Below, in pieces: positions 1 through 28,939 of a stretch of DNA of 28,939 nucleotides. Position 1 is the stretch's first letter. Every line of letters starts with the position of its first letter. Origin of the DNA: a virus; IMG/VR virus record IMGVR_UViG_3300047551_001654, positions 1 through 28,939 of that record. One strand, given 5' to 3'. Position numbers and translations under genes: made by a program. The notes under the pieces were generated by a model. The model made no database searches. It was given only the letters and a program-made list of their open reading frames with translations, and was not told where the DNA came from.

Positions 1-3000
1 ACGCGCGGCTTGCCGAAGCAATGCCTTCGCATCCTTGACGGCGGAAGCAATGGTCGCCATAGCCTGCGATGCCGGAGTGGGTGGCGCAGGCACACGCGCC
101 TTGGCAGGATTGTCCATGTAGGCGCGAGCGATCAAACCTCGCTCGGCATCGGTCAAAGGATCTCCGGTCGCAAGTTTCTTGAAGATGTCTTCCGGTATGT
201 CTCCAATGATGGCGTTCGCACGCTCCGCACCAAGGCGTGTACGCATCATGTTGGACAGCTCGTCCACGTCGCCAACGGTTGGCGATAGATCGCGCACGCG
301 CCTTGTGAAGTCGGACTTCACGCCGGCGATATCGCTCGGGTTGTCCTTGAAAGACTGGATGGCATCGGCAACAGCCTTGTCCAACTCATCCGGGTTGAGT
401 TTCGCGCCGTACTTTCCGACGATGTTGCGGACGTGCGCCGTAAGTGCCGACGCATTTTGCCTGTATTCCGCAGCCTGAGCGCTTACCAGCCTGCTCGCCT
501 GGCCTTTCAGCGCGGTCGGTAGTGCCTGGAGATCAGCAAGCCTCTGATCAGCCTTGGCCTTGATGGCAGGAAGTTGACGCGATTCCTGATCCTTGCGGGC
601 TTTCTCAAGCGCACGCTCAAGGGCACGCAACTCGTCGCGTCCTTCCTTGAACTTGCCGATAGGCTTCTCCCGCGCGGCGGCAATCTCTTCCGGTGTCTTG
701 ACCTTCTTCTTCGGGATGACGGTTTCGAATGCGTCGTTGGCACGTCGTTGCTCATCTGGAGTCAACTTCTGCCCGGTGATCCACTTTTCCAGTACGGTTG
801 GAGAGCCATCGTCATCCAGCATCATGTCAAGGAACGCGATGGCGTTCTTCCGGCCCTTCAACACACGCGCCAGTTCATCCACGAACACGACAGGATCGGC
901 AGGTCGTTTCCCACGCGCAAGGTACACGCGATACTTTGCATTCACCCAAACCTGCTGAAGCATCGCGTCGTCGATGTTGGTCAACTTACGCATGGCTTCC
1001 GACCAACCCGCGAACTTGCGGTCCGCTACCGTCTTGGCCTGATTCAGCAGATACCATCCGATGATCACCAGGTCTTCCGGAACCTGCTGTGTTGCACTCG
1101 CAGGCGTGATCCCAGCAACGCGGAAAGAACGAATCACGCGCTCCTTGGCGGCATTGTAGTCCGCGCTGCTTGGGCCACTTGTGCGAGATACTTCCGATAG
1201 GTTCGCCGCACCCTCACCAGCCTTCCGTGTGGCGACGGCATCGAGCATGGGGCCAACGGTAGCCGCGGCTATCTGTGGAGTCACACCATTCCCAATGACG
1301 GTTTGGGCAAGTGTCTTGTTGTCCGGAAGCGGATAGGAATCCGGTAGTCCCATCAAACGTGCGACGCCACGCATGGGAAGATCCACAACTTCCGCGCCGG
1401 TCTCGCTCGGAACGATTACGCGGGATACACGTCCACCACTTCCAGTCCTGATCGTGTTGACCGGTTCTCCAGCGTTGAACAATCGAGGCGCACGGGGTCC
1501 ACCAGGAGACGGCTCCACGAACGTCGGACCCTGCAATCCAAGATCCGCGACGGACTTGACGCCAAGGCGTTGTTTGTAGAAATTCGGTATGTCGCTACGC
1601 GTCGCACCTGGCAACAGATCTCCGACCGTATCCATCCATCCGGAATAAGGTTGATCGGTTTCTGGGCCATGCGTCTTGACGACTTCCGGAAGGTCCTCGT
1701 CCAGATTCCATGCGCGCAGGATAAGGCGTTTACGCTGTTGTGGTGTGCCATAGTCCGCTGCGTTGTACACGCCCACGTCATATCGATATCCGTTATCTTC
1801 AAGTGCCTTGACGATGACTGCGAATTCAGGACTATTGACGTAATCAGGCGCGTTCTCGATGGACACGGACCGCGGGAGGATATCCCGAATGGCACGCGCC
1901 GTAGCCTGCGCCATGCTCATGTCGATCTGCGACACGCCACGGGCGCCACGCACACCGCAGTACGCCTTGCAGACGGGGCTTGCGTGCAGGTGATCAACCC
2001 GCCCACGGAACTGCTTGTAATCAACGGTCTCGACGCCGGCGTTGATCACATGGTCGCCATATACGGATCGGTAATGGTTTGCGATCTTTGGATCAAGTTC
2101 AACCGCGCCGACAAGATCAACGCTGCGGTTCAGGATTCCTTGCTCAAAAACGCCACCGCCGGAGAACAGCGTCATCACGCGAGTCTTCGGCACATCAAAG
2201 CCGAACTCGGCGCGTTTTCCGATGTCGTCCCAAATGCCTTGAAGATAAGGCTTGAAACGCTCGCCAAGCGTTTGAATCATGCGGTCGGACCACAGCACGA
2301 AGTCCGCCACACCGTTCTTCAGGTAGTAAGTTCCAACGATGGCGGCATCTCGGACCAACAAGGGGTCAACGCCGGCGCTTGCACGTCCAGCTCCCGCCTT
2401 GATGCGCTGCAACGCTTCGTTGAAATCCTGTTCCGATGGTCCGACATCCCTGACCTTGCGTGCCGCACGCGCCGCGACATTGCTGGCCTGTCGAGCCTTT
2501 GGCACATTGGCACGCGCGGCCTGAGCCGCCTGCGCCGTGGCGTCTTGCGCGTCGTGGATTGCTTGCGTCCTGCGCCCTATACGCTTGGTAAGATCGGATA
2601 TGGCACGAATGCCTTCAACGTCATTCACTCCGACACGCTGGGCGAATTGCCCCAAAAGCAATGCGGCATCCTGGCCAGTCCAGTCAATGCCTCCAAGGTC
2701 AAACCATCGCGTCATAGCCAGTTCAAGTCCAGCCCTTGAACCAGACTGAATGATGACTTCCCCCAGTTGCTTGCTCAGGCGCATCAATTCCGCCGCCTCG
2801 GGGGCATCGGGGTTGTCTATGATGCGTTGCAGGAACTCGGCTTGCTTCGCCGCGGCTACGACACGGATCCTACCATCGCCGACGATAGATTCCGGCACGT
2901 TGAGGAAAGGCAGGATCTTGTCATTGTAGATCTGATCTGCGTTCCGCAATGCGGCGGTAGCTTCAGCCTTCCAAATGTTGTAATTAGCTTCGCGCTGTTG

Positions 3001-4728
3001 CGGTGTCAAGCGCACATCGACAGGTCTGTCCGTGCCACCGTACAACTGCACCAACGTATCGTTGATGGCGTTCTGCGCGTTGATCGTCAAAGGACGATTG
3101 GACGGAGCAGGCTCCTCGATAGCCGCAGGAGCCGGGGCACCCATGTCCACTCGTTCCGGAACCGCTACAGGTTGAGCGGTTGGAGCCTCCGCGGGAGGTG
3201 AACCCCCAGCACGGGGTGCCACGGGAATTTCAGGCGCAGGCGCACCCGCAGGCGTGATCGGAACTTCCGGTGCAACGCCCGGCTGGGCAGGAGGCGCGGT
3301 CGTCTCTGTCGCACCTTGCAATGCATTCTCCACACGCGCCACGGCTTGAGCGTTGGACGAAGCCGTGGAGAGCATATCCTCCAAAACGGATGCCGGGCTA
3401 TCTTCCGGCTTTGGCAACTGCGTAGGAATGAAATCAGGTTCCGCCAGATCGATGCCTTCTTGAGCTACGGAAACAGCAGATCGTTCTCGCACGCCGGGAT
3501 TACGCGCTTCATACGCCGCATTCGCCTTGCGTACAGCATCCTGAAGCCTGCGTATCTGCACAAACTCGGCAGTCTTAGGCACCACGAAACCAAGGATGTC
3601 CGGTGCAAAAGCGAATAGACCCGAAGTCGCTATAACATCCGGATCGCCTTGCTTGATTGCTCCAATCATTCCCGGCACGTTCGCAAGGGTGAATGCGAGA
3701 CGCATACCACGCTGAACGGCTGGGGTCGCACCTTTCATGAACGTGGCGGCTTTGCCAAGCACGGGACCGGCCGCCGCCATCATTGCCAAGGAGTCAGGAC
3801 GCACAAGGTTTGAGAACTCGGACCTAAGATACTGCCCTGGAGACGTTACCGATCCAGTCCCGGCAACCGGAAGGAGGCCACCACGGGGATCGAACCCGAG
3901 AGGCAAAGCGGACTCGAAAGGCTGGCCTGTGACAGCGGAAGTCGCGGCTTGCGCTGTCAGCCTTGATGCGGCTTCGAATGCCTGTGGCGTTATCGGATAC
4001 TGCGGCCCAAATGGATAATCTGGAATGGTTGGAGTCATCGGAGGAAGACCACCAATCAAACGCTCCGATCCTGCGCCAAGCTCAGCAATCCTGCGACGGT
4101 TTTCCTCGCTCATGCTGGCGTAGTACTTTTTGAACGCAGCTTTACCGACTTCGCTCACACCGGCAATGCGCCGCTGGCGCTCCTGTTCGTTGGGAGCAGT
4201 CGCGTAATCAACGAACTTCTGAAAGGCAAGCGATTCAGGACGCTGACCAGTAAGCCAATCGCTGATGTAGTTGTTGACCCTGATGCCGAATTCCTGTTCC
4301 GGAGTCACGGACTTGCGGAATGCGGCACGCTCCTTTGGCGTCAACGCCGTAAGTTCCGACACCGGTTGCTTGCGCTGCATCGCAGGCATCAGATCTGGAA
4401 TACGCCCCGTGGCACCTGCAAAGCCAATACTGGATTGACCCGGCATGGTCAATCCAGTCATGGCAGACGGAAGTGGCAACTTGCCCCCGGCTGGCGAAGG
4501 CATCGGAGGTGCGACCTCGGCCTGCTTCGGCTTGCCTTGAGGAGCGGCTTCCGGAGGTGTGGGAGTTACAGGTTTCGGAGGCTTCGCATTCGGTTTCGGC
4601 TTACCATAAGCCTCGTCGAACATCTGAAGTGCTTGCCCAGGCGTGGGCCACACACCGTCCCGAACCGTGATCCGAAGCTTACGGCTTGAATCACGCGGGT
4701 CAGAGATCTCGTAGTCCTCTTCAGCCAT
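1..4728 (-). CDS. Giant polyvalent internal virion protein with embedded cytosine-C5 DNA methyltransferase (C-terminus beyond window)
   Basis: The frame is open from the ATG at 4728 to the window edge without a stop, giving at least 1576 residues. It starts 4 bases after the stop of the preceding internal-protein gene, with a GGAG-type ribosome site in that gene's last codons. Visible order: a short N-terminal segment rich in DPRD/PTPGQ-type sequence, Pro-rich linkers (about 50-95 and 470-560), a hydrophobic Ala/Gly-rich stretch (about 312-390), long helical regions, module A (763-839), a cytosine-C5 methyltransferase (about 848-1165), module B (1185-1268) and a charged coiled-coil region (about 1340-1440). 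Its place at the end of the virion gene block, after two helical Ala/Gln-rich proteins, matches that of T7 gp16-like ejection proteins. I infer that it is packaged and injected. The fusion resembles the phage polyvalent proteins described by Iyer, Burroughs and Aravind. The domain call is firm; virion localisation is inference. Confidence 0.88.
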   Translation of the reverse strand, partial: MAEEDYEISDPRDSSRKLRITVRDGVWPTPGQALQMFDEAYGKPKPNAKPPKPVTPTPPEAAPQGKPKQAEVAPPMPSPAGGKLPLPSAMTGLTMPGQSSIGFAGATGRIPDLMPAMQRKQPVSELTALTPKERAAFRKSVTPEQEFGIRVNNYISDWLTGQRPESLAFQKFVDYATAPNEQERQRRIAGVSEVGKAAFKKYYASMSEENRRRIAELGAGSERLIGGLPPMTPTIPDYPFGPQYPITPQAFEAASRLTAQAATSAVTGQPFESALPLGFDPRGGLLPVAGTGSVTSPGQYLRSEFSNLVRPDSLAMMAAAGPVLGKAATFMKGATPAVQRGMRLAFTLANVPGMIGAIKQGDPDVIATSGLFAFAPDILGFVVPKTAEFVQIRRLQDAVRKANAAYEARNPGVRERSAVSVAQEGIDLAEPDFIPTQLPKPEDSPASVLEDMLSTASSNAQAVARVENALQGATETTAPPAQPGVAPEVPITPAGAPAPEIPVAPRAGGSPPAEAPTAQPVAVPERVDMGAPAPAAIEEPAPSNRPLTINAQNAINDTLVQLYGGTDRPVDVRLTPQQREANYNIWKAEATAALRNADQIYNDKILPFLNVPESIVGDGRIRVVAAAKQAEFLQRIIDNPDAPEAAELMRLSKQLGEVIIQSGSRAGLELAMTRWFDLGGIDWTGQDAALLLGQFAQRVGVNDVEGIRAISDLTKRIGRRTQAIHDAQDATAQAAQAARANVPKARQASNVAARAARKVRDVGPSEQDFNEALQRIKAGAGRASAGVDPLLVRDAAIVGTYYLKNGVADFVLWSDRMIQTLGERFKPYLQGIWDDIGKRAEFGFDVPKTRVMTLFSGGGVFEQGILNRSVDLVGAVELDPKIANHYRSVYGDHVINAGVETVDYKQFRGRVDHLHASPVCKAYCGVRGARGVSQIDMSMAQATARAIRDILPRSVSIENAPDYVNSPEFAVIVKALEDNGYRYDVGVYNAADYGTPQQRKRLILRAWNLDEDLPEVVKTHGPETDQPYSGWMDTVGDLLPGATRSDIPNFYKQRLGVKSVADLGLQGPTFVEPSPGGPRAPRLFNAGEPVNTIRTGSGGRVSRVIVPSETGAEVVDLPMRGVARLMGLPDSYPLPDNKTLAQTVIGNGVTPQIAAATVGPMLDAVATRKAGEGAANLSEVSRTSGPSSADYNAAKERVIRSFRVAGITPASATQQVPEDLVIIGWYLLNQAKTVADRKFAGWSEAMRKLTNIDDAMLQQVWVNAKYRVYLARGKRPADPVVFVDELARVLKGRKNAIAFLDMMLDDDGSPTVLEKWITGQKLTPDEQRRANDAFETVIPKKKVKTPEEIAAAREKPIGKFKEGRDELRALERALEKARKDQESRQLPAIKAKADQRLADLQALPTALKGQASRLVSAQAAEYRQNASALTAHVRNIVGKYGAKLNPDELDKAVADAIQSFKDNPSDIAGVKSDFTRRVRDLSPTVGDVDELSNMMRTRLGAERANAIIGDIPEDIFKKLATGDPLTDAERGLIARAYMDNPAKARVPAPPTPASQAMATIASAVKDAKALLRQAAR
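925..1176 (-). repeat. Module B, second copy of the repeat downstream of the methyltransferase domain
   Basis: Residues 1185-1268 of the giant protein: GPS-x2-DYN-x-A at 1185-1193, G-W-Y at 1224, F-x2-WSE-x-M at 1239-1246 and VW at 1260-1261. The spacing from GPS to G-x-Y is 39 residues (36 in module A), and from W to W it is 19 (20 in module A). Together the two modules bracket the methyltransferase domain, as if the enzyme had been inserted between duplicated structural units. Confidence 0.6.
1234..2187 (-). other. Cytosine-C5 DNA methyltransferase domain inside the giant protein
   Basis: Residues about 848-1165 of the giant protein contain all the main C5-methyltransferase motifs in canonical order. 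Motif I is LFSGGG at 854-859, the SAM-binding loop. The acidic VELDP segment follows. Motif IV is SPVCKAYC with the catalytic Cys at 920, where textbook members have PPCQ. Motif VI is IENAP with Glu 958. Motif VIII is QQRKR at 997-1001. A target-recognition region of only about 85 residues comes next, then PVNTI at 1089, the motif IX-like RLMGLPDSYP and motif X GNGVTP at 1146-1151. No catalytic residue is missing, so the domain should transfer methyl groups to cytosine C5. The short recognition region suggests a short target site, which cannot be read from sequence. There is no adjacent restriction gene. Confidence 0.9.
2212..2442 (-). repeat. Module A, protein repeat upstream of the methyltransferase domain
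   Basis: Residues 763-839 of the giant protein. Pattern: GPS-x2-D-F-N-x-A near the start, then about 36 residues later G-x-Y-Y, then F-x2-WSD-x-M, and a terminal IW about 20 residues after the first W. Module B (residues 1185-1268) has the same landmarks in the same order and at nearly the same spacing. The match was found by eye and is diverged at DNA level, so this is a protein repeat, not a DNA repeat. Confidence 0.6.
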
Positions 4729-4732
4729 TTTG

Positions 4733-6280
4733 TTACGGGATTCTCCTCGGATTGAAACCTGAAAGTGACCTGCCACCACCAGTTGATGGTGCGGCTGGAA
4801 CCTTGGGATTTGCGCCTTGCGGTCCACGAGTGAATTGTTTCGCTACAGGCCTACCTGTCATGATTCCACCACCGGCGTCGGCGCCACTCGCAAGATAGAA
4901 AGCGTATTTTGTATCCATTTCACGCAGTTGATTGTCAATTTCATCGATAACGCGCTGCCCGGCAGTACGCGAAATCATTGAACTCTGCACTTTAATAAGC
5001 ACATCCTGACGGCGTGCCTGCATTTCAGTCATCTGCCTGACAATGCTGTCTGCGAATTTCTGATTCTCTTCAGGCTTTGCTGTTCCGGATGCATTCTTTT
5101 GAGCAAGGGCAAGACGTTCCCTATCCAAGGCAAGAGAGCGATCACGATAACGCTCCAATGCCTTGAATTGGTCGAAATCCAACTGGTATTTCCTGTCGGC
5201 ATCTTTCCTATCTGCTTCATTTTCAATCTTCTGTATGTCAAGGCGTTGCCTCTCCAAATCAAGCCTGATCATATCAATGTTAGGCAGGGGTTTGGTAGAT
5301 ACCATCCTTGCCAATTGTTGAATCTGAGGATCAGGGCTTGCAAGCAACGACTCACGGAGTGCTTGTACTTGCTGGCTGTCTTCAACCGGGTTATCGCTAC
5401 GCCTTGAACTATTGAAGTCCATGACAAGACGTATGGCCTGTGAAACAGTCATCGGCGTTGCGATCTTGCCCACCTTCGCAATACCGGTCGGTATCGCTCC
5501 GCCTTCCGCGATGAACTTGGCAGCACCGGGTTGAGCAGCAGGCGTAAGTCCAGCAAGTGAAGTGAGAAGATCTGTACGGCCCTTGATACCTTGCGCTTCC
5601 GCTTGGGCACGGGCAATACGCGCGGCCTGTTCTCCAGCCGTGTTCTCGTATCCAGCCTGCGCGACGGCGTTACGCATCTGCATGGCTTGACCAGCCTCGC
5701 CTACTGCGACTTGCCTTGCGGCCAGTTCATCCCGGTAGCGTTGCGCCGCCTGGGCGTTCGCCATCTCGGTCAAACTCGCACGATTCTGGTACTCTCGCAG
5801 GGCTTGCTCGTACTGGTTCTGCACGTTCTGCTGGTACGCCTGCTGGGCACCACTAGCGGCGGCAACCGCACCAGCACCGCCACCGAGAAGCAATCCGATC
5901 AGGCCGGCGCGAAGCGACGCCTTCTGCGCTCCTGCGGCTTCCTGCTGGAACTGCCGCTGAGGCATCGTGGGCATCTGCTGATACGTCGGAATCTGCGGGA
6001 CGGGAAACTTTCCGAAATCAATCGTTTCCGGAACAGGTTTTGGGACATAGGTGTACAGTTTCGGATCGGAAAGCGGATCCTTGTACATGACTTCAGGGTT
6101 AGGCACAGGTGCCGGCGGTGCTGGAGGCACAGGCATTGTCGGAGGAGGTTGCGTAGGCGCAACGGCCAGAGGAACAGGGCGCACAGGAAATACTGGTGCA
6201 GGGGCAACACCACGCACAGGCTTCGGTGGCACGGCATACCCAAGAAGGATTGAAGCAAGCAGGTTCTGATCAATAGCCAT
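4733..6280 (-). CDS. Putative internal virion/ejection protein, Pro-rich and coiled-coil, 515 aa
   Basis: No enzymatic motif is recognisable. Residues 20-110 are extremely rich in Pro and Val (PPAPPAP-type runs). Residues 122-144 form a strongly hydrophobic Ala/Gly/Leu segment that could insert into a membrane. Residues 145-245 are Gln/Ala-rich helix, and about 330-400 are a highly charged heptad-like coiled coil with many Arg, Glu, Asp and Lys. The gene lies between a 255-residue helical protein and the giant protein, corresponding to the gp14-gp15-gp16 order of T7-like internal core proteins. The assignment as an internal or ejection protein rests on order and composition only. The start at 6280 is 11 bases after the stop of the preceding gene. 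Confidence 0.72.
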   Translation of the reverse strand: MAIDQNLLASILLGYAVPPKPVRGVAPAPVFPVRPVPLAVAPTQPPPTMPVPPAPPAPVPNPEVMYKDPLSDPKLYTYVPKPVPETIDFGKFPVPQIPTYQQMPTMPQRQFQQEAAGAQKASLRAGLIGLLLGGGAGAVAAASGAQQAYQQNVQNQYEQALREYQNRASLTEMANAQAAQRYRDELAARQVAVGEAGQAMQMRNAVAQAGYENTAGEQAARIARAQAEAQGIKGRTDLLTSLAGLTPAAQPGAAKFIAEGGAIPTGIAKVGKIATPMTVSQAIRLVMDFNSSRRSDNPVEDSQQVQALRESLLASPDPQIQQLARMVSTKPLPNIDMIRLDLERQRLDIQKIENEADRKDADRKYQLDFDQFKALERYRDRSLALDRERLALAQKNASGTAKPEENQKFADSIVRQMTEMQARRQDVLIKVQSSMISRTAGQRVIDEIDNQLREMDTKYAFYLASGADAGGGIMTGRPVAKQFTRGPQGANPKVPAAPSTGGGRSLSGFNPRRIP

Positions 6281-6291
6281 CTCGATATCCC

Positions 6292-7059
6292 CTATAACCG
6301 CAACCAGTTGCGCCGACGGGTTTGTTGCAGTTGACTACCAGGGATGGATACTTGATTCCCAGATGGATTAGTATATGTGTATCCTAGGTATTGTGGGGTG
6401 GTAACACCCCCCGTCCCCGCCATCGTAGCCGCCTGCTGGATCATGCCGAGGATGCGTTGCTGGTGAGCCGCACGCGCCGCCTCTTCGGCACCCGCCATGC
6501 CGCCGTACATCTCAAACCCCTGACCGTACAAACCCTGAAGACCGGCAAGATTGCCCATCTCCTCGCCGGAGTACATTCCACGGGCGCCACCGGCAAGTTG
6601 CACCGCTTCCTGCTGGGCCGCGTTGCGAGCCGCGATACGCGCCAAGGCCGTGTTGTACTGCGCCGCGGCACGTTGACCCATCCGCGCACCCTCAAGGTTG
6701 GCAAGCGTTCCTGCCTCAAGCCCACCGCCAAGTCCGCGCTGGGCGAGCATACGAGCCACGTTTGACTGCGCCTCGCCGTACTGCCTGGAGATGTCTCCGG
6801 CGGCACGCCCGAGGGTAAGCGCGTCCTGCTCGGAAGCGAACGGTTGTTCCTGAAGGTAACCAAGCCGGGTTCGCACCGCGGCCTGATACATCGGATCGAA
6901 CCGCTGTACACCTTCCTGCGAACGTGCCAAGCGGTTCTGATACGCACCGGACAAGTTGCCAAGGTTGCGTGCGAACTCCGCTTGCTGGTCCCGATAACCG
7001 GAGCGAGGCGCAGATCCAAACAAAGTCCTGCCTGGGTTCTTCAGGAAATTCCAAGCCAT
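6292..7059 (-). CDS. Putative internal virion protein, Ala/Gln/Gly-rich, 255 aa
   Basis: The protein begins MAWNFLKNPG and is dominated by Ala, Gln, Gly and Arg in long amphipathic helices (about residues 25-200), with Gly-rich turns such as QRGLGGGL. The C-terminus is a short Ser/Thr/Gln-rich tail ending in a basic RRRNW-type segment. I recognise no catalytic motif. Size, helicity and position just before the two larger internal proteins are like the smallest internal core protein of T7-type phages (gp14-like). The start is 1 base after the stop of the upstream structural gene, so translation is probably coupled. Function is inferred from context. Confidence 0.72.
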   Translation of the reverse strand: MAWNFLKNPGRTLFGSAPRSGYRDQQAEFARNLGNLSGAYQNRLARSQEGVQRFDPMYQAAVRTRLGYLQEQPFASEQDALTLGRAAGDISRQYGEAQSNVARMLAQRGLGGGLEAGTLANLEGARMGQRAAAQYNTALARIAARNAAQQEAVQLAGGARGMYSGEEMGNLAGLQGLYGQGFEMYGGMAGAEEAARAAHQQRILGMIQQAATMAGTGGVTTPQYLGYTYTNPSGNQVSIPGSQLQQTRRRNWLRL

Positions 7060-7060
7060 C

Positions 7061-7636
7061 TCAAGCCCCCTTGTATCCGGAAGCGGAAACGATCACATTT
7101 GCACTAGTCGTGGCGCACGCGGCGTTGAGAGCCGTGTTCGCCGTAAGGCGCAGAGGCACCGGAAGCGTGAGCGAGACTTGCCCCGAAGTGGCAGGCGCGT
7201 TCACCGTGTAGATCGTGGTGGCGCCGTTCTTGATGTTCACAAGCGTGGCCGTCGCGCTGGTGTTCAGCACGTTGATGTGCGTCACATAGATGCGGACATT
7301 CGCGCCCTGGGCGGCGATCACAGCCGTGTCCGACGTGTTCGTGATGGCAGCCGTGACACCGGAGATGAAGTTCTCCGGTATCGCATATGGAGCAGTCACC
7401 ACGCGCCCTATCAAATCCATCAGAAGATCGGCACGGTCACCAGATGCCACAACGCTGGGATCGGTCGAACGCGCACGGCCACCTACCTTGACCGGGTTCC
7501 CGGTATCGGCAATGTCGTGCGCCACATTCCCCGTCACGACATGGTCTGGGACAAAAGGATCCACATCCGAGCCAACGCCGGTTGCAGAAAAGTATTTGGT
7601 CGCTTCCGCGCCGTCCTTGATCTGGATGTTTGCCAT
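7061..7636 (-). CDS. Putative virion structural protein, beta-rich, 191 aa
   Basis: A beta-rich protein with many alternating Val/Thr/Ala segments, especially in residues 90-190 (TATLVNIKNGATT, VSLTLPVPLRL and similar), which looks like a jelly-roll or Ig-type fold. The N-terminal 60 residues are polar with DVDPFVPDHVV-like loops. It lies between the tail-protein genes and the internal proteins, so a tail or head accessory role is likely, but I do not recognise the family. An AGGA-type ribosome site precedes the ATG, within a 42-base spacer that also holds a 12-codon ORF. Confidence 0.7.
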   Translation of the reverse strand: MANIQIKDGAEATKYFSATGVGSDVDPFVPDHVVTGNVAHDIADTGNPVKVGGRARSTDPSVVASGDRADLLMDLIGRVVTAPYAIPENFISGVTAAITNTSDTAVIAAQGANVRIYVTHINVLNTSATATLVNIKNGATTIYTVNAPATSGQVSLTLPVPLRLTANTALNAACATTSANVIVSASGYKGA

Positions 7637-7640
7637 GGTC

Positions 7641-7679
7641 CTATCCTATGATTATCGCCTTTTTCACGCTGTTTTGCAT
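7641..7679 (-). other. 12-codon micro-ORF between two structural genes
   Basis: An ATG shares its A with the TGA stop of the upstream gene (TGATG) and is followed by 11 sense codons (MQNSVKKAIIIG) and TAG, 4 bases before the next gene's ATG. It may only serve to carry reinitiating ribosomes across the spacer. Coding for a functional peptide is not supported. Confidence 0.2.
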
Positions 7680-8095
7680 CACGATGTACCAGATACAGGA
7701 TCGATGGTAGGAATATCGATCGGAGGCGTGAACCCACTCTGCGTGTACAAGTCGCTGATCAACGTGATCAGATTCCCAATCACGATTTGCTGGCTGTTGT
7801 AGCGGTCGTCGTTGACCTGCTGATTCTTGTTCGCCAAGTTCCCGAGGCTTGAAACACGGCCTGTCAAATTATCTATCTGGCCCTGTTGCGTAGTGTTCCC
7901 GGTCACACCACCTGTCCCGCCGTCCGCCGTAGTGGAACAACATTCACCCGCGGCGTTGCCAGCCGCACGGCTTACAATCTGCCGGCGTGAAGCAGTCTTG
8001 GCTACGGTTGGATTCTCAAACGCTTGCGTAAGTTCCACGTCACGGAACCGCGCACGGCCATCGCCAGGCATCTTGACGAACGGGGCACGTCTCAT
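7679..8095 (-). CDS. Hypothetical virion-region protein, 138 aa
   Basis: I chose the ATG at 8095 because it overlaps the stop of the large tail gene as ATGA, the coupling used throughout this region. A longer in-frame extension to 8188 would lie wholly inside the tail gene. The protein begins MRRAPFVKMPGDGRARF and has a Cys-Cys and Gly/Thr-rich middle. A Gln/Asn-rich helical segment at about residues 70-115 (QQGQIDNLTGRVSSLGN) has heptad character, and the C-terminus is Pro-rich. This is typical of small tail or appendage components. I do not recognise the family. Confidence 0.65.
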   Translation of the reverse strand: MRRAPFVKMPGDGRARFRDVELTQAFENPTVAKTASRRQIVSRAAGNAAGECCSTTADGGTGGVTGNTTQQGQIDNLTGRVSSLGNLANKNQQVNDDRYNSQQIVIGNLITLISDLYTQSGFTPPIDIPTIDPVSGTS

Positions 8096-11022
8096 ATGCG
8101 TGGAACCTCGCTTTCGGAGAAGTAAGCGTGCGTCGCATTGATGATGATATTTGATTGAGTCGTTCCCGTGAACACCAACCGATGCCATATGCTCTTGGCG
8201 GAAGACAAGAACCCTCGCATCGAAAATGTCTTCCGGCTCACAGGCAGGTTGATCAACTTGCTTGATATGGTTGAGTTGTCATCCTGAAGCACGCTCACCG
8301 TACAGTCGGCACCACTCGGTGAATACAAGTCGAAATCAACCTGCGTCATGCGCCCCCTGCCCAGACGGCTCGGGCTGTAGTTGCCTTTCTGCCCATACCC
8401 ACGGGTCTTGAGTTCGTATGTGACATCGGTTGTCGTTGCGGATGGAGTAGCCTTGTCGCCATACACGATAGTCGAGTTGCCACCCTCAAGGTTCAACGTG
8501 TAGATCTGTCCATCCCTCGACCCCGAAAATAGAGTGGTGCGACGCACGTTTCCAAGTGCCAACGCGCTACTGGTTCCAGTACCGGGAGTATCCCACTTGA
8601 CCCATCCACCGAAACGATAGTCGTAAACATGGACTTGCTGGTTGTATCCAGGCCCGATGCCAAACGAATCGGTTGTGCTGTCGTTGAACACGAATGCACG
8701 GTTGTTGTAGAAGACAACTTGGGCATTCGGTGAACGCGAGATCATGTTGGTCTCCACATCACCGGAGAACCACGAGGATACATTCCCGTCGAACTCCATC
8801 ACGCCCAATGGACTCATGTACCAGACTTTGCCATTGACCATGGTGGCCGTGCCGCCGACCATGCCCGAGTCATTGCCCTGCACATACGGTTGCGCCGCGT
8901 AATTCGTCGCGTCGTAACCAGAGATCACCACGATGCTGTACTCGCGAATGGCGAGCATGACCGTGCCCATCGGAACCAACGCCTTGATCTTGTCCCGGTT
9001 GCTGTTGCTGTCCAAGGCGAAAGACGCACCCTTGATTCCGATGTACGGATCATCTGGATCCGGAACCAGAGTTGTGTAAACACCTGTTTCCTGTCCGTCT
9101 TTCATCGCCCACGACACATAGACCGTATTGCCTTTTGCCGCCCACAAACGTCCCTGATGCGCCGCAATGCACGTCAATCCGCTCGGGAACTGGTCACGGC
9201 CTATCTGATATATGGGACGGTCGAACAACGACGCATCGCTGGATGTATCCGTGTAAGTGGATGCGGAAGCAGATGATGTCGCCACTCCTATCAGGCGATA
9301 CCTACCGTCGTCGTACACGCCACCTTCTCGCCAGATCAAGTATTGACCCGTCGTGGCATTTGTGCGGGCAGGAATGGTCAACGTCGCAGTCCTGGCACCT
9401 GCCGTTGTCGTCACGTCCACGGATATCGGTGACCCGCTGCTCTCCGTGCCATCCGTGGTTTCGTATGTGGATACCGTGATGGAAGTCCCATCCCATTCCG
9501 AAAACCGGTATGTGTATGTATAGCCGTTGGATAGATTCCCGCCTTCCTTGATCCCGTTGATCGTCAACAGGTTTGCATCGCCATTCTCCAGTATCCCGGT
9601 GACTACGATGTCTTCAAGGAACTCGATACCCCAACCATCCACATCGGCCAAGACAGCGCTGGAAAACTGAGTCAGATCCGCAACGTACCCGCCGGCTGGA
9701 TCCTTGTACAGCATTCCGCCCTGATACCAAGTCGAACCGCTCTTGAGCAAAAGCCGCATGGCAAGTCCGGACACATCCACGCTTGCGCTCATGTCGAACC
9801 AGGCTTGAGTCTTCCCTGTCCAAACCTGATTTGATATCGCCGTGCTGTAGATGCGAAGTCCAGCCGTGAGAAGCGTTCCATCCCATACCTGAACGGAACC
9901 CTGATTCACAAGCAATGACCCTGCACTTGAGATCAACTTGAACTCTTGCTTAGGAGATAGGAGCGAGACCCGGTTGACGTTGACACCAGCACCACCGGAA
10001 CCCGTGGTCGCATTCGGCGCACCTATACGCAACTTGCAAGACAAGGCGTCGCTGGTGATGTTCCTATGGTCGAACAGCAACCTAACCTTCGTAGGCGTCG
10101 TTGGATTCAAGGCAATCGAGTACTTCGCCGAATCCGTACCGCTGATCATCGTAGTACCGGAGTCCGTATACAGGCGGACCTGAGCCTCCAGAACCTGCGC
10201 CGTATCAACTCCATTCTTGGCCCATGCGTAAGCCTCGAAAACATAGACCTTGGCACCGTTGTTTCCGGATTCATCCGGCACGGTCAAAGCGTTGGTGATC
10301 AAGTACTCCTTGGAGTTCGTTCCACCAAACGAATCCATGATCGCATACTGGAGATTTGCCGAAGTACTGCTTGCGGTACCGATGGACGGTTGTCCGGCAT
10401 CGGCATTCCACGGAGACGCGATCGTCGTACCGGAAGAACCTTCAAAGTTCCTCGCCGTGATCAGGTTTGTAGGAGCATAGCTGCCAGCATCCATCGCGTA
10501 TGGCTGGGAATAGTTGGACAACGTCGTGATGTCCGATACCAGAGTCCCGGCAGCACCAAGAGATACGGATGGCGCAGTCGCAGGCGTCGTAAGACCCGAA
10601 ACGCTGGTGGCATTCTGAAGCGTGATGTTGGTGCCGTTCCAACGGAACATGGCGTTCGTGCCATCGACACAATACAGATAGGAACCAAGGCGCGTGGTCT
10701 GCATCCCGGAAGACGCAACCGTTACCGTACCTGTGACGTTGGTCGCCGTGCTTCCACCTGTGGAAGTAGTCGCATACAACGTATTGTTGCTTGACCAGAA
10801 CAGACGGTGCAGATCATCGACACGGTATGCCGACAGTCCGTAGATCGGATACCCCTGAGCAGTTGTTAGTATGCCCCTCCAACCTGGGCGTAGTTCAAGC
10901 AACCCATCCTCGTTCAGGTATAGATTGCTGATCATGCTGGCATACCCTGGCTCCAACCTCTCGGGAGCCACGCGGGTATTCATTCCGCGCCAACCAAAGT
11001 CGCCTTGGATTGTGCGTTCCAT
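8092..11022 (-). CDS. Large tail protein, P22 gp10/T7 gp12-like nozzle or DNA-stabilisation protein candidate, 976 aa
   Basis: The N-terminus (GMNTR, LEPGYAS, LLELRPGWRG) has the form seen in large podoviral tail proteins, where a short tail-anchoring segment precedes repeated beta blades. Blade-like stretches ending in YCVDGTNAMFRW, LWAAKGNTVYVSW, KVWYMSPLGVMEFDG and QIYTLNLEGG recur through the protein and suggest a beta-propeller core, as in P22 gp10 and T7 gp12. Residues about 170-330 look like an inserted beta-sandwich, carbohydrate-binding-like domain. The gene overlaps the preceding 70-codon gene as TGATG and the following gene as ATGA. The role in closing and stabilising the packaged head or forming the tail nozzle is a family-level inference. 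Confidence 0.75.
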   Translation of the reverse strand: MERTIQGDFGWRGMNTRVAPERLEPGYASMISNLYLNEDGLLELRPGWRGILTTAQGYPIYGLSAYRVDDLHRLFWSSNNTLYATTSTGGSTATNVTGTVTVASSGMQTTRLGSYLYCVDGTNAMFRWNGTNITLQNATSVSGLTTPATAPSVSLGAAGTLVSDITTLSNYSQPYAMDAGSYAPTNLITARNFEGSSGTTIASPWNADAGQPSIGTASSTSANLQYAIMDSFGGTNSKEYLITNALTVPDESGNNGAKVYVFEAYAWAKNGVDTAQVLEAQVRLYTDSGTTMISGTDSAKYSIALNPTTPTKVRLLFDHRNITSDALSCKLRIGAPNATTGSGGAGVNVNRVSLLSPKQEFKLISSAGSLLVNQGSVQVWDGTLLTAGLRIYSTAISNQVWTGKTQAWFDMSASVDVSGLAMRLLLKSGSTWYQGGMLYKDPAGGYVADLTQFSSAVLADVDGWGIEFLEDIVVTGILENGDANLLTINGIKEGGNLSNGYTYTYRFSEWDGTSITVSTYETTDGTESSGSPISVDVTTTAGARTATLTIPARTNATTGQYLIWREGGVYDDGRYRLIGVATSSASASTYTDTSSDASLFDRPIYQIGRDQFPSGLTCIAAHQGRLWAAKGNTVYVSWAMKDGQETGVYTTLVPDPDDPYIGIKGASFALDSNSNRDKIKALVPMGTVMLAIREYSIVVISGYDATNYAAQPYVQGNDSGMVGGTATMVNGKVWYMSPLGVMEFDGNVSSWFSGDVETNMISRSPNAQVVFYNNRAFVFNDSTTDSFGIGPGYNQQVHVYDYRFGGWVKWDTPGTGTSSALALGNVRRTTLFSGSRDGQIYTLNLEGGNSTIVYGDKATPSATTTDVTYELKTRGYGQKGNYSPSRLGRGRMTQVDFDLYSPSGADCTVSVLQDDNSTISSKLINLPVSRKTFSMRGFLSSAKSIWHRLVFTGTTQSNIIINATHAYFSESEVPRI

Positions 11023-11234
11023 CAGATCACCACCGCATACATGGAGTTGAGACGCAAAGCAAAGTTCAGGGTAGGACCGGCAAGGTCGAACGCGGCAACA
11101 TCATCGGCATCGAGCGTATACACGGTCTGATTGCAGATAGCACCAACACGCACGGCCGAGGATGCCAAAGTCTGTACTCGGCTTGTCGCGCACGTTGCAG
11201 GACCGGTGCGATCGTAAGTACCGGAAGGGCGCAT
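11022..11234 (-). CDS. Small hypothetical tail-region protein, 70 aa
   Basis: The ATG at 11234 shares a base with the stop of the adaptor-like gene, and the stop shares a base with the start of the 976-residue tail gene (TGATG at both ends). This double coupling is the main support for the gene. The sequence has no strongly hydrophobic segment and no recognised motif. The C-terminal half (VYTLDADDVAAFDLAGPT) looks beta-rich. A TTG codon just before the ATG could also be read as a start, but the ATG fits the overlap pattern. Confidence 0.65.
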   Translation of the reverse strand: MRPSGTYDRTGPATCATSRVQTLASSAVRVGAICNQTVYTLDADDVAAFDLAGPTLNFALRLNSMYAVVI

Positions 11235-12037
11235 CAATCAGCCCTCATGCCACTTAGCGGTCCGCTGGGAGGCGCCTGATACATACCACCCGGTTGACGC
11301 CATCGCTGATCCAAGGCAAGCCACAACCGCGTGGATTCCTGCACCAGTTGCTCTTCCCAAATACGGGCACGTTCCACCAAGGAAGCATCGTGGTAGTTCC
11401 GCTTGGCGATCATGCACGCAACGTATCGAGGAACCAGATAAAGCAAATCCGCAGAAGGAGCCACCGCGGTTTCTGTGACGGTATCACCGGTTCCATCTCC
11501 AAGGCGGAGTGGATACCCGGCACCATACACGGCAATGTTGCCGTTTGCGCTCGGCTTGCGATACAAGCCAATCTGCGTCCGGCTCTGATGGAACCAATGC
11601 GTAGGCGTTCCTGCCGTCGCTGATTCAAAGCCAGGATCGTATCGACGTAGAGCCGTGACAGAGGCGTGTGTGAGTTGCGTGTTGTCCCAAAGCACCGCTT
11701 CAGGTGCCCACATCTCGCGCATACCCGCCGTATCCATATCCAGTTCAAATACGGATACATAGTTCGTGTTGGCGGATAGGTTCGTCGTGGACACAAGGCA
11801 CGGGATGAACAAGCACGTCCTGCAAAGCCATTCAATGGCTTCATTGGACAACTTGTACACATAGTTTGTAGTGCTGATGCTTTCCGTACCACTACCATTC
11901 CCAACAGCTGCGGCTTGACTATCGGTCGCTTCGGCAAGAAGCCAAAGCGCACGGTCCAAAAGACTGGCGGCAGTTGTAGGCTCACCGGTGGTGGTGGCCG
12001 CCGGCCCTAGATATGGTGGGTAGATTGATAGAGGCAT
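11234..12037 (-). CDS. Head-tail adaptor/connector-like protein 2, 267 aa
   Basis: The N-terminal helical part (LLDRALWLLAEATD, LSNEAIEWLCRTCLF) is followed by a beta-rich middle containing FELDMDTAGMREMW. A long C-terminal helix pair (LYLVPRYVACMIAKRNYHD, VERARIWEEQLVQEST) follows, then a Gly/Pro tail. This layout, with N-terminal helices, a beta domain and then helices holding a Tyr-rich cluster, is that of podoviral connector and tail-adaptor proteins (P22 gp4 and T7 gp11 type). The 223-residue protein at 15486-16157 has the same layout, so the genome may carry two diverged adaptors. Coupled as TGATG to both neighbours. Confidence 0.65.
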   Translation of the reverse strand: MPLSIYPPYLGPAATTTGEPTTAASLLDRALWLLAEATDSQAAAVGNGSGTESISTTNYVYKLSNEAIEWLCRTCLFIPCLVSTTNLSANTNYVSVFELDMDTAGMREMWAPEAVLWDNTQLTHASVTALRRYDPGFESATAGTPTHWFHQSRTQIGLYRKPSANGNIAVYGAGYPLRLGDGTGDTVTETAVAPSADLLYLVPRYVACMIAKRNYHDASLVERARIWEEQLVQESTRLWLALDQRWRQPGGMYQAPPSGPLSGMRAD

Positions 12038-13560
12038 CAGATTTCCTGAACCGTCAAACGGTCATTTCCATCCACGGATTGCGTGATCTGCAATGTCGTT
12101 GTATCGCCAACCATACCGAATTCAAGCACGCCAGGAGTTGCCGTCTCGCCACCTATTCCGACAATCGCCGTGATCATCCGTTTCAGACCGGTGGTCTGAG
12201 CGGCATTCAATTGCCAAGCACCTGCTCCGCTTGACGGTGCTTGCTCCAGCGAGTTGGTTGTGTATCTGAAGTCAACGCCATCTGCTTCAATCATGTTGTG
12301 CAGCCGGCCTAGAATATTCCCAACATCTCCAGCAGCGTAGGTTGTGGTGCTTGTCGCCTCGGTAAGGACTCCCTGGGCAATCTCAGTCACGGCATCCGTA
12401 GCAAGAGCATTGGCATCAATGGCTCCTGCGGAAAAGTCTCCAGCGGATATGACCGCGGGTTGCAGTTCGTGAATGTCTGCGGCGACATGATTGGATCCAG
12501 TTACGGATACATCCGCCTGAGTTGATGCGCCACGCAACACGCGCCGCCCGAACGTCGTGTTGCCATAAGTTCCACCGGCGTATGGCGTGTCCTTGTCTGC
12601 TCCCCAAACCGCATCGGCAATCGAATTTGCGGTTGGAGGCGTAGTGGTCAAACTGTATCCAGTTTTGTCGTTGTTCGTGCCAACAGTAACCGCTCCACCA
12701 GCGGTGATCGCAAGGCTGGAGAAGTTACTGGGGAACGCCTGCGTGAGCGAGTACCCAGTTTTGTCCGAGACCGTACCGGCCGTGACCGCGCCTCCTGCCG
12801 TGATGGCAAGGCTGGAGAAGTTACTCGGGAACGCCTGAGTAAGCGAATACCCGGTCTTGTCCGACACCGTGCCAGCCGTCACCGCGCCCCCACCGGTGAT
12901 CGCAAGGCTGGAGAAGTTCGTCGGGAATGCCTGCGTCAGCGAATACCCCGTTTTGTCCGATACGGTCCCGGCGGTAACCGCTCCGCCACCATTGATGGCG
13001 AGCGATGAGAAGTTCGTCGGGAATGCCTGCGTCAGCGAGTACCCGGTCTTGTCGTTGTTGGTCGCCACCGTGACCTGTCCGGTCGCGTTGCCGGTCGGCA
13101 GCGCACCGCTGGTGCCCTGCGCCACGTTGGGAATCGCCGTGAGGCCGAGCCGCACGGTATCGAGCAGATCAACCGCGATCAGCTGGAATTCAGCGAACAC
13201 CGGCGCGACACCGGTGCATTGGATCGAGACCAGCAGTTGAGTCGAGTTGGAGACGTTGAACCGCGCATCAGCGATCTGGATCTCATACACGCCGGGGAAG
13301 TTCGTTGCATCGACCTCCTTGAATCGGCATTTACCGGCGGTCGGCGCGGCGAACGTGCCGAGCGTCGTGATGGTCTCGACGTTGGAAGCCGCGGAGGTGT
13401 AGGTCGTCGCGGTCGCCTCCAGATCGGCGATGGTCGAGATGATGAGGCCGCTCGATGCGTTGGTCAATCCGGTCTTGCCTGCGCCGGTTGTGACGGCCGA
13501 ATCCTGAAGGAACACGCGGAGGATATTACTGGTGGTTCCCCGCTTGAGTATCTCTTTCAT
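12037..13560 (-). CDS. Repeat-containing tail appendage/fibre-like protein, 507 aa
   Basis: Residues 1-165 are a beta-rich head with segments such as GVYEIQIADARFNV and QLLVSIQCTG, resembling the upper baseplate or fibre-anchor domains found at the start of phage appendage proteins. Residues about 170-305 are four 32-residue tandem repeats plus a partial fifth (DKTGYSLTQAF, then NFSSLAI and GGGAVTAGTVS). The C-terminal part (about 310-507) begins with IADAVWGADKDTPYAG and continues through helical and beta stretches to a VLEFGMVGDTTTLQI segment. No enzyme motif is seen. A fibre or receptor-contact role is inferred from repeats and position. An AGAGG ribosome site lies 5 bases before the ATG. 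Confidence 0.72.
   Translation of the reverse strand: MKEILKRGTTSNILRVFLQDSAVTTGAGKTGLTNASSGLIISTIADLEATATTYTSAASNVETITTLGTFAAPTAGKCRFKEVDATNFPGVYEIQIADARFNVSNSTQLLVSIQCTGVAPVFAEFQLIAVDLLDTVRLGLTAIPNVAQGTSGALPTGNATGQVTVATNNDKTGYSLTQAFPTNFSSLAINGGGAVTAGTVSDKTGYSLTQAFPTNFSSLAITGGGAVTAGTVSDKTGYSLTQAFPSNFSSLAITAGGAVTAGTVSDKTGYSLTQAFPSNFSSLAITAGGAVTVGTNNDKTGYSLTTTPPTANSIADAVWGADKDTPYAGGTYGNTTFGRRVLRGASTQADVSVTGSNHVAADIHELQPAVISAGDFSAGAIDANALATDAVTEIAQGVLTEATSTTTYAAGDVGNILGRLHNMIEADGVDFRYTTNSLEQAPSSGAGAWQLNAAQTTGLKRMITAIVGIGGETATPGVLEFGMVGDTTTLQITQSVDGNDRLTVQEI
12646..13053 (-). repeat. Tandem 96-bp repeat, four full copies plus a partial fifth
   Basis: The sequence around GAGAAGTT recurs at 12719, 12815, 12911 and 13007, exactly 96 bases apart, encoding the 32-residue unit of the 507-residue appendage protein. 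Neighbouring copies differ at scattered, mostly synonymous positions (TCC/TCG, GTT/GTC). The protein repeat is thus conserved more strictly than the DNA, which implies selection on the unit and not a very recent slippage. Confidence 0.92.
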
Positions 13561-13561
13561 G

Positions 13562-14650
13562 TCAGCCTCTCATGCCTCCAGCCGTGCCGGGATGGACCAA
13601 CAAACCGCCGCCACCGCCCGTGAATGCCGTCGTCTTGATCAGCAGGCTGACCATCGGCAACCGCGTGTTGTTCGTGAATGACCACGCGCCAGTCGTTTGC
13701 CGTTCCGCGTACCGGATCGTTTCCGTTGATATTGCGCTCAGATCACCGTTGGTCGGCAACGTGGCATAGGATGGTTGGCAAGCGTTCGCCGCAGACGATG
13801 TCGCCTTTTGGCCGAGAATATATTCCGTCCCGGTATTTAGCGTCGCGAGCGTGGAATCCTCAAACAGGATTTCCACTCCGTTCGTGGCAAAACGGGATAT
13901 CTGGTCCGTATCGACGGCCACCGTCTGTAATGCCGTCGTGTTGTTGTAGAGCACCACGTTGAACGTACCGCTGGCGGACGCGATGTTGTTCGTCAGCCTG
14001 ACGCCAGCAACCTGATACGTCGAAAAACTCGATGAATTGATGGTGAATGCAAGGCCAATTTCGTCTGGGTTAGATGTATTGGTCAACGCAGGAGCAGAGA
14101 ATGTTTGATACGGATTGCCGTATGTTTTGGTTGATGAGCGCACAAAAAACGGTATCTGCTCAAATGCTGTGGACTTATTGGCATTAATGAATTTGTATGG
14201 CCGAACAAATCCCCTGCGCCAATCCTGAATCGATGTGCTGATAGCGGCGAGGTTGGATGCATTCCAAGTTCCGACCGCCTGTGGTTTGAGGTATAGGCAA
14301 ACGAGTTGCCCTCTAGTGACCGTGACACCGCTCGGCAGCGTGTTGACGATGAATGTGTTGTTGTTCCCCGATGCCCAGCCGGTGTAGTCAACGTAGTTTG
14401 TCGCACCGCCCAGATAGGTGCCGTCGTTTAGCCCGGTAGTCGCCGAAACGCCCTGCAATCCAACGCGCAATGTACCCGGCGTACCGGTGATCGAACTTTG
14501 CCTGAATGCAACCGCGGTAATCGTCGCCGCCTCGGGCATCTGAAATACGATGCCGATATCGTTCGTCGTCGAGTTCATTGTCTGCGAACCGAACGTAATG
14601 TTCGTTGCGCACAATTGTTCCCAAGGTGGAAACAAAAACAAATAAGACAT
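13562..14650 (-). CDS. Putative tail appendage protein, beta-sandwich type, 362 aa
   Basis: The protein begins MSYLFLFPPWEQL and then shows two similar beta-rich halves. Residues 15-140 and 185-345 each have the pattern of a hydrophobic core strand, an Asn/Thr-rich loop and a TAVAF or VAGVRL strand, as in Ig- or carbohydrate-binding-like modules. The final 20 residues are Gly-rich (TGGGGGLL, then HPGTAGG). No catalytic motif is visible. It sits next to the repeat-containing appendage gene, separated by 1 base. Base composition is lower in GC than in the neighbouring part of that gene. A surface-exposed structural role is likely but not proven. Confidence 0.68.
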   Translation of the reverse strand: MSYLFLFPPWEQLCATNITFGSQTMNSTTNDIGIVFQMPEAATITAVAFRQSSITGTPGTLRVGLQGVSATTGLNDGTYLGGATNYVDYTGWASGNNNTFIVNTLPSGVTVTRGQLVCLYLKPQAVGTWNASNLAAISTSIQDWRRGFVRPYKFINANKSTAFEQIPFFVRSSTKTYGNPYQTFSAPALTNTSNPDEIGLAFTINSSSFSTYQVAGVRLTNNIASASGTFNVVLYNNTTALQTVAVDTDQISRFATNGVEILFEDSTLATLNTGTEYILGQKATSSAANACQPSYATLPTNGDLSAISTETIRYAERQTTGAWSFTNNTRLPMVSLLIKTTAFTGGGGGLLVHPGTAGGMRG

Positions 14651-14904
14651 CAGGCCACCGTCAGCACGTTTCCATTGGCGTCATCGACGTTCAGCGTCAC
14701 GGTGACATTCGCCATGCCGTGCACCGTTTTGCAGACTGCTATCTGCACCATGTTCGCTCGCATCTGGAGTTCTATTGCTGAATCCAGACACCATGATTCC
14801 TCCGCGGCGGCATCGGGAAATACAACGCCGCTTCCGTCATCGAATTGATACTGGATCGCACCAGCCGCATCAACCGTGCGCGACACAACCTGAATGCTGA
14901 CCAT
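14650..14904 (-). CDS. Small hypothetical structural-region protein, 84 aa
   Basis: TGATG overlaps at both ends support the reading frame. The protein starts with a beta hairpin (VSIQVVSRTVDAAG, then IQYQFDDGSGVVF), passes through a helix with CLDSAIELQM and ends in a VTVTLNVDDANGNVL hairpin. I do not recognise the family. It resembles small phage proteins built around a FDDGS/FPD beta unit. The neighbours are an exported small protein and an appendage protein. Confidence 0.65.
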   Translation of the reverse strand: MVSIQVVSRTVDAAGAIQYQFDDGSGVVFPDAAAEESWCLDSAIELQMRANMVQIAVCKTVHGMANVTVTLNVDDANGNVLTVA

Positions 14905-15161
14905 CAGCGTCCCGCCTTAAGCGCGAAGAGCGGCTCCGTCTTATCGGCGCGGGTGAAGAACCCGACCAGCGCGGAAATCCACGCCGGAATCAGCGCGTTG
15001 ACGCTGTTCACCATCGCGTGTTCAAACCGCGCCGTGATCTCCTCGAAACCGGCCTCCGGTGGCACGGGTTGTGCGAATGCGGACTGCATGGCCGGAGTCG
15101 ATACCGCGATCGTCGTGATGACCATCAGCGTCGCCAAGCGCTTGATCGAGATGTTTTTCAT
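14904..15161 (-). CDS. Small exported protein with signal peptide, 85 aa
   Basis: I chose the ATG at 15161 because it overlaps the stop of the 37-residue gene as ATGA and follows a GGGGA/GAGG-type ribosome site. The N-terminus is a textbook Sec signal peptide: a basic KNISIKR stretch, a hydrophobic LATLMVITTIAV core and a likely cleavage after AFA near residue 30. The mature part has an amphipathic to hydrophobic helix (ALIPAWISALVGFF) near residue 60. The gene lies in a run of three small membrane or exported genes, which makes a lysis-related or envelope-interacting role possible. No homologous family is recognised. Confidence 0.7.
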   Translation of the reverse strand: MKNISIKRLATLMVITTIAVSTPAMQSAFAQPVPPEAGFEEITARFEHAMVNSVNALIPAWISALVGFFTRADKTEPLFALKAGR

Positions 15162-15271
15162 TCCCCGCCTCTCAACACGGAAGCCAGCAAGGTGAGCAGC
15201 ATATAGGCGGAAAATCCGCACCCGATCAATATCCCGATTTTGACGATCCATTCGATGATTCGTTCCTTCAT
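15158..15271 (-). CDS. Very small single-span membrane protein, 37 aa
   Basis: Read from the sequence: ATG at 15271 overlaps the previous stop as ATGA, and its own TGA overlaps the next ATG in the same way. The product starts MKERIIEWIVK and has one hydrophobic span of about 20 residues (IGILIGCGFSAYMLLTLLA), with positive charges on both sides. Double coupling and the clean transmembrane profile make a real gene likely despite its size. It may be a holin-like or lysis-accessory peptide, which is inference only. Confidence 0.65.
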   Translation of the reverse strand: MKERIIEWIVKIGILIGCGFSAYMLLTLLASVLRGGE

Positions 15272-15483
15272 CGGTGTTCCTCATGACGCAGTATCAATTG
15301 GAGGATGTTTCGCACCTCGGACTCAAGCGAATCAAGGCGCCGCCCGTGATCTTTGAGCGTCGCCGCGGTGCCGGTGATCTCCTGTTCCATTTTGTACATC
15401 ATGTGGATGAGCTTACCGACACCGCCGGCGATCGCCAAAACCGCCATAAGTACAACAGCCGCCCAGCCGGAATCAATAGTCAT
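15268..15483 (-). CDS. Small membrane protein with N-terminal span and coiled coil, 71 aa
   Basis: Residues 7-30 form one hydrophobic segment (WAAVVLMAVLAIAGGVGKLI). Residues 32-66 are a heptad-rich coiled coil (MEQEITGTAATLKDHG, LESEVRNILQLIL). This organisation is seen in small phage hemolysin XhlA-like and Rz-like membrane proteins that accompany holins. It heads the group of three tiny envelope-related genes. The start lies 2 bases after the TAG of the adaptor-like gene. The lysis role is a hypothesis, since no endolysin is present in the window. Confidence 0.68.
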   Translation of the reverse strand: MTIDSGWAAVVLMAVLAIAGGVGKLIHMMYKMEQEITGTAATLKDHGRRLDSLESEVRNILQLILRHEEHR

Positions 15484-15485
15484 GG

Positions 15486-16157
15486 CTAGTACTTCCTCAC
15501 CGTGTAATCTTTCGCAGATCTAGCCAGATACAAACCGGCCTTCGCCTCCACGTCGCCCATCAAAGTCCGGAACTGCCTCCGGAAAGTCTCTGCCGCCGGA
15601 TATTCACGGGCTATCTCAGCACGCTTGCAGAGAACATGATAGACAACGGCATCATGTGCCCATACCGGTAGCGGACACTCATCATTATCGGTATTGGCTT
15701 GCGCGACTCCACCTGAATCGTATACCCAATACTCGCCAGGTTGACAGTAACCTTCGATCATCAACGCCGCGCTGCGCGTGACAGAAGGCGTCGGAGCCAA
15801 CACGATCTGATTCCCACCTCGGAACCCTACATGGGAAATAGGATCAGCGGCTGAGTCAAAACGAAACTGGTCAAAGTTATCGTCGTGACTACGCATGGTG
15901 CGAAGTCTTGACCAGTTCCCCGACGAATCCTTGAAGAACACCGCTACCGGGCGGTAGACATCCGGAGCGCAGTACACCTGCGTGTTAGCGGTCACATCCA
16001 GATAACGGATGTCCTCATGGCAATCTGACTGACGCGCCACTTCGTTTGTGGCATCCTTGATAAGGGAGTCCAATGCGAACGGGTCATCCCATCCCAGGGT
16101 GCCCGGTGATTCAGGATAGTACATCCTGACACGTTGCTTGATCTCCCCTCGCGTCAT
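15486..16157 (-). CDS. Head-tail adaptor/connector-like protein 1, 223 aa
   Basis: The ATG at 16157 follows the stop of the DUF6496-like gene by one base. A longer in-frame start would overlap that gene. The N-terminus has a helix (MTRGEIKQRVRMYY) and a LIKDATNEVARQSD helix. A beta domain with LDVTANTQVYCAPD and an IEGYCQPGEYW segment follows. The C-terminal helices contain WAHDAVVYHVLCKRAEIARE and FRRQFRTLMGD. This is the P22 gp4/T7 gp11-like adaptor layout, and its place soon after the capsid block agrees. Role: link between the portal ring and the tail. The exact family is not certain. Confidence 0.7.
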   Translation of the reverse strand: MTRGEIKQRVRMYYPESPGTLGWDDPFALDSLIKDATNEVARQSDCHEDIRYLDVTANTQVYCAPDVYRPVAVFFKDSSGNWSRLRTMRSHDDNFDQFRFDSAADPISHVGFRGGNQIVLAPTPSVTRSAALMIEGYCQPGEYWVYDSGGVAQANTDNDECPLPVWAHDAVVYHVLCKRAEIAREYPAAETFRRQFRTLMGDVEAKAGLYLARSAKDYTVRKY

Positions 16158-16158
16158 G

Positions 16159-16329
16159 TCACTTGCCCTTGGCCTTCTTCTTCGCCATTCCGGCTTCGGA
16201 CAACGCGATGGCGATGGCCTGCTTGCGAGACGTGACCTTGGCACCGGAGGAAGACTTGAGTCCACCTTCCTTGTATTCGTGCATCACCTTCTCGACCTTC
16301 TTCTCGGCCTTGGTAGGTTTCTTCATCAT
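16159..16329 (-). CDS. DUF6496-like small basic protein, 56 aa
   Basis: Found by direct translation. The start is coupled as TGATG to the preceding small gene. The sequence is Lys-rich with the recognisable core KKVEKVMHEYKEGGLKS, then a Ser/Gly turn, then VTSRKQAIAIALSEAGM and a KKK tail. This matches what I know as the DUF6496 family, small proteins common in environmental phages and some bacteria. Function is unknown, and DNA binding is plausible from the charge. An ORF of 67 codons in another frame over this region is a shadow. Confidence 0.8.
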   Translation of the reverse strand: MMKKPTKAEKKVEKVMHEYKEGGLKSSSGAKVTSRKQAIAIALSEAGMAKKKAKGK

Positions 16330-16490
16330 CACTTGCCTCGCTTCGTTCCGAGTTCACGCTTGAGTTTCGCTATCTCAAGTTTCAGTTTCTGAACCTCAAG
16401 TTTGGACTCTTGCGCTTCCATTTTCTTCTCGGACTTGGATTCCTTGCCGTGCATCATACCGTTGCCGTTCATGGAACAAGACTTACGCAT
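16329..16490 (-). CDS. Small Lys/Glu-rich coiled-coil protein, 53 aa
   Basis: An excellent GGAGG ribosome site lies 5 bases before the ATG at 16490, just downstream of the intrinsic terminator. The product begins MRKSCSMNGNGMMHG and then forms a charged heptad helix (KLEVQKLKLEIAKLKREL). The stop overlaps the next start as TGATG. The gene is not recognisable by family. The strong ribosome site suggests real expression from transcripts that pass or start after the terminator. Confidence 0.68.
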   Translation of the reverse strand: MRKSCSMNGNGMMHGKESKSEKKMEAQESKLEVQKLKLEIAKLKRELGTKRGK

Positions 16491-16506
16491 TATAGCCTCC
16501 AGATGA

Positions 16507-16534
16507 CAAAAGGGGGAGGGTTTCCCCTCCCCCT
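16507..16534 (-). terminator. Intrinsic terminator after the capsid/cement genes
   Basis: On the minus strand a perfect 10-bp G/C-rich stem (AGGGGGAGGG with CCCTCCCCCT) is closed by a GAAA tetraloop and followed by TTTT. It lies 12 bases after the stop of the cement-like gene. It would end most transcripts after the highly needed head proteins and lower the level of downstream adaptor and tail messages. Confidence 0.88.
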
Positions 16535-16546
16535 GGTCGGTTCACC

Positions 16547-16936
16547 TTACTGCGGGTGCGAGTTGGTGATGTAGGCGTTGTAGGCGCCGGAAGCGAGAGT
16601 GCCACCACCCTTGACCATAGCCAAGCGGATGTACTTCTTCTCCGTGACAATAGGAATCCACACAACGTCACGCGAACGAACGGATCCGCCAGAAGTGATC
16701 GTGACCACCTGATCGGCACCGGACGTGTGCGCGTAGTAAGTGCTGTCATCCGTAGAGTGTTCAACGGAGAACGTCAACGTGACATCGGAAACCGAAGCCG
16801 CACCAGCAGTCACCTCAACACGCGCCCACATAACGGGTCCACGAAGGGAACCAGTTTTGAGGTTGATACCCGTGGAGTTGGTGCTACCGGTCTTGGCGGT
16901 TTCATTTGCCAGTTGGAGATTAGCATCATAAGCCAT
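16547..16936 (-). CDS. Capsid cement/decoration-like protein, 129 aa
   Basis: This small beta-rich protein directly follows the major capsid gene and precedes the terminator. It begins MAYDANLQLANETAKTGS, then alternates strands (LRGPVMWARVEVTAG, VTLTFSVEHS, DVVWIPIVTEKKYIRLAM). The N-terminal pattern and jelly-roll-like strand order resemble the Bbp16-type cement proteins that stabilise podoviral capsids. That similarity is by eye. It most likely sits on the outer shell at capsomer junctions. Strong expression together with the capsid protein is expected from gene order and the terminator. Confidence 0.72.
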   Translation of the reverse strand: MAYDANLQLANETAKTGSTNSTGINLKTGSLRGPVMWARVEVTAGAASVSDVTLTFSVEHSTDDSTYYAHTSGADQVVTITSGGSVRSRDVVWIPIVTEKKYIRLAMVKGGGTLASGAYNAYITNSHPQ

Positions 16937-16948
16937 TTCAATAACTCC

Positions 16949-17992
16949 TTAGTTGCTCATCAACATTCCGTAGACACGGGCAATGGAGCGAGGATTGGCT
17001 TGGAACAAACCACACGCCCAGTCCACGACGACGTTTCGTCGCGTACCGACCGTTGGGTCGATCCCGAGATCCTTGACCGCAAGGGGTTCAAATTGCCAAC
17101 CGGTAAAGTCATTCGCACCAAACTTGCAGACAAACAACGAAGAGCAGAGACCACCGGTAGTAGCCGTACCGGCAGTATTCTCAGTATTCGTAATGATCTG
17201 GCTGGTGTCATCAGACTTACGAGGCAACTGAAGCAACCGAGCGTTACGATACGTCGTAATGACACGGTCAAAGTTGTCCTTGGTCTGGTCCAAGGCATTA
17301 CCGGACTGCGCTCGCTTGGCAGCGGTCGAAATACGGCGGAACAGCGAATCATTCACGAAGATGACTACGCCGTTGCCTTCAGGAGAACCGACATAGTCCA
17401 GAGCCTGGTCAAGACGCTCAAAGAACTGCTCCGAAGTAGCAGATGTCGCAGCATTCGCACCGGATAGTGCAAACGCCAAACCACTACCAGAACCAGCATC
17501 AATAAGCATTTCCGACGGAACGTCGTAATCGGTTTGACCAGCCGAACTCAGTCGGTAACGAAGGCCAGCAAACCAGTCGTCATCAGTAGTCGGCACGGCA
17601 TTGATGAACTTGTCCGAGAAGGTACGGACAAAGGATTTCTGCCACGCCATGAACTGGACGTCGATCGGATCCTGAATGGCGTTCTGCTCCATGTCCAGGA
17701 ATCGGTCGATCTGGAACTGATTGGAGACAATGTACGCCTGCTCTTCGAATTTCTTCGGGACAGAGCGGACAACGGTCGGTTCCGCATTCAACTTGCGGGT
17801 GCCAACCGTCGGCAGGGAACCAGCGAGGAAGCGAACACCGTTCGCCTTGAGCGACTTGGTGTTGGCAATCGGAAGAACGTCGAGAACGGAAACTCCCTGA
17901 TCGTAGAGGCCCATCGTGATCTTCTTGACCAGAGGATCATTCGACATGGCACCGTAATCATAGAGCGTAAGGGCTTCGGAAGAAGCAGCCAT
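16949..17992 (-). CDS. Major capsid protein, HK97-fold type, 347 aa
   Basis: Length and position directly after the scaffold gene fit a major capsid protein. The N-terminal arm (LTLYDYGAMSNDPLVKK) leads to an E-loop-like segment (RKLNAEPTVV, then VPKKFEEQAYIVSN). Helical and central parts (QKSFVRTFSDKFIN, QFFERLDQALDYV) and a P-domain-like region with GVVIFVNDSLFRRI follow. The C-terminal strand-rich end contains WQFEPLAVKDLGI and ARVYGML. These are features of the DUF/gp5-like family used by many podoviruses. An AAGGAG ribosome site precedes the ATG. No separate protease gene is visible. Confidence 0.88.
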   Translation of the reverse strand: MAASSEALTLYDYGAMSNDPLVKKITMGLYDQGVSVLDVLPIANTKSLKANGVRFLAGSLPTVGTRKLNAEPTVVRSVPKKFEEQAYIVSNQFQIDRFLDMEQNAIQDPIDVQFMAWQKSFVRTFSDKFINAVPTTDDDWFAGLRYRLSSAGQTDYDVPSEMLIDAGSGSGLAFALSGANAATSATSEQFFERLDQALDYVGSPEGNGVVIFVNDSLFRRISTAAKRAQSGNALDQTKDNFDRVITTYRNARLLQLPRKSDDTSQIITNTENTAGTATTGGLCSSLFVCKFGANDFTGWQFEPLAVKDLGIDPTVGTRRNVVVDWACGLFQANPRSIARVYGMLMSN

Positions 17993-18002
17993 TTCTTACT
18001 CC

Positions 18003-18767
18003 TTAGATAGTGTCCTTGTTTCCACCGAGGATGTCTCGCCAAGGTCGTGCAGCCTGTTGTTTCCAAGCGTCCAGAGGACTCATGGGGCGCGTCTGCTGCG
18101 CGGCTTGGTTCGTACTCCCCATCGGAGACGGAGGTGAAGGTTGACGAATCGCCTGAGACTTGGCGGCTAGGCTGAACCTGTCCACCATGGCCGCGACCTG
18201 CGCCGCGGCGGCGTCCGGTGCGAGACCGGCCCGAATCAGTTCATCGACCATGTCCGGAGCCTGCGCAGCGGAAGGGTGTTGCGTCAATGCAACCTGCTTG
18301 TGTTGCTGCAACAGCAACTCGCGCACCTGCTGACGTTCCCGCTCAAACTGGATCCGCTGGATTTCAAGATCACGGCGCATCGATGCCGTGGTTTCATCCA
18401 ACTCGCCCTCGTCAACCTGACTCTGGAAGTATGCGGATACCCGCTCTTCCTCGATCCGTTGACGTTCAAGTTCCGCAGCTTGTTGCATCTCCGCCAAGGA
18501 ACTGAACCCGAACTGCTGAAGGATTGCGTTCTCCGCTTCCTTCTGTGCCTTGAGTTCCTTGAACTGGTCGTTGACTTCCTTGAAACGATTGTATGGAATC
18601 GGGCCAGGCTCGCCCTCATCCGTCGTTTCCTCGTCGAATAGCGCTGGGCCTGTCGCGTCCCCCGTCGCCGGTTGCTCGCTAGTCTCCGAATCGATCTGAT
18701 CGGACTCCGTGGCCGGCGAGTCCACGGTCTGTATCGCCTCTTCGTCCATCATTACCTCTTGAGCCAC
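18003..18767 (-). CDS. Capsid scaffolding protein, about 254 aa
   Basis: Highly acidic N-terminus (residues 1-55, many Asp and Glu), a charged helical centre (FKEVNDQFKELKAQKEAEN, then LAEMQQAAELERQR and LEIQRIQFERERQQ) and a Pro/Ser-rich tail, with no globular domain. This is the usual makeup of phage scaffolds. It lies between portal and capsid genes as expected. The first codon is GTG at 18767, overlapping the portal TAG as TAGTG. ATG codons at 18752 and 18749 are alternatives, the latter 5 bases after AGAGG. The scaffold should direct procapsid assembly and then leave. Confidence 0.85.
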   Translation of the reverse strand: MAQEVMMDEEAIQTVDSPATESDQIDSETSEQPATGDATGPALFDEETTDEGEPGPIPYNRFKEVNDQFKELKAQKEAENAILQQFGFSSLAEMQQAAELERQRIEEERVSAYFQSQVDEGELDETTASMRRDLEIQRIQFERERQQVRELLLQQHKQVALTQHPSAAQAPDMVDELIRAGLAPDAAAAQVAAMVDRFSLAAKSQAIRQPSPPSPMGSTNQAAQQTRPMSPLDAWKQQAARPWRDILGGNKDTI

Positions 18768-20842
18768 TATCGGCCCCTGTTATTCCGCTGATTACGTCCA
18801 GCGGTTGACGAAGGTTGGGACTGAGGGGCCATCAATCGCTCGACGGCCATCGTCTGCAAGTCCCGTATCTGTTGCGCCTGCGCGGTTTCCTCGTCCGCGT
18901 CGCGCTCGATCTGATTCTTGGCTTGATGAGTCTCGATCTGCAACTGCTGCTTAGCGGCTTCCATCTGTAGTTGCGTCATCGGATCGGCATTCTGCATCTG
19001 CGACTGCATCATCTGCTGTTGCTGTTCCATCATCGCGGCCTGATTCTCGGCTTCTCGCTGCTCTTGCTCGTCTATCGCTCGTAGAATCTTTTCAGTTTCC
19101 GGTAGATCCATGAGAGTGACGGCAAGGCGCGATGCAGAAGGCGTGCCCGGTGTTCCGAGGAGGCCCATCTGGTAGAAGGTGAGGATCTTCTGATTCTTTT
19201 CCTCTGGTCCTTCGGCCAATGTGGATCCAGGTGTGTAGATGACACGGTACTGACCTCCCTCGCGAAGGCCGCGCATGGACAACGGCTTTCCACCCGTCAT
19301 GACTTCTTCGGGTTGCATACCGGGTTCTTGCGGCTCCACGGTTCCCTTGGAATCAAGCAGTCCAAGCATGACATCCAGAGGCGCCTTCTCCGAATACAAC
19401 GCGACTTCCCATTCCGCGATCTGCACGGCGGACTTCTCGATGGAAGCACGAAGCGAAGCGTGCTGTGTCTGATCGGCTTGTTGCAGGAGGCGAATGGCTT
19501 CCGCAGGAGTACCTGCCGGTGCAAGTCCCTGGGTCACATCATGGACACCGGCGATGTCCTGCATATCCCGCTCGATCTTTTGCAGGAACGCCAACTTGTC
19601 TCCCGAGATGCCTTGGGAACGCGAGAACATAGGAGGCCCACCGGCAGTTGCGTCGTAATAGATCTTGCGGACACCGCGTCCCTTGATCTCGTCGAACGCA
19701 TCGGCCTGCATACCGATACCCTTCGCGATAGCCACGAAGTCAACCTGTTGCTCGGCCTGCTCAAGCGCGGCGGACAGGATTCGGTTGTAGGTGTATTGCA
19801 ACGAGATCAACTCGCCAGCCAGAGAACGCCCGTACGGAGAATCGGAACGTCCCTGATACGAAAGCGGTACGAACGGGAAGTCGTCGTTCTTCTTGTAAGG
19901 CCAAGTGCCGTTGTACAACACAACACCGCCGGCGATGATGATGTACCGGCCCTTCGGGAACTTGGCGGTAGGTTTCTCCCAGTATTCCTTCAGGATGGCG
20001 GCATCCATGCCCTTGCCCATCCCAGGAGTCTGCACCGGGGAAGCAAAACCGATACCGGCGTTCATGTACCGATTGACGTAGCCGTTGATCGCGTTCTGTC
20101 TCTTGGCATCCGGTTTTACGGACTTGCCTTTTTCCCCGAACTTGTCAACGAAGTAGGACAAAGGACGAGTCTCGGCATGGATCAACCACCGTACTTGTTC
20201 CCATGTTCGTGCGGTCGGATCCAGAAAGACGGAGAACGCAGGAAGGATCTCTTCGCAGATATCCCCTACAGGCGCCTGTTCAAAGTTGACGTTCCCGGCG
20301 AAGTCCACGACGGGAATCGTGTTCATCTTCTGGTCGTCCCAGTAGATCTTCAGGAAGCAAGTACTGGATTTGAGTGCCCAACCGACACGTTCCTTGGTCT
20401 GGGTATGCCGGTCGAACTTACGGGCGCAATGCCCACGAATGGCTTCCGCTTCCTTTGCAGCCTGCACATCAAGTGGATCGTCCGTAAGCGGGACGGCACG
20501 CACATCGGGAGAAGCAAGCGTAGCCTGGCTCTCCACCTTCATCAGAAGCGGCCGAACTTTGGGCGACGTGAGATATCGATGCCGCTCTTCTTCATTGATG
20601 AGCGAGATCAGTTGATCCGCTTGACGGCTAAGTCCGACCCATTGTCGCCCTTCTTCGAATGCGACTCCAAGTGCCCAGTCAACCTCAAGTGGTGCGCGGT
20701 GATCGGAAGCGGTCTTGAACTGATCATCGACATAGTTGAGAATCTGCCACTCGGATTCGGTCGGTTCCTGAAGTTCCTTGACTTCAGGATCCAGAGACAA
20801 ATCCTCCTGTGTAGTGGCTTGCTTGCGCTGCGGGATTCTCAT
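18767..20842 (-). CDS. Portal protein, 691 aa
   Basis: The ATG at 20842 overlaps the stop of the 40-residue gene as TAATG and has AAGGA 9 bases upstream. A TTG further upstream would be inside that gene. The sequence shows podoviral portal features. A helical N-terminal wing (VDWALGVAFEEGRQWVG) comes first. A central beta/stem region (ILPAFSVFLDPTARTW, FPFVPLSYQGRSDSPYGRS) is followed by the helical segment LQYTYNRILSAALEQ. The very long Gln/Met/Glu-rich C-terminal helix (about residues 590-680) corresponds to a barrel. It forms the 12-fold DNA channel at one vertex and docks terminase. The neighbours, terminase before and scaffold after, agree. Confidence 0.9.
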   Translation of the reverse strand: MRIPQRKQATTQEDLSLDPEVKELQEPTESEWQILNYVDDQFKTASDHRAPLEVDWALGVAFEEGRQWVGLSRQADQLISLINEEERHRYLTSPKVRPLLMKVESQATLASPDVRAVPLTDDPLDVQAAKEAEAIRGHCARKFDRHTQTKERVGWALKSSTCFLKIYWDDQKMNTIPVVDFAGNVNFEQAPVGDICEEILPAFSVFLDPTARTWEQVRWLIHAETRPLSYFVDKFGEKGKSVKPDAKRQNAINGYVNRYMNAGIGFASPVQTPGMGKGMDAAILKEYWEKPTAKFPKGRYIIIAGGVVLYNGTWPYKKNDDFPFVPLSYQGRSDSPYGRSLAGELISLQYTYNRILSAALEQAEQQVDFVAIAKGIGMQADAFDEIKGRGVRKIYYDATAGGPPMFSRSQGISGDKLAFLQKIERDMQDIAGVHDVTQGLAPAGTPAEAIRLLQQADQTQHASLRASIEKSAVQIAEWEVALYSEKAPLDVMLGLLDSKGTVEPQEPGMQPEEVMTGGKPLSMRGLREGGQYRVIYTPGSTLAEGPEEKNQKILTFYQMGLLGTPGTPSASRLAVTLMDLPETEKILRAIDEQEQREAENQAAMMEQQQQMMQSQMQNADPMTQLQMEAAKQQLQIETHQAKNQIERDADEETAQAQQIRDLQTMAVERLMAPQSQPSSTAGRNQRNNRGR

Positions 20843-20964
20843 TACATATAGTCCTTGCCGACGCTTCCTGATATTGTACGCTTTTTCCACCAACGTACAA
20901 TAGTGTTCACTCCACCCAATTGTATCCAGATCATGACCAACAAGGCCGTGTCAAAGTACTTCAT
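20842..20964 (-). CDS. Tiny membrane protein between terminase and portal, 40 aa
   Basis: Read directly from the sequence: ATG at 20964 overlaps the terminase TAA as TAATG, and its own TAA overlaps the portal ATG as TAATG. The product MKYFDTALLVMIWIQLGGVN continues TIVRWWKKRT and ends KDYM. It has one hydrophobic segment (about residues 6-23) followed by an aromatic-basic RWWKKR anchor, so a single membrane span is likely with the basic part in the cytoplasm. Function is unknown. It fills a gap that otherwise looks intergenic. Confidence 0.72.
   Translation of the reverse strand: MKYFDTALLVMIWIQLGGVNTIVRWWKKRTISGSVGKDYM
20872..20902 (-). repeat. 9-bp perfect inverted repeat inside the tiny membrane gene
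   Basis: Arms TATTGTACG (20872-20880) and CGTACAATA (20894-20902) are perfectly complementary with a 13-base spacer. The repeat lies within the codons for TIVRWWKKRTI of the 40-residue gene and ends 29 bases before the portal start. It could be an RNA hairpin shaping portal translation, or a DNA-binding site. No T-tract follows on the minus strand, so it is not a terminator in that direction. Confidence 0.7.
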
Positions 20965-22277
20965 TAGATGGTGTCGCCCGTCTTCTTGTTTCGCTTCAAG
21001 TAGTCCTCGGTAATCTTGGCGTACATCGGCATGGTGCGTTCTATCTTCGCCATGCTGGCTTCCGTCCTGACCAAAGCCATGTACCGGAGCGCATCAAGCG
21101 CATGGTCTTCAAGCGTTGTATCCAAGTCTTCGGGATTGCGTTCGTCCCTGATCATCAGCGGAATGGTTCGTATCAGGTTTGGGCATCGACCCTTGAATAC
21201 GACAAGGTCGTCCGTATGCATCAGTTCCTTCAGGCGTGTCCATCCGACCATGCGGTTGTTGATCGCCGGAACTGCATGAATCCCTTCACGCCAGAACGCC
21301 TCGATCGGGTACTCCCCGATTCTCTTTGCCGGGTCTTTGGGCGGGAACATTGCTGGGTCTGCCGCGACAAGCACGTCGCCCGTGTTCTTGATCCCGAACC
21401 TGCGGAAGCATTCGATGATCTTGCCGGCCTGTTCCCTGGGAAGCATCCCTTCCCCGTATGCTTCATCGACTACGACGAGTTTGTTCGATTCATCGACTGC
21501 TCCCAATACGAATGCGAATGGGTTTGCGGTGCCGAAGTCCAGACCTCCGACGAACCTGTAGTGTTCTGGAATCTGGTATGGAACCACGACGTGCTTGTCT
21601 TCGAACCACTCGTCGAAGAAACGCCCTCCAACCTCAAGGAACTGGGCTTCGATCTCCTGCGAGAAAGTGCTTGCAGGAAGTTCCCGGCGCATCGCATCGA
21701 TCTCGACAGCAGGGATGTGAGGATTCGTCCAAGATGGCATCTGCCAACAGGCGAACTCTGGATCTCGTTGCGGGTTGTCTTCACAGCCTCTCCACCATAG
21801 TTCCCAGTAGAAATCACGACCGCGAGGTGTACTGAGGAACCACGCATCTCCCTTGAAGTCAACAAGCGTAGGACGTATCGCCATTTCCCATGCAATCTGG
21901 AGGTGCCGCGCCTTCGCGGCCTCGTCCAGCACGACGCGATGGTATTTCCGTCCACGGCACGCCTCCGGATCGGAGTCCAAAGACCAGAAGTCGATGACGC
22001 CTCCGGTACTGAGTTCCAGTTTGTGTTGCTGGGCGTCGCGCTTGATCGTGATCGGCCTCAGCAACCTACAGATTTCCCTCCATACTTCGGAGAGAGCCTT
22101 GTAGTCTGGAGCGAACCACGCCGTAGGATATCCGTCAAGTGCCGGTTCTATGACCAACCAGGATCCAATCGTCGTCTTGCCCCATCTGCGTCCGCAGTTG
22201 ATGATGTTGAACCGCTTGTGTTCGCGCAGGACTTCCTTCTGTGCGGCGTGTGGAGGAGGCATATCCGGACGCCACAT
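20964..22277 (-). CDS. terL: Terminase large subunit, 437 aa
   Basis: Packaging ATPase and nuclease. With the ATG at 22277 (AAGG 9 bases upstream), Walker A is GRRWGKT at 29-35 and Walker B VVLDEAAK around 115-122. The coupling region FLSTPRG is at 148-153. The RNase-H-like nuclease has its first Asp in GGLDFG (D247), VAADPAM with D307 and a final acidic DHALDA at 391-396. It pumps DNA through the portal and cuts concatemers. An in-frame extension to 22442 would add a Lys/Arg-rich stretch that is only the opposite-frame shadow of the small subunit's acidic tail. Gene order small subunit, large subunit, portal is standard. The type of genome end cannot be told by eye. Confidence 0.95.
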   Translation of the reverse strand: MWRPDMPPPHAAQKEVLREHKRFNIINCGRRWGKTTIGSWLVIEPALDGYPTAWFAPDYKALSEVWREICRLLRPITIKRDAQQHKLELSTGGVIDFWSLDSDPEACRGRKYHRVVLDEAAKARHLQIAWEMAIRPTLVDFKGDAWFLSTPRGRDFYWELWWRGCEDNPQRDPEFACWQMPSWTNPHIPAVEIDAMRRELPASTFSQEIEAQFLEVGGRFFDEWFEDKHVVVPYQIPEHYRFVGGLDFGTANPFAFVLGAVDESNKLVVVDEAYGEGMLPREQAGKIIECFRRFGIKNTGDVLVAADPAMFPPKDPAKRIGEYPIEAFWREGIHAVPAINNRMVGWTRLKELMHTDDLVVFKGRCPNLIRTIPLMIRDERNPEDLDTTLEDHALDALRYMALVRTEASMAKIERTMPMYAKITEDYLKRNKKTGDTI

Positions 22278-22323
22278 CGTAGGGCGCCTTTCCGAACCCG
22301 GCAGATGGTGTCCGAGTTTGCGT

Positions 22324-22788
22324 TTAATCCTCTTCGCTCTCGCTGCCAGTTGCAATGATTTCCGCCTCTTCTTCTTCTGTCGATTCGATAGCTTGCGTTT
22401 GCTTGTTCGCTTCCATAGCGACACGCCCTGGATCCGCACCAAGTTCAGCCTTGATGATCTTCTTTTCCATGCGCCATCTATCTTCAGCCAGTTTCGCGGT
22501 CTTGCGCTGATTTATGGACATATAGTCCGCGCTACGTCGTTCCAGATACCAACGTCCTGCGTCGGTATTGCCTTGCACGGCAGACAACAGCAACGCATTG
22601 AGTACGGCCCGTTCCTTCTCCGTACTTGCCTCGACGATAGCCTGTTCAATCTCCGGAACACGGCGCATGGCATTCATTTCTGATTGCGTGAACCCTGCAA
22701 GATCAACGCATCGCCTCAAAGGCAACCCCTCGCGCAACAAGTTCAGGAACTTATGCAATCTTTTCTCAATGTCTTCTTCAGGAAGCAT
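22324..22788 (-). CDS. terS: Terminase small subunit, 154 aa
   Basis: The ATG at 22788 has GGAG 5 bases upstream. A GTG further upstream would put an intercistronic hairpin inside the gene. The N-terminal part (residues 1-60) holds a helix-turn-helix of the kind found in small terminases (LREGLPLRRCVDLAGFTQSE), for binding the packaging site. A central helical oligomerisation region (IEQAIVEASTEKERAVLNAL, WYLERRSADYMS) follows. The tail is strongly acidic (ESTEEEEAEI, then GSESEED), as expected for contact with the large subunit. It is immediately followed by the large subunit gene. Confidence 0.87.
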   Translation of the reverse strand: MLPEEDIEKRLHKFLNLLREGLPLRRCVDLAGFTQSEMNAMRRVPEIEQAIVEASTEKERAVLNALLLSAVQGNTDAGRWYLERRSADYMSINQRKTAKLAEDRWRMEKKIIKAELGADPGRVAMEANKQTQAIESTEEEEAEIIATGSESEED

Positions 22789-22797
22789 ATCAACTCC

Positions 22798-22827
22798 AAA
22801 GACGGGCACCGTTTGGTGCCCGTCTTT
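22798..22827. terminator. Perfect 13-bp hairpin in front of terS
   Basis: The stem AAAGACGGGCACC pairs with GGTGCCCGTCTTT around a 4-base loop. On the plus strand it is followed by TTTTT and looks like an intrinsic terminator. On the minus strand, where the genes lie, only CTTTGG follows and the GGAG ribosome site of terS begins right after the stem. It may stop antisense transcription, act as a partial terminator or processing site between replication and packaging genes, or restrict terS translation. Confidence 0.85.
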
Positions 22828-22837
22828 TTGTAGCGTC

Positions 22838-22876
22838 GGGATCCGTAGGAAAGGAACCACTCAAACCACGGATCCC
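22838..22876 (-). repeat. 9-bp inverted repeat between ssb-like gene and terS
   Basis: GGGATCCGT (22838-22846) and ACGGATCCC (22868-22876) are exact inverted copies 21 bases apart, in the 138-base gap that also holds the terS hairpin. It could be a protein-binding site or a second RNA stem. I see no clear sigma-70 promoter in this gap. Confidence 0.65.
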
Positions 22877-22926
22877 TTGCCGCCCGTGCCGCAGTTGGCA
22901 TCACCCACCTGCGAACGGAACGGGCG

Positions 22927-23439
22927 TCAGTCGCCGAACGGATCGTCGATCTCGGCCTTGGGAGCTTTGATCTTGGGAATGTCCGGCACCTTAGGTGCGG
23001 CGTCCATCACAACACGCTTCTGCGGTGCGCGAACGCTCACGATCTTGTTGACCAGCTTCCCGGCCTGGGTCTTGTGTTCATCCACCATGACCTTCCAAGG
23101 TCGCTCCATCAACTCTTCCAAGTCGATCTCGCCGAACTCCTTGGCGGAAAGAGCTCGACCAAACATCTGGTTGATCAGGTTGGTCAGGTGCGCCTTTTCG
23201 TTTCCGTAGGCTCGTCCCGTGTACTTCGTGAATCGGAACGGACGATCCTGCGAATCGAACGCATCCACGGTTTCGAACTTCCAGATGAAGACGGGCTTCA
23301 TCGTGTTGGGGTCGTTGAAATCCGGCTGCTCCGCCATATCGACGGCGATCAACCGGCAATTGTAGGTGCCGGATTCGGCAATCTCGTACTCGCCACTTCC
23401 AGATTCCTGAAATGTAGCATTCTGCTTGAAAAACGACAT
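22927..23439 (-). CDS. Single-stranded DNA-binding protein-like, 170 aa
   Basis: An N-terminal beta-rich domain (residues about 15-90: YEIAESGTYNCRLIAVDM, KPVFIWKFETVDAF, RFTKYTGRAY) is compatible with an OB fold. A short helical part (HLTNLINQMFGRALS) comes next, then a beta segment WKVMVDEHKT. The end is a Lys/Pro linker and an acidic tip (EIDDPFGD). Acidic, Phe-containing tips are typical of phage and bacterial SSBs, where they contact replication partners. Directly downstream of the helicase gene (TAG and ATG abut). It should coat single strands during replication. The exact family was not confirmed. Confidence 0.78.
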   Translation of the reverse strand: MSFFKQNATFQESGSGEYEIAESGTYNCRLIAVDMAEQPDFNDPNTMKPVFIWKFETVDAFDSQDRPFRFTKYTGRAYGNEKAHLTNLINQMFGRALSAKEFGEIDLEELMERPWKVMVDEHKTQAGKLVNKIVSVRAPQKRVVMDAAPKVPDIPKIKAPKAEIDDPFGD

Positions 23440-24771
23440 CTAAAACACCTCGTCTGAATCGTAGTTTTTCTTCGGACTCAAGTAGTAGACCTTTGAGCCA
23501 CGCTCTCCGGTCTGGCTTTGAACTTCACCGAATTTGAGCAAACTGGATATTGCCGCAACGACTTTCCCATCGCCGAACTTCACATTCGACTTGATGTCGC
23601 TCGTATTGGATGAACCAACCGCTCGCAGGAAGTTTACAATGGCTTCCTCGCAGGCGTCAAGGTTTCGACTTGAAATTTCTTGATGATTTGCAGGGCGCAG
23701 GGTTACCGTCGTCCTGTCTTCATTGTCCTCGATCAGGAAGTTCATGCGGATTGCGTCCTCTTCCGCAATCAATCGTGATTTGGTGCATACAATCCTATGA
23801 AACCCGGAGTCTTTCTCCACGCTGTAGACCATGTCCGCGGCGGCCATGATCTCTCCTGCTCCGCGTGCGCGGTCGTGCCCGACGCTGGAATCTCCTTGTC
23901 CGCCTTTGCGATCGTGATGGCAGATCATGAGCGTGGCGCCTTCGTCCATGATTTCCCTCATGTACGAATAGAGCCGCGCCATGTCCCGGTTGGATCCTTC
24001 GTCGAGTCCATGCACCCTGGTCAGCGAGTCTATGACCACGATCTTGACGCCGTACTTGCGAATGGCGGCGATGATCTGGTCCCTGTGCGTCTTGTTGTCC
24101 AGTTTGATTCCGAATCGGTTCGTGTAGAGCAGATCGGAGTTCCTCGGGATTCCGAGTTTCTGGATGCGTGGCAATACCCTTGCGACGCCCATCTCTTCGT
24201 CAAGGTACATGACTGGCGTTTGTTCGACTTGATAGTGGCCGAGCCACTTTCCTGCGGTGAGGCAGGCTCGTATGAGGTCTAGAACAACCCATGTCTTTCC
24301 GAAGGCAGGCGGGGCCGTGATGTAGACAAGTCCGCCGGCGGGGATTCCCGCTTCCATGATCCATCCCTGCGCGGCCGACTTTGCGGCTTCCTCTTCCATC
24401 CGTGGAATGTCGAGGAATGGGATGATCGATTCTTCCGGTATGATCGCATCGCTTGCTTCGGTGCGTTCCGAGAATTCGACCCAGAGTCTGGATGCCTTCT
24501 CGGTGAGTTGCCGGGAATCGAGTGGCGGTTTGCAGAAGCGTTCATTCCATAGATGCAGGATGGATAGAGCCAACTCGTAGTCCATCCCGCTGTTCTTGAG
24601 GTGGCCTAGCAGGGATACGGACGCATGGTCTCGCCCTTTTACGCGCTGGTTTCCGCCTTCCGGTATGTCTTGGAAGAGTTCATGCAGCGGGTTTCCTTTG
24701 ACGTGCGTCCTGCTTGCAGTACTTGCCTTCGATTCAAGTTCTCGCAGCCGGGAGGTGAGATCAATAGGCAT
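23440..24771 (-). CDS. RecA-fold (RepA/AAA_25-like) replicative helicase with N-terminal PriCT domain, 443 aa
   Basis: Residues 30-100 match the primase C-terminal (PriCT) pattern: GGNQRVKGRDHAS, then ILHLWNERFCKPPLD. Residues about 140-330 are a RecA-like ATPase: Walker A PPAFGKT (154-160), YLDEEMG with acidic residues (189-194), Walker B KIVVIDSL (243-250) and the HHDRKG segment (285-290) that often carries sensor residues. Residues about 370-440 look like a winged helix (DIKSNVKFGDGKVVAAISSL). It should unwind DNA at the phage fork as a hexamer. It overlaps the primase gene by 11 bases. Separation of PriCT from the primase catalytic domain is a split arrangement. Confidence 0.9.
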   Translation of the reverse strand: MPIDLTSRLRELESKASTASRTHVKGNPLHELFQDIPEGGNQRVKGRDHASVSLLGHLKNSGMDYELALSILHLWNERFCKPPLDSRQLTEKASRLWVEFSERTEASDAIIPEESIIPFLDIPRMEEEAAKSAAQGWIMEAGIPAGGLVYITAPPAFGKTWVVLDLIRACLTAGKWLGHYQVEQTPVMYLDEEMGVARVLPRIQKLGIPRNSDLLYTNRFGIKLDNKTHRDQIIAAIRKYGVKIVVIDSLTRVHGLDEGSNRDMARLYSYMREIMDEGATLMICHHDRKGGQGDSSVGHDRARGAGEIMAAADMVYSVEKDSGFHRIVCTKSRLIAEEDAIRMNFLIEDNEDRTTVTLRPANHQEISSRNLDACEEAIVNFLRAVGSSNTSDIKSNVKFGDGKVVAAISSLLKFGEVQSQTGERGSKVYYLSPKKNYDSDEVF

Positions 24772-25717
24772 GGCCGTGCAACCTCATGTATTCAACGAAG
24801 AACTCCAACTCCCGAGCGCAGGCCGCTTCTTCTTCCGGAGTCAGCATTCCGTGTCCTTTGACCACTCGCTCCATCTGTTGGATGATGTACTCGTTTGGGT
24901 TCTGCACCAGTCTTCCGCCGGGCGTGCGTAGTGGAGGATTGAATGATTTCAGGATTCCTGTTTTGGCTGCTTCGTATATTCTGTTTTGCGCGAATGCCTC
25001 GCAGGCGATGCGGAAGTAGTACTCCCACTCGGGCGAACCTTCCACAAGTGGCGAGTGCATAGGTTCGTCTTCCAGCAGGTTCGTGAATCCTGTATCCACG
25101 GCGTCGTGCCTGTCTGGTTTCGTGGACGCCTTCACAAGTCGTCCATCGCACGTTAGCAACTCGACTGGGCGTGGGTGTTCCCGGTCTTTCCAGTTCAGGG
25201 TTCCTGGTACTCGGAGTATGCGAGGCAGGTCGTGCGTAGCGTCGGCCTTTTGTCCGGACCGGCGTTGTTGTTCTTCTTGGACAAGAGCAGAGAAAGCATC
25301 TTGTCGTTTGGACGTGGATACGTCGTGGACATCGGTCACCCACCAGTAGGCGTGCATACCGCCTCCGGAGTGTACTGTCATGTCCGCGTCGCGTGTCGCC
25401 CGTAGGACTTCTTCGTCCGTCATGTTCTTGTAGTCGAAATCCGCCCAGACGGTTGCGGCTTGCGTTATGGACGACGCCTTGCCGTATCGTTCCTTGCGTG
25501 GGAGTACTCCGACGTAGATATCAAAGCCTTCTTCGGCTTTCTCAACGATGGCCTCGCATAGTTTGCGTAGCCTGTCTCCGGTGATCGGGAGTTCGTGGAA
25601 GGATTGTTCGCGTCGCATTCCGTTGAATGCGCGTATCTCCATGTATCCGGAGTTGTACGGTGCGAACAAGTTGCGTATGAACAGACCGGCCTGATTTGCC
25701 GGTGGTGCGGTCCTCAT
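24761..25717 (-). CDS. AEP-type DNA primase, 318 aa
   Basis: Catalytic motifs of the archaeo-eukaryotic primase superfamily are visible. The metal-binding WADFD is at 91-95 (D93, D95). SGGGMHAYWW is at 117-126 with His 122. The third motif region DLPRILRVPGTLNWK is at 163-177, with an acidic residue before LPR. The C-terminal part is helical. It lays down primers, and possibly extends them, on single-stranded phage DNA, in partnership with the overlapping helicase gene. The ribosome site AAAGGA is 8 bases upstream of the ATG. The pair resembles RepB'/helicase pairs of phages and plasmids. No separate DNA polymerase is seen in the window. Confidence 0.9.
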   Translation of the reverse strand: MRTAPPANQAGLFIRNLFAPYNSGYMEIRAFNGMRREQSFHELPITGDRLRKLCEAIVEKAEEGFDIYVGVLPRKERYGKASSITQAATVWADFDYKNMTDEEVLRATRDADMTVHSGGGMHAYWWVTDVHDVSTSKRQDAFSALVQEEQQRRSGQKADATHDLPRILRVPGTLNWKDREHPRPVELLTCDGRLVKASTKPDRHDAVDTGFTNLLEDEPMHSPLVEGSPEWEYYFRIACEAFAQNRIYEAAKTGILKSFNPPLRTPGGRLVQNPNEYIIQQMERVVKGHGMLTPEEEAACARELEFFVEYMRLHGHAY

Positions 25718-25743
25718 GGTGGTTCCTTTCGTGAGAATGGATT

Positions 25744-26010
25744 CTACGTCTTGTCCATGTTTTCCTGCAAGGATTCCGTTTGTGTTTCGTGTATCTCCCA
25801 GCAGTCACGTTGATCGCATAGCGCGTCAAGCATCCAAAGCGCTCCCCAGAAGGAGCAGTCCTCGATGAACATTGGAGTGCCGTATGCCTCGGTGAACCAT
25901 TCTCCGGATACCGGATCGTAGATTCTGGATACTCGATTCCCTGGTGTCCAGCACGCCATTCGGATGGCTTGTCCTTCCAGGAGCGCCTTGATGGCTTGTG
26001 ATCCGTTCAT
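25744..26010 (-). CDS. DUF2829/Tad2-like small protein 1, 88 aa
   Basis: The pattern MNGSQAIKALLEGQAIRM, then W, then TPGN is the N-terminal signature shared with the two proteins at 26761-27156 and 27153-27356. CWEI near residue 70 matches their C-terminal DEWEVAE and DDWEVVE. This form is characteristic of the DUF2829 family that includes Tad2, an anti-Thoeris protein that binds cyclic-nucleotide signals. Many members have no tested function. This copy has a longer insert (DPVSGEW, then FIEDCSFWGALWML) and a polar C-terminal tail. The start overlaps the nuclease stop as ATGA. The gene is certain; the function is not. Confidence 0.72.
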   Translation of the reverse strand: MNGSQAIKALLEGQAIRMACWTPGNRVSRIYDPVSGEWFTEAYGTPMFIEDCSFWGALWMLDALCDQRDCWEIHETQTESLQENMDKT

Positions 26011-26339
26011 TCCTTGGTTCCTCCTTCGTATGGCTTTCCGTGTCCGTCTTCTATCATTGCCTTGTCCAGCCGTCGTCCTCCTATGTGTACTTCTGCGAGG
26101 AGTCTTCCGTACTTGTCGCCTCTGTGGTCAATGATGGTTAGCGTCACATCTCCTTGGGCAAGCATTGATTCCGTGTATTCCTTGGCGATCTTGCCTTCCG
26201 GAGTGTACTTCTCTGGAGCGTTGACGTGGGCTACGCGAACGGATTTGTTTTGCACCGTAATGTTGAATCCGAGATCGATATCGCACACGAAGGTATCTCC
26301 ATCGATGACACGCTTGACGATTGGCTTGTATGTGTACAT
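26007..26339 (-). CDS. Staphylococcal-nuclease-type (SNase) nuclease, 110 aa
   Basis: Family motifs: VIDGDTF (11-17), RVAHVNAPE (35-43) and DKYGRLLAEV (75-84). These align the catalytic Arg, Glu and Arg (R35, E43, R79) with the SNase active site. The Ca-ligand Asp that usually sits in the DTPE-type motif is Asn here (N40), and the neighbouring Thr is Ala. Metal use or activity may therefore differ. The protein is shorter than secreted SNases and has no signal peptide, so it acts inside the cell. It sits between dUTPase and a DUF2829-like protein with TGATG and ATGA overlaps. Possible roles are host DNA breakdown or processing of phage DNA. Confidence 0.88.
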   Translation of the reverse strand: MYTYKPIVKRVIDGDTFVCDIDLGFNITVQNKSVRVAHVNAPEKYTPEGKIAKEYTESMLAQGDVTLTIIDHRGDKYGRLLAEVHIGGRRLDKAMIEDGHGKPYEGGTKE

Positions 26340-26764
26340 CAGGTTCCCGTGCTTCCCAGTCCGCGTCGTCCTCGTTTGGTTTCCGTGAGTTCAAGCGTTG
26401 GTTCAAGTTCAACTTTTTCGTGCTTCGCGAAGACCAGTTGCGCTATTCGGTCCCCGATCTCGATGAGCTTGGTCTTTTTGGAGTGGTTGATCAGGATCAC
26501 CTTGATCTCGCCTCGATAGTCGGAGTCGATGGTGCCCGGCGCGTTGAGTACGGTGATGCCTTCCTTTGCAGCCAGACCGGAGCGTGGCCTGACTTGCGCT
26601 TCCCATCCTGTCGGTAGTTCCACGGAGACGCCGGTCGAGACCGGCATATAGTCTCCTGAGAACAGGAAGCATCGCTCGGCGGCCTTGAGGTCCATGCCGG
26701 CAGCGCCTTCGGAAGCGTAGACCGGCATGAGATCAGGGTTGTCGCAGAGTATGCGTGCCTTCAC
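26339..26764 (-). CDS. dut: dUTP pyrophosphatase (dUTPase), GTG start, 141 aa
   Basis: All five dUTPase motifs are present: AGMDLKAAE (22-30), RPRSGLA (59-65), NAPGTIDSDYRGEI (74-87), GDRIAQLVF (104-112) and RRGLGSTGT (133-141, with Leu in the usual Phe position). The trimeric enzyme hydrolyses dUTP to dUMP, keeping uracil out of phage DNA and feeding thymidylate synthesis. I chose GTG at 26764 because it overlaps the upstream stop as GTGA and has GGAGG 7 bases before it. A GTG at 26779 is possible but less likely. The next gene overlaps as TGATG. Confidence 0.94.
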   Translation of the reverse strand: MKARILCDNPDLMPVYASEGAAGMDLKAAERCFLFSGDYMPVSTGVSVELPTGWEAQVRPRSGLAAKEGITVLNAPGTIDSDYRGEIKVILINHSKKTKLIEIGDRIAQLVFAKHEKVELEPTLELTETKRGRRGLGSTGT

Positions 26765-27156
26765 TCCGCAACCTCCCACTCGTCGGACGCGAGCGCGGCC
26801 ACCAGCCAGCCAGGGAATGTGTGGCAGTCGTGGATGAAGAGTTCTCCGCCGTGCGGAACTACGTCGAGTTCTCCGACTTCCTCGTATCGTACCGGTTCAA
26901 GATGATTTCCCGGTGTCCATCGCTTGGAACGGATTGATTTGCCGGCTTTGATGGCTTCCAACGCGGCGTGTCCGTCCATCGTTCCGGTCCAGCGCACGGA
27001 TTCCATGCGTTTCATGGATTCCTCGGCGTGTTCCTTGTCTCCGGTGTATGCGTAGATGATGTGCCACGCGGCCTGCGCCAGGAGTCCCTTGTCTCCAGAG
27101 ACAATGTGTTCAAAGATCAGGGCCTTCGCCTGCTTTACTGCGTCTATGTTCGTCAT
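26761..27156 (-). CDS. DUF2829/Tad2-like protein 2 with extra N-terminal domain, 131 aa
   Basis: Residues 60-131 form the same unit as in the 67- and 88-residue neighbours: MDGHAALEAIKAGKSIRSKR, then W-TPGN, a beta-rich loop and DEWEVAE at the C-terminus. Residues 1-58 are an added helical domain (VKQAKALIFEHIVSGDKG, WHIIYAYTG, EESMKRMESV) not present in the other two. ATGA overlap at the start and GTGA overlap with dut at the end. A longer upstream frame was rejected because it lies inside another gene. The unit resembles the DUF2829 family that includes Tad2; sequestering a host signalling nucleotide is a hypothesis. Confidence 0.72.
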   Translation of the reverse strand: MTNIDAVKQAKALIFEHIVSGDKGLLAQAAWHIIYAYTGDKEHAEESMKRMESVRWTGTMDGHAALEAIKAGKSIRSKRWTPGNHLEPVRYEEVGELDVVPHGGELFIHDCHTFPGWLVAALASDEWEVAE

Positions 27157-27356
27157 TCCACCACCTCCCAGTCGTCGTGCATGAATTGATCCACTACCAG
27201 CCTTTCGGACACTCGTCCTTTGACGTGGTATCTGATACCACTCCTGTGCGTGTACTCCGGGTCTATGTAGACCGCGGCGTGCGTATCCGGCTTCCATACT
27301 GTCCTACGCACCTTCTTGCCGTGCCTGATGGCCTCAAGCGCTTCAATACCTGTCAT
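27153..27356 (-). CDS. DUF2829/Tad2-like small protein 3, 67 aa
   Basis: The ATG at 27356 overlaps the RuvC-like stop as ATGA. The product begins MTGIEALEAIRHGKKVRRTV, then W, and ends HDDWEVVE. These are the conserved ends of the DUF2829-like unit, with a central beta region holding YIDPEYTH and GIRYHVKG. It is the most compact of the three copies and closest to a minimal domain. An in-frame upstream extension to 27770 runs inside the resolvase gene and is a shadow. Confidence 0.72.
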   Translation of the reverse strand: MTGIEALEAIRHGKKVRRTVWKPDTHAAVYIDPEYTHRSGIRYHVKGRVSERLVVDQFMHDDWEVVE

Positions 27357-27871
27357 TTGCAGGTTCCTTTCCCGAATGCCGCCACGGCCACCCATACGGC
27401 GTCCGCGGTGTCGTTCTCGTCGGCTTCCAGATCGAGTCCGAAGGTTTGATTCGCCATGGCGATGGCGTGTTCCTTCCCGGTTTTTCGATCCATCGTCCTT
27501 TTTCTTCCCCATGCGGACTGCACGGTGGCGACGTGCAGGGGGATGAAATCGTCCGCCGGCAGGGTAAGCAGCATCCCGATAGCCATCCAGACGTGTTGCA
27601 ACCCGGATCTTCCGACGGATCCGGCTCCGGTGCCGCTGTACGGACATTCGTATGCGATCCGCAGGTGGCTTGATTCCAGATCGTTCGCCTTGATCATGGC
27701 GAGGAGTCCGTTGTGCAGGGCGCGTATGCGCTTGGTGACATCCCTGGAGTGGTTTCGGATGCGTCCGCACTCCAGTATCAGTACTTTGCCTTCCGGGGAG
27801 CGTGATGCGATGGCGTATCCGCAGGTATGCGATCCAGGGTCTATGCCAAGGATCAGGTCTGGCGTGTTCAC
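27353..27871 (-). CDS. RuvC-like Holliday junction resolvase, GTG start, 172 aa
   Basis: RNase-H fold nuclease with the RuvC pattern: GIDPGSHTCGYAI with catalytic Asp 11, AYECP with Glu 75 and an ENDTADA segment supplying Asp 154 and Asp 157. It should cut branched DNA such as four-way junctions, clearing recombination and replication intermediates before packaging. GTG at 27871 overlaps the preceding TGA as GTGA. Its own TGA overlaps the following gene as ATGA. Length fits bacterial RuvC-type and phage RuvC-like enzymes. The acidic residues are intact. Confidence 0.92.
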   Translation of the reverse strand: MNTPDLILGIDPGSHTCGYAIASRSPEGKVLILECGRIRNHSRDVTKRIRALHNGLLAMIKANDLESSHLRIAYECPYSGTGAGSVGRSGLQHVWMAIGMLLTLPADDFIPLHVATVQSAWGRKRTMDRKTGKEHAIAMANQTFGLDLEADENDTADAVWVAVAAFGKGTCK

Positions 27872-27993
27872 TCTTCGAATTCAGCCTTTTCCTTCTCGAT
27901 CAGGGCTTTCCATATCTGGTGGAACGCTTCCTCGTCCTCCTCCGTCCAATCCGGCGGAGGCGGCAGCTTCCTGATCCTTGAATATCTCGACAT
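27868..27993 (-). CDS. Small acidic protein overlapping the regulator gene, 41 aa
   Basis: The ATG at 27993 has AGGA 7 bases upstream, and its TGA is coupled to the resolvase GTG. The sequence is MSRYSRIRKLPPPPDW, then TEEDEEAFHQIW and a KALIEKEKAEFEE end, so a basic start precedes a Pro hinge and an acidic helix. For 113 bases it shares DNA with the C-terminus of the regulator in another frame. The regulator's last 35 residues are Gly/Asp/Ser-rich and look like the permissive partner of the overlap. Function unknown. Which frame is primary is uncertain. Confidence 0.6.
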   Translation of the reverse strand: MSRYSRIRKLPPPPDWTEEDEEAFHQIWKALIEKEKAEFEE

Positions 27994-28612
27994 AGCGCTT
28001 TCCTGACTTGACCGCGAGCATCCGGAGGCGCTTGAGTTCCTCGTATGGGAGGTTTTGGCTCCCTTCCTTGTCGTTGCTATGGAAGAACCGCCTTCCACCG
28101 GGATTTTTCTTGGTCACCTTGCGCTCTTCGCACATCTTCCGGAAGGCTTCCGTCTTTGGTCCGCCGGCGCGCTTGACATACGGTTCGAAGAACGACATCA
28201 GATTCTCCGGAATGGAACATTGCAGCGACCTGTCCTTGGTGAATCGGTGATTCTCCATCATCGCATATCGCGTCACGATCCTGTATGTCACCAGGGGGAT
28301 GCCCAGCATCTCGCACAGCAGCTTCTCGCCGTTGCTGGACAGCCTGTCCTGACCGTTCCTGACACGATACAGCATCTGCACGGACAAACCTGTCGCCAGC
28401 GACGCATCCGGTATGGACATGCCAAACAAACCCAAAGGCCTTATGCGATAGAAAACACCCTCTTCGTACTCCGTGACGTGTTCGTCCGTGTACAACTTGG
28501 CGGAAGCGAACGCCTCCAACACCCGCTTCTTCAAAGACGGGTCCATATCCAGTCGAAAAGAAGTCCTTCCCGGCTTTGGGATAAACTCCTCGACTTTTTT
28601 CAGGCCAGACAT
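27881..28612 (-). CDS. Helix-turn-helix DNA-binding regulator (or replication initiator) of the early operon, 243 aa
   Basis: The best ATG is at 28612. A GTG at 28639 lies inside an inverted repeat that is better explained as an operator. Residues 68-104 form a Cro/CI-like helix-turn-helix (SLATGLSVQML, then YRVRNGQDRLS). The rest of the N-terminal third is helical (LKKRVLEAFASAKLYTDEH). The middle holds ENLMSFFEPYVKRAGG and a basic CEERKVTKKNPGGRRF stretch. The C-terminus is Gly-rich and overlaps the next small gene. First gene of the leftward operon, preceded by promoter-like DNA. A repressor or activator role fits. A replication-initiator role cannot be excluded. Confidence 0.78.
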   Translation of the reverse strand: MSGLKKVEEFIPKPGRTSFRLDMDPSLKKRVLEAFASAKLYTDEHVTEYEEGVFYRIRPLGLFGMSIPDASLATGLSVQMLYRVRNGQDRLSSNGEKLLCEMLGIPLVTYRIVTRYAMMENHRFTKDRSLQCSIPENLMSFFEPYVKRAGGPKTEAFRKMCEERKVTKKNPGGRRFFHSNDKEGSQNLPYEELKRLRMLAVKSGKRYVEIFKDQEAAASAGLDGGGRGSVPPDMESPDREGKG

Positions 28613-28625
28613 TGACGCGAAAGCC

Positions 28626-28652
28626 CCGTGAAAAAACACATAAATTTCACGG
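28626..28652 (-). promoter_or_regulatory. 27-bp inverted repeat, candidate operator
   Basis: CCGTGAAA (28626-28633) and TTTCACGG (28645-28652) are perfect inverted copies around an 11-base A/T-rich spacer. The repeat ends 13 bases before the regulator ATG and starts at the expected transcription start of the promoter below. A dimeric helix-turn-helix protein would contact the two half-sites on one DNA face, which would give autoregulation. Confidence 0.7.
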
Positions 28653-28657
28653 TTTCA

Positions 28658-28687
28658 AGCGTACCACACCTGTAAACTTGATGTCAA
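28658..28687 (-). promoter_or_regulatory. Sigma-70-like promoter before the regulator gene
   Basis: A consensus TTGACA (28682-28687) is followed by an 18-base spacer and TACGCT (28658-28663), with a TG extended -10 element directly before it. The -10 is weak (3 of 6), but the -35 and the extended element compensate. Predicted start is near 28651, at the edge of the inverted repeat. Confidence 0.6.
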
Positions 28688-28699
28688 ACCGGGTCGCCC

Positions 28700-28727
28700 C
28701 GCCTACGGGGAGGGTTGTCCGCAGGCG
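28700..28727 (-). other. Hairpin in the leader region
   Basis: CGCCTACGG (28700-28708) and CCGCAGGCG (28719-28727) pair over 9 positions with one G-U wobble in the minus-strand RNA and a 10-base loop. It would form only in RNA from the distal promoter. No T-tract follows, so it is not a terminator. Confidence 0.5.
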
Positions 28728-28859
28728 AGGCCCCGTTCCTACCATTGAACCCCCGAAAGGCCCTGCCGTGAACCTCCGAGAGTCGTCCGACCTACCGGCA
28801 TCGAGCAACCGCGGCATGGAAACACGGTCAAGGAAGCCGCCGGTCGACCGGACAACCAA

Positions 28860-28888
28860 ATTGTACCCCGCCGGAACCCCCCTTGCAA
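28860..28888 (-). promoter_or_regulatory. Second sigma-70-like promoter, embedded in G-rich DNA
   Basis: TTGCAA (28883-28888, 4 of 6) and TACAAT (28860-28865, 5 of 6) are separated by exactly 17 bases on the minus strand. The -35 box lies between two runs of six G. The predicted start near 28853 gives a leader of about 240 bases to the regulator. Confidence 0.5.
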
Positions 28889-28939
28889 CCCCCCAGGCAC
28901 CAAGGCCGGTCCAACCCTATAAGTATATATATATATACC

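Follow-up and report, generated by a model that had tools for sequence, protein, structure and literature searches.

A predicted cytosine-C5 methyltransferase embedded in a giant, probably virion-packaged phage protein

A virus record of 28,939 bases from IMG/VR, which was analysed at its full length and is referred to below as the window, ends in a giant open reading frame (ORF) that encloses a cytosine-C5 methyltransferase (MTase) domain. This raises the question whether such an enzyme enters the next host as part of a virion protein and marks the phage DNA on arrival, or whether it acts late, in the cell that produces it. The earlier note on this DNA had favoured the former, with an MTase available to the phage at time zero.

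The giant ORF and its embedded domain

All recognisable genes of the window were found on the minus strand. They encode a RuvC-like protein, dUTPase, a nuclease, a primase/helicase, terminase (phrog_2), portal, capsid, a Bbp16-like protein (a match below the Pfam cut-off), two SU10-adaptor-like proteins, a tail/nozzle-like protein of 976 aa and further proteins of 191, 255 and 515 aa, with the giant ORF last and cut by the contig end. By its head genes (portal, Bbp16-like, SU10-adaptor-like) the phage looks like a podovirus. The major capsid gene (phrog_212, 4.5e-25), a gene at the scaffold position and the portal gene (phrog_156, 2.6e-42) together span 16949-20893 on the minus strand and belong to the same operon as the giant; so does the tail/nozzle-like gene upstream of the giant (8092-11022, minus strand), which showed a weak match to the head closure family phrog_8040 and is 100% identical in its copy on contig L037. 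The two proteins of the SU10-adaptor family (11234-12037 and 15486-16265) differ from each other within this one genome. The 507-aa gene at 12037-13560 contains repeats of about 96 bases, about 81% identical (12655-13053), that encode protein repeats of about 32 residues (KTGYSLTQAFPxNFSSLAI...) and are present in L037 too. The RuvC-like Holliday junction nuclease (27353-27871, minus strand; PF02075, 1e-9) is overlapped by other long frames.

The giant ORF begins with an ATG at 4726-4728, preceded by GAGGAG and placed right after the stop of the upstream gene at 4733, and stays open on the minus strand from 4728 to 1 for 1576 codons up to the contig end, where the C-terminus is lost; the encoded late protein is of at least 1576 aa. 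In its visible part only the MTase and a non-enzymatic helical domain were recognisable. No helicase was matched in the 1576 residues seen, and one may be encoded in the missing C-terminal part.

The MTase domain occupies residues 848-1165 (1234-2187, minus strand) and carries all catalytic motifs. It matched PF00145 at E 3.1e-29 with 102.9 bits against a cut-off of 22 bits, the match running over residues 850-1157 in ATG numbering (883-1190 of P0001) and over positions 2-318 of the 324 in the profile; phrog_116 was matched at 1.9e-37. The catalytic motifs follow the family order, with motif I as FSGGG (855-859), motif IV as ASPVC with the catalytic Cys920, motif VI as Glu958-Asn959, motif VIII as Arg999/Arg1001 and motif X as Gly1146-Asn1147. 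Motif IV of C5 MTases is classically PC-Q, but that of the window is SPVC-K; the residue preceding the motif IV cysteine varies among phage C5 enzymes, and HASPVCK is characteristic of an entire clade (see below). An AlphaFold model gave high confidence for the MTase core, with pLDDT of 83-97 in many 10-residue blocks, and its best PDB matches were M.HhaI (E 6e-14, TM 0.69 over the target), M.HaeIII and DNMT2. Comparison of sequence profiles also returned M.HhaI and M.HaeIII, and homologues aligned across the entire domain.

The earlier note had described a complete C5 MTase domain inside the giant, not free-standing; both the PF00145 search and the structure prediction, which gave an M.HhaI fold, bear this out, and the domain coordinates and residue numbers that it gave (Cys920, Glu958) were correct by motif check. 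A frame break at the domain edges, which it had named as a possible objection, was not seen: the frame is unbroken there and GC3 is continuous (0.59/0.60/0.66). On the strength of the domain itself and of the clade described below, the window domain is almost certainly an intact predicted DNA cytosine-C5 methyltransferase.

Positions 1-7339 of the window are covered by one contig only, so the MTase domain stands without an independent assembly. No contig that would prolong the window to the left was found by exact matching. The overlapping contig L037/L038 comes from the same phage species (99.94% identity over 21.6 kb) and reaches 8.7 kb past the right end of the window; the giant gene is absent from it.

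A clade of giant-embedded relatives

Scans of IMG/VR with single sequences, either the whole giant protein or the MTase alone, recovered no relatives; these were found only by a profile aligned from the window and its nearest free-standing homologues. In this first profile scan the relatives showed 35-39% identity, and most of the best ones were parts of ORFs 1448 to 6036 aa long. A second scan of IMG/VR, with a profile that included the embedded set, gave 63 ORFs of at least 700 aa, and motif IV reads HASPVCK in 59 of these, a member count that is biased because HASPVCK was among the patterns of that scan. The giant size of the members is free of this bias, as the first scan did not use HASPVCK. 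The giant HASPVCK ORFs, at least 59 in number, span 716-6242 aa; among smaller ORFs the motif was found in 23 of 157. The MTase is internal in 47 of the 59 giants and lies at the C-terminal end in 10. The earlier note had called the coupling an unusual design, which is too strong since at least 59 giant ORFs of IMG/VR carry the same type of MTase.

In an IQ-TREE phylogeny the window fell into a clade of 43 rows (SH-aLRT 99), 41 members of which are giant-embedded. Its exact sister was unresolved in the tree, the nearest row by path being L198, a 443-aa ORF with 41% identity. C920, E958, N959, R999, R1001 and N1147 were invariant in all 43 clade members by an alignment-based count, which replaced a regex count of 25/59 intact motifs, an artefact of rigid patterns. 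In six pairs, five giant-embedded and one of short forms (L198/L199), dN/dS was 0.03-0.19 (Nei-Gojobori), showing purifying selection in relatives of the window MTase.

A short HASPVCK form of about 440 aa with an N-terminal extension of 115-135 aa was present in L198, L199, L200, L208 and L214; in L198, L199 and L214 it is followed by genes for about 507, 140 and 720 aa, which are probably terminase and portal genes. In L173 the embedded C5 MTase (about residues 3395-3600 of its ORF) is circularly permuted, with motif X (GNGVP, 3417) before motif I (FSGGS, 3445), followed by IV, VI and VIII.

A search of 50,697 named phage records gave no close giant-embedded relative, and the class is therefore visible mainly in uncultivated viruses. 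To judge by their IMG numbers, the contigs of L123, L124, L127 and L211 may come from isolate genomes. Among 398 genomes of one bacterial phylum, searched at E 1e-45 without a positive control, none contained a clade member.

Beyond the right end of the window, the same phage encodes a separate C5 MTase of 616 aa (L038:959-2809, minus strand) in a divergently transcribed region, with a PF00145 match at 1.5e-54 and a canonical TPCQ motif. A second, shorter C5 frame was also detected in 18 of the 32 records with a giant and in 4 of the 28 with the DarB-type domain (Fisher p = 0.001), an enrichment to be read as a lead and not as proof because the contigs are incomplete and related.

Flanking domains and operon setting

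The MTase abuts, on its N-terminal side, a roughly 75-residue helical domain (2194-2463, minus strand) that is common to DarB-like giants. It matched phrog_10089 ("DarB-like antirestriction") at 2.1e-7, tblastn linked it to Y7, Mwe-JY07, BcepIL02 and Lessieviruses, and a profile of the domain built without the window scored 46 bits (E 1.9e-13) on the window. The domain was found at 28 IMG/VR loci. On the C-terminal side of the MTase a second copy (898-1209, minus strand) was detected by Smith-Waterman self-comparison, with a score of 74 against 25 +/- 4.6 in 2000 shuffles (maximum 55); the DarB-domain family profile missed it, and the copy is called diverged because only the self-comparison supports it. 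Identification of the helical domain with LPD36 was tried and dropped: LPD36 immediately precedes an adenine MTase having a GxGU motif (PMC5512222), and in L120 about 250 residues separate the shared domain from the GxGU-type motif (GWGAS) that follows it.

Where these are detectable, DarB-like giants carry an adenine MTase motif and a helicase several hundred residues after the helical domain. When DarB-like giants with the helical domain were searched with a C5 profile, no C5 MTase was detected. Weak PF00145 matches near motif IV were seen in three DarB-type giants of more than 5000 aa (L034, L030 and L027; records G470, G466 and G463). Of the DarB-like hallmarks, the window giant has the helical domain upstream of its MTase; in place of an adenine N6 MTase fused to an SF2 helicase, its 1576 residues contain the C5 enzyme.

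The relatives of the window MTase keep polyvalent company. ART-PolyVal was present in the records of 19 of 43 relatives, in frames of giant length, and LPD38 in 6 of 43; L128 and L180 contain several polyvalent domains each, and LPD14 was also found in the giant frame of relatives. Their neighbouring genes match tail, tail fibre, portal, terminase and internal virion protein families. Polyvalent proteins unite at least two disparate functional domains in one chain and are encoded by portal-terminase phages. The window phage has terminase, portal and capsid genes, and the part of its giant that is seen has the MTase beside a non-enzymatic helical domain; together with the relatives this supports the earlier comparison with polyvalent proteins, for a probably polyvalent-type giant at the end of a structural operon.

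The same note had placed the giant where T7-like phages encode internal or ejection proteins, and this held in part. Directly before the giant lies a 515-aa gene at the gp15 position (4733-6280, minus strand), which gave no match in family searches, and before that an Ala/Gln-rich 255-aa gene at the gp14 position (6292-7059, minus strand), both assigned by position and size only. In L248 a phrog_376 tail protein is followed by a phrog_418 internal virion protein, a 745-aa gene and the giant, and in L224 phrog_418 is followed by a 507-aa gene and the giant; phrog_418 was present in 4 of 18 relatives' records tested. The window shares this layout by gene size and position only, and profile comparison of its 255-aa protein with the gp14-like internal virion proteins of relatives detected no homology. 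No transglycosylase (SLT) domain was found in the window or in any of the 43 relatives.

Proposed role and comparison with known systems

The giant late protein is probably carried in the virus particle. Virion association of the window giant is indicated indirectly, by its DarB-type N-flanking domain, as mass spectrometry had detected the DarB-like giant JC1 gp69 in virions (PMC9144972), and by relatives that stand right after internal virion genes. P1 DarB is packaged via an N-terminal signal and is believed to enter the cell (PMC9024508). In the role that we propose, the giant would be made late, packed in the capsid with internal or ejection proteins and carried into the next host together with the DNA. 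The flanking helical domains would hold the embedded enzyme near the DNA, where it could methylate a short motif of the incoming genome in cis, and this early methylation would block cytosine-sensitive restriction before new phage proteins appear; replicating DNA would be the later substrate of the phage's free-standing C5 enzyme. The scheme would be DarB-like, with a C5 enzyme replacing the adenine MTase and helicase. Taken as a whole chain, it is the account that we narrowly favour. Against it stand the lack of homology of the 255-aa gene to internal virion proteins, the absence of a transglycosylase in the relatives and the possibility that P1 Dar shields DNA. The free-standing enzyme also complicates the idea of action from time zero, and it could do the modification alone. 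That a widespread, undescribed class of virion-packaged giants delivers a C5 MTase, and that modification runs in two stages, the injected embedded enzyme serving the entering genome and the free-standing one the replicating DNA, is a tentative generalisation which we regard as possible, if somewhat doubtful.

The main rival to virion delivery is late modification of progeny DNA, in which the enzyme would act in the producing cell before or during packaging and virion association would be incidental or serve another part of the giant. The location of the giant in a late operon, translated with structural genes, would suit it, as would the position of the short relatives L198, L199 and L214 just upstream of terminase- and portal-looking genes; however, the free-standing C5 MTases of this phage and of 18 of the 32 giant-bearing records could already suffice for this task, and the fusion to polyvalent domains is left unexplained. 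We consider late action rather unlikely. It is improbable that the MTase fold serves to bind DNA by reading its sequence, so as to shield or condense the entering DNA, with methylation secondary. The P1 Dar system protects only in cis, and physical obstruction of access, not methylation, has been proposed for it (review PMC12707154), but the catalytic residues are invariant in 43 diverged members and dN/dS is low, neither of which would be needed for shielding alone, so shielding without methylation fits poorly. Methylation of host DNA or RNA by a virion-delivered enzyme, as one of several host-takeover activities, is decidedly improbable: ADP-ribosyltransferase domains of the relatives are expected to act on the host, and DNMT2, a tRNA MTase, was among the structural matches, yet in catalytic architecture the DNA enzymes of the M.HhaI/M.HaeIII type are nearest. 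The chance is close to negligible that a newly captured free-standing MTase was fused by accident, or joined by an assembly chimera, and has no function in the giant; single-contig coverage of 1-7339 would allow it, but 59 giant relatives of one clade in similar context, together with the unbroken frame and GC3, already contradict it.

If virion delivery is right, phages may often deliver a DNA-marking enzyme along with their DNA. How polyvalent and DarB-type proteins protect entering DNA is unsettled, and a C5 version could directly tell apart two actions of virion-delivered enzymes, modification of DNA at entry and mere shielding, as it offers a clear reporter (5mC by bisulfite, EM-seq or nanopore sequencing) and a single substitution (C920A) that would inactivate it. 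Members of the class are readily recognised by HASPVCK. We found no ejection or internal virion protein described with a C5 MTase in the literature searched, which covered few subscription papers; the polyvalent and DarB-type proteins known already have adenine MTases, and the C5 class is new in that literature.

Among named phages and plasmids, the best free-standing matches are the C5 MTases of Planktothrix phage PaV-LD and Nostoc plasmids, which share 32-33% identity and the same motif order with the window domain; they are encoded separately, measure about 350 aa and have SPPCQ, whereas the window enzyme is embedded and has HASPVCK. Free-standing relatives of this type are also present in IMG/VR. 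T7 gp16-type ejection proteins resemble the giants of L248 and L224 in gene position, after a tail/nozzle gene, an internal virion protein and a gp15-sized gene; gp16 has a transglycosylase, in place of which the window giant has an MTase. With the polyvalent proteins (PMC5512222) the relatives share ART-PolyVal, LPD38 and LPD14 in the same frame and a setting in portal-terminase phages. The MTases of that survey (Iyer et al., 2017) are mostly adenine enzymes, "cytosine" occurring in one reference title only (PMC5512222), whereas that of the window giant is a C5 enzyme. The DarB-like giants of Bcep22-like podoviruses (Lessievirus, JC1 gp69, BcepIL02 gp70) are likewise giant and late, stand at the end of the structural operon and have in common with the window giant the helical domain with a DNA methyltransferase after it; theirs is an adenine N6 MTase (Eco57I type, NPPY/F) with an SF2 helicase, and that of the window is a C5 enzyme abutting the helical domain.
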